Positions 1 through 57,893 of a stretch of DNA of 57,893 bases are shown here, piece after piece. Below the pieces are notes generated by a model that saw only the letters and a program-made list of their open reading frames with translations, was not told the origin of the DNA and ran no database searches. This stretch comes from Pseudofrankia coriaricola (lineage in GTDB: Bacteria; Actinomycetota; Actinomycetes; Frankiales; Frankiaceae): NCBI RefSeq assembly GCF_001854805.1, contig NZ_MBLO01000033.1, forward strand, positions 1-57,893, given 5' to 3'. Positions within the stretch are counted from its first letter, which is position 1. Each line of letters starts with the position of its first letter. Position numbers and translations under genes: made by a program.

Positions 1-263
1 CCGACGCCGTGGTGCCGGTGGACGCGGCGAGTTTCCTGTTGTTGCAGGAGCAGCTGGACTCGGTGTTGCACACGTTGTCGGATCGGGAGAAGAAGGTCAT
101 CCAGCTGCGGTTCGGGTTGACGGATGGGCATCCTCGGACGTTGGAGGAGGTCGGTCGGGAGTTCGGGGTGACGCGGGAGCGGATCCGGCAGATCGAGTCG
201 AAGACTCTCTCGAAGCTGCGTCACCCGTCGCGCTCCCAGAAGCTGCGCGACTACCTCGAATAG
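1..263 (+). CDS. Principal RNA polymerase sigma factor, C-terminal end (partial at left edge)
   Basis: Only the last 87 or so codons are in the window; the frame is open to the left edge. The encoded end carries sigma-70 region 4: the 4.1 part ([12 protein letters not shown]) and the 4.2 helix-turn-helix ([20 protein letters not shown]) that contacts the -35 element, followed by the [16 protein letters not shown] tail typical of HrdB/SigA/RpoD group 1 sigma factors. The stop at 261-263 is followed at once by a GC-rich repeat (family A). Whether this is the essential sigma factor or a group 2 paralogue cannot be decided without the missing N-terminal regions 1 and 2. Confidence 0.93.
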
Positions 264-549
264 GACGCGGGTTGGGGCGGGGGCGCCGGGGCGCCCCCGC
301 CTGTCGGGGCGAGGCGCTGGGCGCGCTCGCCCCGTGTCGGGCGCTGGGCGCCCTCCCCGCGTGGTTCCGGGCCCTGGCAGATGGCGGTGGTAGAGCTGGG
401 ACCGGGCTGACGAGGTGGCCGGATAGGTACTGCGCCAATGCGCCGTCACCAGCTCTGGCTGGACATCCGAGCCCACGGGATGCCTGTCGGGCGCTGAGCG
501 CCCTCCCCACGTAGTTCCGGGCCGGGGACCTGGGCGGCCTCGGCCGGGT
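264..549 (+). repeat. Family A dispersed repeat, copy 1 plus a second partial copy
   Basis: The stretch between the sigma gene and the epimerase has no convincing gene. It holds a G-rich hairpin (about 275-300), then a copy of repeat family A from about 334: a GGGCGCTG/GGCGCCC hairpin, TGGTTCCGGG, a GATGGCGGTGG segment and an end near GCGCCAATGCGCCGTCAC. A second partial copy with the hairpin GGGCGCTGAGCGCCC lies at 484-525. The same modules recur at about 3408, 27139 and 28860. The hairpin probably also ends the sigma transcript, though no U-tract follows. Confidence 0.7.
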
Positions 550-1614
550 TCAGGACCGCTGGCTGGTCAGGGTGGCACGCAGGGCGCTCGCGAGGTCGGG
601 GTACTGGAAGCGGAAGCCCGCGTCCAGAAGCACTCGCGGGACGACCCGCTGAGAAGCGAGGACTCCCTCGTCGGTGAAGCCGCCGACGACAGCGCGCAGC
701 GCGAGCCTGGGCACGGGCAGCAGGGCCGGGCGACGCAGCACCCCACCGAGCGTCCGGGCGAACTCCGACCCTGTGACCGGGTTCGGCGAGACCAGGTTCA
801 CCGGCCCCGTGACCCTCGGTGCGGCGCGCCGCACCGGAGGTCGGCTGACGCCGGCCTCCGGGGGTCCCGACGGCGACACCGGCGGGGCTTCCCCCGCCGG
901 AAGATCGGCTGGCGGGGGCCCGTTGTCGGGCGCCTGCCCGTCGGCGGCGAGCAGGAAGCGGACGGCCGCCACCCAGTCGTCGATCCCGATCCAGGACACC
1001 CACTGCCGCCCGGAGCCGAGCGGCCCGCCAAGCCCCGCCCGGAACAGCGGCAGCTGGCGGGCGAGCACCCCGCCGCCGCGCGCGAGGACCGGCCCGGTGC
1101 GCAGCAGGCACACCCGCAGGCCGGCGGAGGCGGCGGCCTGGGCCGCCTCCTCCCAAGCGCGCACGACGTCCGCGAGGAAACCACCGCCCGCGGGTGCCGT
1201 CTCGTCGACCGGGCCGCCGGCGGCGGTCCCGTACCAGCCCACGCCGCTCGCGGACAGCAGCACGGCCGGCCCGCGCCCCTGCGCGGGGCCCTCCACCGGG
1301 GCGTCCGGGCTCGCGCCCGCCGCGAGAGCCCCGGCCAGCAGCCGGGTGCCCTGGACCCGGCTGTCAAGGATGGTCCGGCGGTAGTCCGCGGTCCACCGGC
1401 GGTCGCCGACGCCGGCCCCCGCGAGGTGCACGGCCGCGTCGACGCCGGCGAGAGCGGCGGCGTCGAGCTCGCCCCGCTCCGGGTCCCACCGGAACTCGCC
1501 GGGGCCTCGCGGCTCGCGGCGCACGAGGGTGACCACGTCGTGGCCATCCGCCCGCAACGCGGGCACCAGCTTCGAGCCCAGCAGCCCGGACGCCCCGGTG
1601 ACGATGATCCTCAC
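550..1614 (-). CDS. TIGR01777-type NAD(P)-dependent epimerase/SDR family protein
   Basis: Extended SDR protein of 354 residues from the GTG at 1614, preceded by AGGATGG at good spacing; an ATG 36 bases upstream (1650) is possible but has no clear ribosome site. The N-terminus RIIVTGASGLLGSKLV is the Rossmann dinucleotide-binding loop, followed by a VHLAGAGVGDRRW segment and a catalytic-type GVGWYG motif typical of TIGR01777 proteins. The C-terminus (RRPALLPVPRLALRAVVGG through ASQRVVPRVLLDAGFRFQYP) matches the DUF1731 tail of this family. The family is sometimes called cell division inhibitor-like, but its substrate is unknown. In mycobacteria the orthologue (Rv2216) also lies just before the glnA region. 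A Pro/Gly-rich insert near residues 215-250 makes it longer than usual. Confidence 0.9.
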   Translation of the reverse strand: MRIIVTGASGLLGSKLVPALRADGHDVVTLVRREPRGPGEFRWDPERGELDAAALAGVDAAVHLAGAGVGDRRWTADYRRTILDSRVQGTRLLAGALAAGASPDAPVEGPAQGRGPAVLLSASGVGWYGTAAGGPVDETAPAGGGFLADVVRAWEEAAQAAASAGLRVCLLRTGPVLARGGGVLARQLPLFRAGLGGPLGSGRQWVSWIGIDDWVAAVRFLLAADGQAPDNGPPPADLPAGEAPPVSPSGPPEAGVSRPPVRRAAPRVTGPVNLVSPNPVTGSEFARTLGGVLRRPALLPVPRLALRAVVGGFTDEGVLASQRVVPRVLLDAGFRFQYPDLASALRATLTSQRS

Positions 1615-2114
1615 CAGGCCATCCTGTCGCACCGGCCGGCTCGGCCGCATCCGGCCGGCCGGTGACTCGCGGGCGCGCGGCGAGCCGATGCCCAGTCATG
1701 ACCCGACGAGCCGGACCCATGGCGGTGACCCCGCAATCTCACCCGGCTCACCCGTCTGCCAACTGGTTGTGCATCGATAGTTCTCTTTGTGTGCTAGAAC
1801 ACGCACGCCCGTAAGCGGATGCGACTGGTGACGGGGCGAGTACGGGGATAGGCTTCGGCGTAGCGTCACCTGGCGGTCACCACCGCGAGTCACTCGCTGA
1901 CTAAGTACGCGTCAACAGGGCTGCTCGCCGCCGTCATGGACTGGCGACGCCCACCACCACCCGTCCACGTCCGTTCCCGGTAGCCCGACCCATACTCCTG
2001 CAAGCCCACCACCCGTACCCGGCCCCGCGCGGCGCTGGTGGGCGGCGGCGCGCGCCGGCGGGGCGTCGAGCGTGGGTGGGAGAACGACCACCGTGTCGGG
2101 AGGTCAGACCCGCT
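1615..2114. other. About 500 bp without a clear gene; lipB-lipA position is empty
   Basis: No ORF here has recognisable protein features. The segment 1760-1830 is less GC-rich and contains GTGTGCTAGAACACGC, an imperfect inverted repeat that could be an operator or promoter region. In mycobacteria lipB and lipA lie between the epimerase and the DUF4191 gene; here neither is present. Confidence 0.5.
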
Positions 2115-2381
2115 GTGTTCCGCTCGTTGCTCTCCACCCTGGAAGAACTGACCCTGCTGGTCCTGCCACACGGCGGTCAGCGCACCGCCCGTCGCAACGC
2201 CTGGCGCGCCGCCACCGATCTGCACGTCACCTCCGGTTACCGGTGGGCTGAGGGCGTCGGGCCCGGCTCCCCGGTCGGCTCCGTCGGCTCGGCCGGCCCC
2301 GTCATCTCGATCGGGTCGGCGGCCGTGCGGCCTGCGTTCGCCGCGGCCCGGCCGCGCCGCCCAGTCGCTGCCCACCGCTGA
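2115..2381 (+). CDS. Possible small hypothetical protein
   Basis: A GTG at 2115 is preceded by GGAGG about 11 bases upstream and opens an 88-codon frame. The first half, FRSLLSTLEELTLLVLPHGG followed by an Arg-rich stretch (RTARRNAWRAATDLHV), has mixed composition like a real amphipathic protein. The second half becomes Gly/Ser/Pro-rich and reads like GC-driven noise. I do not recognise a family. It may be a short real gene or the remains of one. Confidence 0.35.
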   Translation: MFRSLLSTLEELTLLVLPHGGQRTARRNAWRAATDLHVTSGYRWAEGVGPGSPVGSVGSAGPVISIGSAAVRPAFAAARPRRPVAAHR

Positions 2382-2582
2382 CCCGGCCCGGCGGGCCCGA
2401 CGGCTCCGCGGCCCGGCGGGCGCTCCGGCCCGACTGGTAGCTCAGCCCCAGGTGGCGCGGCACCCAAAGCGGGGGCGGAAACCGGGGCCGGGCCGGTCGT
2501 CGGCGCACCGTCGTCCCGCTCGCGCGGCGTTACCACCATGGTCGTGGCCGCGCCCCGCCCCACAGGCCGTAGGCTCGCGGGC

Positions 2583-3356
2583 ATGGCACTGAGGAAGAAG
2601 CCGGCGGCAGCCGCGGCCGCTCCGGCTACGCCCCCGGCACGCGGCACGAAGGGCCCGGCGAAGCCGGGTGGCGCCGCGTCCGGACAGGAGGCAGGCGGTC
2701 CCAACCGGCTCACGCAGATCCGGCTCGTCTTCAAGGTCACGCGGGAGCGTGACCCGAACGTCGTCTGGATCATGCTGCTGGGCTTCGTGGTCCCGCTGGC
2801 CGTGCTTCTCGTGCTGGGCCTCTTCGTGGGGCCGATCTGGCTGTGGACGCCCCTTGGCGTGCTGCTGGGCCTACTCGTCGCGGTCAACCTGTTCAGCCGC
2901 CGGGTGCAGCGCAGTGCCTATGCCGAGCTGGAGGGGAAGCCTGGCGCCGCCGCCGGCATCATCGAGCGGATGAGGGGCGACTGGCGGCTCACTCCCGCCG
3001 TTCAGGTGAACAGGAACCAGGATGTCGTGCACCGCGTCGTCAGCCGCGCGGGCGTTGTGATCATCGCCGAGGGGCGAGGCAGGGGCGCCCGCGACCTGCT
3101 CGCCACCGAGGTACGCCGGATCCGCCGCGTCGCCGGCGACGTGCCGATCACCGACATCATCATCGGCAACGGCGAGGGCGAGGTCCCGTTGCCCAAGCTG
3201 CAGCCGACCCTGATGCGGATGCGCCGCACGCTGCGCCGCCGCCAGATCGACCAGCTCGACCGGCGGCTGAAGGCCGTCGCCGGCACCGGTCCATCACTTC
3301 CGATTCCGAAGGGCCCGGTTCCCCGCAACATCCCCCGCGGCGGCCGCCCGCGCTAG
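2583..3356 (+). CDS. DUF4191 family membrane protein
   Basis: 257 residues from ATG 2583. After a Lys/Ala/Pro-rich N-terminus (about 40 residues) come two adjacent hydrophobic helices around residues 64-105 (VWIMLLGFVVPLAVLLVLGL, then LWTPLGVLLGLLVAVNLF), so it is probably an inner-membrane protein with both ends in the cytoplasm. The conserved body (YAELEGKPGAAAGI, RMRGDWRLTPAV, NRNQDVVHRVV) and the basic tail (RRTLRRRQIDQLDRRLK) fit DUF4191, an actinobacterial family of unknown function. In mycobacteria the orthologue (Rv2219) also lies just before the RDD gene and glnA. The role is unknown; co-conservation with GS genes is only suggestive. Confidence 0.9.
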   Translation: MALRKKPAAAAAAPATPPARGTKGPAKPGGAASGQEAGGPNRLTQIRLVFKVTRERDPNVVWIMLLGFVVPLAVLLVLGLFVGPIWLWTPLGVLLGLLVAVNLFSRRVQRSAYAELEGKPGAAAGIIERMRGDWRLTPAVQVNRNQDVVHRVVSRAGVVIIAEGRGRGARDLLATEVRRIRRVAGDVPITDIIIGNGEGEVPLPKLQPTLMRMRRTLRRRQIDQLDRRLKAVAGTGPSLPIPKGPVPRNIPRGGRPR

Positions 3357-3400
3357 AGCGCCGCTGGCGAGAAGGTCGCTGGCGCGACCGCTCGCCGCGG

Positions 3401-3535
3401 CGCCTGTCGGGCGCCAGGGCGCCCTCCCAGCCTGGTTCTGGTGTCGACGCGTACGACCGGGGCTGGTCTGGATCGGGGTCGGGATAGTGGTTGCGTTGGC
3501 GGTGCGCCAATACGCCGTCGCCATCGGTGGCCAGG
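3401..3535 (+). repeat. Family A dispersed repeat, copy 2
   Basis: Lies about 45 bp after the DUF4191 stop. It has the hairpin GGGCGCCAGGGCGCCC at about 3413, then CCTGGTTCTGG, a GTACGACCGGGGCTGG segment, TGGTTGCGTTGGCGG and the tail GCGCCAATACGCCGTCGCC. Module order and spacing match the copies at about 334, 27139 and 28860 (reverse). It lies between two convergent genes, where it may work as a terminator. Confidence 0.7.
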
Positions 3536-3575
3536 TTGAGCTGACGCCTCACCAGAACGGGGTTGGCGCCTCGGT

Positions 3576-4046
3576 CTACGCGCGCCGGGCCGCCCTGACG
3601 GGGGCGGTGCCCGCGGCGCGGTCATGCAGGCCGCGCATGTCGCGGTCGACGAGGAACACCGGGATCAGCAGGGCCAGCAGCAGTGTCCGGACGAGCACGA
3701 GCGGGAAGCGCGCCCGGCCACCGCCGGGGACCTTCACCACGCCGAAGCCGAACAGCCGCATGCCGACGGTCTGGCCGGTGAGGCTCACCAGCACGAGCTC
3801 TTCGAGCAAGAAGATCACGAGTACGATCAGGCCGCGCGTCGAGGCGTCGTATGTGGCGCCGAACAGCACGGGCACGCCGGCCAGCAGGTTGGCCAGCACC
3901 GCGTCGACGACGTAGCCCCCGAACCGGGCGCCGTAGCTGGCCAGCGAACCCGGGCCGGCGGCCGGCAGGCCGAGCCGATCCCCGGGGGTACCAGCAGTGG
4001 GTGGCAGGCCGGGGCCTTCCAGCCAGCGTCCGAGCTCACGTCGCAC
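3576..4046 (-). CDS. RDD family membrane protein
   Basis: 156 residues from a GTG at 4046. The RDD signature is present: an N-terminal FGGYVVDAVLANLLAG helix with Arg and Asp, a second hydrophobic helix (GLIVLVIFLLEELVLVSL), the GQTVGMRLFG motif, and a third helix (LVLVRTLLLALLIPVFLV) followed by DRDMRGLHDRAAGT, where the closing Asp/Arg pair sits. RDD proteins are small membrane proteins of mostly unknown function; some have been linked to ion exchange. The gene is divergent from glnA and corresponds in position to mycobacterial Rv2219A. Confidence 0.88.
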   Translation of the reverse strand: MRRELGRWLEGPGLPPTAGTPGDRLGLPAAGPGSLASYGARFGGYVVDAVLANLLAGVPVLFGATYDASTRGLIVLVIFLLEELVLVSLTGQTVGMRLFGFGVVKVPGGGRARFPLVLVRTLLLALLIPVFLVDRDMRGLHDRAAGTAPVRAARRA

Positions 4047-4085
4047 GGCGCAAGCTTATCCGTATCCGGATCGCGCCAGGGAACC

Positions 4086-4129
4086 GTCACACACCGTGAC
4101 GAACTTCGTCCTCGCAACACAGACGAAAC
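4086..4129 (+). promoter_or_regulatory. glnA upstream region with candidate operators
   Basis: Between the divergent RDD gene and glnA lies a GlnR-like half-site pair, GCAAC-N6-GAAAC (4114-4129), 99 bases before the glnA start; the consensus of actinobacterial GlnR sites is GTnAC-N6-GAAAC. A perfect small inverted repeat, CGTCAC-N5-GTGACG, lies just upstream (4085-4101). A TATCCT sequence at 4185-4190 could be a -10 element. The site is weaker than the one before glnII. Confidence 0.4.
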
Positions 4130-4227
4130 ATGCTAGCCATGCTCACTTCACACCGCGGGGTTACGCACCGCGTCCGGATATGGGTATCCTATTGGGCCAG
4201 ACAGCGTGCCACGCGGGTGGAGGGTGA

Positions 4228-5652
4228 ATGTTCGCGAACGCCGACGAAGTGCTCCGATACATCCGGGACGAAAATGTCGAGTTCATCGACGTGCGTTTCT
4301 GTGACCTCCCGGGCGTCATGCAGCACTTCACGATTCCGACGCAGGTCTTCACGGAGTCGGTCTTCACCGACGGCCTCATGTTCGACGGCTCCTCCATCCG
4401 TGGCTTCCAGGCCATCCACGAGTCGGACATGCTGCTGCTGCCGGACCCGCGGACCGCGTTCCAAGACCCGTTCCGTGAGCACTCCACGCTGGCGATGACC
4501 TTCTTCATCCACGACCCGATCACCAAGGAGGAGTACTCCCGCGACCCGCGCAACGTGGCGCGCAAGGCGGAGGCATACCTGCGCGGCTCCGGGATCGCGG
4601 ACACGGCGTACTTCGGGCCCGAGGCCGAGTTCTACATCTTCGACGACATCCGGTACGAGTACACGCCGCACGGCTCGATGCACCAGGTCGACTCGGTCGA
4701 GGCCGCGTGGAACAGCGCACGCAAGGAGGAGGGCGGCAACCTCGGCTACAAGCCGAGATTCAAGGGCGGATACTTCCCCGTGCCGCCGACCGACCACTTC
4801 ACCGACCTTCGCTCGGAGATGGTCAAGACGCTGATCAAGGTCGGCATAACCGTCGAGATGCAGCACCACGAGGTCGGCACCGCCGGCCAGGCGGAGATCG
4901 ACTTCCGCTTCGACACGCTACTGAAGACCGCCGACAACCTGATGCTCTACAAGTACGTGATCAAGAACGTCGCCCGTTCTCGCGGCCGCACCGTCACCTT
5001 CATGCCCAAGCCGCTCTTCCAGGACAACGGCTCCGGCATGCACTGCCACCAGAGCCTCTGGAAGGACGACGGCCCGCTGTTCTACAGCGCCGAGGGCTAC
5101 GGCGGCCTGTCCGAGACCGCCCGGCACTACATCGGCGGGCTGCTGCACCACGCCCCGGCGCTGCTGGCGTTCACCAACCCGACGACGAACTCCTACCGGC
5201 GGCTGGTGCCCGGCTACGAGGCGCCGGTCAACCTGGTCTACTCGGCCCGCAACCGCTCGGCCTGCTGCCGGATCCCGCTGGGCGGCGACTCGCCGAAGGC
5301 CAAGCGGATCGAGTTCCGCGTGCCCGACCCGAGCTGCAACCCGTACCTGGCGTTCTCGGCGATGCTGATGGCCGGGCTCGACGGCATCAAGAACAAGATC
5401 GAGCCGCCGGACCCGATCGACAAGGACCTCTACGAGCTCCCGCCGGACGAGCTCGCCGCCGTCCCGCAGGTGCCCGGGTCGCTGGAGGCCGTGCTCGACC
5501 ACCTCGAGGCCGACAACGAGTTCCTCACCGCCGGGGACGTGTTCACTCCGGACCTCATCGAGACCTGGCTGGACTACAAGCGCACCCATGAGGTGGACGC
5601 CATCCGCCTGCGTCCCCACCCCTTCGAGTTCGACCTCTACTACGACATCTGA
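4228..5652 (+). CDS. glnA: Glutamine synthetase type I (GSI-beta)
   Basis: 474 residues; ATG 4228 is preceded by GGAGGGTGA. It makes glutamine from glutamate, ammonia and ATP as a dodecamer in the cytoplasm. Visible family features are the N-terminal [17 protein letters not shown] beta-grasp part, the [11 protein letters not shown] loop, the catalytic [10 protein letters not shown] metal ligands, the [15 protein letters not shown] segment, the ATP-binding [20 protein letters not shown] motif and the NRSACCRIP region. The adenylylation site is intact: Tyr402 in DKDLYELPP, so the enzyme should be switched by GlnE, encoded 5 kb downstream. Length is normal (468-478). A strong terminator follows, so the gene is probably monocistronic. 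Confidence 0.98.
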
Positions 5653-5684
5653 GGCAGCGTCACCAGGGGTGGCTTTTTTGCCCG

Positions 5685-5719
5685 GGCCTCGCCGTCCGTT
5701 TTGGACGGCGAGGCCTTTT
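5685..5719 (+). terminator. Rho-independent terminator of glnA
   Basis: A perfect 13-bp stem (GGCCTCGCCGTCC at 5685-5697 with its complement at 5703-5715), a five-base loop GTTTT and a TTTTA tail. It begins 32 bases after the glnA stop. Confidence 0.93.
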
Positions 5720-6258
5720 ACGGGCGGACGGCCCCAGGAGCGGTCGTCATCGACGTGTCGGGTGGGCGCGGGGTCGCGGGCGACATCACGCGAGCGGGGG
5801 CACGAGAGCGCGGATGCCCAGCTCCTCATACGTCCAACCGAACGTGCGCAGCACGGTGTGACCTGCGCGGGAAATCGCCATTCGCGGCCAGTGCCGCCAT
5901 GTGAGAAAAGATGGGAAAACGGCGGTGCCGACTCAGTGGGCATCCGGGCCGCAGAACGGGCCACGCCGTCGCGACTCGGCGGGCCGCGGCCCCCATCGAG
6001 GTTCGTCCGCCGGCGGGAAGAACGCGCCGCCCATGGGGATACGGCCCCACCGGGCCGCCCGAGAGCTCCCGGCCGGTCTATGAGGCCGGCTACCGGCGAG
6101 CCGTCACACAACGCCCGGATGCCCGCACAGGGTGGGTTCATCTACTGAGGTGTGCGGCCATCGTGGTGTGTCGGCGAGCACATTTCGGGCTGTTTTCCGG
6201 CCCCGTTTCGGGAGCCGTAACCGTCGCGCGCGCCGACCGAGCGTCAACAGCGCGCCCT
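5720..6258. other. glnA-glnII intergenic region, no gene recognised
   Basis: About 540 bp with no frame that reads like protein on either strand. Short A-rich patches (around 5900-5915, GAGAAAAGATGGGAAAACGG, and around 6180-6200) stand out from the GC-rich background and could hold a promoter or a small RNA, but nothing specific is visible. Confidence 0.4.
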
Positions 6259-6307
6259 GAGACGCAGATTTAACAATCGGGGAACTGATCGGTAACGGGA
6301 CCCGGTA
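6259..6307 (+). promoter_or_regulatory. Candidate GlnR operator upstream of glnII
   Basis: Four half-sites follow at exact 11-bp steps: GAGAC (6259-6263), TTAAC (6270-6274), GGAAC (6281-6285) and GTAAC (6292-6296). The actinobacterial GlnR box is GTnAC-N6-GAAAC repeated at 11 bp, so both motif and phasing fit. It lies about 115 bases before the glnII start. GlnR is the OmpR-like global nitrogen regulator known to bind before glnA and glnII in Streptomyces. This would give nitrogen-controlled transcription of GSII. Confidence 0.65.
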
Positions 6308-6410
6308 AGGCTCCAGTCGGACCCTCCCGTCAGTCGCGGCTAGCGTCGGCCCTCCCCCGGCCGGCCCCATCGTCGCGTGTCTAGGACCTGCCGATCACGG
6401 GGAGTATTGA

Positions 6411-7469
6411 GTGAGCTTTCAGGCCGAGTACATCTGGATCGACGGCACCGAGCCGGAGCCGCTGCTGCGCAGCAAGACCCGGATCATCAAGGACGGCAAG
6501 GAGCCGGAGATCTGGGGCTTCGACGGCTCCAGCACGAACCAGGCGCCCGGCTCCAACTCGGACTGCGTCCTGCGCCCGGTCTTCACCTGCCCGGACCCGA
6601 TTCGTGGCGGCGACAACATCCTGGTGATGTGCGAGGTGGAGCTGACCGACTTCACCCCGCACCCGACCAACACCCGCGCCAAGGCGCGAGAGCTGGCGGA
6701 GAAGTACGCCGACTTCGCCCCGCACTTCGGCATCGAGCAGGAGTACACGTTCTTCCAGAACGGCCGCCCGCTGGGCTGGCCGGCCGTGGGCTTCCCGGAG
6801 CCGCAGGGCCCGTACTACTGCGGCGTCGGCGGCGAGAAGATGCCCGGCCGGGACATCGTCGAGAAGCACACCCAGGCGTGCATGGACGCCGGCCTCGCGA
6901 TCGAGGGCACCAACGCCGAGGTCATGATGGGCCAGTGGGAGTTCCAGATCGGCGTGCTGCCGGCGCCGGCCATCGGTGACCAGATCTGGGTCGCCCGCTG
7001 GCTGCTGCACCGCATCGCCGAGGACTTCGGCGCGTCGGTCTCCTTCGCCGCCAAGCCGGTCCCCGGCGACTGGAACGGCGCGGGCGCGCACACCAACTTC
7101 TCCACCAAGCAGACGATGGAGAGCTGGGACGCGATCGTCACCTGCTGCGAGGCGCTCGGCACCCGGGTCATGGAGCACGTGACCAACTACGGCTACGGCA
7201 TCCAGGACCGCCTCACCGGCAAGCACGAGACCGCCCCGTGGAACAAGTTCTCCTGGGGTGACTCGGACCGCGGCGCGTCGATCCGCATCCCGTGGGCCGT
7301 CTCGAAGGCCCGCAAGGGCTGGCTCGAGGACCGCCGCCCGAACGCGAACATGGACCCGTACGTGGTCTCCGCGCTGATGATCGACACCACCTGCAGCGCG
7401 CTGGCCGGCGACAAGCCGATCCTGTTCGTCCCCTCCCAGGCCACCGCGGCGCAGCCCGCGACCGTCTGA
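6411..7469 (+). CDS. glnII: Glutamine synthetase type II (eukaryote-like GSII)
   Basis: 352 residues from a GTG at 6411 preceded by GGGGAG at 7-base spacing. The protein is the short eukaryote-type GS: N-terminal AEYIWIDGTEPEPLLRSKTR, WGFDGSSTNQAPGSNSDC, the catalytic FGIEQEYTFFQ, the ATP-binding NAEVMMGQWEFQIG and KPVPGDWNGAGAHTNFS segments, and the C-terminal DRRPNANMDPYVV. GSII has no adenylylation tyrosine, so it is not controlled by GlnE; control is expected at transcription, in line with the GlnR-like site upstream. In Frankia, GSII is known as the heat-labile enzyme induced under nitrogen limitation, and its gene is known to sit next to the GSI gene. Confidence 0.97.
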   Translation: MSFQAEYIWIDGTEPEPLLRSKTRIIKDGKEPEIWGFDGSSTNQAPGSNSDCVLRPVFTCPDPIRGGDNILVMCEVELTDFTPHPTNTRAKARELAEKYADFAPHFGIEQEYTFFQNGRPLGWPAVGFPEPQGPYYCGVGGEKMPGRDIVEKHTQACMDAGLAIEGTNAEVMMGQWEFQIGVLPAPAIGDQIWVARWLLHRIAEDFGASVSFAAKPVPGDWNGAGAHTNFSTKQTMESWDAIVTCCEALGTRVMEHVTNYGYGIQDRLTGKHETAPWNKFSWGDSDRGASIRIPWAVSKARKGWLEDRRPNANMDPYVVSALMIDTTCSALAGDKPILFVPSQATAAQPATV

Positions 7470-7570
7470 CCGAGGGTCCGAACCGCGGGCCGAGAGACCG
7501 CACGGTGGCATAACCGCGCGTCACCCGGCCCGCTGACCCGCCCCGGCGGGCGGCACCAGCAGCACCCGGC

Positions 7571-7600
7571 GCCGCCGGCTCCCAGCAGGGAGCCGGCGGC
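7571..7600 (+). terminator. Strong hairpin after glnII
   Basis: A perfect 13-bp stem (GCCGCCGGCTCCC at 7571-7583 paired with 7588-7600) and an AGCA loop, about 100 bases after the glnII stop. No U-tract follows, as is common for terminators in GC-rich actinobacteria. Confidence 0.7.
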
Positions 7601-7778
7601 GACCTACATCACCAGCGTTCTCAAGCCGAGCAAGGTGTTCTCGGTGGGGGACGGGTCCGCTTACGGCGCCGACCTGTCCGGCGTCGTCGAGCGGACGCTG
7701 ATCGGCGGTGGCACCTCCGCAGAATCTTCATCTACCAGGCCCGCGCCGGCGCCCTTACCTCCGTCGACCCGGTCTCCT
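7601..7778 (+). pseudogene. Possible decayed coding remnant
   Basis: One frame reads VFSVGDGSAYGADLSGVVER followed by TLIGGG, and after a frame change the next reads FIYQARAGALTSVDPVS and a stop. Both pieces have natural-looking composition and could be one former protein broken by a frameshift near 7712. I recognise no family. It lies directly upstream of a clear pseudogene, so the whole stretch looks like decaying DNA. Confidence 0.25.
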
Positions 7779-7969
7779 GATCGTCTCGGTCCGTCACCCC
7801 GCTGCCCGCGCCGGCGGGACAGCCGCCTGTAGCTTGTGCCTCGTAGCAAGAGCGCGAATGCCGCCGAACGCCGACGCTTCGTCTCATACGATCTCTTTGT
7901 CATGACGATGAGGGAAGCGCGGTTCGCCTGGCGGCCCCCTCCGGCCCACCGCGGGTCACGGCACCGAGC

Positions 7970-8325
7970 GTGATCGTTGATCGGGCCGCCGTCGCCGCGG
8001 CACTGCCGGGCATCGAGATCGGCGGCCAGATCGGTGCCGGCGCGTTTGGGCTGGTGCTAGCCGGCCGTCACCGCGCCCTGAACCGAGACGTCGCGGTCAA
8101 GGTGCCTCGGTGGCGCAGCGGGATTTCTCCGTCGCCCACGACAGGTGGTACAGCATGACCGTCACCGCGCGGGGTGGCACCTACACCATCGCCGTCGACG
8201 GGACGACAGTCGTCCAGTACCAGGACGCGACCGGCAAGCTCAGCCAGCAGGGCGGGATCGGTTTCGTCGGAAACGGCTCGACCGTGCTGTCCGACGACCT
8301 CGAGGTCCGCGCCCTGCCCACCTGA
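7970..8325 (+). pseudogene. Broken Ser/Thr kinase gene with an unrelated C-terminal domain
   Basis: The GTG at 7970 opens a kinase N-terminus (VAAALPGIEIGGQIGAGAFG, LVLAGRH, DVAVKV) nearly the same as the starts of the two intact kinase genes at 17154 and 20506, including the glycine loop and catalytic Lys. After about 44 codons homology stops. In another frame (about 8110-8325) a C-terminal piece follows: RDFSVAHDRWYSMTVTARGG, TYTIAVDGTTVVQYQD, GGIGFVGNGSTVLSDDLEVR. That piece reads like a jelly-roll domain of the LamG/DUF1080 type. The kinase body, membrane segment and linker are missing, so an internal deletion with frameshift is the simplest explanation. It is a third member of the kinase family seen in this window. 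Confidence 0.8.
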
Positions 8326-8983
8326 CCGAGCCGCGGGCACCATCATGATCGACTATGCTGGTTCCAGGGAAATTCCTACAAACTCGCATATGACCGATCA
8401 GGTGTGGCGAGACCTGTTGGCACAGGCTGGCATCACGGTCGAACATCACGGTCGGAACGGCCGACGCCACGCATGTGAGCCTGCGCCATGACGGTTCCGG
8501 CCGTGGGGACGCTGCCGAGCCGCCGTCCGGTTACGGCAAGTCGCCAGGTTCGTTGCGAGCTGGCAACGACGTGGGCATCTCGGTCCTGCAGTCGCTAGTG
8601 TCGGAGATCCCCGACGGCGGACCTCCCAGATCGCCTTCGGCGATCCGGCAGGAACCCCGTCGCCGATCCGGGAGGCACTCGGGATACCTCGTCCTGGCCG
8701 ACATGTCCCCCGACCAGGACAGGGCATCGGCCAAGGATGCCGGTGCCCGGCGCCGGGTAGGACGCGTCGGTGCCGGGCCGCCTGCCCTGGCGCCGGCCGG
8801 GTGCCCGAACGGTGGGGGCGGGCACCGCGGACGGCCCGGCGTTGCCAGGCCGGGTCTCGTCGGGGAGGCCGGCCGCGGGCGCGTGGCGATGGACGAGCCA
8901 TGCTTCCGCCGGTCGAGAGGCAAGGCGGCTGGATCCGGACGACGTAGCCTGAGGTCGAGTCCACACCTCAACGTGGAGGGTTC
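8326..8983. other. Gene-poor region before glnA2
   Basis: A 48-codon frame from ATG 8345 (MIDYAGSREIPTNSHMTDQV, then WRDLLAQAGITVEHHG) starts in a less GC-rich patch and may be a fragment of a former gene; it is too short to assign. A family C palindromic element lies at 8622-8674. The rest shows no recognisable gene. The glnA2 ribosome site GGAGG is at the right end (8973-8977). Confidence 0.4.
8622..8674 (+). repeat. Family C palindromic element, locus 1 (intergenic)
   Basis: Core CCTCCCAGATCG, a short loop, then CGATCCGGCAGGAACCCC, followed by a second GCCGATCCGGGAGG. The two halves form an imperfect stem. Related elements occur at 21114, 26121, 34916, 41974 (reverse) and 45734, four of them inside protein genes. 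Confidence 0.7.
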
Positions 8984-10351
8984 ATGGACAAGCAGCAGGA
9001 GTTCGTGCTCAGAACGCTGGAGGAGCGGGACATCCGCTTCGTCCGGCTCTGGTTCACCGACGTGCTGGGCGTGCTGAAGTCCGTGGAGATCGCTCCGGCG
9101 GAGGCCGAAGGCGCGCTCCTGGAGGGCATCGGCTTCGACGGCTCGGCGATCGAGGGGTTCGCGCGCCTGCACGAGGCGGACATGCTCGCCCGCCCCGACC
9201 CGTCCACCTTCCAGGTGCTGCCGGGACGCGGCGAGGGAACGCTCACGGCGCGGATGTTCTGCGATGTCGTCACTCCCGACGGCCTGCCCGCCGTAGCCGA
9301 CTCACGCTGGGTGCTGCGCCGCGCGCTCGCGGCCGCCGCCGAGGCCGGGTTCACCTTCTACACCCACCCGGAGATCGAGTTCTTCCTGCTCAAGGAGCCG
9401 CCGCGGCGCGGCCAGCCGGTGCCGCAGCCGGTGGACGAGTCCGGGTACTTCGACGTCACGCCCAACGACATCAGCCATGACTTCCGCCAGCAGGTGATCG
9501 GCATGCTGGAGCGGCTCGGCATCTCCGTCGAGTTCAGCCATCACGAGGTGGCGCCGGGCCAGCAGGAGATCGACCTGCGCTACGCCGACGCGCTCACGAT
9601 CGCCGACAACGTCATGACGCTGCGCCAGGTCGTCAAGGAGGTGGCGCTGCGGCAGGGCAGCTACGCGACCTTCATGCCGAAGCCGTTCACCGAGCATGCC
9701 GGCTCCGGCATGCACACCCATATGAGCCTCTTCGAGGGCGACCGCAACGCCTTCTACGACCCGACCGACGAGTACCGGCTCTCCAAGGTCGCCAAGGCGT
9801 TCATCGCCGGGCTGCTGGCGCACGCGCCCGAGATCACCGCCGTGACCAACCAGTGGGTCAACTCCTACAAGCGGCTCATCAGCGACTCGGCCGAAGGCGA
9901 GGGCGCCGAGCTGCTGGAGGCGCCGGCCTACGCCTGCTGGGGGCACAACATCCGCTCCGCCCTGGTCAGGGTGCCGCTCTACAAGCGGGGCAAGGCGAAC
10001 ACGGCACGGGTGGAGTTCCGGCTGCCGGACAGCGCCTGCAACCCGTACCTGACGTTCGCGCTGATGCTCGCGGCCGGGCTGCGCGGCATCCAGGGCGGCT
10101 ACGACCTGCCGCCGCCCGCCGGCGACGACATCTGGTCGCTTACCGAGGCGCAGCGCCGGGAGCGCGGGATCCGGGCTCTTCCCGGATCCCTGTCCGAGGC
10201 GATCGCGGTGATGGAGACGTCGTCGCTGGTCCGGGAGACGCTCGGCAACGAGCTGTTCGAGTTCTTCCTGCGCAACAAGCGCGCCGAGTGGACCTCCTAC
10301 CGCCGCCAGGTCACCCAGTTCGAGATCAACCGCTACCTGCCACTCCTGTAA
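8984..10351 (+). CDS. glnA2: Glutamine synthetase-like enzyme, GlnA2 type (no adenylylation Tyr)
   Basis: 455 residues; ATG 8984 follows GTGGAGGGTTC. The GSI fold is complete: FDGSAIEGFARLHEADM, the metal-binding HPEIEFFLL, SHHEVAPGQQEIDLRY, the ATP site TFMPKPFTEHAGSGMHTHMS, and RVEFRLPDSACNPYL. The adenylylation position differs: the usual LYDLPP is replaced by DDIWSLTEAQ with Trp384 at the Tyr position, so GlnE should not modify it. In Mycobacterium the same gene sits beside glnE (Rv2222c). In Streptomyces coelicolor, GlnA2 from the same neighbourhood has been described as a gamma-glutamylpolyamine synthetase, so polyamine use is an alternative to glutamine synthesis. The glnE gene starts 33 bases downstream, probably in one operon. 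Confidence 0.92.
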   Translation: MDKQQEFVLRTLEERDIRFVRLWFTDVLGVLKSVEIAPAEAEGALLEGIGFDGSAIEGFARLHEADMLARPDPSTFQVLPGRGEGTLTARMFCDVVTPDGLPAVADSRWVLRRALAAAAEAGFTFYTHPEIEFFLLKEPPRRGQPVPQPVDESGYFDVTPNDISHDFRQQVIGMLERLGISVEFSHHEVAPGQQEIDLRYADALTIADNVMTLRQVVKEVALRQGSYATFMPKPFTEHAGSGMHTHMSLFEGDRNAFYDPTDEYRLSKVAKAFIAGLLAHAPEITAVTNQWVNSYKRLISDSAEGEGAELLEAPAYACWGHNIRSALVRVPLYKRGKANTARVEFRLPDSACNPYLTFALMLAAGLRGIQGGYDLPPPAGDDIWSLTEAQRRERGIRALPGSLSEAIAVMETSSLVRETLGNELFEFFLRNKRAEWTSYRRQVTQFEINRYLPLL

Positions 10352-10383
10352 CGCGCACGCCACATCTGCAACAAGATGGAAAC

Positions 10384-13300
10384 ATGATGGCGAGCGCCGG
10401 ACGGTCGGGCCCAGCGCGGGCGCAGGGGGCCTCGCGGGCACGCGCCCCGCTGGCACAGCGCGACGGCTGGCCGGCGGAGCAGACCTCGCCAGCGGAGCCC
10501 CCGTCCGCGGACCACGCCTCCGCTGACCGGACGACGAGCGAGCCGGCCGCCGCCAGTGCGGCGACCATGCCCCCGCCCGGAGGCGTCGGGCACCCGCGGG
10601 GCAGCTCCGCCGCGGCCCAGCTCGCCCGGCTAGGCTTCACCGACGTCGACCGGGTCGCGGCCACGCTGCACCGTCTCGGCTTCGGCCCGCCCGACGGGCT
10701 GCCGCTCACCAACAGCCCGGTGGTCGCCGAGCTCGCCCACGCCGCCGACCCCGACCGCGCCCTGGCCGGGCTAGACCGACTGATCGACGCACTCGACGCA
10801 CTCGACCCGCTTGACGCGCCCGGCCCGCCAGGCGCCACCCCCGGGCCGGCGCACCCGCCGGGCCCGGCACACCCGGCACACCCGGCGGCCCCGGCGCACC
10901 CGGCGCACCCGGCGGGCTCCGCCCGGTCGTCCGCCGAGCTGCGAGCCGTGTTGGCCACCCGGCCGGGCTCTCGCCGGCGTGTGATCGCCGTCCTCGGCGC
11001 GAGCCTCGCGCTCGCCGACCACCTCGCCGCGCACCCGGCCGACTGGCGGATCCTCGCCGACGACGAGGCGGCCGCCGCCGCGCCCGACGCGGCGACCCAC
11101 CGTGCCCGGCTGTTCGCCGCGGTCGGCGCGGACCCGGCCGCCGAGCGGCCGCGAGCACGCGGCGACGGGCCGGAGGTACTGGACGCGTTGCGGGTCGCCT
11201 ACCGGCGAGCGCTGCTGGTGCTCGCCGCCCGCGACCTGACGGACACGGTGACGGTCGAGGACGCGACGGCCGAGCTCGCCGACCTCGCCGCCGCGGCGCT
11301 CGACGCGGGCCTCTCGGTCGCGCGCGCCGGCCTCGCGCCGACCTCGCCGCCGGTGCGCCTGGGTGTCGTCGGGATGGGCAAGTGCGGCGGGCGCGAGCTC
11401 AACTACGTCAGCGACGTCGACGTCGTCTTCGTCGCCGAGCCGGCCACGACCTCACTCCCCGACGGCATGGGCGGGGCCGCTGGGACCGCTGAAACCACCG
11501 GGACCACCGGGACCGCGAGGGCCACCGACGCCGCCGAACCGGCCGAGGAGGCGGCGCTGCGGGCCGCGACCCGGCTGGCCGAGGGGCTGGTACGGGCCTG
11601 TGGCGCGCGCACCAGCGAAGGATCGCTCTTCCAGGTCGACGTCGGCCTGCGCCCGGAGGGCCGCGACGGCGCGCTGGTCCGCACGCTCGCCAGCCACCGC
11701 GCCTACTACCAGCGCTGGGCGCGCACCTGGGAGTTCCAGGCGCTGCTCAAGGCCCGGCCAGTCGCCGGCGACCTCGCGCTCGGCGCCGAGTTCTGCTCGA
11801 TGGTGGGGCCGCTGGTCTGGTCGGCGGCGTCCCGGCCCCGTTTCGTCGCCGACATCCGGGCGATGCGCCGGCGAGTGGAGGCGTCTCTGTCGAGGCGGGA
11901 GGCCGACCGCAACATCAAGCTCGGCCCCGGTGGGCTGCGCGACGTCGAGTTCGCCGTCCAGCTGCTGCAGCTCGTGCACGGCCGTATCGATCCGAAGCTG
12001 CACGCCCGCGCGACCCTCCCCGCGATCGACGGCCTGGCGCGCGGGGGTTACGTGGGCCGCCGCGACGCGACCACCCTCGCCGACGCCTACCGGTTCCTGC
12101 GTGCCGTCGAGCATCGGCTCCAGCTGCGCGGCCTGCGGCGGACGCACGTCCTGCCGCGCGACCCGGACGAGCTGCGCTGGCTCGGCCGCTCGCTGGGGAT
12201 GCTCGGCGCGGAGGAGTTCACCGCCGAGCACGCGCATATCGCCCGGTCGGTACGGCGGCTACACGAGCAGCTCTTCTACCAGCCGCTGCTGGAGGCGGTC
12301 GCCCGGCTGTCCGCCGAGGAGGTGCGCCTCACGCCCGGCGAGGCCGCCGATCGGCTCGCCGCTCTCGGGTTCGCCTATCCGAACCGGTCGTTGAAGCACA
12401 TCGAGGCGCTCACCGCCGGCGTGAGCCGGACCGCCACGATCCAGCGGCATCTGCTGCCGACGATGCTGCCGGCGTTCGCCGACGCCGCCGACCCGGACGC
12501 CGGCCTGCTCGCCTATCGGCAGGTCAGCGAGGCGCTCGGCCGCGTCCCCTGGTACCTGCGGCTGCTGCGCGACTCGGCCGGCGCCGCCGACCGGCTGGCC
12601 AGGGTGCTCGCGGCCAGCGGCTACGTCGCGGCGCTGATGCGCGCCGCGCCCGAGTCGGTGCGGCTGCTGCGCACCGAGGAGGACCTGCGCCCTGTCGGCC
12701 GCGACGAGCTTGCCCGCACGCTGCTCGCCGTCGCGCGGCGCAACCAGGACGCGGGCGACGCGGCCGCGCGGGCGCGCGCGATCCGCCGGGTCGAGCTGGT
12801 CCGGGTCGCCTGCGCGGACCTGCTCGGCCTGCTCGACGCGGCCGCCGTCGGCGAGGCGCTGGCCGCGGCGGCCGCCGCGACGATCGAGGCCTCCCTGTTG
12901 GTCGCCCGGCGCACCGTGAACCGCCGGCTCGCCGCCGGCCGGCCGGCGGCGGACCGGTTCGCGGACGTCGGCGAGCCCGCGGACGACCCAAACGGCCAAA
13001 GGGCGTGCGAAAATGATCTTCCTTCGCACGCCCGGCGGACATCGTTCTCAGGAGCATTGGCCGGAGAGCCGGCCCGGATCGCGGTGATCGCGATGGGCCG
13101 GCTCGGCGGCGCCGAGATGTCCTACGGCAGCGACGCGGACGTGCTGTTCGTCCATGAGCCCAGGCCCGGCGTCGGCGCGCGCCCGGCCGGCGAGTACGCC
13201 GCGGCGGTAGTCGAGGAGCTTGTCCGGCTGCTGGGGCAGCCGGGGCCCGACCCGGCGCTGCGCCTGGACCTGGGGCTGCGGCCCGAGGGGCGGGGCGGCT

Positions 13301-13935
13301 CGGTCACCCGCGACCTGGACGGCTACGCAGCCTACTACCGGCGCTGGGCGCTCGGCTGGGAGGCGCAGGCGCTGCTGCGCGCCCGGCCGCTCGCCGGCGA
13401 CCCGGAGCTGGCGGCGCGGTTCCGCGACCTGGCCGACGAGTTCCGCTATCCGGCGGCACTGCCGGGCGGAGCCATCGCCGAGGTCGAGCGGCTGCGGGAC
13501 CGGATGGCCGCCGAGCGGGTCCCGCGCGGCGCCGACCGGACCCTGCACGTCAAGTTCGGGCCGGGCGGGCTGACCGACGTCGAATGGACGGTCCAGATCC
13601 TCCAGCTCCGCTATGCCCACGAGAACCCGGCGCTGCGCACCACCAGCACCCTCACCGCGCTGCGCGAGCTCGTCAACGCCGGCCTGCTCGACGGCGCCGA
13701 GGCCGCGGCGCTGAACGCCGCCTGGCTGTCGGCCTCCCGGATCCGCAACGCGATCATGCTTGCCCGCGGCACACCCGGCGACCTCATCCCCCGCACCACC
13801 CCGGCCCTCGACCGCGTCGCCGGGGTCCTCGGCTACCCCCTGGAGCAGGTCACCGACGTCCTCGACGACCACCGCCGCGCCGCGATCGCGGCCCGTCGCG
13901 TCGCCAACCAGGTCTTCGCCCGCGAACGGCCCTGA
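10384..13935 (+). CDS. glnE: Bifunctional GS adenylyltransferase/deadenylylase
   Basis: About 1183 residues from ATG 10384 (ATG 10387 is equally possible; the ribosome site is poor). GlnE adds AMP to, and removes it from, the GSI tyrosine. Both nucleotidyltransferase halves are visible: the N-terminal GMGKCGGRELNYVSDVDVVF near residue 331 (deadenylylase half) and the C-terminal MGRLGGAEMSYGSDADVLF near residue 903 (adenylylase half), each followed by its PII-uridylyltransferase-like helical region (GPGGLRDVEFAVQLLQ; GPGGLTDVEWTVQILQ). The protein is longer than the usual 950-1000 residues because of a disordered N-terminus, a Pro/Ala/His-rich linker near residues 140-185 and an insert just before the second catalytic domain that contains a DNA hairpin (13001-13033). 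Confidence 0.96.
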   Translation: MMASAGRSGPARAQGASRARAPLAQRDGWPAEQTSPAEPPSADHASADRTTSEPAAASAATMPPPGGVGHPRGSSAAAQLARLGFTDVDRVAATLHRLGFGPPDGLPLTNSPVVAELAHAADPDRALAGLDRLIDALDALDPLDAPGPPGATPGPAHPPGPAHPAHPAAPAHPAHPAGSARSSAELRAVLATRPGSRRRVIAVLGASLALADHLAAHPADWRILADDEAAAAAPDAATHRARLFAAVGADPAAERPRARGDGPEVLDALRVAYRRALLVLAARDLTDTVTVEDATAELADLAAAALDAGLSVARAGLAPTSPPVRLGVVGMGKCGGRELNYVSDVDVVFVAEPATTSLPDGMGGAAGTAETTGTTGTARATDAAEPAEEAALRAATRLAEGLVRACGARTSEGSLFQVDVGLRPEGRDGALVRTLASHRAYYQRWARTWEFQALLKARPVAGDLALGAEFCSMVGPLVWSAASRPRFVADIRAMRRRVEASLSRREADRNIKLGPGGLRDVEFAVQLLQLVHGRIDPKLHARATLPAIDGLARGGYVGRRDATTLADAYRFLRAVEHRLQLRGLRRTHVLPRDPDELRWLGRSLGMLGAEEFTAEHAHIARSVRRLHEQLFYQPLLEAVARLSAEEVRLTPGEAADRLAALGFAYPNRSLKHIEALTAGVSRTATIQRHLLPTMLPAFADAADPDAGLLAYRQVSEALGRVPWYLRLLRDSAGAADRLARVLAASGYVAALMRAAPESVRLLRTEEDLRPVGRDELARTLLAVARRNQDAGDAAARARAIRRVELVRVACADLLGLLDAAAVGEALAAAAAATIEASLLVARRTVNRRLAAGRPAADRFADVGEPADDPNGQRACENDLPSHARRTSFSGALAGEPARIAVIAMGRLGGAEMSYGSDADVLFVHEPRPGVGARPAGEYAAAVVEELVRLLGQPGPDPALRLDLGLRPEGRGGSVTRDLDGYAAYYRRWALGWEAQALLRARPLAGDPELAARFRDLADEFRYPAALPGGAIAEVERLRDRMAAERVPRGADRTLHVKFGPGGLTDVEWTVQILQLRYAHENPALRTTSTLTALRELVNAGLLDGAEAAALNAAWLSASRIRNAIMLARGTPGDLIPRTTPALDRVAGVLGYPLEQVTDVLDDHRRAAIAARRVANQVFARERP
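13001..13033. repeat. Perfect inverted repeat inside glnE
   Basis: GGGCGTGCGAA (13001-13011) and TTCGCACGCCC (13023-13033) are exact complements around an 11-base loop. The segment 12985-13065 is less GC-rich than the gene around it and encodes a non-conserved stretch (NGQRACENDLPSHARRTSF) just before the second catalytic motif. It looks like an intergenic-type palindromic element captured in frame. Confidence 0.75.
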
Positions 13936-14031
13936 CCAGCCCGCCAGAAAGCGGATCCAGGCCCGCCACCAACCAGGCACGATTACGTCTCGCGCCGCCG
14001 CGGGACTGCGTGGCGGGCCGCCGGGCCGGTG

Positions 14032-17000
14032 TCAGCGGACGCCGAGGGCGGAGAAGTCGACCGAGTCGTACGCGGGCTGGTAATAGACGTTGGTGAGGTT
14101 GGAACTGTAGATGTTCGTGACCTTGTCGTACGTCACCGGTATGTAGGCCGCCGTGTCGAGCACCCTCCGCTCGACGGCGGCCCACCGGGCCGCGGCGGTC
14201 CCGGACGGGTCGGCGGCGACGGCGCTGTCCGACATGTCCGCCACGAAGGCGTCGTCCATGGCGGTGTTCACCGCGGGGTCGCTGAGTTCCGCGATGTTCC
14301 GGTTGTCCGTGTCGGTAATCCTGCGGCCGTCGGCCAGGTTGGTGAAAATGCCGGCGGGCGTCGGCCAGCCGGCGTTGTAGCCGAGGAGCGCCAGGCCGAC
14401 GCCCTGGTCACGCATCTTCCGCGGCGAGAAGATCAGGGCGTCGTAGTCGTCCGAACCGAGCGCCGAGATCTGGAGGTTGACGCCGATTCCGGCCAGAGAT
14501 TTCTTGAGGGCCTCCGCCTGGCTCTTGGACCTGCTGTCCTCGAAAACCACGATCTTGACTGGGAAGCCGTCCGGCCGCCCGCAGGCCGCGAGCTCCTGCT
14601 TCGCCTGGACGACGTCGCCCGAGCCGGCGCTCGGGTAGAGGTCGAACGTCGAGTGGTACCGCAGCGGCGGGGGGACCAGCGTCGGCGCGGCGACGGCACG
14701 CTCCGGGCCTCCACGGGCCGTGACCTGCGCCTGCCGGTCGATTGCCCAGGCGATCGCCTTACGGCAGTGGACGTTGTCGAAGGGCGTCAAGGTGGTGGTG
14801 ACGCTCAGCAGACGCAAGACGCCGATAGTGACGGTCAGGCGCTGGTTGTCCCGCATCGCCGAGCCCGTCAGTGGCGTCTGCAGGGTGGCCTGCGAGGCGC
14901 CCGTCTGCCCGGCGAACACGTCCGTGTGCCCGGAGAGGATCTGCTCGTCGATGGTCTCCAGAGGAAGCCGCATGGTCACCTGGATCCGGTCCGGCAACGC
15001 CGTGTTCACCAGGTCGGTCGCCGGGTCCCACTCGGAGTTACGGACCAGCGTCAGCGACTGGCCCCGTTGGTAGAACGCGAACTTGTAGGGGCCCGACGAG
15101 ACCGGGCGGTCGGCGTACTGGGCTTCGCCGTCCTTCGCCTGGGGCACCGGCGTGGACGCGGGCGTCGCCATCAGATAGTTCCAGTCTCCGAACGGCCTGG
15201 TCAGGTGAAAGACGATCGTCTGGTCGTCCGGAGTGTCGATTGATTTCAGGCCGAGCTTGTCCGGGCTCGGGTCCTGATAGGGCCCTGGATAACGGTTGTT
15301 GGGGTCGTCCAGGTACCGGGTGAGTCCCTTCAGGCCGGCGGTGACGAGCTGGGTGTCGAACAGTCGCTCGATCCCGTACTTGATGTCCCTGGACCTGATC
15401 GGCGTCCCATCCTCGAACTTGAGGCCGGCGCGCAGGGTGTACCGCCAGGTGGCCGCATCGGTGGACGTCGGGACGGCGGTGGCGAGATCGCCGATCAGGT
15501 CGGTCGTGCCCGGCTTGTAGGTCAGCAGCTGCCGGGAGTACCAGCGCTGCTGGGCCCAGCAGCTGTCGGCGTTGCTGCGCTGCGGGTCCCAGGAGTCGCA
15601 GTCGGCCGTGGCGGCCACCCGCAGGGTCCCGCCCCTGGCGGTGGACGGGCTCAGGACAGGGCCCACGACCGCGAGCGGCGGCGTGGCGCTCTCCGTGGCC
15701 GCCGCCGCCGTCGAATGGCCAGGGCCGCCGCCCTCGTTCGGGCCGTCGGCGCGTGGGATCAGCACCAGGGGAAGGACGACGGCGAGCGCGCCCACCGCGC
15801 CGGCGATCAGCATCCACCACCGCCGCCGGTGCCTGGACGACCCGCGGGCCGCCGAGGCGGCTGCGGACCGCTTCGAGACCTGCGCGGCCGGGCGGGGGGC
15901 GGACGACGCCCCGACCAGAGTCGGCTGCCCGGTGGGGACCTCCGGACCGGCGGGGCCTGGCCTGGCCGGACCGGGCCGGCTGGGCGGAGTCAGCGGGCCG
16001 GCCGGTGGCGCGGGCATGGGCACGGGCCCAGGCACGGGCCACCCCGCGGCGGGCTGCCGCTGGACGGGCGACGAGGGCGACGGGGCGGTGGGCGACGGGG
16101 CTGGCCCGGCCCCCGCGGTCGGCTGAGGGCCGCCGCCGAGCGGGATGGTCGGGCCGTCGGAAGCGCCCGCGCTCCCGCCCGTCGCCATGCCGGCGGCCGA
16201 CGTGCCCGGGTGCGCGGCCGGGTGCGCGGCCGGGTGCGGGCCGGCGGTGGGCCGGGAACCGGTCGACGGGCCGTCGGCCGCGGCGCGCACGTCGTCGTCG
16301 AGCTGGACCTGCAGGTCCGACCGGGTGAGCCAGCCACGGCCCAGCACGGCGGCGGCGGCCGCGGCGAAGTCCAGGCCGAACGCCCGGGCGCTGGGATAGC
16401 GCATCGCCGGGTCCGGGGCGAGGGCGCGCAGCACGACGTTCGCGACCGGTGCCGGGACGCCCGGTGGCCGCGGTGGCGGGGCGGTCAGGCGGCGCTGCCA
16501 GAGCAGCTGCACCGGCAGTGCCCGGTCGATCGGGGGCGCGCCGGACAGAAGCTGGTACAGCACGACGCCCAGGGCGTAGATGTCGGTCGCCGGGCCCAGC
16601 TGCCCGCTGGTGATCTGCTCGGGAGCCATGTACAGCGGGGTGCCGACCTGTGCGCTGGCGGTCGCGACCGTTCCCTCCAGCATCTTCGCGACGCCGAAGT
16701 CGGTGACCTTCGCGGCGCCGGCGGCCGTGAACAGCACGTTGTCCGGCTTGATGTCGCGGTGCAGCACGCCCCGGTCGTGGGCATAGCCGAGCGCGGAGGC
16801 GACCGCGAGCCCCACGGCGCAGCCCGCCTCCGGCCGCGTGTCCTCCCGCCGCCGGGCCAGCGTGCCGCCGACCAGCTGCTCCATCACGATCAGGCAGAGG
16901 TCCGCGGTCTCGACATAGTCGTAGACCCGCACGATGTGGGGATGGTCCATGCGGCCCAGCAGCTGGCCCTCGGACGCGCCGTCCGGGCCGCCGCCGTGGG

Positions 17001-17154
17001 CCGGCGGGCGGGCCGGCAGCACCTTGATGGCGACGTTGTGCCGCAGGTGCCGGTGTTGGCCGGCGAGCACCAGGCCGTAGGCACCCGAGCCCAGCCGGCC
17101 CCCGATCTCCAGCCCCGGCAGCGCGGCGGCCACCGACTCCCGGTCAACGATCAC
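14032..17154 (-). CDS. Receptor-like Ser/Thr kinase fused to an extracellular family-5 solute-binding domain
   Basis: 1040 residues from a GTG at 17154, chosen because the paralogue starts at the same MIVDR. Residues about 15-265 are a eukaryote-like kinase: glycine loop GSGAYG, VAIK with Lys44, Glu62, HRDIKPDN with Asp134, DFG at 152-154, GTPLYMAPEQ. A Pro/Ala-rich linker follows, then one hydrophobic helix near 440-460 (WWMLIAGAVGALAVVLPLVL after Arg-rich residues, so the kinase is cytoplasmic). From about 500 to the end is an SBP_bac_5 domain, the oligopeptide/nickel-type ABC ligand binder (GGTLRVAATADCDSWDPQ; SRQLLTYKPG; FEDGTPIRSRDIKYGIERLF; DDQTIVFHLTRPFGDWNYLM). No ABC permease or ATPase gene lies nearby. 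Inference: ligand binding outside controls kinase activity inside. The 3' end converges on glnE. Confidence 0.92.
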   Translation of the reverse strand: MIVDRESVAAALPGLEIGGRLGSGAYGLVLAGQHRHLRHNVAIKVLPARPPAHGGGPDGASEGQLLGRMDHPHIVRVYDYVETADLCLIVMEQLVGGTLARRREDTRPEAGCAVGLAVASALGYAHDRGVLHRDIKPDNVLFTAAGAAKVTDFGVAKMLEGTVATASAQVGTPLYMAPEQITSGQLGPATDIYALGVVLYQLLSGAPPIDRALPVQLLWQRRLTAPPPRPPGVPAPVANVVLRALAPDPAMRYPSARAFGLDFAAAAAAVLGRGWLTRSDLQVQLDDDVRAAADGPSTGSRPTAGPHPAAHPAAHPGTSAAGMATGGSAGASDGPTIPLGGGPQPTAGAGPAPSPTAPSPSSPVQRQPAAGWPVPGPVPMPAPPAGPLTPPSRPGPARPGPAGPEVPTGQPTLVGASSAPRPAAQVSKRSAAASAARGSSRHRRRWWMLIAGAVGALAVVLPLVLIPRADGPNEGGGPGHSTAAAATESATPPLAVVGPVLSPSTARGGTLRVAATADCDSWDPQRSNADSCWAQQRWYSRQLLTYKPGTTDLIGDLATAVPTSTDAATWRYTLRAGLKFEDGTPIRSRDIKYGIERLFDTQLVTAGLKGLTRYLDDPNNRYPGPYQDPSPDKLGLKSIDTPDDQTIVFHLTRPFGDWNYLMATPASTPVPQAKDGEAQYADRPVSSGPYKFAFYQRGQSLTLVRNSEWDPATDLVNTALPDRIQVTMRLPLETIDEQILSGHTDVFAGQTGASQATLQTPLTGSAMRDNQRLTVTIGVLRLLSVTTTLTPFDNVHCRKAIAWAIDRQAQVTARGGPERAVAAPTLVPPPLRYHSTFDLYPSAGSGDVVQAKQELAACGRPDGFPVKIVVFEDSRSKSQAEALKKSLAGIGVNLQISALGSDDYDALIFSPRKMRDQGVGLALLGYNAGWPTPAGIFTNLADGRRITDTDNRNIAELSDPAVNTAMDDAFVADMSDSAVAADPSGTAAARWAAVERRVLDTAAYIPVTYDKVTNIYSSNLTNVYYQPAYDSVDFSALGVR

Positions 17155-17440
17155 GATGCCCGCCCGCGGCATGCCCATGCCCAGCCAGAAGCACCCGAAC
17201 CCCGCGAACCCAACACATAATGCGCCGATGGTAGGCCGACCATCCGCGTGCCGTCGGCTAGGTCGCCTCAAACCCCGTCATCGCCGGTATGAGGATGAGC
17301 GGTGCCCAGGCAGCGCCGCGTCGACGGCGGCCACCATCAGAGGCTTGGCCGGAACGGGCCACCCTCATAGGGCGGATCGGGGACTAGCTCGACGGCAAGG
17401 TGACCGCCACCGATCGGCGGTTCCGGCGTCGCGGGCGCAC

Positions 17441-20400
17441 TTAGCCGGTCACGCCGAGCGAGGCGAAGTCGATCACGTTGTAGGCCGGGGAATAGACGAT
17501 GTTCGTCACTCGGTCGCTGTAGACGTTGAACGCCTTGTCGTAGATCAGCGGGATGTAGGCCGCCGAGTCGACGACCGCCCGGTCGACCGCCGTCCAGGCA
17601 CGCTGCGCGACGCCGTCGTCGGAGGCGGCCAGGCCGGCGTCGATCCCGTCGTTCACCGTCTTCGAGTCGAGCTCCGCGTAGTTGCTGTTCCCCGCGGGAA
17701 AGATCTTGCGCCCGTCCACGATCGGGCCGAGGAAGCCGGAGGCGGACGGCCAGTCCGACCCCCAGACGGCGATCGCGAGCCCGTAGCCGTTCCTCTGCAT
17801 CGTCGCCGGTACACCGAGCTCGGCCGAGTAGTACCGGTCGGCGGGGAACGCCTTGACGGTGACGCTGATCCCGACCCGCTTCAACGAGGCCGTCAGCGCG
17901 TCGGCCTGTGCCTTGTACTTGGCCGCGTCCTGGGTGACCAGGGTCGTGGCGAACCCGTCCGGGTGGCCGCACGCGGCCAGCTCCTCCCTGGCCTTCGCGA
18001 CCGAGCCCCGGCCGTCCGTCGACGGGTAGAGGTCGAAGGGCTGGTAGTACCGCAGCGTCGGCGGCAGCATCGTCGTCGCCACATCGCCGGCGGTCGAGCC
18101 GCCGCGCGCCTCGATCTGGGCCTGCCTGTCCACGGCCCAGGCGACCGCCTTTCGGCAGTGGATGTTGTCGAACGGCTTCACCGTCATGGTGACGCTCAGA
18201 TAGCGCAGAAAACCGTTGTGGTCGAGGCTGGTCCGCGACGAGCGCAGTGTCGGGTCGGCCACCAGCCGCGCCCGCGCCGCCTCCTGAACGCCGTTCTGGG
18301 CCGCGACGACGTCGCCGTCACCGGCCAGGATCCGGCTGTCGATGGCGTCGAGGTCGAGGCCCATCGTCTCCTCGATCCGGTCGGGCAGCGCCTTGTTCAC
18401 CGGGTCGGTCGCCGGGTTCCACTGGTCGTTGCGCACCAGGACGAGTTTCTTACCGACCTCGTAGGACTCGATCTTGTACGGGCCGGACGAGACCGGGTGG
18501 TCGGTGTACCTGGCGGCGGTGTCGCGGGCGCGCGGCACCGGGGTCGTCGTCGGCATGGCCATGACGCGGTTCCAGTCGCCGAACGGCTTGTTCAGGTGGA
18601 AGACGATCGTCCTGTCGTCCGGGGTCTCGACCGACGTCAGGCCCAGCTTCTCCGGCGAGGTGTCCGTGTATGGACCGCCATACGGCGGGTTGGTCTGCAG
18701 GTAGTCGATGACATAGGTCGGGCCGCCGCTGACGACGTCGGTCGCGAACACCCGCTCGACGGCGTACTTGATGTCCCTGGAGGTGATCGGCGTCCCGTCC
18801 TCGAACCGAATCCCCTCCCTGAGGGTGTATGTCCACGTCCTGCGGTCGGTCGACCGCGCGGGCGCGGTCGCGAGGTCGCCGACCAGCTCGGTCGACATCG
18901 GCGCCCGGGTGTAGGTCAGCAGCTGACGGGAGAACCAGCGCAGCTGCGACCAGCAGTTGCCGTAGTAGGTGCGCTGGGGATCCCAGTAGTCGCAGTCGGA
19001 GTCGGCGAGCACCCGCAGCGTGCCGCCCTTCCTGGTCGACGGATGCAGCACCCGCGCCGAGGTCACCGCCGGGTCGAGCAGACCCCGCGTCGCGGAGGTC
19101 GCCGGCGACGCTGTCGCGCCCCGCGCGTCGCGGCCGGGCTTCGAACCGGGCAGCAGGAGCAGGACGAGGACCAGCGCGAGCACGCCGGCGACCGCCGCGC
19201 CGCCGCCGGCCCATCCCCAGACGCGCCGGGAGCCACGCCGTCGCGGACGCGACCGGCGGGCGTCGTAGGGCGCCGCCCACGGGTTCCCGCCGGACGGCGC
19301 GGGCCCGCCGGCGAGGCGGGTGGCCGCCTGATCGTCCACCGGCTGCCGGGCGTCCCCCCAGTAGGACGGGGCGGGACCGCCCGGTGTCGAGGCGGCGCCG
19401 AGCCCCGGCATCGCCTGCCCGGGCTGCCCGGGCGGGTGTCCGGGCTGGGCAGCCGGGCCGGTGGGTCCGGGCCCGGCAGCCGCGTGGCCACCGCGTGCCG
19501 GCGCGGCACCCGCCAGCCCGAAGGGTGCCGGTCCCACGGGCGGCGGACCCACGGGCGGCGGGCCGGGGATGACGGGCCCGGCGCCCGGAATCGCGGCAGC
19601 CGGAGGTCCGGGCATCGCCGCCCACGGCGGCACGGCCGCGCGGCGCACCTCATCGTCCAGCCAGAGGCGCAGGCCCGAGCGGCCCAGCCAGCCGGGCCCA
19701 TAGGCCGTGGTGGCGGCCGCCGCCAGGTCGAGCGCGAACGCGTGCGCGGTCGGGTGACGCCAACCCGGATCCTTGGCCAGGGCACGCAGCAGCACGGTCG
19801 TGAGCCGCAGGGGCACGCCCGCCGGGGGCGCGGGCGCCGCGGTCAGGTGGTGCTGCCAGAGCACCGCGAGCGGCAGGTTGGCGGGGAACGGCGGGACGCC
19901 GGCGAGCAGCTGGTAGAGCAGGACACCGAGGGCGTAGACGTCGGTCGGCGGTCCGAGCCGGCCGCCGATGATCTGTTCCGGCGCCATGTACAGCGGCGTT
20001 CCGACCTGGGCGCTCGCGGTGGCCGCCGAGCTCTCCAGCAGCTTCGCGATGCCGAAGTCGGTGACCTTGACGACTCCGGCCGCGTCGAACATGACGTTGT
20101 CCGACTTGATGTCGCGGTGCAGCACGCCCGCGTCGTGGGCGTAGGCGAGACCGGAGGCGACGGCCAGGCCCACCCCACAGGCGGTCTCGGCGGTGATCCC
20201 CGCCATTCGGCGGCGGGCCAGGGTGCCGCCGGCGAGGAGTTCCATCACGACCAGGCTCAGCTCGGCGGTCTCGATGTAGTCGTAGACCCGGACGATGTGC
20301 GGATGGTCCAGACGGGCGAGCAGCTGTGCCTCGGCGCCGAAACCGGAATTGCCCTCCTGGGCCGCGGGCAGCACCTTGATGGCTACCTCGCGATTGAGGC

Positions 20401-20506
20401 TGCGCTGGCGACCGGCGAGCACGAGGCCGAAGGCACCGGCACCCAGCCGCTCGCCGATGTCGAATCCGGGGAGCGCCGCGGCCACCGTCTGCCGGTCGAC
20501 GATCAC
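17441..20506 (-). CDS. Second receptor-like Ser/Thr kinase with family-5 solute-binding domain (tandem paralogue)
   Basis: 1021 residues from GTG 20506. The layout matches the downstream paralogue: kinase residues 15-265 (GAGAFG loop, VAIK Lys44, HRDIKSDN, DFG, GTPLYMAPEQ), a Gly/Pro-rich linker, one membrane helix near 430-455 (WAGGGAAVAGVLALVLVLLL), and an extracellular SBP_bac_5 domain (KGGTLRVLADSDCDYWDPQ; FEDGTPITSRDIKYAVERVF; DDRTIVFHLNKPFGDWNRVM). In the catalytic loop Pro is replaced by Ser (HRDIKSDN); this is tolerated in active kinases. The linkers are unlike each other while the kinase and binding domains are well conserved, so this is an older tandem duplication. The 286-bp gap to the next gene may hold a separate promoter. 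Confidence 0.92.
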   Translation of the reverse strand: MIVDRQTVAAALPGFDIGERLGAGAFGLVLAGRQRSLNREVAIKVLPAAQEGNSGFGAEAQLLARLDHPHIVRVYDYIETAELSLVVMELLAGGTLARRRMAGITAETACGVGLAVASGLAYAHDAGVLHRDIKSDNVMFDAAGVVKVTDFGIAKLLESSAATASAQVGTPLYMAPEQIIGGRLGPPTDVYALGVLLYQLLAGVPPFPANLPLAVLWQHHLTAAPAPPAGVPLRLTTVLLRALAKDPGWRHPTAHAFALDLAAAATTAYGPGWLGRSGLRLWLDDEVRRAAVPPWAAMPGPPAAAIPGAGPVIPGPPPVGPPPVGPAPFGLAGAAPARGGHAAAGPGPTGPAAQPGHPPGQPGQAMPGLGAASTPGGPAPSYWGDARQPVDDQAATRLAGGPAPSGGNPWAAPYDARRSRPRRRGSRRVWGWAGGGAAVAGVLALVLVLLLLPGSKPGRDARGATASPATSATRGLLDPAVTSARVLHPSTRKGGTLRVLADSDCDYWDPQRTYYGNCWSQLRWFSRQLLTYTRAPMSTELVGDLATAPARSTDRRTWTYTLREGIRFEDGTPITSRDIKYAVERVFATDVVSGGPTYVIDYLQTNPPYGGPYTDTSPEKLGLTSVETPDDRTIVFHLNKPFGDWNRVMAMPTTTPVPRARDTAARYTDHPVSSGPYKIESYEVGKKLVLVRNDQWNPATDPVNKALPDRIEETMGLDLDAIDSRILAGDGDVVAAQNGVQEAARARLVADPTLRSSRTSLDHNGFLRYLSVTMTVKPFDNIHCRKAVAWAVDRQAQIEARGGSTAGDVATTMLPPTLRYYQPFDLYPSTDGRGSVAKAREELAACGHPDGFATTLVTQDAAKYKAQADALTASLKRVGISVTVKAFPADRYYSAELGVPATMQRNGYGLAIAVWGSDWPSASGFLGPIVDGRKIFPAGNSNYAELDSKTVNDGIDAGLAASDDGVAQRAWTAVDRAVVDSAAYIPLIYDKAFNVYSDRVTNIVYSPAYNVIDFASLGVTG

Positions 20507-20740
20507 GCCGTCAGCCTCTCAGCGCCCGTCGCCCGGGCAGCAAACCGGACGTTTCTCCCAGCCCGGACCATAGTGCCGTGATCATAACGGCACAGGGAGA
20601 TGTGCCGACAAGGCTCGTACAGCGGGCGAAGCCGTCGTCTTCCCGACTGTGAGCCCGACGGGCGTGTGGCGGCGGCTGGTCGGGCATGGTCAGACCCGGC
20701 GGCGACAGGCGGACGGCGGACGGCGGACGGCGCGCTCGTC

Positions 20741-21490
20741 CTATGGCAGCAGCCCGGTGCCTGGGTCGCGGTCCGTGATGCAGTAGGGCAGGCCGGTGGG
20801 GTCGCGCAGGGTGGTCCAGGCCGGGCCGTGGGAGTGGACGGTCGCACCGAGGTCCTGGTGGCGGCGGGTCTCGGCGGCGCGGTCGGTGGTGGCCAGGTCC
20901 AGGTGGGCGCGCATCGGGCCGTCCGGCTCGTCGAGGCGCTGGAGCAGGATCCGCAGCGGGATGCCGGCCGGGCGGGCCAGGACGCGGAACTCCGGGCGGC
21001 TGCCGGTGCGCACCTCCCAGCCGGTCTGCCCTGCCCAGAACGCGCACTCCTCATCGAACCGGCCCGCCGGGATGTCCAGGCAGACCTGGTCGACGAGCGA
21101 GGTGTGCCCCGAACCTGCCGAATCGCCGCGCGATCCGGCAGGACCCCCGGGCCACGCCACCGGCTTAGGCCGGGCGGACTCGCCCTCGTGCACCTCGCAG
21201 AACACGAACCCACCCGGTGACCGGCGGATCGCGAAGTCCTGGCCGACGCGGTGTACGTCGAGGTGCACCCGCGCCGGCCCGTCCCCCAGTCGCTGCACCC
21301 GCAGGAACGCGTCCCCGTCCGGCGGCACCAGCGTCGCGAACTCGCCGGCCTCCCCGCGCGGCGGCGACAGCGTCGTCGCCGTCACCGCCCGCCAGAACGC
21401 CACCCCCCGCTCGAACCGCTCAGCGGGAAAATCCAGGAAGGCGGTCAACCACACCGCAGAAGGAACGAGAGAGTTCTCGGTCTCGCGCAT
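20741..21490 (-). CDS. Two-domain VOC (glyoxalase/bleomycin resistance-type) protein
   Basis: 249 residues from ATG 21490 (MRETENS); an upstream in-frame ATG at 21526 would overlap the toxin gene. Two betaalphabetabetabeta-type modules are visible: residues about 10-105 (AVWLTAFLDFPAERFERGVAFW ending in GFVFCEV, a typical VOC strand with a Glu metal ligand) and 130-245 (SLVDQVCLDIPAGRFDEECAFW; VHSHGPAWTTLRDPTGLPYC). VOC proteins bind a metal and act as dioxygenases, isomerases or resistance proteins; the substrate cannot be told. A family C palindromic element lies in the linker between the modules (21114-21147). The start is two bases after the stop of the PIN toxin gene, so the gene is probably cotranscribed with it. 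Confidence 0.8.
   Translation of the reverse strand: MRETENSLVPSAVWLTAFLDFPAERFERGVAFWRAVTATTLSPPRGEAGEFATLVPPDGDAFLRVQRLGDGPARVHLDVHRVGQDFAIRRSPGGFVFCEVHEGESARPKPVAWPGGPAGSRGDSAGSGHTSLVDQVCLDIPAGRFDEECAFWAGQTGWEVRTGSRPEFRVLARPAGIPLRILLQRLDEPDGPMRAHLDLATTDRAAETRRHQDLGATVHSHGPAWTTLRDPTGLPYCITDRDPGTGLLP
21114..21147 (-). repeat. Family C palindromic element, locus 2 (inside VOC gene)
   Basis: CCTGCCGAATCGC and GCGATCCGGCAGG form a nearly perfect stem around a CGC loop, followed by ACCCCC. It encodes the Gly/Ser-rich linker between the two VOC modules and keeps the frame open. Confidence 0.75.
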
Positions 21491-21492
21491 TC

Positions 21493-21906
21493 TCAGACCT
21501 TGATGATCTTCACCCGGGGCATGCACAACCTCTTCAGATCCTCCGGGTCCGACGTCAGGATGCTTACCGGCCCGTCGACGGCATGCGCGGTCGCTGCCAC
21601 CACAGCGTCGATCGCATGCCGGTGCCCGTGCAGGCCCACACCGTGCAGTAGGTCGGTCGCCGCCATGGAAAGCACTTCGGTTACTGGCTCCACTGTCACG
21701 TGGGACAGTGTCCAGCGGAGCGCGGCCCGGTTAGTGCCGGGAGCAACCGCTTCCACCAGGGTCATCGCCGTCGTGACGACCGGGACCTTTCTGACGACGG
21801 CGAGCCCCAACCAGCCAATCATGTCACGGTCGCGCCGTACCGCACGAGAGAGCCCTTCACTGTCAAGGACGAACGTTCCGGCTCGGCCGGTCGCAGGAGG
21901 CTTCAT
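21493..21906 (-). CDS. PIN-domain ribonuclease toxin (VapC-like)
   Basis: 137 residues from ATG 21906; the start overlaps the antitoxin stop as ATGA, the usual layout of such pairs. PIN-domain acidic residues can be placed: Asp in FVLDSEGLSRAV near the N-terminus, Glu in TLVEAV, Asp in HAIDAVVAATA and Asp in ILTSDPEDLKRL near the end. VapC toxins cut tRNA or rRNA and are held inactive by the partner antitoxin. The upstream ORF extends further, but no other start fits the overlap. Base composition is slightly less GC-rich than the surrounding genes, consistent with acquired DNA. Confidence 0.82.
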   Translation of the reverse strand: MKPPATGRAGTFVLDSEGLSRAVRRDRDMIGWLGLAVVRKVPVVTTAMTLVEAVAPGTNRAALRWTLSHVTVEPVTEVLSMAATDLLHGVGLHGHRHAIDAVVAATAHAVDGPVSILTSDPEDLKRLCMPRVKIIKV

Positions 21907-22223
21907 TCGGCTTCTGTCCCGAACGTGCCTCGCTCGGCACGGGAAAGCTGCAACCACTTGGCGTGGATCTCCTCGTCCGTGATCGGACCGATCTCATCCT
22001 CGGCCGCCGCGACGAGGCTGGCGAGCCTGTCATGCTGCACCTGCCGCCGAACCGCTGCCACCACATAGGCCGACAGCCCGTCCTCGCCGCCCAGCTCCCG
22101 TACGGCCTCAGCAAGGTCGTCGGGCATCATGATCGAGTACCGCCGCGTCTCGCCCGCCATGGTCTCGATGATAGCGGCGACGTCCCACAACGTCACCGGT
22201 CTTACCTCTTCCAGCACTGTCAT
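21903..22223 (-). CDS. Ribbon-helix-helix-type antitoxin
   Basis: 106 residues from ATG 22223, which has GGAAGG 7-8 bases upstream and a good promoter before it; an internal ATG at 22160 (MAGETRRYSIMMPDD) has no ribosome site. The core RRYSIMMPDDLAEAVRELGG, LSAYVVAAVRRQV reads as a strand-helix-helix CopG/RHH DNA-binding unit. The acidic tail (AAAEDEIGPITDEEIHAKW) is the likely toxin-binding part. It should neutralise the downstream PIN toxin and repress its own promoter. Confidence 0.75.
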   Translation of the reverse strand: MTVLEEVRPVTLWDVAAIIETMAGETRRYSIMMPDDLAEAVRELGGEDGLSAYVVAAVRRQVQHDRLASLVAAAEDEIGPITDEEIHAKWLQLSRAERGTFGTEAE

Positions 22224-22261
22224 CAGCGCCACCTTCCGCGAGGGGCCTTGTCGCGTTTCAG

Positions 22262-22290
22262 GGTATATCTCGTTTGCGCCTTCGCAAAGG
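22262..22290 (-). promoter_or_regulatory. Promoter and operator of the toxin-antitoxin operon
   Basis: On the minus strand CCTTTG (22285-22290) and TATACC (22262-22267) are separated by 17 bases, a good -35/-10 layout about 30 bases before the antitoxin start region. The inverted repeat TTTGCG-N4-CGCAAA (22273-22288) lies in the spacer and is a plausible autoregulatory operator. A further perfect palindrome, AGCGCTCG-T-CGAGCGCT, lies at 22387-22403. Confidence 0.5.
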
Positions 22291-22419
22291 ATTTTCTTCA
22301 CCACAACATGACGCGCATTCATGCGTCCACGGAATAGCGCCATCCGAGCGCTCGGCCGCCTTCGATTGGCCGAGAAAGATTAATCAAGCGCTCGTCGAGC
22401 GCTCGAAAGGAAAACGCAG

Positions 22420-22466
22420 AAAAAAAGCGATGCCGCCGTCTCCATATCTGGAGGCGGCGGCATCGT
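22420..22466 (-). terminator. Rho-independent terminator of thrS
   Basis: Read on the minus strand: a stem of CGATGCCGCCGCCTCC with its partner GGAGACGGCGGCATCG (one mismatch), loop AGATAT, then a run of seven T. It begins about 16 bases after the thrS stop. Confidence 0.93.
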
Positions 22467-22481
22467 GGCGCCGGAGTGCGG

Positions 22482-24473
22482 TCAGACCTGGATGCGACGG
22501 TCCACGGCGTCGACGATCTCGGCGACGGCCTCGTCGACGGGGACGCCGTTGCGCTGGGAGCCGTCGCGGTAGCGGAAGGAGACCGCGCCCTTGGCGACGT
22601 CGTCGTCGCCGGCGATGAGCATGTACGGGACCTTCTGCTTCTGCGCGTCGCGGATCTTCTTCTGCATCCGGTTGTCGGAGGAGTCGACCTCGGCCCGGAT
22701 GCCCTTCGCCGACAGCTTCGCGGCGATGTCCTTCAGGTAGGGGACGTGGTCGTCGGTGATGGGGATGCCGACGGCCTGGACCGGGGCGAGCCATGGCGGC
22801 ATGGCGCCGGCATAGTGCTCCAGCAGGATCGCGAAGAACCGCTCGATGGTGCCGAACAACGCCCGGTGGATCATGAAGGGGCGCTGGCGGGTGCCGTCGG
22901 CGGCCTGGTACTCCATCTCGAACCGCTGGGGCATCTGGAAATCGACCTGGATGGTCGACAGCTGCCAGGTCCGCCCGATCGCGTCCTTCGCCTGAACGGA
23001 GATCTTCGGGCCGTAGAAGGCGCCGCCACCCGGGTCCATGACCAGCTCGAGGCCCTGCTTCTCGGCGGCCTCGCGCAGCAGCTGGGTGGCTTCCACCCAC
23101 TCCTCGTCGGTGCCGATCGCCTTGCCCTCGGGGCGGGTCGACAGCTCCAGGTAGAAGTCGGTGAGGCCGTAGTCGCGCAGCAGGCCGAGCACGAACTTCA
23201 GGGTGTTGTCGAGCTCGTCCGGGAGCTGGTCGCGGGCACAGAACAGATGGGCGTCGTCCTGGGTGAGCCCGCGCACGCGGGTGAGGCCGTGCACGACGCC
23301 GGACTTCTCGTACCGATAGACGGTGCCGAACTCGAACAGCCGCAGCGGCAGCTCCCGGTAGGACCGCCCACGCGACTTGAAGATCAGGATGTGCATGGGG
23401 CAGTTCATCGGCTTGAGGTAGTAGTCCGTGCCGCCGTCGAGCGACATGGGCGGGTACATGCCGTCGGCGAACCAGTCGAGGTGCCCGGAGATCTCGTAAA
23501 GGGTCGACTTGGTGATGTGCGGCGTGTTGACGAACTCGTACCCCGCCTCGATGTGCCGGCGGCGGGAGTAGTCCTCCATCACGGTGCGGATCGCGCCGCC
23601 CTTGGGGTGGAAGACCGCGAGGCCGGGGCCCAGCTCGGTCGGGAAGGAGAACAGGTCCAGCTCGGCGCCCAGGCGACGGTGGTCGCGCTTCTCCGCCTCG
23701 GCCAGCATGTGCTGGTGCTCGGCCAGCGCCTCCTTCGACTCCCAGGCGGTGCCGTAGATGCGCTGCAGCTGCGGATTCTTCTCGCTGCCCCGCCAGTAGG
23801 CCGCGGCGGACCGCTGGACCGCGAAGGCCGGGATGTGCCGGGTGGTCGGCACGTGCGGGCCGCGACAGAGATCCTTCCAGCACAGCTCGCCGGTCTTGGC
23901 GTCCAGGTTGTCGTAGATGGTGAGCTCGCCCTCGCCCACCTCGACGGACGCATCGGATGCGTCGGCCCCGTCACCCGTGCCGGACCCGGACTTCAGCCCG
24001 ATGAGCTCCAGCTTGTAGGGCTCGTCGGCGAGCTCGGCGCGCGCCTCGTCATCGCTGACGACCCGGCGGGAGAACTTCTGGCCGGCCTTGACGATCTCGC
24101 GGGCGCGCTTCTCGATCGCCTTGAGGTCCTCGGCGGCGAACGGCTTCTCGACGTCGAAGTCGTAGTAGAAGCCGTTCTGGATGGGCGGGCCGATCCCCAG
24201 CTTCGCCTTCGGGAACAGGTCCTGCACCGCCTGGGCGACGACGTGCGCGGTCGAGTGCCGCACGATCGCCCGGCCGTCCGGAGAGCCGACGGTGATCGGC
24301 TCGACGACGTCGCCGTCGGCCAGGACGTAGGCAAGGTCACGCTGCCTGCCGCCGACCCGCGCGGCGATCACCGACCGGTCGGCCGCGAACAGGTCCGCCG
24401 CCGTCGTCCCGATGGTGACCACCCGATCATCCCGCTGCTCGGCATGCTGGACGGTCACACGGAGGTCGGACAC
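22482..24473 (-). CDS. thrS: Threonine--tRNA ligase
   Basis: 663 residues from a GTG preceded by GGAGAAACC. ThrRS charges tRNA-Thr. The order of domains is normal: N-terminal TGS-like part ([16 protein letters not shown]), the editing domain with [10 protein letters not shown], a linker, the class II core (motif 2 [20 protein letters not shown], then [17 protein letters not shown] with zinc ligands; motif 3 around [11 protein letters not shown]) and the C-terminal anticodon-binding domain ([19 protein letters not shown] onwards to the end). A short acidic insert ([18 protein letters not shown]) interrupts the editing region. No T-box leader was recognised upstream. Confidence 0.97.
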
Positions 24474-24722
24474 CGGTTTCTCCTGGTCTGGCGCCCGGGG
24501 CCCTTGCCCGGGTCGGCGTGGGGGGTCGGTCGGAGCTTGAGGACTCGAGGGAACAGTTTCGCCCGTCGCGCGAGAGTGTCGCGCCTGTCTCGGGTGCCTG
24601 TCTCGGCAGTTTCGCCCCGCTCGCCGATGCTACTCCGGCCGGCGCGCCACCCTCCGCCGACATGACTACGCAGGGTGATACCGTGCGTCCCCTCGTCGGC
24701 TGGACAAGTCGGCCTCGGGGGC

Positions 24723-25514
24723 TCAGACGGCGGTGCGCTCCACCTCGACGCGGCGGTTCTCGGCGCCGGCGACCTCGTCCGAGGCCTCCGCCGGGCCGGC
24801 GCCGGCGATCTCGGGTACGCCGAGACCCGCGGCGCCGGCGTCCGCGGGCCTCGCCGGTGGGCGGGTCAGGATGCCCCCGAGCACGGTGTCGACGACCTGG
24901 GCGATCCGTGTGCCGCTTACCTCGTTGTATCCGCTGGTGTACTGCCGATAGGCGACCGGCCCGACCAGCATGTCGGTGATCAGGTTGATGTCGAGGTCGA
25001 TCGGCAGCTCGCCGGCCGCGACCCCCCTGGCCAGCACCTTCTCGGCCTGCTGGCGGAACGGCTCCATCACCTGCTGGCGGTAGGTCTCGAACAGCTCCGG
25101 GTGGGCCTCCCGCTCGGCCAGCAGCCGCGGCATGATCCGGCCGGCCAGCGTCTGCAGGTTGTGCCGGCGCACGGTGTTCAGCCAGGCGACGAGGTCGTCG
25201 CGCAGCGACCCGGTGTCGACCGGTTCGGCCGTCTCCACCAGCGTCGCCAGCGCGTCGGCCACGAGTGTGTTCTTCGTCGACCAGCGCCGGTAAAGGGTCG
25301 CCTTGCCCACCTTGGCCCGCGCGGCGACGGCCTCCATCGACAGCCCCGTGAACCCGGCCGTCGCCAGTGTCTGCAGGGTCGCCTCGATGATCGCGCCGTC
25401 GGCGCGCGCGTCGCGCGGCCGGCCCGGCGGGCGGACGCCGGAGGGCGGGCGGTCTGGCCGCCCGCGCGGCCCGGGCCGCCCCACCTCCGCGGTCGTCACC
25501 GGCCGTCCGCCCAT
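24723..25514 (-). CDS. TetR family transcriptional regulator
   Basis: About 263 residues from ATG 25514; the start is uncertain because the frame stays open for 85 more codons and alternative GTG starts exist at 25592 and 25499. The DNA-binding part is typical: IIEATLQTLATAGFTGLSME, then AVAARAKVGKATLYRRWSTK, a TetR helix-turn-helix. The C-terminal ligand/dimer region (LVGPVAYRQYTSGYN) matches TetR_C members that bind small hydrophobic ligands. An unusually long Pro/Arg/Gly-rich N-terminus precedes the HTH. It is divergent from panB and 250 bp before thrS; the target is unknown. Confidence 0.88.
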   Translation of the reverse strand: MGGRPVTTAEVGRPGPRGRPDRPPSGVRPPGRPRDARADGAIIEATLQTLATAGFTGLSMEAVAARAKVGKATLYRRWSTKNTLVADALATLVETAEPVDTGSLRDDLVAWLNTVRRHNLQTLAGRIMPRLLAEREAHPELFETYRQQVMEPFRQQAEKVLARGVAAGELPIDLDINLITDMLVGPVAYRQYTSGYNEVSGTRIAQVVDTVLGGILTRPPARPADAGAAGLGVPEIAGAGPAEASDEVAGAENRRVEVERTAV

Positions 25515-26029
25515 GCCGGGCTCACGGGCGCCACGCCGAGCCAGCCCGCGCGACGCCGCCCGCTGGATGTCGCTGTCACCGGTCTCCCTCACTCGCCGGT
25601 CGCCCTTGGTCAGCCGTTCACCGCCGCACCCCGGTGAAGCGACCCCCGCCGCCGAGAAGGGCCGCCCGGGCAGACATGGCGAACCAACGGAGGACCGCCC
25701 ACGAGAGCGCTCTCGTGCTGGCAGGCACGGTGAACCCCCGGCCGATCGCACCCCGCCCACGACGGCCACGCTGTGCGATCGCCCATGCCACCGGCACTCC
25801 CCATTCTTTCAAGATCGGAGCGTACGGCGAGCCCGTATGTGGCGCATCCGGTTGACCCAGCGACGCGATGGCCATATGCGCAGGTCAGCGACAGGCACAT
25901 GCCGAGCTGGCAAGCGGGGCCGGCCGGCCATGTGATCCACGCACCACTTTCGGCGGAGCGGTCGGCGGTGGCAGCATGTTGACCGACGCCGGGACGCGCG
26001 ACGCGCCCGGACGACGCAGAGGAGGCTCC
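25515..26029. other. Divergent region between the TetR gene and panB
   Basis: About 515 bp. Part may encode an extended TetR N-terminus. An inverted pair with GAGAGCGCTCTCGTGC lies at about 25702-25717 (GAGAGCGCTCTC is a perfect 12-bp palindrome), a possible operator for the TetR protein. The panB ribosome site GAGGAGG is at 26019-26025. Confidence 0.4.
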
Positions 26030-27097
26030 ATGAGCAACTCCGCTACTCACTACCGCCCCACTTCTCCCTCGGCCCCGCCCGCAGCAGTCGCCCGTTCGGG
26101 CGCGACGGCCACACCCCGAACCTCCCAGATCAGCTCCCGGACCTCCCAGATCGGCTCCGCAAGCTCCGTCGATCCGGCAGGAACCCCGGATCCGGCAGGA
26201 ACCCCGGAGGCGGCGACGCTCTACGGCGCGCCGACCACCGCCGCGACACCGGCCGGGCCCGCTCCTCAGGGGGCCGAGCAGCGGCCCGCGGCCCGCCCGC
26301 GCCGGCGCACGACGGTGCGCGACCTCGCGGCCCACAAGGACCGCGGCGAGAAGTGGGCGATGCTCACCGCCTACGACTACACCACCGCGTCGGTCTTCGA
26401 CGAGGCCGAGGTGCCGGTGCTGCTCGTCGGCGACTCGGCGGCGAACGTCGTCTACGGCTACGACACGACCGTGCCGGTCAGCATCGACGAGCTGCTCCCG
26501 CTGGTGCGCGCCGTCGTCCGCGGCGCGCCGCACGCGATGGTCATCGCCGACCTGCCGTTCGGCTCCTACCAGGCCAGCCCGGCGCAGGCGCTGGAGACGG
26601 CCGCGCGGTTCCTCAAGGACGGCGGTGCGCAGGCGATCAAGCTGGAGGGCGGCGCCCGCGTCGCCCCCCAGGTCGAGCTGCTGGTGTCGGCCGGGGTGCC
26701 CGTGATGGGCCATCTGGGCCTGACCCCGCAGAGCATCAACACGCTCGGCGGCTACCGGGTGCAGGGCCGCGAGGACGCCGGCGCGGCGCTGCTGGCCGAC
26801 GCGCTGGCGCTCGAGGCGGCCGGGGCCTTCGCCGTCGTGCTGGAGGTCGTGCCCTCGGACGTCGCCGCCCGGATCAGCAAGGCGCTGACGATCCCGACCG
26901 TGGGCATCGGCGCCGGCTCCGACTGCGACGCCCAGGTGCTGGTCTGGCAGGACATGGCCGGCCTGTCGGCCGGACGGGCACCGCGCTTCGTGCGCCGCTT
27001 CGCCGACCTGCGCTCGACGCTGCTCGACGCCGTGCACACCTACGTCGACGACGTCCGTGACGGCCACTACCCAACCGTCGAGTACTCGTACGACTGA
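26030..27097 (+). CDS. panB: 3-methyl-2-oxobutanoate hydroxymethyltransferase
   Basis: 355 residues from ATG 26030 with GAGGAGG upstream. PanB transfers a hydroxymethyl group from methylene-tetrahydrofolate to 2-ketoisovalerate, the first step of pantothenate synthesis. The conserved core starts near residue 95: [35 protein letters not shown], the metal and substrate loop [43 protein letters not shown] and the C-terminal [17 protein letters not shown]. The first 95 residues are a disordered Ser/Thr/Pro-rich extension that contains several copies of a family C element ([26 protein letters not shown]). In mycobacteria panB also lies near glnA2/glnE. Confidence 0.95.
26121..26210 (+). repeat. 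Family C palindromic elements, locus 3 (inside panB)
   Basis: CCTCCCAGATC occurs twice (26121 and 26142) and GATCCGGCAGGAACCCC twice (26171 and 26188), i.e. both arms of the element are duplicated. The insert lies in the non-conserved N-terminal extension of PanB and keeps its frame. Confidence 0.75.
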
Positions 27098-27256
27098 CGC
27101 GCGGCCCGGTCGCTGCGCGCCCGTCCGCTGCGTCAGTCTGTCGGGCGCTGAGCGCCCTCCTGGGTGGCTCTGGGTTCAGCCATATGACGGTGGCCGGCCT
27201 GGTTCCGGGCCGACGACGTGGTCGCGTTTACACAGCGCCGATGCGCCGTCACTAGT
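27097..27256 (+). repeat. Family A repeat, copy 3; left arm of a long inverted repeat
   Basis: Starting at the last base of the panB stop: CGCGCGGCCCGGTCGCTGCG, CGTCCGCTGCGTCAGTCTG, the hairpin GGGCGCTGAGCGCCC at 27144, CATATGACGGTGGCCGGCC and a tail GATGCGCCGTCAC. Nearly the same sequence occurs in reverse orientation at 28750-28933, directly after the npdG stop. Confidence 0.85.
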
Positions 27257-27573
27257 TGCGGCCGAGTGACGCTGTCGTGGCTGAGTGACGCTGAGTATTC
27301 GCCAGTCGTGGCCGGCTGGCGAGTGCTCCCCCGGCGGCCCGCTGGTTCCTGCCAGCGGGCCGCCGCCGTCGTGCCCATCGTGGCTGCGTCAGCGGTGGGT
27401 GACCGTGCGGCGCGGAGGTGCGCCTTCGCGCCAGCGCGATTGCGTGCCGCTTGAACGGTACGAGTCCAAGACCGGCCTGATCCGAAACCAGATTCTTTTG
27501 TGGGAGCCGCCGGTCAGGTACGACGGCTGCCCACGAGCGCAGGGACGTGGCCAGGCGCCGGCGTGTTGTGGTC

Positions 27574-27776
27574 TCGTGACGTTCAAGCGGGTGGTGACCG
27601 TGCGGCGCGGAGGCGCACCTCCGCGGAGGCCCGGCCACGGAGCGAAGCGAACGTGGTTGGGCCGCAGCGGAGGTCGCCGGAGCGCCCGTGAGCGGAGGAG
27701 GACGGCGCGCGGAGGTCCCGTGGGAGCGAAGCGAGTACGGGGCCGGAGCGCGCCGCCCGGACGGAGCGAACCAATG
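27574..27776 (-). repeat. Family B dispersed repeat, copy 1
   Basis: About 200 bp ending next to the stop codon of the BtuF-like gene. Reading away from that gene it begins TGGTTCGCTCCG and holds several GAGCGAAGCGA-type motifs, a GGCGCGCCTCCGCG palindromic part and a GTGACGTTCAAGCGG end. Copies at 34011-34214 and 37017-37213 have the same length and the same polarity relative to the preceding gene. A partial copy with GTGACCGTGCGGCGCGGAGG starts near 27405. Confidence 0.85.
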
Positions 27777-28562
27777 TCACAGCGCGAGCTGGCTTCTGAG
27801 CACCGACGGCGCCTCCGCCAGGGACGGGCCGTACCAGGTGAGGTGACGGCCCGAGACGCATGCCGCGGGGGCGTCGAAGGACTCCGGGCCGTCCTCGGGG
27901 CTGAATGCGTAGGGCTCGTCAGGGAGCACGACCAGGTCGTGTGGCGGAAGGCCGGCGATGGTGACGCGCGGGTAGCGCTCCGCGTGGTCCGCCAGGACGT
28001 TGTCGACGCCGAGCCGGGCGAGCACGTCGCCGGTGAAGGTGTCACGGCCCACGGCCATCCAGGGCCGCCGCCAGATCGGGATGACGGCCCGTCGCCGAGG
28101 CCCGTCGGCCGGCTCGCGCCACGGCTCCCGCCAGACCGCGGCGGCCTCCGCCAGCCAGGACGGCCGCGCGAGTCCGCAGCCAAGCCGCAACAGCCGGTCG
28201 AGGCTGTCCAGGGCCGCGGGGACGGTCGTCGGCGCCGTCACCCACACGGCGAGCCCAGCGGCGCGCAGCGCGGTCAGGTCGCGCTCGCGGTTCTCCTCGG
28301 CGTTGGCCACCACCAGGTCGGGGGCGAGGCGGATGATGGCGTCGAGGTCAGGGTTCTTGGTGCCGCGCACCCGGGTGACGTCGAGATCACCCGGGTGCGT
28401 GCACCAGTTCGTCGCCCCGACGAGCAGGCCGGCGGCGCTGGCGGCGATCGACTCGGTGAGGCTCGGCACGAGCGACACCACCCGCTCGACCCGCGCCGGC
28501 ACCGCCACCGCCAGTCCCAGGTCGTCCAGCACCGTCTCGGCCACGGCCTCACCAGCTCTCAC
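27777..28562 (-). CDS. BtuF/TroA-like helical-backbone metal or cobalamin-binding protein without signal peptide
   Basis: 261 residues from a GTG at 28562. The sequence follows the BtuF/FhuD-like ligand-binding fold: VERVVSLVPSLTESIAASAA, LLVGATNWCTHPGDL, GTKNPDLDAIIRLAPDLVV, then VWVTAPTTVPAALDSLDRLL, and in lobe two AVIPIWRRPWMAVGRDTFTG followed by LPDEPYAFSPED. Such proteins usually deliver cobalamin, haem or siderophores to an ABC importer, but here there is no signal peptide or lipobox and no permease gene. It may act in the cytoplasm or with a distant transporter. It lies between long inverted repeats. Confidence 0.8.
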   Translation of the reverse strand: MRAGEAVAETVLDDLGLAVAVPARVERVVSLVPSLTESIAASAAGLLVGATNWCTHPGDLDVTRVRGTKNPDLDAIIRLAPDLVVANAEENRERDLTALRAAGLAVWVTAPTTVPAALDSLDRLLRLGCGLARPSWLAEAAAVWREPWREPADGPRRRAVIPIWRRPWMAVGRDTFTGDVLARLGVDNVLADHAERYPRVTIAGLPPHDLVVLPDEPYAFSPEDGPESFDAPAACVSGRHLTWYGPSLAEAPSVLRSQLAL

Positions 28563-28588
28563 TCGGCGCCCGCCAGCCCGCCCAGGCG

Positions 28589-28761
28589 CCTCGGCGTCAA
28601 GCCACGCGGTACGCGTGATGCCCTTCTCGCGAGCAATACACACAACCCAACCACACACCGTGACAGCGCAGCTCCGACGCCTCGGCGTCAAGCCGCGCGG
28701 TGCGCGTGATGCCCTTCTAGCGGGCAATGCACACAACCCAACCACACACCGTGACAGCGCA
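28589..28761. repeat. 91-bp tandem repeat, two copies
   Basis: Unit 1 starts at 28589 and unit 2 at 28680; both begin CCTCGGCGTCAAGCC, continue through GCGTGATGCCCTTCT and a distinctive A/C-rich part CACACAACCCAACCACACAC, and end GTGACAGCGCA. They differ at only a few positions. The repeat lies just upstream of the BtuF-like gene, between it and the family A copy. No protein is recognised in it. Confidence 0.85.
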
Positions 28762-28933
28762 TCAGCGCAGCGCCAACGTAACCACGTCGTCGGCCCGTCC
28801 CCAGGCCGGCCACCGTCATATGCCTGAACCCGGAACCACCCAGGAGGGCGCTCAGCGCCCGACAGACTGACGCAGCGGACGGGCGCGAAGCGACCGGGCC
28901 GCGCGTCAGTCGCAGCGACCGGGCCGCGCGTCA
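28750..28933 (-). repeat. Family A repeat, copy 4; right arm of the long inverted repeat
   Basis: Reverse-strand copy of the sequence after panB. It starts right at the npdG stop (28931-28933) and has an extra 30-bp duplication of the CGCGCGGCCCGGTCGCT part. The hairpin GGGCGCTCAGCGCCC is at 28854-28868. With the copy at 27097 it encloses the BtuF-like gene, family B copy 1 and the 91-bp repeats. Confidence 0.85.
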
Positions 28934-29611
28934 GACGTCGGTGATGCGGATGCCGGCGTGGGCCTTGTACCGGCGGTTCATGGAGATGAGGTTCGCGGTG
29001 AACGCCTCGACCTGGCCGGCGTTGCGCAGCTTGCCGGCGTAGATGCCACGCATGCCCGGGATGCGTTCGGCGAGAGCCTGGACCAGGTCGGTGGCCGCGC
29101 GGTCGTCGCCGAGCACGAGGATGTCGGTGTCGACCTCGGCGATCGACTCGTCGGCCAGCAGCACCGCGGAGACGTGGTGGAAGGCTGCGACGACGGTGCT
29201 GTCGGGCAGCAGCGCGGCGGCCTGCTGCGCGGCGCTGCCCTCGGCGACCGGCAGCGGGTAGGCGCCGCCCTTGTCGAAGCCGAGCGGGTTCACACAGTCG
29301 ATCACGATCTTGCCGGCGAGCTCCTTGCGCAGGCTCGCGAGCAGGTCGCCGTGGCCCTCCCAGGGCACCGCCACGATCACGATGTCCGCCTGCCCGGCGG
29401 TGCTCGCGTTGTCGGTGCCCTCGACCGTCCGGCCGGGCGTGGACAGCTTGGCGGCCGCCTCCTCGCCCCGCTCGGCGGACCGCGAGCCGATGACCACCTT
29501 GTGGCCGGCCGCGGCGAACCGAATGGCCAGGCCGCCGCCCTGCGGCCCGGAGCCACCGAGGATCCCGATGGACAGGGAAGAGAGGTCCTGCACGTCTTCG
29601 GATGCGCTCAC
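28931..29611 (-). CDS. npdG: NADPH-dependent F420 reductase (F420H2:NADP+ oxidoreductase)
   Basis: 226 residues from a GTG at 29611. The N-terminal Rossmann loop SIGILGGSGPQGGGLAIRFA, the NADP-phosphate-binding IGSRSAERG, and the later TDNASTAGQADIVIVAVPWE, DCVNPLGFDKGGAYPLPV, FHHVSAVLLAD and MRGIYAGKLRNAGQVEAFTA segments match the Fno/NpdG family. It moves hydride between NADPH and the deazaflavin coenzyme F420 and so links F420-dependent reductases to central metabolism in actinobacteria. A longer frame exists upstream, but only this start gives the family's normal length. Confidence 0.92.
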   Translation of the reverse strand: MSASEDVQDLSSLSIGILGGSGPQGGGLAIRFAAAGHKVVIGSRSAERGEEAAAKLSTPGRTVEGTDNASTAGQADIVIVAVPWEGHGDLLASLRKELAGKIVIDCVNPLGFDKGGAYPLPVAEGSAAQQAAALLPDSTVVAAFHHVSAVLLADESIAEVDTDILVLGDDRAATDLVQALAERIPGMRGIYAGKLRNAGQVEAFTANLISMNRRYKAHAGIRITDV

Positions 29612-30291
29612 GAACCCATCGTGCCCGAACCAGCTCGCACGTGCCCCAGGCCCGCTGGCCAGCCAGTGTGGACTGTGCCACCGGGTGGGACCAAGTCCGA
29701 TCCCCGCGTGGCACGGCCCGCGCGCGGTCCCGTGGATCGTCGCCGCGGACGCTCGGCAAGTCGCCGAGGCCGCCGACACGGCGAGGCGAAGCGAAGCGAC
29801 CGACGTCACGCCCCGTCACCGCCCACGCCGTGCTGCCTCCGTGCGCCCCGGCTGGGGCCGCCGACGTGTGGTCACCGAGCACGGGAGCGCGCGGCGCGCC
29901 TCCACCGGCCAACCGGCGGACGCGGGGGACCCGGCTACCGGCGGCAAAGTCCGATGAGCGAACATAGCAGCATCAACACAACAGCTACGCCGTTGAACAG
30001 CGTTCTTTCGCGCGTGTCGGGCGGGTTTCACGGGCCTCGGCGACCGGACGAGCCCGCACAGAGGAGTGACAGTCAGTGACGATCACGTTTCCGTCGACAC
30101 CCCAGGGGACCCGGCGGGAGCGCGAAGCGATCCTGCCGGGAAGGGCGACCGTCAGCAGCGGGGCGATAACGATACGTGACATGCCGCGTATCGCGTCCAA
30201 CCCCCCGCGCGCGGCGGGTGAAGATGGGCCGTACCGTTCGGGTTCACATACACCAACTGGATCTTCGGAATCAGGCGGGAGAGGTCGGGCA
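29612..30291. other. Region without a clear gene between npdG and a small ORF
   Basis: About 680 bp. It contains a GAGGCGAAGCGAAGCGACC tract near 29781 that resembles part of family B, a less GC-rich patch at 29955-30010, and an inverted repeat CGATACG-N10-CGTATCG (30170-30193) that may be an operator for the following small gene. A GTG at 30076 would extend the next frame by 72 codons, but the added sequence reads as low-complexity. Confidence 0.4.
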
Positions 30292-30507
30292 ATGGCGGAC
30301 GTGTCGGTTCGCTTCGCGATGACAAACGACAGCGAAGTGGTCCTCAACCTGTCGCTTCCGCAGGCGCTACGCCTGATGGAGGCGATCGCACGCAAGGTCG
30401 GCGAGACCTTGGCCGAGCGCAGCGGACCGCCGGGAGTGGGTGGCGTCGTGCCTTCGCCGCAGTCCGCGAACGGCATGCCGAGTCTCGGCCCGTACTCGCC
30501 GTCCTGA
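30292..30507 (+). CDS. Small conserved-looking hypothetical protein
   Basis: 71 residues from ATG 30292 with GAGAGG upstream. The first 45 residues (MADVSVRFAMTNDSEVVLNL, SLPQALRLMEAIARKVGETL) have an alternating beta pattern followed by an amphipathic helix, as in a small folded protein; the tail is Gly/Pro/Ser-rich. I do not recognise the family. It stands alone, with an inverted repeat about 100 bases upstream. Confidence 0.6.
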   Translation: MADVSVRFAMTNDSEVVLNLSLPQALRLMEAIARKVGETLAERSGPPGVGGVVPSPQSANGMPSLGPYSPS

Positions 30508-30826
30508 CAACCCTCGAGCCTCCTGGCCGCCGCGCGACGCCTCGTGATCGTCGCGGCAGGGTCCAGGAAGCTCTGCATGCCGATTCCTGGGGAGGCCCCC
30601 TCGGCATGACGATTGCGGCCGGGGGCGTCGTCCTCGGCGCCCTCCCTCGTCGGCGGGCAAGCATCTCGGCTGTGCCGGGCGATGTGATCGCCCGTTGTGA
30701 GGCAGCCATCACCGAGCCCGCCGGTCCGGCCGCTCCTCCCCCGCGAGCCTGATCGCCGCCGGTCCGACCTCCCGCCCGGACCGGCGGCGCACGGCGGCGG
30801 GCAGGCCGGCCGCCCCGGGCAGCGGC
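30508..30826. other. Intergenic region between the small ORF and xerD, nothing recognised
   Basis: 319 bp between convergent genes. Frames in both directions are Arg/Pro/Ala-rich noise. A GGCGATGTGATCGCC near-palindrome at 30678-30692 is the only visible structure. Confidence 0.4.
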
Positions 30827-32020
30827 TCAGACCAGCTGGCCTGGGCTCGCCCCGAGATGGTGGAGACCGGACTGGGGCGGCAGCGCCGGCCGAACGCCCG
30901 GCACGGCCGACGAGGCGGCCTCGCGGCGAGGGTCCCCGTCGTCCAGCGCCCGCGGATGCGCCGCCGCGTACACCTCCCGCAGCCGGTCCACGGTCACCAG
31001 CGTGTAGATCTGCGTCGTGCGCACCGACGCGTGGCCGAGCAGCTCCTGCACGACGCGGACGTCCGCACCGCCGTCGAGCAGGTGCGTCGCGAACGAGTGC
31101 CGCAGCACATGTGGCGACACCCCCTCGATCCCGGCGGTGACGGCCGCCGCCCGCAGGGCCGACCAGGCGCTCTGCCGGGACAGCCGGCCGCCGCGCCGGG
31201 ACAGGAACACCGCCGCGCCGGACGCCGGTGTCACCAGCGTGGGCCGGCCCCGGCTGATGTAGGCCGACAGCGCCGCGACCGCGCACCGACCGAGTGGCAC
31301 CACCCGGTCCCGGCCGCCCTTGCCGTGCAGCCGCACCGCCGCGGCCACCGGGTCCAGGTCAAGGTCGTCGACGTCGAGCCCGACGGCCTCCGAGATCCGC
31401 GCCCCGGTGCCGTACAGCAGCTCCAACAGCGCCGTCGAGCGCAGCCGCCGCACCATCTCCGCGGGATCCCCGGCATCCCTGACCGCGACCATGTCCTCCA
31501 GCCCGTCGTCGGCGCCGGCCCCACGCGCCTGCCCGGACTCGCGGGACTCGCCGGCCTCCTCGTCGCGGTCCGCGTCGGTGGCGGCGCCGCCGGCGGCCGC
31601 GGCCAGCACGGCCAGCACCTGGTCAACGGTGAGCGCCTTCGGCAGCCGCCTCGGCGGGGCGGGCGGGCGGATTGGTTGCGAGACGTCCTCGGCGACGTCG
31701 CCCTCCCGCGTCGCGAACCGGTGCAGCGAGCGGACGGCGACCAGCATCCGGGCGACCGACGCCGCCGCCAGCGGCGGGTGCTCGTCGCTGCCGTTGCGCA
31801 GCGCCGAGGCGAACTCGCCCAGCGTCGCCTCGTCGACGTCGGTCAGCGAGCGCACACCGCGGGCGGTCAGGTACTCCTGATAGCGGCGCAGGTCTCGCTG
31901 GTAGGCCAGCACCGAGTTGCGGGCGAGGCCGCGCTCCCCCGCCAGGTGATGGAGGTAGCGAGCGGCCAGCTCACCCGGATCCGCCGGGCAGGTCACGTCC
32001 ACGGCCAACCGACGCTCCAT
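30827..32020 (-). CDS. xerD: Tyrosine site-specific recombinase XerD
   Basis: 397 residues from ATG 32020. XerD with a partner resolves chromosome dimers at dif during division. The N-terminal SAM-like domain ([34 protein letters not shown]) is followed by the catalytic domain: Arg in [20 protein letters not shown], Lys in [15 protein letters not shown], His-x-x-Arg in [20 protein letters not shown], then [16 protein letters not shown] with the second His and the nucleophile Tyr. A disordered acidic insert of about 40 residues ([19 protein letters not shown] onwards) interrupts the start of the catalytic domain, making it longer than the usual 300-310. The gene occupies the position of mycobacterial Rv1701. 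Confidence 0.94.
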
Positions 32021-32439
32021 CGGCCGGGCCCGGGCCCGGCGCCGCCTCCGGGCGAGCGGACACCGACGGCGCTGGCACCGCCCGCCGGGAGGGCGGCCAT
32101 GTCGGGGCCGGACGCGCTGGGGTCGGTCGTGTTGAGATCGCGGACCTCGGCCTTCATCATCAACCCGAATAGTAGGACCTGCCACCGACAGTTCTTGACA
32201 GGAGAAGTCCGCGCAGCGTTCTCCCGGCGCTATTCTGACGGATTGTGCGGACAGCATTCGTAACGTCACGTTACGCCGCACACATCCGGTTTTCCACGAC
32301 AGGCGCAGCGGCGCGCGCAACCTCGCGGCCAGCCGGGGCGTCTTCCCAGAGCGACGGCTTCGCCCCCGCCCACGGGGGCGCCCGCCGCCCGCCGCGCCCG
32401 GTCGGCGGGGCACGCGTTCGCCCGACAAGGCGGCCCATC
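32021..32439. other. Divergent xerD/lipoprotein promoter region
   Basis: About 420 bp. It contains the perfect palindrome CGTAACGT-C-ACGTTACG (32259-32275), a good regulator site, and TTGACA at 32195-32200. On the minus strand a 55-codon frame (ATG 32159, [20 protein letters not shown] onward) runs to 31992 and overlaps the xerD start; it may be a short leader ORF, but evidence is weak. Confidence 0.45.
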
Positions 32440-33108
32440 ATGATCGCCGTACGCCGAGTGGCCCTCGCGCCGGCCGACACGCCGGCCGCCGGCCGCGGGC
32501 CCTCCCGGAATCCGACGCCCCGCGTCGTGACGGGCCTCGTCGTCGGCCTCGCGCTCGCGTTGACCGGCTGCGGTTCCCACGACGAGCCGGCCGGCGCCGC
32601 GGCGCCGGCGAGGGGCGATCCCGCCCCGGGCTCCGGCCAGGCGGGTGGCCCGGCCAGCTCGCCGGGCCAGACGGCCACGGCATCACCCGGCGGCGGCGCG
32701 TCCGGGCCGGCGAGCGACTCGCAGGCGGCTGCCGCCGGCGTCGTCACCGCGTACTTCGCGGAGATCAACAGCGCCAGTCGGGCCAGCCGGGTCGCCGACG
32801 TGACCGCGACGGCGCTGCCCGGCTGCCAGGCGTGCGCCCTCGACGTCGGCGTCACCCGCGGCTTCCAGCAGCGCGGCCTGCGCGCCGACGCCGACCCCTA
32901 CGAGATCACCGAGGTCACCGCCCAGCCACGGCAGGGCGTCGTGGTCACGGTGACGTTCACCGCCACGGCCCGGACCGTCGACCTGCTCGACCAGGCGGGC
33001 CGCCGGGTCGACGCGGCGGCCGGCGTACCGGCGCGCGCCGGCACCGCGGAGCTCGCGCTCACCGGCGGCGGCTGGCTCATCCAGACGATCCGCTACGCGC
33101 GGAGGTAG
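32440..33108 (+). CDS. Secreted lipoprotein, DUF6318-like
   Basis: 222 residues from ATG 32440. After an N-terminal tail a hydrophobic stretch VVTGLVVGLALALTGC ends in a lipobox, so Cys becomes the lipid-anchored N-terminus on the outer face of the membrane. A Ser/Pro/Gly linker of about 50 residues leads to a folded part: AAGVVTAYFAEINSASRASR, TALPGCQACALDVGVTRGF (two Cys that may form a disulfide), VTVTFTATARTVDLLDQAG and GGGWLIQTIRYARR. Layout and the CxxC-like pair resemble actinobacterial DUF6318 lipoproteins of unknown function. The next gene starts two bases after its stop. Confidence 0.75.
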   Translation: MIAVRRVALAPADTPAAGRGPSRNPTPRVVTGLVVGLALALTGCGSHDEPAGAAAPARGDPAPGSGQAGGPASSPGQTATASPGGGASGPASDSQAAAAGVVTAYFAEINSASRASRVADVTATALPGCQACALDVGVTRGFQQRGLRADADPYEITEVTAQPRQGVVVTVTFTATARTVDLLDQAGRRVDAAAGVPARAGTAELALTGGGWLIQTIRYARR

Positions 33109-33110
33109 CC

Positions 33111-34004
33111 ATGACGCCGCCACGATCACGCTTCGCGACACCGCGACGGCGCGCGCCGCGCCTGCTGGTCACGGCCGTCCTGATGGCCTGCTGGATGGCC
33201 GCGGCCTGGCTGCTGACGGCGGGCGGCGCGCAGGGCACGCCGACGGCGCCGTCCGTGACGGTTCCCTGCGGGGACGTGGTGTGGGCCAGCTGTGACACCC
33301 GGGCGACCGACGGCGGCTACCAGTACCGCTATCGCGGCGGCCAGCTCATCCCGGTCCCCATCGGCGGGTCGGGGCGGGGCCGCGCCGGCTGCGGCGCGAC
33401 CTGCCCACCCGACCCGGCCGCCGTCTGCGACCTGCTGCTCGCCGTCGGCCCGAGCCCGGACATGACCGCACAGGAGCTGACCGACTACAACCAGGCGGTC
33501 GCGAACTGCCAGACCTGGCTCGCCGACCCCAACGGCATCCCGCTCGCCACCGTGCGCGCCCAGCTGGCCGACTACCTGCGCGAACAGCTGCTGCCGAAGC
33601 CGCTCCTGACCGTCCAGCCGAGCGGGCACAGCATCGCCGGGCTCGCGACGATCGTCTACACCCCCGTCCCGCCGGCGTACACCTTCAACGTCAACCAGCC
33701 GGTCATCGCGACGATCAGCGCCGTCCCGACCTACCGCTGGGACTTCGGCGACGGCGGGACCGGGCCGAACTCGCCCGGCCGGCCCTACGACCCGGCGATC
33801 TCGCCCCGCGACCATCCCGACGCCTATGTCACCCACGAGTACCGCCGCCCCGGCACCTACCAGATCACGCTGACGGTCACCTGGGACGGCACATTCACCG
33901 TCCCAGGCGTGGCACAGGCGTTCCCCCTCGACGCGGTGACCCTGACGGCAACGGCACCGGTGAACGTCGAGGAGGCCGCCGGCGTCCTGACCGGCAACGA
34001 CTGA
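33111..34004 (+). CDS. Exported PKD-domain protein
   Basis: 297 residues from ATG 33111, with GGAGG overlapping the upstream stop. A twin-Arg-rich N-terminus (RFATPRRRAPR) and a hydrophobic core (LLVTAVLMACWMAAAWLLTA) form a signal peptide or anchor. The mature part has cysteine-containing segments (TVPCGDVVWASCDTRATDGG; GRAGCGATCPPDPAAVCDLL) and a PKD-like immunoglobulin fold near the end (TYRWDFGDGGTGPNS; YVTHEYRRPGTYQITLTVTW). PKD folds serve in extracellular adhesion or protein contacts. It is translationally coupled to the lipoprotein, so the pair probably forms a surface complex. A family B repeat follows directly after the stop. Confidence 0.82.
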   Translation: MTPPRSRFATPRRRAPRLLVTAVLMACWMAAAWLLTAGGAQGTPTAPSVTVPCGDVVWASCDTRATDGGYQYRYRGGQLIPVPIGGSGRGRAGCGATCPPDPAAVCDLLLAVGPSPDMTAQELTDYNQAVANCQTWLADPNGIPLATVRAQLADYLREQLLPKPLLTVQPSGHSIAGLATIVYTPVPPAYTFNVNQPVIATISAVPTYRWDFGDGGTGPNSPGRPYDPAISPRDHPDAYVTHEYRRPGTYQITLTVTWDGTFTVPGVAQAFPLDAVTLTATAPVNVEEAAGVLTGND

Positions 34005-34010
34005 GTTTCT

Positions 34011-34214
34011 GGTTCGCTCCGTGCGGGCGCGGCGCTCCGGCCCCTTCCCTTGCTTCGCGGCGGGAAGGGACCTCCGCGCCGCGTCCTCCTCCGCTCACGG
34101 GCGCTCCGGCGACCTCGCTGCGGCCCAACCCCGATCGCTTCGCTCCGGGGCCGGGCCTCCGCGAGGCGCGCCTCCGCGCCCAGCACGGTCACCTACCGCT
34201 TGATGTCACCAACG
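34011..34214 (+). repeat. Family B dispersed repeat, copy 2
   Basis: Starts within 10 bases of the PKD gene stop with GGTTCGCTCCGTGCGGG and ends CCGCTTGATGTCACC. It carries the same modules in the same order as copies 1 and 3 and the same polarity relative to the upstream gene. It fills the space between two convergent genes. Confidence 0.85.
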
Positions 34215-34238
34215 CGAGGCGAGGCGCACGACAGCCCC

Positions 34239-34972
34239 TTACCCCTGGTTTCCGGGGCGGGCGGGCCAGGGGGCGTCGGGTGAGCGGAGGGTGGCGAAGC
34301 CGATGTCGCGGGCCCGCGCGGCCGCGAGGATCCCGACGACGGCCATCGCGTTGGTGATGTCGCCCTCGAGTACCCGCGTCACCGCCTCGTCCAGCGGCAC
34401 CCGGGCGACCGACATCTCGGCCTCCTCGTGCACCCCGGCGTACCGCTCGGTGGCGGGGATCTCCGACAGGCCCCTCGCGAGGAACACCCGGTATGCCTCG
34501 TCGGTCATTCCCGGCGAGGCCCAGACGTCGGCGAGCACCGCCCACTGCTCGGCCCGCAGCGCGGCCTCCTCGGCGAGCTCCCGCGCCGCGGCTGTCGACG
34601 CGGGCTCGCCGGGCAGGTCGAGGATCCCCGCGGGCAGCTCCCAGAGCGGCCCGCGCACCGGGTGCCGGTACTGGCGGACCATCACGACCCGCTCGGCGTC
34701 GTCGAGCGCGACCACGCCGACGGCACCGGGGTGGACGACGACGTCGCGCTGGGAGACGTCGCCGTCGGGCATCCGCACCAGGTCGCGGCGGATCGCGATG
34801 ATCCGTCCCTGGTAGGCGGTACCGCTCTCGACGACCTCGTAGCGGTGCGCGCCCGTGCCGACGGCGGCGGCCTCGCGGGAGCCCTGCCCCGGGGCTCCCG
34901 CCGCATCGGCGGCGCGGTTCCCGCCGGATCGGCTTGGCCGATCCGGGAGGTCGGCCGTCCGGGAGGCCGGGG

Positions 34973-34976
<4 letters not shown>
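34239..34976 (-). CDS. NUDIX hydrolase, ADP-ribose pyrophosphatase type
   Basis: 245 residues from a GTG at 34976 that overlaps the pyrG stop (GTGA). The NUDIX box is present: [20 protein letters not shown] followed by EA (the GX5EX7REUXEEXGU pattern), preceded by [20 protein letters not shown] and WELPAG. These match ADP-ribose pyrophosphatases, which split ADP-ribose to AMP and ribose 5-phosphate. The first 55 residues are a disordered, non-conserved extension that includes a family C element. Mycobacteria have the same pyrG-nudix order (Rv1699-Rv1700). Confidence 0.92.
34916..34966 (-). repeat. Family C palindromic element, locus 4 (inside NUDIX gene)
   Basis: Minus strand: CCTCCCGGATCGGC and GCCGATCCGGCGGGAACC form a near-perfect stem around CAA; a second partial arm CCTCCCGGACGGCC precedes it. 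The element encodes part of the N-terminal extension. Confidence 0.75.
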
Positions 34977-36709
<1,733 letters not shown>

Positions 36710-36904
36710 GCACGCTCCCGTGGTTCGGGTCCCGGCTCCCTTTGTGGGATCCGCTATGGACCATGTCCAGCCGGCATTTCCCAGCCGGTCCACGGGACTT
36801 CACAGTAACACGCCAGCTGACCTGCCCCGTTCCTCCCACACCGTGGCCTCCATCCCGATCAGCACTCCATGAGCGACGCGAAGTGCCCCTCCGAACCAAG
36901 CGGC

Positions 36905-37213
36905 CGCGGATTGGTGACGTTCAGCGGCGGGCGACCGTGCGGCGCGGAGGCGCGCCTCCGCCGAGGTGCGCCTCCGCGCGAAGCGAAGTACCCCTACGAG
37001 CACCGCGGTTTCGGTTTGGTGACGTGACAGCGGCAAGCAACCGCGCTGGGCGCGGAGGCGCGCCTCGCGGAGGCCCGGCCACGAGCGAAGCGAAGTGGTC
37101 GGGCCGCAGCGAGGTCGCCGGAGCGCCCCTGAGCGCAGGAGGACGGCGCGCGGAGGTCCCGTGGGAGCGAAGCGAGTACGGGGCCGGAGCGCGCCGCCCG
37201 CACGGAGCGAACC
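36905..37213 (-). repeat. Family B dispersed repeat, copy 3, plus a partial copy
   Basis: The full copy (37017-37213) ends about 12 bases from the recN stop and again starts TGGTTCGCTCCG reading away from that gene. A partial copy with GTGACGTTCAGCGG and GGCGCGGAGGCGCGCCTCCG lies at 36914-36962. Between pyrG start (36709) and 36900 lies a short unassigned stretch that should contain the pyrG promoter. Confidence 0.85.
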
Positions 37214-37225
37214 ATCAACACAGTC

Positions 37226-38971
37226 TCAGGGGGCGGCCTTGTCAGCGGCGGCGGCGGCGAGCAGCTCCTCGGCGTGGCCACGGGCCAGGGTCGAGTCCTC
37301 CTGGCCGGCGAGCATGCGGGACAGCTCGCGGACCCGGCCGGCGTCGTCGAGGGCGGAGACGCCGCTGCGGGTGACCGAGCCGTCGGACGCCTTGCTGACC
37401 ACCAGGTGCCGGTCGGCGAACGCGGCGACCTGCGGCAGGTGGGTGATGCAGATGACCTGGTTGGTACGGGCGAGCTTCGCGAGCCGCCGGCCGATCTCGA
37501 CCGCAGCCCGCCCCCCGACGCCGGCGTCGACCTCGTCGAACACCATCGTCACCCCGGCGTCGTCCGCGGCGAGCACCACCTCGATCGCGAGCATCACCCG
37601 CGACAGCTCACCGCCCGAGGCGCCCCTGTGCACCGGCCGGGCGGGAGCGCCGGGGTGCGGGACGAGGCGCAGCTCGACGTCGTCGACGCCGCCGGGACCG
37701 AACGCGATCCTCCGGCCGAACATCGGCAGGCCGTTCGGGTCGTCGCGCTGAGAGACGACCGCGACCACGCGGGCACGCGGCATGGCGAGGCCCGCGAGCT
37801 CGGCGGCGACCTTCTCGCCGAACTCGTGCGCGGCCCGGGAGCGGGCCGCCGACGCCTGGCCGGCGAGGTCGGCGAGCTCGTCGAGCAGGGCGTCGCGCTC
37901 GGCGGTGAGCGCCTCGGCCGAGTCGGCGCCGCCGTCGAGCTCCAGCAGGCGGCGGCCGGCCTGCTCGGCCCAGGCCAGCACGCCGTCGACGTCGGTGCCG
38001 TGCGCGCGGGTGAGGGCGGCGAGGTCGGCGCGGCGCTCCTGCGCGGCGGCGAGACGCGCCGGGTCGGCGTCGATACCGGCGGCGTAGGAGGCGAGGTCGG
38101 CGGCCACGTCGGCGAGCAGCACCGCGGCCTCGCGGATCCGGCCACCGAGGTCGGCGAGCTCCGGGTCGACGTCGGCCTCGGCGGTGACGGCCCGGCGCGC
38201 CGCGGAGACCAGGTCGACCGCGCCCGGCGAGCCGTCGCCGGCGGCCGGGTCGGCGACGAGGGCGGAGTGCGCGGTCTCGGCGGCGCGGACCAGCGCCTCG
38301 GCGTGCTCCAGACGGCGCAGCTCGCCGTCCAGCGCGACGTCCTCGCCGGGCGCCGGGGCGACCCGCTCGACGTCGGCGAGCCGGGAGCGCAGCGAATCCG
38401 CCTCGGCGGCCCGCTCACGGGAACGCTCGGTGAGGTCGGTGAGCTTCGCGCGCACCGCGGCCAGGCGTGTGTACCGCTCGCCGTAGCGGGCGAGTGGCTT
38501 CGCGACCGTCTCACCGGCGAACCGGTCGAGCGCGGCGCGCTGGGTGGACGTCTTGAGCAGCCGCTGCGCCTCGGACTGGCCGTGCACAGCGACGAGGTCC
38601 TCGGCGAGCTCGGCGAGCAGGCTCGCCGGGGCGGCGCGGCCGCCGACCTGGACCCGGGACCGGCCGTCGGCGATCAGCGTCCGGCCGATGACGAGGACGC
38701 CGTCCTCGTCGAGCTCGCCGCCGGCGTCGCGCACCCGCGCGGCCGTGGGCGAGCCCGGCGGGATGGTCAGGCGGCCCTCGACGAAGGCGCGGTCATAGCC
38801 GGGGCGGATCAGGCCGTAGTCGGCCCGTCCGCCGGTGAGCAGCCCAAGACCCTGAACAATCATCGTCTTGCCGGCGCCGGTCTCACCGGTGACCACCGTG
38901 AGGCCCGGCGCGAGATCGAGGACAGCGTCATCGATGACCCCGAGGCCACGCAGCCGAATCTCCTCGAGCAC
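37226..38971 (-). CDS. recN: DNA repair protein RecN
   Basis: 581 residues from ATG 38971. RecN is an SMC-like ATPase used in double-strand break repair. The N-terminal ATPase half has LEEIRLRGLGVIDDAVLDLA and Walker A GETGAGKTMI; the middle is a long Ala/Glu/Arg-rich coiled coil (about residues 160-360); the C-terminal half has the ABC signature (GASGGELSRVMLAIEVVL) and Walker B MVFDEVDAGVGG, then CITHLPQVAAFADRH. Length is normal for actinobacteria. Gene order nadK-recN is conserved in the phylum. Confidence 0.97.
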   Translation of the reverse strand: MLEEIRLRGLGVIDDAVLDLAPGLTVVTGETGAGKTMIVQGLGLLTGGRADYGLIRPGYDRAFVEGRLTIPPGSPTAARVRDAGGELDEDGVLVIGRTLIADGRSRVQVGGRAAPASLLAELAEDLVAVHGQSEAQRLLKTSTQRAALDRFAGETVAKPLARYGERYTRLAAVRAKLTDLTERSRERAAEADSLRSRLADVERVAPAPGEDVALDGELRRLEHAEALVRAAETAHSALVADPAAGDGSPGAVDLVSAARRAVTAEADVDPELADLGGRIREAAVLLADVAADLASYAAGIDADPARLAAAQERRADLAALTRAHGTDVDGVLAWAEQAGRRLLELDGGADSAEALTAERDALLDELADLAGQASAARSRAAHEFGEKVAAELAGLAMPRARVVAVVSQRDDPNGLPMFGRRIAFGPGGVDDVELRLVPHPGAPARPVHRGASGGELSRVMLAIEVVLAADDAGVTMVFDEVDAGVGGRAAVEIGRRLAKLARTNQVICITHLPQVAAFADRHLVVSKASDGSVTRSGVSALDDAGRVRELSRMLAGQEDSTLARGHAEELLAAAAADKAAP

Positions 38972-39041
38972 GCCCCGAACTCTAGGGCATCAGCGAGACA
39001 CCCGGCACGAAGGGACATCTTGGGCACACCTTGCGCGTGTC

Positions 39042-39090
39042 GCTTCTGGTGGGCCGGCTCGCGAAGCGAGCGAGCCGGCCCACCAGAAGC
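39042..39090. terminator. Long perfect hairpin between nadK and recN
   Basis: A 21-bp perfect stem (GCTTCTGGTGGGCCGGCTCGC at 39042-39062 less one base per strand end, paired with 39070-39090) and a GAAGCGA loop. It lies about 140 bases after the nadK stop and about 70 bases before the recN start. It has no U-tract; it may end or stabilise the nadK transcript. Confidence 0.75.
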
Positions 39091-39229
39091 ATGCCGGACA
39101 CTCCGCGCCCGGCCGACGTGGTTCGGGGTCCCGGTGCACCGTCGGGCCCGTCGTCGGTGGGCTACAGAGCTTGGCTGAGCGGCGCTCAGCACTCACGAGC
39201 GAGCCGTCTCCCGCGTGTCCGGTCCGGCG

Positions 39230-40162
39230 TTAGTCGTCGAGTGTGAAGTCGTCGATGGGCTCGGACAAACCGTTCTCGCGGGCGGCACGGCCACGCCAGC
39301 CCTCGACGGGCAGGTGGAACTTCGCCACCAGCCGGTCGGTGAACGGCCGGGCATGCACGACCGCGAGCCGGACCGGCCGGCGCCCCCGCACGACCTCGAC
39401 CCGCGAGTGCGGCGCCACCGGCACCGAGCGGCGCCCGTCGCAGTAGATCACCCCCGGCACGGGCGGCAGCACCTCGATCGCCACCGTCGACGTCGGGGAG
39501 AGCACCAGCGGCCGGGCGAACAGCGCGTGCGCGCTGATCGGGGCCACCAGCAGCGCGTCCACGCCGGGCCACATCACCGGCCCGCCGACGGAGAACGCGT
39601 AGGCGGTGGAGCCGGTCGGCGTCGAGCAGATCACCCCGTCGCAGCCCCAGCGCGACAGCGGCCGGCCGTCGATGCCGAGCACGCACTCCAGCATCTTGGC
39701 GCGCTCGGCCTTCTCCAGGGACATCTCGTTGAGCGCCCATCCGGAGTAGGCGACCTCGCCGCGGTAGCGGACCGTGACGTCGACCGTCATCCGTTCATCG
39801 ACGTGGTAGTCCTTGCGGATGACGGCGTCGACGGCCGCCTCGAGCGCGTCGGGCTCGGCTTCGGCGAGGAAGCCGACATGGCCGAGGTTGACGCCGAGCA
39901 GCGGGATGTCGGCCGAGCGGGCGAGCTCGGCGCCGCGAAGCAGCGTGCCGTCGCCACCGAGCACGAGCACGAGCTCGACCCCGACCGCCGCGCTCTCGTC
40001 ACGTGGGACGGTGCTCGGCAGGGTCAGGTCCAGGAACTCCGCCTCGTCGGCGAGCATCCGGGGCGCGATCCCGGCGGCGGCGAGCCGGTCGAGCACCCAC
40101 CGGGCGCGCCGGGCCATCCCGTCGCGACGCGGGTGGGTGAGGACGAGGATCTCCCGGCTCAT
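39230..40162 (-). CDS. nadK: NAD kinase
   Basis: 310 residues from ATG 40162, which overlaps the tlyA stop (ATGA). It phosphorylates NAD to NADP. Family marks: ILVLTHPRRDGM at the start, the GGDGTLLRGAEL nucleotide loop, LGVNLGHVGFLAE, LNEMSLEKAERAKMLE, CDGVICSTPTGSTAYAFSVG and GPVMWPGVDALLVAPISAHA. Length matches mycobacterial PpnK (307). Translational coupling to tlyA is conserved. Confidence 0.97.
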   Translation of the reverse strand: MSREILVLTHPRRDGMARRARWVLDRLAAAGIAPRMLADEAEFLDLTLPSTVPRDESAAVGVELVLVLGGDGTLLRGAELARSADIPLLGVNLGHVGFLAEAEPDALEAAVDAVIRKDYHVDERMTVDVTVRYRGEVAYSGWALNEMSLEKAERAKMLECVLGIDGRPLSRWGCDGVICSTPTGSTAYAFSVGGPVMWPGVDALLVAPISAHALFARPLVLSPTSTVAIEVLPPVPGVIYCDGRRSVPVAPHSRVEVVRGRRPVRLAVVHARPFTDRLVAKFHLPVEGWRGRAARENGLSEPIDDFTLDD

Positions 40163-41235
40163 CGCGACGTCCCCCCGCCCACCGCGGCGGCGGCCCGGGC
40201 GGCGCGGGCGGCCTGGCCGGCCGGACCGGCCTCGATCGCCTCGGCGAGCGCCGCCGGGTTCAGCGCGGGCGCGCCGGCGGCCAGCCACAGCAGGTACTCG
40301 ACGTTGCCGGCCGGCCCTGGCAGCGGGCTCGCGACCACCCCCCGCACGCCGAGCCCAAGACCGCCAGCCGCGTGGGCGATCCCCTCGACGGCCTCGGCGT
40401 GCAGCGCGACGTCGCGGACCACCCCGCCGGCGCCGAGCCGCTCGCGCCCGACCTCGAACTGCGGCTTGACGAGCAGGACGAAGTCGGCGCCGCGGGCGGC
40501 GCAGGCGACGAGCGCAGGCAGCACCAGCCGCAGCGAGATGAACGAGAGGTCGCCGACGATCAGGTCTACCGGCGCGCCGATGGCCTCAAGGGTCAGGTGC
40601 CGGGCGTTGGTCCGGTCGAGTACCTGGACGCGCGGATCGGTGCGCAGCCGCCAGTCGAGCTGCCCGTAGCCCACGTCCACGGCGACCACCGACGCCGCCC
40701 CGGCGCGCAGCAGCACGTCGGTGAACCCGCCGGTCGACGCGCCGATGTCCATCGCCCGCCGCCCGGCGACGCGCAGCGCGGGTCCCCCGCCCGGGCCCGA
40801 CGTGGCGGCCGGCGTCTCCCGGCCCGCCGGCCTGTCCAGATCGCCCGGCCCGTCCAGATCGCCCGGCCCTCGCGGTGGCGCGGAGGCCCCCGGCGCGGTC
40901 TCGTCCCGCTCGGAGGCGGCTGCCGGCCCGGCCGGCCCCGACGCGGCCGGGGGCGGCAGGGCCGCGGCCGCCTGGCCGGTCGGGTTCCGTGCTGGGGCGT
41001 CCAGCGGGGGGACGCCGAAGGCGGCGAAGGCGCCAAGCAGCTTGTGGGCGCCGCGTGAGGCGAAGCCAGGGTCGTCGCCGCCGGTGACGGCGATCGAGGT
41101 GGTGGCGTCGACGATCGTCGCCGCCTTGGTCGCGACCCGCCCGGCGACGAGCACGCGCCCGGCGGCGATCACCTCGGTGGCCTGTTCCCGTGAACGGGCA
41201 AGGCCGCGGCGGACGAGCTCGCCGTCGAGTCGCAT
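40159..41235 (-). CDS. tlyA: TlyA family rRNA methyltransferase (hemolysin A type)
   Basis: 358 residues from ATG 41235. The S4 RNA-binding domain is at the N-terminus (RLDGELVRRGLARSREQATE, VIAAGRVLVAGR), and the FtsJ-like methyltransferase domain begins with AMDIGASTGGFTDVLLRAGA and continues through VVAVDVGYGQLDWRLRTDPR, DLIVGDLSFISLRLVLPAL and LLVKPQFEVGRE. TlyA 2'-O-methylates rRNA at two cytidines and makes ribosomes sensitive to capreomycin. Between the two domains is a Pro/Ala/Gly-rich insert of about 75 residues with a tandem PGDLDGPGDLDRP motif, absent from the usual 265-275 residue proteins. Confidence 0.94.
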   Translation of the reverse strand: MRLDGELVRRGLARSREQATEVIAAGRVLVAGRVATKAATIVDATTSIAVTGGDDPGFASRGAHKLLGAFAAFGVPPLDAPARNPTGQAAAALPPPAASGPAGPAAASERDETAPGASAPPRGPGDLDGPGDLDRPAGRETPAATSGPGGGPALRVAGRRAMDIGASTGGFTDVLLRAGAASVVAVDVGYGQLDWRLRTDPRVQVLDRTNARHLTLEAIGAPVDLIVGDLSFISLRLVLPALVACAARGADFVLLVKPQFEVGRERLGAGGVVRDVALHAEAVEGIAHAAGGLGLGVRGVVASPLPGPAGNVEYLLWLAAGAPALNPAALAEAIEAGPAGQAARAARAAAAVGGGTSR

Positions 41236-41260
41236 CCTGCGTGCCACGGCTATCGCTCTC

Positions 41261-41653
41261 TCACCGGTGCCCGGGCCCGGGCACCGGCGGACCAGGACGT
41301 GGGGGGCCGGGACGTGGGAGGCCGCCGGGGATGGCCCTGGGCTGGCCGCCTGGCCGCCCCGGGGCACCTGCCGGGCCGGGACGTGCGGGCTCGCCCGGCC
41401 GCGCCGGCCCGCCGGGGCGGGCGGAGGCGGCGCCCCCTTGCTCGGCGTCCTCCGACGCGTCCAGTTCGGCGAGGGTGCCGACGAGCAGCCGGTTGACCTC
41501 CTCGAAGACGGCGACGTGCTCGGCGACCGGTAGCCCGGGCAGCGCCGCGAGCCCGGCGGACGCCGCCCGCACGCCCTCGTCGCCGGCCCGCCCGGCCACG
41601 GTCTCGTCAGGCGGTGCCGGGTCCGGACCGGGTGTTCCCGGCTCGGTGATCAC
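41261..41653 (-). CDS. Small conserved actinobacterial protein before tlyA
   Basis: 130 residues from a GTG at 41653 with GGGAGG nine bases upstream; an ATG at 41710 is in frame but lacks a ribosome site. The middle LPVAEHVAVFEEVNRLLVGT, LAELD is the recognisable core of the short protein found between the HAD phosphatase and tlyA genes in actinobacteria (position of Rv1693). The C-terminal half is Pro/Gly/Arg-rich and disordered. Function unknown; probably cotranscribed with tlyA and nadK. Confidence 0.75.
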   Translation of the reverse strand: MITEPGTPGPDPAPPDETVAGRAGDEGVRAASAGLAALPGLPVAEHVAVFEEVNRLLVGTLAELDASEDAEQGGAASARPGGPARPGEPARPGPAGAPGRPGGQPRAIPGGLPRPGPPRPGPPVPGPGHR

Positions 41654-42232
41654 CTGTCCAGCCTCCCGCGGTCGATGTCCGGTCGCACTGGCATGTTCTG
41701 GGATGTCCACGCGGGGCCTGGATCGACGGGCCGCGTCCGGCCGTCCCCAAAGCTCCGGCCGTCCCTAAAACTAGTGTCGCCTACGGCCGCCCGGAACTCG
41801 TGTCGCCCCAAACCCACCCGTGCGTGACCAACCAAACGGCGCGGCTCCGGCCATACGGCGCGCCCTCGCTCGGCGGCATCGCGCCGTTCACCGAGCCACA
41901 CCTCGAGCTCCCCGGACTACCCGGGTACCTGCCGGATCGGCGAAGCCCCGGGACCCTGCTGGACTGACGACCCGGTTCCTGGCAAATCGACGATCTGGTA
42001 GGCCGCCGGCCCGGCAGGTCCGCCGGGAGTGCGCCGGCAGGTCCGGGCCACGGCCGCCGCCGACAAAACACCCCAGATCCGCCGCTCCCCGGGACACGAC
42101 GCGCCCGGACGGCCGCCACCACCCGCGCCTGGCGGGCGAGGACGGCCCTGAGCAGGTAGGACGGTGGAGGCGCGTTTCGCCGGCCGGGCGCGGCCACCCG
42201 GATGTCCAGCAGGGCTCGAGAGGACGGTGACC
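41654..42232. other. Divergent region upstream of the tlyA operon and SCP2 gene
   Basis: About 580 bp. It contains paired direct repeats CTCCGGCCGTCCC (41754, 41735 region) and AACTAGTGTCGCC / AACTCGTGTCGCC (41770, 41796), which could be operator repeats, and a family C element on the minus strand at 41974-42002 with a related half at 41928-41943. No gene recognised. Confidence 0.45.
41974..42002 (-). repeat. Family C palindromic element, locus 5 (intergenic)
   Basis: Minus strand reads CCTACCAGATCGTCG then ATTTGCCAGGAACC, matching the consensus CCTCCCAGATCG / CGATCCGGCAGGAACC with a few changes. It is the most diverged copy. Confidence 0.55.
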
Positions 42233-42571
42233 GTGGCGGACCGGGAGCAGTGCGAGACCGCACTGCGCGGGCTTGCCGCCCGCCTTGACCAGCTCGCCGC
42301 GCGCGACAGCCGCCCGCCGCGCGCGCCCAACCGGACGCTCATGTGCCGGCTGCCCGACCTCGGCACGTCCTACGTCGCCGAGCTGCGGGGCGGCTGCCTG
42401 CGCGGCATCGCCGAGGGCGCCCACGCCTCCCAGATCACCTTCACGCTGAGCAGCGACGACCTGATCGCGATCACGGATGGCCAGCTCTCGGTGACCTCGG
42501 CCTGGGCAAGCGGCCGCCTTCGGGTCGAGGCCAGCGTGCGCGACCTCCTCCGCGTCCGTTCCCTCCTCTGA
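42233..42571 (+). CDS. SCP2-like sterol-carrier domain protein
   Basis: 112 residues from GTG 42233 (a GTG at 42227 is also possible), with GAGAGG upstream. The segment ASQITFTLSSDDLIAITDGQ, LSVTSAWASGRLRVEASVRD, LLRVRSLL has the SCP2 pattern (strand, helix, then SGKLKIEG-like strand). SCP2 domains bind hydrophobic ligands such as lipids. The gene is divergent from the tlyA operon and converges on the HAD gene; a perfect hairpin follows at 42616-42633. Confidence 0.8.
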   Translation: MADREQCETALRGLAARLDQLAARDSRPPRAPNRTLMCRLPDLGTSYVAELRGGCLRGIAEGAHASQITFTLSSDDLIAITDGQLSVTSAWASGRLRVEASVRDLLRVRSLL

Positions 42572-42615
42572 GGCCGGCCGCGCGAGGCGCCAGTGCGTCC
42601 TCGCCCGGTCACCGA

Positions 42616-42633
42616 CGGGAAGGACCCTTCCCG
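42616..42633. terminator. Short hairpin between convergent genes
   Basis: CGGGAAGG-AC-CCTTCCCG, a perfect 8-bp stem 45 bases after the SCP2 stop. Downstream (42700-42770) lie short tandem repeats of the type CGGGACNGTCGTCG, between this hairpin and the HAD stop. Confidence 0.5.
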
Positions 42634-42782
42634 CAGTGGAAACCAGACCGTCGCGGACCGCCGCCAGCAGGCGCGGGCCCGGCCGCCTGGCCGGCGACAG
42701 CCGGCTGTCCCGGGACAGCCGTCGATCCCGGGACGGTCGTCGGGCCACGGACGGTCGTCGGGCCACGGCGGCGCGACGGCCG

Positions 42783-44009
42783 TCAGGCCGGGACGGCAAG
42801 GTCCGCGCAGCCACGGGGACGGTCGCTGGCTACTCGGCGCGGCGGGCGACCGGCGTCGGAGGCCGCCCAGGCGGCGAGGCAGGCGGCTCGCAACGCGTCC
42901 AGGCCGTCATCCGGCACGCGGGCGCGACCATCGGCCCCGTCACCACCCCCCGCGTCGCCGTGCGTGCCGCCGGCGGCGGTGTCCGCGCCGCGACCCCGCG
43001 CGCCGCCCTCCAGGGCGCCGCCGTGCGCGCCCGACGGGCCGGCGGCCCGCTCGTGCCAGCGGAGGGTGCCGGCGTCGTCCACCTGGCACTCCCAGGCGCC
43101 GCAGCGGGCACGGCCATCGGGGGTGAGACGGGCCGGCGGGTGCGGGCGCAGCAGGCCGCGCAGGTCGTCGGCGAGCAGGGTCGGACGGTGCATGGGCCCG
43201 GTCGCGAGCAGCTCAACCGGGGTCGCGACGCCGGTGAGCACCAGCAGCGTCGGCGTGCCTGTGCGGGCGCCGGCCTCGATGTCGGTGTCGAGCCGGTCAC
43301 CGACGATGACCGGCCGGCGGGCGCCGGAGCGGCGCACCGACTCGGCGTGCATCGCCGGCTCCGGTTTGCCGGTCACCAAAGGCTCGGCGCCGGTCGCCGC
43401 CCGGACCATCGCGACCAGGGCGCCGTTGCCCGGCGCGAGGCCACGCTCCGTCGGCACGGTCAGGTCCGCGTTGCTCGCGACCCACAGCGCCCCGGCGCGC
43501 ACCGCGAGCGCCGCCTCGCTCAGCCGCTGGTAGGTCAGCTCGGGATCGAACCCCTGGACGACGGCCAGCGGCTGGTCACCCGCCGACGTCACCGGGGTGA
43601 GCCCCTCGGCCGCGACCGCGGCGCGCAGCCCCTCCCCGCCGACGACCAGTACCGCCGCGCCCGCCGGCAGCCGCTCGGCGAGCACGTGCGCCGCCGCCTG
43701 CGCCGACGTGATGACCTCATCCGGGCGGGCCGGCACGCCAAACGCGGTGAGCCGGGCCGCGACCCCCTCCGGGGTACGCAGCGCGTTGTTCGTCACGTAG
43801 GCCGAACGCATCCCGCGCCCCCCGGCCGCCGCGATCGCCTCGGCGGCGTGCGGCACGGCCCCGTCTCCCCGGTAGACCACGCCGTCGAGGTCGAGCAGGG
43901 CGACGTCGAACCGCTCCGCCGGCGCGGCCGCCGAGCCGCCCAGGGGCGGCCCGTAGGCCGGGTCGATCCCCTGGCCACGGGTGAGTGTCCGCTCTCCGGC
44001 CACGGTCAC
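42783..44009 (-). CDS. HAD-IIA family hydrolase (NagD/PGP-like phosphatase)
   Basis: 408 residues from GTG 44009. The HAD nucleophile motif DVALLDLDGVVYRGDGAVPH is near residue 35, motif II Thr/Asn in SAYVTNNALRTPEGVA, the cap domain in between, Lys in VTGKPEPAMHAES and motif III in VIVGDRLDTDIEAGARTG. This is the GPase/NagD-like subfamily with phosphoglycolate, glycerol phosphate or nucleotide substrates. The C-terminus carries about 100 extra residues, partly Gly-rich. The position matches Rv1692. Confidence 0.93.
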   Translation of the reverse strand: MTVAGERTLTRGQGIDPAYGPPLGGSAAAPAERFDVALLDLDGVVYRGDGAVPHAAEAIAAAGGRGMRSAYVTNNALRTPEGVAARLTAFGVPARPDEVITSAQAAAHVLAERLPAGAAVLVVGGEGLRAAVAAEGLTPVTSAGDQPLAVVQGFDPELTYQRLSEAALAVRAGALWVASNADLTVPTERGLAPGNGALVAMVRAATGAEPLVTGKPEPAMHAESVRRSGARRPVIVGDRLDTDIEAGARTGTPTLLVLTGVATPVELLATGPMHRPTLLADDLRGLLRPHPPARLTPDGRARCGAWECQVDDAGTLRWHERAAGPSGAHGGALEGGARGRGADTAAGGTHGDAGGGDGADGRARVPDDGLDALRAACLAAWAASDAGRPPRRVASDRPRGCADLAVPA

Positions 44010-44121
44010 CGCGCCGCGCCGCGGGCCGCCGGCCAGCGCGCGTCGTCCGCCGGCGTCAGGGTGGGAGGCATCCGTCCTGGTGGGCGACGGAATGGCCGCT
44101 CTGGGCGGCCGTCCTCGTCGG

Positions 44122-44553
44122 TCATACGGAGCGGGCCCGGTTCAGGAGCGCGCGGGCCCCCCGCAGCTCCCGGCCATAGTGCTGGATCTCCGGACGCATC
44201 GCCGCGGCCAGCGCCAGGTGCTCGATCGCGGTAGGCAGGTCGCCGGTGCGGCGGGCCGCCATCCCCAGGCCGAACTGGGCATAGTCGTCGGTCGGGTCCT
44301 GGTCCACGATCCAGGCGAACGTCTCCAGCGCCGCGTCGTACTGCCCGGCATCGAACTGGGCACGGGCGAGCGCCTCGCGCGCGCTGCGTGACTCCGGCTC
44401 GGCGGCGCAGGCGTGCGCCAGCAGCTGGACCGCCGCGTTGGCGTTGCCGTCTCCGTGCAGCGCGACACCGCGGGTGTACCAGTCGTACACGCTCCCGGCG
44501 GGCGAGCCCGCCGGGCCGGACTGCCGCGCGCCCTCGTCGAACTGCTCGGACAT
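44122..44553 (-). CDS. Tetratricopeptide repeat protein
   Basis: 143 residues from ATG 44553 with GGGAGG upstream. At least three TPR-type helix pairs can be read: YDWYTRGVALHGDGNANAAV, EALARAQFDAGQYDAALETF, and YAQFGLGMAARRTGDLPTAI. The protein is cytoplasmic and probably a protein-interaction adaptor. It occupies the position of Rv1691, upstream of the HAD gene and in the same direction. Confidence 0.88.
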   Translation of the reverse strand: MSEQFDEGARQSGPAGSPAGSVYDWYTRGVALHGDGNANAAVQLLAHACAAEPESRSAREALARAQFDAGQYDAALETFAWIVDQDPTDDYAQFGLGMAARRTGDLPTAIEHLALAAAMRPEIQHYGRELRGARALLNRARSV

Positions 44554-45141
44554 CAGCGCCTCCCAAAGACCTGCAACGCCAAACCGGTAGACCGTCATCC
44601 GCCTGGTGGGCGTCTCCGGCCGCCGCCGGTCACGCCCCTCGCCCACCCGCCCGTCAGCCCATCCGCGCCCAGCGCGGACCCGCCGAGGTCCTCCACCCGG
44701 GCCCGGGTGGAGGACCTTGCCCGTCGTCCAGTGTCTCCGCTCAGACGCGCCGCGTACGTCCCTTCGTCGCTTCTCATGCCCCAGACCCGCCTTGGCCGTC
44801 TGTGCCCCGCTTCCCTGCCCCGCTTCCCTGCCCCGCTCCCGTGCACGCCACCCGTGCCCAGCTCTCGGCCCGGGCGGTCCTGACCGCCTGGCGGTCAGGC
44901 GGCCGGCGCCTCCCCGCACGCTCTCCCCCCTCCGGCAGGACGGGGATACCGGGCCCGGCCAGGCGTCGACGGTGGGACCTCCAGCCGCGAACCGCCCCGT
45001 CAGGGGTCGTTCGGTCCCGCCGGGGACAGGGCTCGCGCAGGGGCGCACCGGCGCCTCGGCCATGTGACCTAGGTCGCTTCACAGCCGCGCCGGCGAAGCT
45101 CCACGATCGCGCGGCCGCCGGCGGCCCCTACGATGCGGGCC
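44554..45141. other. Divergent region with a perfect 32-bp palindrome
   Basis: About 590 bp between the TPR and DUF1015 genes, without a recognisable gene. A perfect palindrome lies at 44686-44717 with 16-bp arms (AGGTCCTCCACCCGGG) and no loop. Short direct repeats of GCTTCCCTGCCCC occur near 44810-44835. Both divergent promoters should lie here. Confidence 0.6.
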
Positions 45142-46518
45142 ATGGTTGACGACGCCGCCGCTGCCGCCGCTACCGACGTGCCCACCCCCGCCGGCCTGGT
45201 GCTCGCGCCGTTCCGCGCGGCCAGGTTCACCGCCGCCGCCGGGGCCGCCGAGAACCTGGCGGCGCTGACGTCCCCGCCGTACGACGTGATCGATGACGCG
45301 GGGGTGACGGCGCTGGAGGCAGCCGACCCGCACAACGTGGTCCGGCTGATCCTGCCCAAGGACCGCTCGGCCGGCGAGCCCGGCAGCCGCTACGCGCGCG
45401 CGGCCGAGACCCTGGCCGACTGGCTGGGCTCCGGCATCCTGGCGCGCGACGACGCGCCGGCGCTCTATGTCTACGAGGAGGAGCAGGACGGTCACCGCCA
45501 GCGCGGCCTCGTCGGCGCCGTCGCGCTCGCCGACCCGGACGCCGGGATCATCCTGCCGCACGAGAACACCATGGCCGGCCCGGTCTCCGACCGGCTGGCG
45601 CTGCAGCAGGCGACGCGGGCCAACCTCGAACCGATCTTCCTGCTCTACGAGGGCGGCGGCGAGACCAGTCGGATTGTCGCGGAGACCGTCGCCACCGAGC
45701 CGCTGCTCGCCACGGTCACCGATGACCGGGATCCCTCCCAAATCGGCGAAGGCGATTCGGGAGGTTGTGTCGCGCACCGGATCTGGGCGCTGACCGAGCC
45801 GGCCACGCTCGTCACGATCGCCGCCGACCTGCTGCCGCGCCGCGCCGTGATCGCCGACGGCCACCACCGCTATGCGACCTACCGGCACTACCAGGCCGAA
45901 CGGCACGCCGCCGACGACGGCCCCGGCCCGTGGGACTTCGGTCTGACCTTCCTCGTCGACGCGACCGTCTCCGGCCCGCAGGTGCACCCGATCCACCGGG
46001 CCGTGCGCGGCCTGTCCGTCGCCGAGGCCGCTCGCCGGGCCGAAGGTGCGTTCGCCGTGCGCCACCTGACCACGGCGGGCGCGGCGGGCTCCGCCGACGT
46101 CGCGCTGCTGCTCGACGAGCTGGCCAAGGCCGGCCAGGCCGGGCACGCGTTCGCCATCACCGACGGCCGCGACGCCTACCTGCTGACCGAGCCAAGCGCC
46201 GAGGTACTGGCCCGCAGCCTGCCGGCGGACCGCTCGGCGGCCTTCCGCGGCCTGGACGTCACGGTCGCGCACCTAACGCTGATCAGCGACGTCTGGGGCC
46301 AGGAGGACAAGGTCGGCGTCGTCGACTACTTCCACGACGCCCCGGCCGCGATCGCCGCGGCGGCGGGCGGCGCCGGCACCGCGCTGCTGCTCAACCCCAC
46401 CCCGGTCGCCGGCGTGACGGCGGTCGCCGGGGCCGGTGAGCGCATGCCGCGCAAGTCGACCCTTTTCACCCCCAAGCCCCGCACCGGCCTGCTCATCCGC
46501 CTCCTCGACGAGTCCTGA
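45142..46518 (+). CDS. DUF1015 family protein
   Basis: 458 residues from ATG 45142 (ATG 45133 also in frame). DUF1015 marks: LVLAPFRAARFTAAAGAAEN, LTSPPYDVIDDAGVTALEA, HNVVRLILPKD, the ALYVYEEEQDGHRQRGLVGA strand, ILPHENTMAGPVSDRLAL and the conserved ADGHHRYATYRHYQAERHA. The family is widespread and annotated as kinase-related or SpoU-like without firm proof. A family C element interrupts the non-conserved loop before VAHRIWALTEP. A strong hairpin follows the stop. Confidence 0.9.
   Translation: MVDDAAAAAATDVPTPAGLVLAPFRAARFTAAAGAAENLAALTSPPYDVIDDAGVTALEAADPHNVVRLILPKDRSAGEPGSRYARAAETLADWLGSGILARDDAPALYVYEEEQDGHRQRGLVGAVALADPDAGIILPHENTMAGPVSDRLALQQATRANLEPIFLLYEGGGETSRIVAETVATEPLLATVTDDRDPSQIGEGDSGGCVAHRIWALTEPATLVTIAADLLPRRAVIADGHHRYATYRHYQAERHAADDGPGPWDFGLTFLVDATVSGPQVHPIHRAVRGLSVAEAARRAEGAFAVRHLTTAGAAGSADVALLLDELAKAGQAGHAFAITDGRDAYLLTEPSAEVLARSLPADRSAAFRGLDVTVAHLTLISDVWGQEDKVGVVDYFHDAPAAIAAAAGGAGTALLLNPTPVAGVTAVAGAGERMPRKSTLFTPKPRTGLLIRLLDES
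45729..45767 (+). repeat. Family C palindromic element, locus 6 (inside DUF1015 gene)
   Basis: CCTCCCAAATCGGC, GAA, then GGCGATTCGGGAGG form an imperfect stem. It encodes DPSQIGEGDSGG in a loop between conserved segments and leaves the frame open. Confidence 0.75.
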
Positions 46519-46562
46519 GCGGGTGTGGTGGCCAGACCCGCCGGCCTGGCCACCACACCCGC
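46519..46562 (+). terminator. Strong hairpin directly after the DUF1015 gene
   Basis: A perfect 17-bp stem: GCGGGTGTGGTGGCCAG at 46519-46535 and its complement at 46546-46562. It starts on the base after the stop codon. No U-tract follows; CACC-rich sequence follows instead. Confidence 0.8.
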
Positions 46563-46679
46563 CACCGCACCACCCGCCACCGCACCACCCGTCACCGCCC
46601 CGCAGAAGCGCGACGAGGGCCGGCGCCGGGGGCTCCCGTTACTCAGGCGGGAGACATGCCGATGGCAGCCTGTCGTCCG

Positions 46680-49600
46680 CTAGTCGTCCACCTGCCCGTC
46701 GTCGGCGGGGCCCTCGGCCTTCGCCTCGGCGGAGGCCTCCTGACCCAGCGGCAGGCGCTCGGCGGCCGGGATCTCGCGCAGTCCCAGGCCGCTGAACAGC
46801 ACGCTCAGGTCCGGCAGGCCACCGGGACGGGCGGCCTCGCGTCGGGCCGGCTCGGCCTCAGCGGCGGCCGGCTCACCGGTGCCGAGAAGCGCGAGCGACG
46901 AGCTCCCGTCGTCGAACAGCACCGGTGCGACGCCCTTCGCGCCGTTTGCCTCCTGGGAGTCGCCCGGGCCCGGGTCGCCCTCCGCGGAGGGCTCACCGCC
47001 CACCACCGCTGATGCCTCGCCGCTGACCGCCGCCGAGGCCTCATCGCTGATCGCCACGTCCGGGCCACCGGCTACCACGTCGCCACCGGCGGCGTCCTGG
47101 CTCGGCGTGCCCGCGCCGCCGGGCGCCACGTCACCCGAGGGCGCCACGCCACCCGAGTCAGTCTCGTCGGCCGAGGAGGCCGCCGCTCCGGACGCCGGCG
47201 TCCTGGCGGCGACCGGCTCGTCCGCGGATGTGGCCTCCTGGGCGTCCTGGGCGGCGAGCTGGGTCATGAGCTCATAGGCGCGCTCGTTGGCGTCGGTCTC
47301 GTCCTCTTCGTCGATCGCCGCCGCCGCCTCGAACGCCCGCAGCGCATCCCCCGGCCGGCCCGCGTCGAGCAGCGCCTCGGCGTAGGCGTAGCGCAGCCGG
47401 GCCGTCCACGGCCGCGGCTCGCCGGGCCGGGTCGCCTCGTCATGGAGCAGGACGACCGCGGCCTCCGGTTGGCCGAGGTCACGGCGCGCGCCGGAGCCGA
47501 CCATCAGCAGCTCGGCGTGCCCAGCCGGGTCGAGCGTCTCGATCGACGGGTCGCTGAGGTAGGCGATGGCCCGCTCCGGGCGGCCAAGTCCGCGCTCGGC
47601 ATCCGCGATCATGGGCAGGTAACGCGGCGAGCCGTCCATCCGGCGGGCCGTGCGCAGCTCGACCAGCGCCGTCGCGTACTCCCCCGCGTGGTAGGCCGCT
47701 ATGCCGGCGGCCTCCCTGGTCGCGGGCAGCCGGGCCGCGAGGCTCGCGGCCGCGCGGCCGTGCGCGAGAGCGAGCGCCGGGTCGTCGTCGAGGAACATCG
47801 CGGCGGCGACCAGGTGGCGCGCCACCACCTCGGCGAGACCGGTCGGCAGGCTGCGCAGCTCCTTGCGGACCTCCAGGTCGAGCAGCTCGGGTTGCGCCTC
47901 GTCCGGCAGCAGCGGCGCCTCGACGCGCGGCCGGGTGGTCAACGCCGGCCCCTGGCCGTGCTCTCCCGGCCCGGCCCGACGGTCCGTGGCCCGCCCGGCG
48001 CGCCGGACCGGCCGGCCCGACTCGCCCTCGTGCCCGCGCGCCCCGCGTCCGGGAGCACCCGGCCGCGCCGCGGCACCGCCTCGCGGTCCCCGGTCACCGG
48101 CCCGCGGCCCACCCTGGCCGCGCGGCGACGTCCCCCAGCCACCCTCGCGCCTGGGCCCTCTCGCCGCACCGGCCGCATCACCACGCGAGGCGCCCGCCTC
48201 GCGATGGCCGTCCATGGACGCCGGCCGGGCAGAGGCCCCGCCGCCACCCGTCTCACCGGAGGTGCCATGGCCCGCCGTGCCGCCTCCGGCCGGCGCGGAC
48301 GCCGCCGTGTCGTTCTGGCTCGCCGTTGCCGGGCCGGCCGCGGTGGCCGGCGACGCCGCCAGCACGGTCGTGCCCGGCCCTGCTGGCGGCGTGCGGCCGG
48401 CAGCGGGCTCGACCGCTGTGGCCTCGCGGGCTACGGGCGCCGCGCCCTCGGCCGGCAGCGCCCAGGACGGCGGACCGGCCGGGCGACGCTCGCCACGATC
48501 ACGGTCGTAGCGGGCGCCCCGGCTGTCGCCGTGCCCGCTTTCCCCCCCATGACGACGATCGTCCCGGCGGCCACGGTCCGCCCCGCCGGCGGGGCGGTCC
48601 GGGCGCCCTGTTGGCCGGTCGTACCGCTGGCCGTCTCGAGGCCCCTGCTCGGGCCGCGGCGGGCGGTGGGGCGTCCGACCATCCCGGGCGTCGCCCGCCC
48701 GGTCACGGGCATCGCCGGCGCGGGCCGCGCCGTAGCCGCCGGATCCACCCGCGCGGTCACTCCGATAGCCACCGGAACCACCGGGACGGTCACTCCGGTA
48801 GCTGGAACCGGCCGCACGGTCACCCCGGTAACCACCAGAGCCACCGGATCCACCGGATCCGGTGGATCCGGTGGATCCACCAGAGCCGCTGGATCCGCCC
48901 GCGCGGTCATTCCGATAGCCACCGGATCCACTGGGACGGTTACCGCTGGAACCGCCCGTCCGGTCACCGCGGTAGCCAGAGCCACCCGCACGGTCACCGC
49001 TGTAGCTGGAACCGCCTGGGCGGCTACCGCCGCGGTCGGAACCACCTGTGCGGTCACCGCCGTAGCTGGAACCGCCTGTGCGAGTACCGCCATAGTTCGA
49101 ACCGCCTGCGCGGTCGCCCCGATAGCTGGAACCGCCTGTGCGGTCACCGCCGTGGCCGGAACCGCCCGCCCGGTCACCGCCGTGGCCGGAACCACCTGTG
49201 CGGTCACCGCCGCGGTCCGGCCGCTCGGGGCGGTCCGTTCCTGTTCCCCTCCGGTCTGCCTGGCCCGGCCGGTCGGACCAGGCCGGCCGGCTGGGGCGCT
49301 CGGCCCGATGATCGTCCGCCCGGTCCGGCCGGCCAGCGCCCGGGGCCCGATCGGAGCGCCCGCTCCAGGCGGGACGCTCGGAACGCTGCCCGTCTCCGCG
49401 CCCCCAGCCACCGGACTGACCGGACTGACCAGGCCGGCCGGAACCGCCGCGACCGGCGGAGCCGTCGCGGCCGGCGTGCCCCTGTCCGCTTCCGCCACGG
49501 CTGGCCGGACGGTCGTCCCGCCGATCGCTCCGCTCGCCGCCCCGTTCGTCGCGCTCCCGCCATGGACGGCCCGGCCCCGCCGGACGGTCGCTGCCGTGGC

Positions 49601-50588
49601 CGTCACGCGCCGGGCCAGGACGGTGGCCCCGATCGGCCGGACCAGCTGCCTGGCCGAAGCGACGCGGGCGCTCCCCCGATCCGTTCGCATCCGCGGACCA
49701 GTGGCGCTCCGGCCGGCCGCCGGGACGCTCGGCACGGCTGTCACCGCCGGCACGGCCCGCCGTGCTCCAGCCGGTCTGGCGGGCGCCAGAAGGCCGGCCA
49801 CCGGCCGCGTCATGCCCTCCCCTGCGGTCCCCCTGCCCGCCACGGGCGGACGGCCCGGCGCCACCGGACCGCTCGCGCCAGCCGGAGCCACCCCGTCCGC
49901 CGGACGGACCATCGCCGGCCGGGCGGTTACCTCCGCGGAACCCTTCTCCGCCGCGGGCGTTGGCTCCGCCACGGGCGTTGTCGCCGCCGCGGAAGCCGTC
50001 TCCACCACGCGTGCCGGACCGGTCGGCACCGCCGGCGCCCGCGTACGGCCGGCGGTCGCCCCGCTCGTCGCCGTCGCGGCGATAGGAACCTTCACGCGCT
50101 GCCGCGGGCCGGTCCGGCCGGGCACCACCGGCACCACCGCGGGGACGCTCACCGCCGCCCCATCGGGTCGCCGGGCCGCCGGCGCCGCGGCCCGCCGCCC
50201 CGCCGGAGCCTCGGTCACCGCGGAAGCCATCCCGACGCCGGTCGTCGCCCGGCCCTCCGGCCTCGGCAGGTCGCCCGCGCGACCATCCGGTCGCCTCACC
50301 ATGTCCGGGAGCCTCGTCGCGCCGGTATCCCCCGGCCCGGTTCGGGCCACCGGCCGCCGAGGGCCGATGTGGCCGCTGGGCGCCCGCGCCCGCTGCCCCC
50401 CGCGCCTGGCCGCCGGCCGCGCGCCGCCCGCCCGCGCCGCCACCGGCCGAGCGGGACCAGCCACCGGCGCCGCCGTGCCCGCCACCGGCGCGGCCAGCGC
50501 GGCGCGGGGCGGGGGTGGACCCTCGGGAAGCCGACGGACGTGCTGGCTCCCCACCTGTGGGAGACGGAGGGACTGCAGAGCTCGACAT
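46680..50588 (-). CDS. Large Gly/Arg/Ser-rich repeat protein with C-terminal TPR-like domain
   Basis: About 1302 residues from ATG 50588 (ATG 50594 and 50612 are in frame; GGAAG fits 50588). Residues 1 to about 900 are disordered, highly basic and rich in Gly, Arg, Asp, Ser; the part encoded by about 48750-49250 is a run of near-identical GGDRTGGSG- and YRSDRAGGS-type units. From about 47970 down a folded part follows: [80 protein letters not shown], which are TPR-like helix pairs. An acidic Ala/Ser-rich tail ends it. The TPR core resembles a conserved actinobacterial protein of this neighbourhood. The RGG-like N-terminus suggests RNA binding or condensate formation (inference). Confidence 0.8.
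48750..49260 (-). repeat. Coding tandem repeats (Gly-Gly-Asp-Arg type)
   Basis: Units of about 36 bp containing CGGTTCC or CGGATCC and GCGGTGACCG-like parts, repeated a dozen or more times with small changes. They encode the GGDRAGGS array of the large protein. Near 48840-48890 GGATCC palindromes are clustered (CCGGATCCGGTGGATCC). Such repeats are prone to copy-number change. Confidence 0.75.
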
Positions 50589-51265
50589 CGTCATCGCTTC
50601 CGATCGGCCCACGCCATCGTGGGTTCCACTGTTGACTTCTGGTTACGTTCGTCTAGCTTCGTGACCGCGCCCCGCTGGGGCACCTCGCCCACACATCCCA
50701 CCCGGAGGCGGGCGGTGGCGCACAGGTCCCGACGCGGCTGCCCGCACGGGCCCCTCCGCCAGCCGCGGTGGGCCGGCGGCGGCCGGTGGCTCGCCGCGGA
50801 TCGGCGGGACCGGCATGGCCCTCGGAGAATGGGCCTCGGTGAATCGGTTGAGAGCCTGTGAGCATGGCCGGCACCGTGCCGGATGAAACGCCGATGCCGA
50901 GACCCGGGCGGCCCCGGCGACCGGCCACCAGCACTGACAGGCGAAATCACCTGACGGGCGGGTCGCTGATATGACACATCACCGCCGGACACCCACCCAG
51001 GCAAGTGCACCTCAGGCGGCGCTGGCGATGCGCTGTCCTCTACGGTAGTCCTCCGCTCGGGCAGGCCGTGGCCAGTGTGCTCACGGACGCCCGTAGGCCC
51101 GGCGTATCCGCGAGCTTCACGGGTGTCGTGGGCACCCACCGCGGCGACCGGAGCGGCGACGGGCGGTGCCGGCGGCCGAGGACGCCCAGACGAGGCACAG
51201 GCTGGGACCCGACGCGGCATCCCTGTCTGGGGTCCGGGCAAAGCCCCGGCCGGCCGGCCGGCTGC
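50589..51265. other. Upstream region of the repeat protein gene
   Basis: About 680 bp with no gene I can support; frames are Arg/Pro/Gly-rich. It should contain the promoter of the repeat-protein gene and the end of the NRPS-like transcript. Confidence 0.4.
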
Positions 51266-52681
51266 CTACCGCCAACCAGCGGTCGGCGAGCCGGGCGAGG
51301 CCGCCAGATCCCGATCCGGCGCGCTGGCGAGCATGGCGCGCATGTCGTCGACCAGCCGGCCGAAGAGCGGCTCGCGCAGCACGCTGTTGTGGTCGCCGAC
51401 GACGGTGCGGGCCACCGCGTCGCCGGTAAGGATCTCGCCCCAGGGGCCCTCGACCGGCCGGAGGCCCGTCTCGGTATCGCGGGCATCCCACAGCAGGGCG
51501 CGTCCCAGGTAGGGCCGCGGCTTGTAGGCCATCATCAGGAACCGGGACTGGTTGAGGAAGTTGTCGGTGTGCCAGGTGTCCGGCAACTGGACGATGCCGG
51601 TCAGCGGCAGGCGGGCCAGCTGTGCGGCCCGGTCGAGCATGACGCGCAGCTTCCGGGCCGCGCCGCCGTCGCCATCCGCGTCAGGCTCGGCCTCGGCGGC
51701 CAGCGAGGGTGTCGGTGGGGGCGGGGCCTCGCCGTGCGACTCGACGAACGACCCGGACAACGTGAGCTTCACCTTCGTGGGTGGGAAACTGTCGACGATC
51801 GTGAGCAGGGCCACCTCCTCGCCGATCGCGGTGAGCTGCTGGGCCACCTCAAGCGCGATCACGCCGCCGAACGAGTGCCCGAGCAACAGGTAGGGCCCGC
51901 GAGGCCGAAGGAGCCGGATCGTGCGCGCGTGCCGACGCGCGATCGCCGCGACCGACCAGTCCGGGACGGCACGGTGCGACAGCCCGTGTGCCTGCATCGC
52001 GTAGACCGGCCGCTCGCCGGCGAAATGGGTCGCGATCCCCGCCATGACGACGGCATAGCCTCCCGCGCCCACGAAGCAGAACAGCGGCGTGCCCGCGCCG
52101 TCGGTGCGCAGCGGGAGCACGTCATGGTGGCGCAATGTGTCGATGTCGGCGTCGGCCTGCGCGACCAGTCGGGCGAGTTCGGCGACCGTGTTGGCCTGCG
52201 CGACCGCCGAGAACGGCAGCGGCACCCGGAGCTCGGACTCGATCCGCGCTGCGATCTCCTGGACGAGCGGATCGTCTCCGCCCAGCGCCCGGAAGTCGTC
52301 GTGGATGCCCACGGTCCGCAGGCCCAGCGCCCGCGCCCACACCCCGGCGACGGCCTCCTCCCAGTCGTTGCGCGGCTCGTCGCCAGCCAGGGGCGGCGGG
52401 GCCGACGGCAGCGCGGTCCGGTCGGCATCGCCCAGGACAGTGCGCGGCAGCCCGGGCACGACCACGACCGTCGCCGGAACCGCGGACTGGGGCAGCCCGG
52501 CCGCCAGCAGCGAGCGGCGGACGGCCGCCGGCGACGGCTCGCCGCCGGGTGCCGGCACCACGTAGGCGACGAGCCGGGGCGGCTCAGTCGCCCGGTCGGT
52601 CACCACCACCGCGTCGGAGACGTTCTCGGCGCCGAGCAGCGCCGCCTCGATCTCGACGGGCTCCGCCAGGTAGCCGCGCAC
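51266..52681 (-). CDS. NRPS-like truncated termination module (A-domain tail, carrier protein, thioesterase) with lost key residues
   Basis: 471 residues from GTG 52681. Residues 1-95 match only the C-terminal subdomain of an adenylation domain (RGYLAEPVEIEAALLGAENV; LPRTVLGDADRTALP), beginning at the RGxRIEPxEIE hinge. In the A10 motif the usual NGKVDR Lys is replaced (LGDADR). Residues 105-180 are a carrier protein fold, but the phosphopantetheine Ser in LGGDS is Asp (LGGDDPLVQEI), so it cannot be loaded. Residues 200-470 are a type I thioesterase: PLFCFVGAGGYAVV, the nucleophile motif LLLGHSFGGVIALEV, an Asp in LTIVDSFPP, and His in VVGDHNSVL, so the catalytic triad looks intact. Possibly a free-standing acyl thioesterase or hydrolase using the N-terminus as a docking scaffold. 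Confidence 0.85.
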   Translation of the reverse strand: MRGYLAEPVEIEAALLGAENVSDAVVVTDRATEPPRLVAYVVPAPGGEPSPAAVRRSLLAAGLPQSAVPATVVVVPGLPRTVLGDADRTALPSAPPPLAGDEPRNDWEEAVAGVWARALGLRTVGIHDDFRALGGDDPLVQEIAARIESELRVPLPFSAVAQANTVAELARLVAQADADIDTLRHHDVLPLRTDGAGTPLFCFVGAGGYAVVMAGIATHFAGERPVYAMQAHGLSHRAVPDWSVAAIARRHARTIRLLRPRGPYLLLGHSFGGVIALEVAQQLTAIGEEVALLTIVDSFPPTKVKLTLSGSFVESHGEAPPPPTPSLAAEAEPDADGDGGAARKLRVMLDRAAQLARLPLTGIVQLPDTWHTDNFLNQSRFLMMAYKPRPYLGRALLWDARDTETGLRPVEGPWGEILTGDAVARTVVGDHNSVLREPLFGRLVDDMRAMLASAPDRDLAASPGSPTAGWR

Positions 52682-52989
52682 CGCTCACCATCCCATCAGC
52701 CGCCCAGCACCCGAGACGGTATTAGAGCACCCTTTGTCGCGGGATGTCCGCCCCGGGCCGCCTCGGCAGTCGGTCCGAGAAGGGGGATCTCCGGCTCGGT
52801 CCGCCGTTCCAACGTCCGTCGTCCGAAGTCGCGTCATGCGCTGGTGGGGGTGGAGGGCTGCGGCAAGGCACCGGTGGGGGAGGAATCGTTGGTCAGCGTC
52901 GGGTGACGGTGGCGAGCCCGTCGGGCCGAGGACCCTCCGCGGGAAACCGCCCGATCTCCGCCTCTGGGCGGGACGCGAGCGGGTTCGCG
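52682..52989. other. Gap between argG and the NRPS-like gene
   Basis: 308 bp, nothing recognisable as coding. A less GC-rich patch (GGTATTAGAGCACCCTTTG near 52718) may hold the promoter of the NRPS-like gene. Confidence 0.4.
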
Positions 52990-54249
52990 CTACTCGGTCT
53001 CAAGGAGTCCCTGGACCTGGCCGGCACGGGACGCCGTCCGCGCGCCGACGCCGAGCACCTGCAGAAAGCCCTCGGAGTCCTTGTGGTCGAAGGCGCCGAC
53101 CCGGCTCATCGACGCGTCCTCTTCGCTGTAGAGCGAGTGCGGGATGTCCGCCGCGCCGGCGAAGTTGACGGTGCCCCGGTAGAGCTCAAGCGTGATCGAG
53201 CCGGTGGCGAGCTGGGCGACCTCGGAGACGACCTTGCGCGCGAGCTGCGAGCCAAGGTCCTCGCCATAGGCCTGATACAGCTGCTCGCCGAGGAAGTCCG
53301 ACGCGAACTCGAAGATCTTCCTGGCCCGGCGGTCGAGGATCGTCTGCAGCAGGTACTCGTAGGCGCTGCCCAACAGCTCCATGCCGGGTGCCTCATAGAC
53401 ACCGCGGGACTTCACTCCGACGAAACGATTCTCAACCAGGTGCAGGTTGATGCCGACGCTGTGCCGGCCACCGATCTGGTTGGCAAGCTCAAGGACCTCC
53501 GCCGCGTCCGAGATCGCCTGGCCGGCGATCGAGACTGGACGGCCCTTCTCGAACACGACCGTGACCAGTTCCGGCTGGTCAGGGGCGTCAACCGGGCGGA
53601 CACCCATGATCGGGTTGACGAAGTTGGCGCCGGTGGTCAACGACTCGAGCACGCCGGCTTCGTGCGTCAGGCCGAGCAGGTTGGCGTCGGTGGAGTATGG
53701 AGACGTGCGGGTGGCCCGGATCGGTAGGCCGTGCTTCTCGCAGTAGTCGATCATCTCCTCGCGCCCGCCGAAGGTGTCGAGGAAAGCCTGGTCGCGCCAG
53801 GGCGCGTAGACAGAGACGCTGGGCGCCAGCATGTTCGGGACGAGCTGGAACCGGGCCTGGTCGTTGCCCCGGCCGGTCGCACCGTGACTGAGGATCTTGA
53901 TGCCACGCTCGAGAATGTGCGGAAGCATTCCGCGGATCGTGACGTACCGGCCCAGCGGGGTCGTGTTCCAGTACCGGCCCTCATACCGGGTGAGGCCCTG
54001 GACAGCCTGAATGCCGGCCTCGCCCATCTCGGTACGCAGCGGGACGACGACAGCCTCGACCGCGCCGCAGGCCTTCATCCGCTCGGCGACGACGTCGAGG
54101 CCCTCGCTCTCGTCCGGCTGGCCGAGGTCCGCGGTGAAGCAGATGACCTTGACACCGTGCGAGGTCAGCCAGTGGGTGACCGTGCAGCTGTCAAGCCCAC
54201 CCGACGCGAAGAAGGCGACGCTCTCGCCCTTGAGGTCCTTGATCTCCAT
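52990..54249 (-). CDS. argG: Divergent argininosuccinate synthase
   Basis: 419 residues from ATG 54249. ArgG joins citrulline and aspartate using ATP. The PP-loop is FFASGGLDSCTVTHWL, where the usual motif is SGGLDTS; LGQPDES follows. Other family marks: TRYEGRYWNTTPLGRYVTIR, LSHGATGRGNDQARFQLVPN, then LPIRATRTSPYSTDANLLGL, THEAGVLE, SRGVYEAPGM and ELYRGTVNFAG. It stands alone: argH, argR and other arginine genes are not adjacent. It lies with an NRPS-like gene downstream and an HD-domain gene upstream, all on the same strand, so it may serve a special pathway rather than (or besides) arginine synthesis. Confidence 0.9.
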   Translation of the reverse strand: MEIKDLKGESVAFFASGGLDSCTVTHWLTSHGVKVICFTADLGQPDESEGLDVVAERMKACGAVEAVVVPLRTEMGEAGIQAVQGLTRYEGRYWNTTPLGRYVTIRGMLPHILERGIKILSHGATGRGNDQARFQLVPNMLAPSVSVYAPWRDQAFLDTFGGREEMIDYCEKHGLPIRATRTSPYSTDANLLGLTHEAGVLESLTTGANFVNPIMGVRPVDAPDQPELVTVVFEKGRPVSIAGQAISDAAEVLELANQIGGRHSVGINLHLVENRFVGVKSRGVYEAPGMELLGSAYEYLLQTILDRRARKIFEFASDFLGEQLYQAYGEDLGSQLARKVVSEVAQLATGSITLELYRGTVNFAGAADIPHSLYSEEDASMSRVGAFDHKDSEGFLQVLGVGARTASRAGQVQGLLETE

Positions 54250-54824
54250 GTCGTCCCGCTCCCGTCCGATGGGCCAGTTGGATCCGTGACCAGCCAGCAT
54301 CAGGCCGGCCGCCATCGGCGGCTCCGGATGCCCAAGTCTCCCGCGTTCCGCCGCATCACGACGGCGGTTCCCGGCGTCCCGCCGCTCAGTGACCCTCACC
54401 AGGGCCAAGCGACGGATTACAGCCTGCCTGGCCAGCAGCCCGCGCCCCGCCCCGGACGCTATGACCTGACCCGCACCTGCGCCCGCAATTCTATACATGC
54501 CTTCGCATGTTCATCCAACACCCGTGCGCCAGACCACCCGTCACACGACCTATGCCTGGCCGCGGAGGCCGTGCCGCATCGAGTACCCGGCGCGAACGAG
54601 CGCTGAGCGGCTCGCCCGAGAACCCGTGGCGCGACCGCTGGACCGCTCGTCGGGCGGCCGAGAACTTGTCGAGCCGGCCGACTGTCAGGCCCGACGGCCG
54701 CCTGGCCCGACGGCCGTCGGGCCGTCAGCGGTCCAGTTGTCGGGCCGCCCGATCGTCGGCGATCGGCCGATGGCCATCGGCTGGGCGAGTTCCCCACGGC
54801 CCGGCCTCCCTGACCCGGCCCGGC
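54250..54824. other. Upstream region of argG
   Basis: 575 bp without a recognisable gene. It is rich in self-complementary sequence; a perfect 20-bp palindrome, GGCCCGACGG/CCGTCGGGCC, lies at 54704-54723 and related GGCCGAC/GATCGGCC pieces surround it. It should contain the argG promoter. Confidence 0.5.
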
Positions 54825-55436
54825 TCAGTCGACGGCCGTGGAGCTGGATCGGCGCGGGGCCGCCATCAGATCGCGGATGAGCGGCTCGTAGTGCTCCACC
54901 GGGTTGGTCGGGTAGCCGGGGTCGAACGAGGTCTGGTCGTATTCGGCGCAGAACTCGGCGGTGAGGTCGAAGTTCGGGTTGCCGCGATGCCTGTCCCGAA
55001 AGTTCCGATCGAGCCCGAAATGCTGAAAGTAGTAGTAGCCCTGGAACTCGGTGTGGTACCGAACCATCCAGTGCAGTTCGGGCGACACGAACGGCTTCAC
55101 GATGGCGGCAGCGATGTCGGCGTGGTTGTACGGGGCGAGGGTGTCGCCAATGTCGTGCAGGAGCGCACAGAGCACGTAGTCATCGTCGCGGCCAGCCCGT
55201 TCCGCCCTGGTCGCCGCCTGCAGGCTGTGGGTCAGCCGGTCCACCGCGAAGCCGCCATGCTCGCCGCCCAACAACCCCAAATGGGCGATAACCCGATCGG
55301 GCAGGCCGCGTTCCAGCTCTTCGCTGGCCTCCTCGATGATTCGCCAGTCCTGCACGGTGCCTTCGGTCATCGCCCGGAAGGACGCCCGCCTGGTCATCGG
55401 CGAGACCCGCGTGCTCGTAGTGGTCAGCTGGCTCAT
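54825..55436 (-). CDS. HD-domain protein (phosphohydrolase or PhnZ-like diiron oxygenase)
   Basis: 203 residues from ATG 55436 with GGAGG six bases upstream. HD-domain metal ligands are visible: His in LTHSLQAATRAERAG, the His-Asp pair in CALLHDIGDTLAPYNHADIA, His in MVRYHTEFQGYYYFQHFG and Asp in EYDQTSFDPGYPT. The combination of HD with YHTEFQGYYYFQHFGLDRN is closer to the PhnZ/TmpB-like HD oxygenases (phosphonate or related C-N/C-P substrates) than to ordinary nucleotide phosphohydrolases; the choice is inference. It is upstream of argG on the same strand with a 575-bp gap. Confidence 0.8.
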   Translation of the reverse strand: MSQLTTTSTRVSPMTRRASFRAMTEGTVQDWRIIEEASEELERGLPDRVIAHLGLLGGEHGGFAVDRLTHSLQAATRAERAGRDDDYVLCALLHDIGDTLAPYNHADIAAAIVKPFVSPELHWMVRYHTEFQGYYYFQHFGLDRNFRDRHRGNPNFDLTAEFCAEYDQTSFDPGYPTNPVEHYEPLIRDLMAAPRRSSSTAVD

Positions 55437-56316
55437 CAATTCCTCCACGTGACGTTGACACAGCGGCGGCCTCTTCCCACCATCCCCCTCCCGTCGCCTC
55501 TGCGTGCCCCGTTCAGGCGCACTCGCGGATCCAGGGCGACGGCATGGTACGAGCCCGTCCGCTCGGAGGCGGTACGCCCGCGCCGCGCGATCGCCGGCTC
55601 GGCTCAACGCGATGCGACTAACGCGGTCTCCCCGCAACGCAAAGGCCACCGCCCCCGGCTACGGATGCCAGGTCACGTGCGGCAGGCTGCCTCAGCCGAA
55701 CGGGCCGCACCTGTCCGCGCTCGCCGATCCGCGATGGTGCGAACGCCCGCCGGCTGCATGCGTTCCGCGGAACGGGAGACCGTCTTCGACAGCAACCCGG
55801 ACACCGCGCGCCCGCGGGACCACCGTCACGCCTCGACCACGTCACCTGCGACCGCTGTCAGGCGGGCCGCGCCGGCTGGAATATGCGGGCCTCAGGGCGG
55901 GCCGCTCACCGCGCGCGTTCCGCGGAACGCGGAGATCATCGTCGGGCGCAGGTCGGGCACCGGGGACGAAGGGCGACAGGCGAGAGGCACTGAGCCCGTA
56001 GTGGTGGATGGCGGGACGGCGGGATGCCGCCTGCTCACCGCGCGCAGTCCGCGGAGCGCGGAGACCGTCGCGGACGAGCGGGCAGAGCATCAAAATGATC
56101 GATCAGAGGCACCGATGCCCGGACTGGCCGACCTGGGATGCTGTCCTTCGGCACCCCCCGATCGAGCACCGGGGAAAGCGCCGACACTTGGGTGGCGTCG
56201 GGGCCCGGTCCAACGGTGCCAGCGGCACGCGCCGTCATTGCTGTCCAGAAGTCACCTCCGCTCCGCCCATCGTTTCGGGGAACAGAAACGCAGAGCCGAG
56301 ACCGCCGAGAGCGTTC
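55437..56316. repeat. Gene-poor region with family D palindromes
   Basis: About 880 bp, no gene recognised. Three copies of a short palindromic repeat centred on TTCCGCGGAA/GTCCGCGGAG occur at about 55762, 55917 and 56045; the last two share a longer context, CTCACCGCGCGC before and GCGGAGA after. Two more copies lie at 57183 and 57210. Confidence 0.55.
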
Positions 56317-56925
56317 TCAGGGCCGGCGTACACGAAGGGAAGCCCGGTAGTCGCCCGGGTCGGGCCCCTCGACGCTGTTGTCAGGCCCGAGTCGGACAAG
56401 CCTGACCTCGCAGCCGGCAACCGTAGCGGTCGTAGCGGAGCTCGGATGGGTATGCAGCTCGATCGTCATCGCCGCCTGGCCGGGAACGGCCGCCGAAAGG
56501 GCCACTACCGCATCGCCCGCCCAGACGCACTGCAGACGCTCCGATGCCGGGCACCGGCTGTCCTGCCTCACGCTGACGAAAGTCAGCGTCAGCCCGCCGT
56601 CGGACGCCCGCCAGGTCTCGCCTGGCGCGAGCGTGAACTCACCACCCGTCGGGTCTGTCCGCGGAGTGGATCGAGCCGGTGGACTCGGCGTGCCAGCAGG
56701 TGTTGACGAGACCGTCCCCTCAGGTCGAGCGGGTCCGCCGGGCGAAAGGGCGGTCGACGGGACCGTCGGGGGCGGTATCGCTGGTGTCGCTGTCACAGAC
56801 GGCGCGACGGAACGGCCCGCCGGCGATGCCGCTGTGTCTCCGGAGCACCCCGCCGTCAGGAGCAGTACGAGCGGAGCCCCTCCCACGAGAAATGCCGCCA
56901 TCCGCCGGCCTCGGGAGCCCATCAT
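56317..56925 (-). CDS. Putative secreted lipoprotein
   Basis: 202 residues from ATG 56925, with GGAGG six bases upstream. The N-terminus is basic (GSRGRR), then a hydrophobic core AAFLVGGAPLVLLLTAGC ends in a lipobox, so the mature protein is lipid-anchored outside the cell. A Pro/Ser/Thr linker (about 60 residues) leads to a beta-rich domain: GGEFTLAPGETWRASDGGLT, FVSVRQDSRCPASERLQCVW, AGDAVVALSAAVPG and DYRASLRV. The paired CPA...CVWAG cysteines are typical of a small secreted domain seen in bacterial lipoproteins of unknown function. Confidence 0.75.
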   Translation of the reverse strand: MMGSRGRRMAAFLVGGAPLVLLLTAGCSGDTAASPAGRSVAPSVTATPAIPPPTVPSTALSPGGPARPEGTVSSTPAGTPSPPARSTPRTDPTGGEFTLAPGETWRASDGGLTLTFVSVRQDSRCPASERLQCVWAGDAVVALSAAVPGQAAMTIELHTHPSSATTATVAGCEVRLVRLGPDNSVEGPDPGDYRASLRVRRP

Positions 56926-57447
56926 CGGCCACCTCCACCCGTCGAGCCCGATCTCTTCGTCTTGGACGAGAGCATGACCGCGGCGGTTCCACCAGAGGCA
57001 CGAAACGTCCGGCCAGCCCCGAGCCCACTAGAGCCGGGACTCATCGTCTGGCGGATAAGCCGTGGCGTTTAGGCGGCCGATGGGACCTTCCCTGGCCGCC
57101 CAGCGCCACCCCTGATCGACCAAGCCCAGGCTGAGCTCCACCGCAAGCCCCAAGTTGAGCCCACACAAGCCGAGATCCACACGGTTCCGCGGAACGCGGA
57201 GATCCACACGGTTCCGCGGTACGCGGTCGGGTGCTGGGGCGTCCTCGGTTGGTGGCGGGGCGGCCTGTGCCGGAGGCGGGTGGGTCGCTGTTGCGCTGTG
57301 GGGTGGTGCGCGTTCGGGCAGGTCCGTGGGCGCAGGTCGCCGGGCGGGCTGGTCGGGGTGGGCCGGGTGGTGTGTCGGGGCCGGGTCTGGAGGTGTGTGG
57401 GCCGGTGGCCGGCGGTGTGGTCGCGGGTGTGGGGGGTGTGGATATGC
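56926..57447. other. Region downstream of the rRNA operon, with direct repeats and strong strand bias
   Basis: No gene recognised. At 57172-57225 a 27-bp unit (GAGATCCACACGGTTCCGCG) occurs twice in tandem and contains family D palindromes. From about 57290 to 57440 the plus strand is strongly G+T rich, so the rRNA-strand transcript would be C-rich and G-poor, a composition typical of Rho loading sites. It lies just past the hairpin terminator. Confidence 0.5.
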
Positions 57448-57499
57448 GGAAGGCCCGTCGTCCGCGCCAGAGTGTTCTCTGGGGGACGACGGGCCTTCC
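57448..57499 (-). terminator. rRNA operon terminator
   Basis: GGAAGGCCCGTCGTCC (57448-57463) pairs perfectly with 57484-57499. The loop contains a further CCAGAG/CTCTGG stem (57467-57482), giving one long hairpin 10 bases after the 5S 3' end. Confidence 0.9.
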
Positions 57500-57509
57500 G
57501 TCAATGATT

Positions 57510-57628
57510 GTTCGGCGGTGACCTACTCTCCCACCCGGCCTCCCGAGCAGTACCATCGGCGCTGGAGAACTTAGCTTCCGGGTTCGGAATGGGACCGGGC
57601 GTACCCTCTCCGCCAAAACCACCGAAAC
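57510..57628 (-). rRNA. rrf: 5S ribosomal RNA
   Basis: About 119 nt on the minus strand. It has the conserved GGTCCCATTCCGAACCCGGA and GCCGATGGTACTGC parts and GGGAGAGTAGGTC near the 3' end, with terminal helix sequence GTTTCGGTGG at the 5' end and CACCGCCGAAC at the 3' end. Exact ends are by comparison and may be off by one to three bases. Confidence 0.95.
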
Positions 57629-57721
57629 ACTATCGAGTTATCGACACCACTCCCCCCACGGCGAGTGGGGGGTGGTCTGCCGTTCCTCGGGAACCGCACA
57701 GTGGACGCGTAGCATCTTTGT
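57629..57721 (-). other. 23S-5S spacer
   Basis: About 93 bp with a stem CCACTCCCCCCAC / GTGGGGGG-TGG around 57649-57677, probably part of the rRNA processing structure. No tRNA gene is present in it. Confidence 0.7.

Positions 57722-57893
<172 letters not shown>

Follow-up and report, generated by a model that had tools for sequence, protein, structure and literature searches.

The genes A and B, which lie next to each other on the minus strand of the window (the whole 57,893-nucleotide stretch of Pseudofrankia coriaricola DNA analysed here), are best explained as encoding receptor kinases, which likely sense an outside ligand through a solute-binding (SBP) domain derived from the Opp/Dpp type. 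Because in these proteins an internal kinase is joined to an external SBP of the importer type, they probably signal the presence of outside molecules by phosphorylation rather than import them. The stimuli that activate bacterial Ser/Thr kinases are named as an outstanding question in an earlier paper (PMC6069109). A and B allow direct tests both of the change of ligand from transport to sensing and of how an SBP may be coupled to a Hanks-type kinase through a single helix.

Architecture and conservation of A and B

Both of the open reading frames pointed out in the first-pass annotation are present and, as it had proposed, they are tandem paralogues, each showing the order Hanks-type kinase, Pro-rich linker, single membrane helix and complete SBP_bac_5 domain. 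Their features are as follows.

17441..20506, minus strand: protein B, putative receptor Ser/Thr kinase with SBP_bac_5; 1021 aa, GTG start; orthologue in genome G005
19682..20506, minus strand: B kinase domain, residues 1-275, with HRDIKSDN, DFG and APE motifs
19151..19207, minus strand: B membrane helix, residues 434-452, from hydropathy and charge
17444..19042, minus strand: B SBP_bac_5 domain, with two co-varying Cys pairs and Asp at the DppA Asp408 position
14032..17154, minus strand: protein A, second putative receptor Ser/Thr kinase with SBP_bac_5; 1040 aa from GTG; orthologues in G005 and G006
16327..17154, minus strand: A kinase domain, from the Pkinase profile
15754..15813, minus strand: A membrane helix, from hydropathy and charge
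14038..15648, minus strand: A SBP_bac_5 domain, in which Gly replaces the DppA Asp408 equivalent

The reading frame of A opens at TTG 17271, but the GTG at about 17154 is the likelier start, because the alignment of A with B begins at B residue 1. The Pkinase profile (PF00069) matches the two proteins with 152.9 and 165.4 bits (Pfam cut-off 31.7), and the SBP_bac_5 profile (PF00496) with 180.4 and 223.1 bits (cut-off 32.4) over positions 2-364 and 1-363 of its 368; thus, the earlier assignment of the C-terminal domain to family 5, and of a kinase, one membrane helix and a family-5 SBP to a single chain, is borne out. The VAxK, HRDxKxxN, DFG and APE motifs are present in A, B and 7 further fused proteins, and A and B, which also possess the glycine loop, are by their motifs predicted to be Hanks-type Ser/Thr kinases (the glycine-loop pattern in L008 is a chance match). 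The closest solved structure for the kinase domain of B is PknB, and like the PknB/Stk1 PASTA receptor kinases, A and B combine a PknB-like kinase with an outside sensor. However, placement among the PASTA receptor kinases was rejected, as the full-length model (NF033483) gives 181.9 and 210.8 bits vs its cut-off of 450, with the match stopping at the end of the kinase.

A hydropathy scan reveals one strong helix between the kinase and the SBP in each protein, and a weak peak also upstream of the likely start of A. The 20 residues preceding the helix carry a net charge of +7, whereas past the helix it is -1 in A and +2 in B. The signal peptide or lipobox typical of exported SBPs is lacking in A and B, which have the internal membrane helix instead. 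A and B are thus probably single-pass receptor Ser/Thr kinases with the kinase inside and the SBP_bac_5 domain outside, and this predicted architecture favours the earlier suggestion that the SBP serves as a sensor. In such a protein, binding of the ligand would close the two lobes of the SBP, closure would shift or dimerise the membrane helix, and the kinase would phosphorylate its own Ser/Thr-rich activation loop and then its targets. AlphaFold models are of poor quality, with pLDDT 44.9 and pTM 0.31 for full-length B (7 usable sequences), and pLDDT 44.0 and pTM 0.40 for its SBP domain (4 usable sequences).

Orthologues of both A and B are found in the same-genus genome G005, and of A in G006, all with the same architecture; the frame is therefore unbroken between kinase and SBP, and an artefact of sequencing frame or assembly is excluded. 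For the four orthologue pairs (A of G000 being used in two of them), dN/dS is 0.17-0.20 in the kinase, 0.31-0.47 in the SBP and 0.38-0.85 in the linker, as compared to 0.26 for the importer SBP described below and 0.09 for thrS. The values of 0.35-1.18 for the helix and stalk (50-65 residues) indicate that the coupling segment is poorly conserved. It is very improbable that A and B are recent, barely used fusions heading to decay. Such a fate could be read from the relic of a sister kinase, which lies upstream in the same window, and from the variability of the kinase array between same-genus genomes; however, the presence of orthologues in 2 other genomes, the intact catalytic motifs, and dN/dS values well below 1 in kinase and SBP with higher ones in the linker, all speak against it.

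Origin and candidate ligands of the SBP domain

The best solved relative of both SBP domains is OppA2 of the clavulanate cluster (2wok), the match to which spans the full domain (E 4e-133 for B and 7e-97 for A). In trees, the two domains group among unfused Frankiaceae SBPs, inclusive of an Opp/Dpp-type importer SBP from the same genome (L003), which is 61% identical to B, has permease genes on either side and, by inspection, an LAAC lipobox ("unfused" here denotes the absence of an in-frame kinase; neighbouring permease genes were examined for L003 alone). These groupings suggest that the SBP module of A and B derives from Opp/Dpp-type SBPs of Frankiaceae. The putative sensor of A and B belongs to a family that is amenable to ligand screening in solution, and a close importer relative is encoded in the same genome. 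Removal of 16 duplicate rows (overlapping loci) from the initial 72 and addition of E. coli DppA gave an SBP set of 57 rows; in the careful tree of 44 rows, from which 13 long-branch rows (BTAD and protease fusions among them) were left out, A joins SBPs of another genus with support of 56/60. This tree would be compatible with A and B having acquired their SBP either once or twice. The two cysteines of pair 1 are present in the same 30 of the 57 rows and those of pair 2 in the same 38 (gaps counted as absent), and such exact co-variation is what one would expect if the cysteines form disulphides in a domain that is exported.

Like the Opp/Dpp-type SBP DppA of E. coli, B has the equivalent of DppA Asp408, which we take to be the site anchoring the peptide alpha-amino group. 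This residue is kept in B (2 of 2 sequences) whereas it is lost in A (3 of 3), due to which A and B probably bind different ligands. The ligand of B is most likely a short peptide, or a compound resembling one, bound via its alpha-amino group, and A, lacking the amino anchor, most likely answers to another ligand than B. However, the loss of Asp should not be interpreted as tied to the fusion, as three unfused SBPs (L068, L069 and L071) of the other genus whose SBPs A joins in the tree carry Thr at this position. DppA Arg355 has no safe alignment to the SBPs of A and B. Of the columns invariant in 14 unfused SBPs, 197/231 are kept in B and 156/231 in A, and since an Arg invariant in these SBPs is lost from both, the identity of the importer's ligand is not transferable to A and B. 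The nickel which the first-pass annotation had entertained as a ligand is unlikely, because the NikA model (TIGR02294) gives just 48.8 and 55 bits vs a cut-off of 393 and OppA2 is the best solved relative, outranking by a wide margin the nickel-binding entries of those structure-match lists; a nickel sensor was rejected on this basis.

In contrast to the Opp/Dpp-type SBPs, those of A and B share a chain with a kinase and have a helix as their anchor, and the permease genes expected near an importer subunit are absent from their contig (C33), which ends with the window. The earlier statement that no permease or ATPase is encoded nearby holds for the permease (BPD_transp_1), as none of the genome's 68 matches is on this contig; for the ABC ATPase, none is on it among the 150 matches listed, 150 of 404 candidates having been scored. 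It is unlikely that the fused SBP still feeds an Opp/Dpp permease encoded elsewhere, the kinase sensing or regulating transport, so that these proteins would be membrane-tethered transporter subunits first and sensors second. The many invariant columns kept in B, and the importer with a closely similar SBP in the same genome, would agree with such a role. However, the contig has no permease match, A retains the smaller number of these columns, and in G004 the two kinases at the A/B locus are both without SBP, which indicates that any link with transport lacks conservation.

The kinase array and its glnE/glutamine synthetase neighbourhood

A and B are part of an array of kinases located beside glnE and glutamine synthetase genes, and this array differs between genomes of the same genus. 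The other features of this locus are listed below.

4228..5652, plus strand: glutamine synthetase gene, glnA-like, by inspection
6411..7469, plus strand: glutamine synthetase gene, which we take to be glnII-like, with Gln-synt_C and Gln-synt_N
7970..8322, plus strand: relic, with an internal deletion, of a sister receptor kinase whose outer domain is 3-keto-disaccharide-hydrolase/LamG-like
8984..10351, plus strand: glutamine synthetase gene, third copy, 455 aa, from profile search
10900..13935, plus strand: glnE, glutamine-synthetase adenylyltransferase (part searched), from profile search; convergent with A, the two gene ends lying about 100 bp apart

In the relic, the first 45 residues of the sister kinase abut the C-terminus of the 3-keto-disaccharide-hydrolase/LamG-like domain, and about 1.56 kb is absent vs the intact cousin in G006. 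A relic had been cited earlier as proof that the SBP-kinases have expanded; if 7970-8322 is the relic that was meant, it does not provide such proof, its outer domain not being an SBP. The glnE/glutamine synthetase neighbourhood, the array of sister kinases, the related importer SBP and the loss of Asp in A were overlooked in that reading.

Outer domains of the 3-keto-disaccharide-hydrolase-like, WD40 and FKBP types are found on the same kinase chassis, and the outer domains of the array are interchangeable. This swapping, a usual pattern for sensors, argues against the SBP of A and B being a non-signalling module for binding or scaffolding, with the kinase under other control. That reading, which is decidedly unlikely, draws on the closest solved relative being OppA2, for which retention of an intermediate within a biosynthetic complex has been proposed: according to a review (PMC7830376), N-acetylglycyl-clavaminic acid is secreted when oppA2 is mutated, and this peptide is probably bound by OppA2 as part of a multi-enzyme complex. 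For A and B as receptor kinases, the array offers a natural set in which a single kinase chassis carries various outer domains. The neighbouring glnE and glutamine synthetase genes by themselves suggest that the output of A and B may touch nitrogen assimilation. A wider reading, possible but doubtful, is that in some Frankia-like bacteria the array in this locus consists of a duplicated chassis with swapped sensors derived from the cell's own importers, where B would respond to a peptide-like compound and A to a new ligand, and phosphorylation would set nitrogen assimilation.

Comparison with known systems and other fusions

In SgrR of E. coli an SBP_bac_5 domain likewise serves as a sensor; however, SgrR is a DNA-binding regulator with neither kinase nor membrane helix. 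A pathway leading from an SBP to a Ser/Thr kinase is GlnH-GlnX-PknG of Mycobacterium and Corynebacterium, which PMC6069109 and PMC9769921 link to glutamate and nitrogen metabolism. As described there, it resembles A and B in that, in Actinobacteria, a Ser/Thr kinase is under transmembrane control of an extracytoplasmic SBP reading a nutrient. However, it consists of three separate proteins (the SBP, which is a lipoprotein, a membrane protein with four helices, and the kinase), whereas A and B are one chain each, with an SBP of family 5 and a PknB-like kinase; the likeness drawn here is one of layout. Kinase and SBP are also combined in one protein, as in A and B, in siderophore clusters of Actinomycetes, where, by our reading of Table 1 of PMC13293324, 5 of 55 SBP_bac_3 proteins have a further domain, Pkinase in 100% of them; the SBP here is of family 3, not 5, and for SBP_bac_5 that table gives a TAT signal (1 of 221) as the sole further domain.

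No published description of kinase-SBP_bac_5 proteins was found within one literature collection, and a scan of genome contigs found none by profile in 80 kept loci among the matches listed, these being mostly ordinary kinases. The class-level fusion searches scored at most 5 or at most 3 candidates per genome under strict E limits, at which rarer or distant fusions may escape. A related C-type fusion (G008/G037) does not have the glnE neighbourhood; its neighbours are GGDEF, TetR, P450, F420H2-quinone reductase and amidohydrolase genes, which give no hint of a ligand. In Streptomyces, proteins with kinase, linker and SBP_bac_5 in the same order as in A and B are the plasmid proteins WP_168720682.1 and WP_329468636.1, and L197 in G103, the first two of which were taken into the trees (the kinase tree including 50 of 112 distinct kinases). 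These two plasmid proteins are 35-39% identical to B in the kinase and 26-29% in the SBP, and have neither the Cys pairs nor the Asp. A tree that unites them in one clade with A, B and C is rejected for either domain (p-AU 0.0002 and 0.0007), by which one origin for all tested kinase-SBP5 fusions is ruled out; by these trees, the Streptomyces fusion arose separately. The only annotation that WP_168720682.1 and WP_329468636.1 carry is "ABC transporter substrate-binding protein".

Architecture and relatives of the two fused kinases

The features concerned are the following:
14032 to ~17154, minus strand: gene A, Pkinase and SBP_bac_5
17441-20506, minus strand: gene B, Pkinase and SBP_bac_5
7970-8322, plus strand: relic of a sister kinase of the receptor type, its outer domain LamG/3-keto-disaccharide-hydrolase-like (an intact cousin is L040:190-2334 in the same-genus genome G006)

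The contig (C33) is part of an 11.2 Mb genome, termed Frankia-like here since the named relatives closest to the kinases are Frankiaceae. A and B are 50.6% identical across almost their full length. The first-pass annotation had described each protein as a kinase, one helix and a family-5 solute-binding protein (SBP) domain, and had proposed a profile search; in this search (Pfam) both domains were found far over cut-off in A and in B, separated by a Pro/Ala/Gly-rich linker and a single hydrophobic helix. Because the 20 residues ahead of the helix have a net charge of +7, against -1 (A) or +2 (B) behind it, the kinase is predicted to lie inside and the SBP outside. The proposed lack of transporter genes nearby holds for permeases (0 of the genome's 68 matches are on C33), and in part for ABC ATPases, none being on C33 among the matches listed (150 scored of 404 candidates).

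Among solved structures, both SBP domains match 2wok (OppA2, from clavulanic acid biosynthesis) best, over the full domain (E 4e-133 for B, 7e-97 for A). Of the 7 SBP_bac_5 stretches in the genome, one on contig C242 encodes a protein 61% identical to B; its gene is flanked on either side by permease genes, and an oligopeptide-type ATPase lies further downstream. A second, divergent SBP_bac_5 protein (L007, C242:96730-97875) lies directly behind this importer's ATPase gene, with similarly positioned matches in same-genus genomes. In trees of 57 and 44 rows, the A and B domains group with unfused Frankiaceae SBPs; the quick tree (57 rows) places A and B together (SH-aLRT 93) beside same-genus unfused SBPs (81), and in the careful tree (44 rows) A groups with SBPs from another genus (56/60 support). 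The exact sisters are unsure on these data, and the SBP may have been taken up once or twice. Four SBP cysteines (B residues 505/518 and 784/846) form two pairs, each jointly present or absent in 57/57 rows, which are related and not independent; with gaps scored as absent, pair 1 occurs in 30 rows and pair 2 in 38. This covariation fits disulphides in an exported domain, and the pairs, gained or lost jointly across the family, are a useful clade mark.

The kinase array around glnE

Landmarks around glnE were compared in same-genus genomes, leaving out of the presence/absence comparison G007, whose contigs at this locus are too short. In the source genome (G000), two SBP-kinases lie between a glyoxalase-like gene/thrS and glnE. 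The G005 locus has both SBP-kinases and a third kinase without an SBP, G006 has A and two kinases without an SBP, and G004 has two without an SBP, one bearing a WD40 propeller; the stretches read of G001, G002 and G003 gave no kinase match of the array kind. In these three, as well as in other genera (L087-L102), glnA, glnII, glnE and the third glutamine synthetase are ordered and oriented differently from the window. The relic, previously taken for that of an SBP-kinase, sits between glnII and the third synthetase, where in G006 an intact kinase carries a 3-keto-disaccharide-hydrolase domain (37.7 bits against a cut-off of 26.8); the relic lacks ~1.56 kb relative to this cousin, and its outer domain is of that kind. 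The array has a constant kinase chassis and a changing outer part.

Sister kinases at L039:8501-10603, L040:11191-12870 and L119:5411-7393 share a short conserved outer segment, YYVGV..GRVAIFQGV, reminiscent of the outer portion of PstP-type phosphatases; Pfam gave no match there for the first two. FKBP and WD40 outer parts are present on related Frankiaceae kinases outside the array, viz. an FKBP-type isomerase as the C-terminal part at L122:4090-7173 (Parafrankia soli) and, by inspection, C-terminal WD40-like repeats at L121:5959-8157.

Selection, ligand site and proposed signalling

dN/dS was estimated for four orthologue pairs: the kinase gives 0.17-0.20, the SBP 0.31-0.47 and the linker 0.38-0.85; the values for thrS and the importer SBP (G000 vs G005) are 0.09 and 0.26. 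The A/B fusions are neither chance nor artefact. The helix and stalk (50-65 residues) give 0.35-1.18, which weighs against any precise mechanism through the helix.

Asp408 of DppA, its letter confirmed in the K-12 sequence, holds the peptide's amino group. This position is Asp in B (2/2) and in C, the related fusion of G008 and G037 (2/2), Gly in A (3/3), Ser in two Streptomyces plasmid fusions and Thr in three unfused SBPs from another genus. A set of 14 unfused SBPs shares 231 invariant columns, of which 197 are kept in B, 156 in A and 139 in C; an Arg present in all 14 is replaced by Gln in B and by Phe/Phe/Ala in A. Judging from the alignment, the ligand of B is probably still peptide-like, and that of A has probably changed.

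Ligand binding would close the SBP, the change would be transmitted via the helix to switch the kinase, and this would phosphorylate itself and its targets. The component parts are supported by sequence; the helix coupling, ligand and targets we infer. The closest working analogue is GlnH-GlnX-PknG, in which, according to PMC6069109 and PMC9769921, a Ser/Thr kinase acting in glutamate metabolism is controlled by an SBP. An A/B output acting on nitrogen is attractive because of the neighbouring glutamine-synthetase/glnE genes, but since that neighbourhood is absent at the C fusion, it is considered rather unlikely.

Distribution and origins of the fusions

With B's SBP segment as query (E up to 1e-60), fused proteins, with the kinase in the same frame, were found in 5 of 35 family genomes (two each in G000 and G005, one each in G006, G008 and G037), corresponding to 3/8 same-genus genomes, own genome counted. 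In a class sample of 296 genomes, B's SBP retrieved this fusion type (A/B/C) in 4. Ten other stretches, L051 among them and most with long open frames, showed no B-like kinase in the SBP frame. The C fusion is at a different locus, in the vicinity of GGDEF, TetR and P450 genes. A single A+B+C clade is compatible with the tree tests (p-AU 0.061 for SBP, 0.090 for kinase). Extending it to the two Streptomyces plasmid fusions yields a clade that the tests reject (p-AU 0.0002 and 0.0007), so the kinase-SBP_bac_5 fusion has had at least two origins. Besides the two plasmids, the Streptomyces type was found in 1/393 sampled genomes of the class (G103), 8 having a match.

Kinase-SBP_bac_3 proteins are already tabulated in print (PMC13293324), and kinase-SBP_bac_5 proteins exist in public records, named as transporter subunits; a literature search limited to one library found no published account of the latter. 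A and B are of specialist interest for the swapping of sensors and for having an importer relative in their own genome, not as a new system.

Two further SBP_bac_5 proteins were observed. L104 (G037:C334), 8732-11368 (minus), joins Trypsin_2 (35.9 bits, cut-off 27.6) to SBP_bac_5 in a single 879 aa frame and would be a second effector kind bearing the same sensor. In L047 (G018:C224), 3-3344 (plus), one frame of 1114 aa combines SBP_bac_5 with a beta-propeller stretch and with Trans_reg_C and BTAD, which are SARP-type activator domains.
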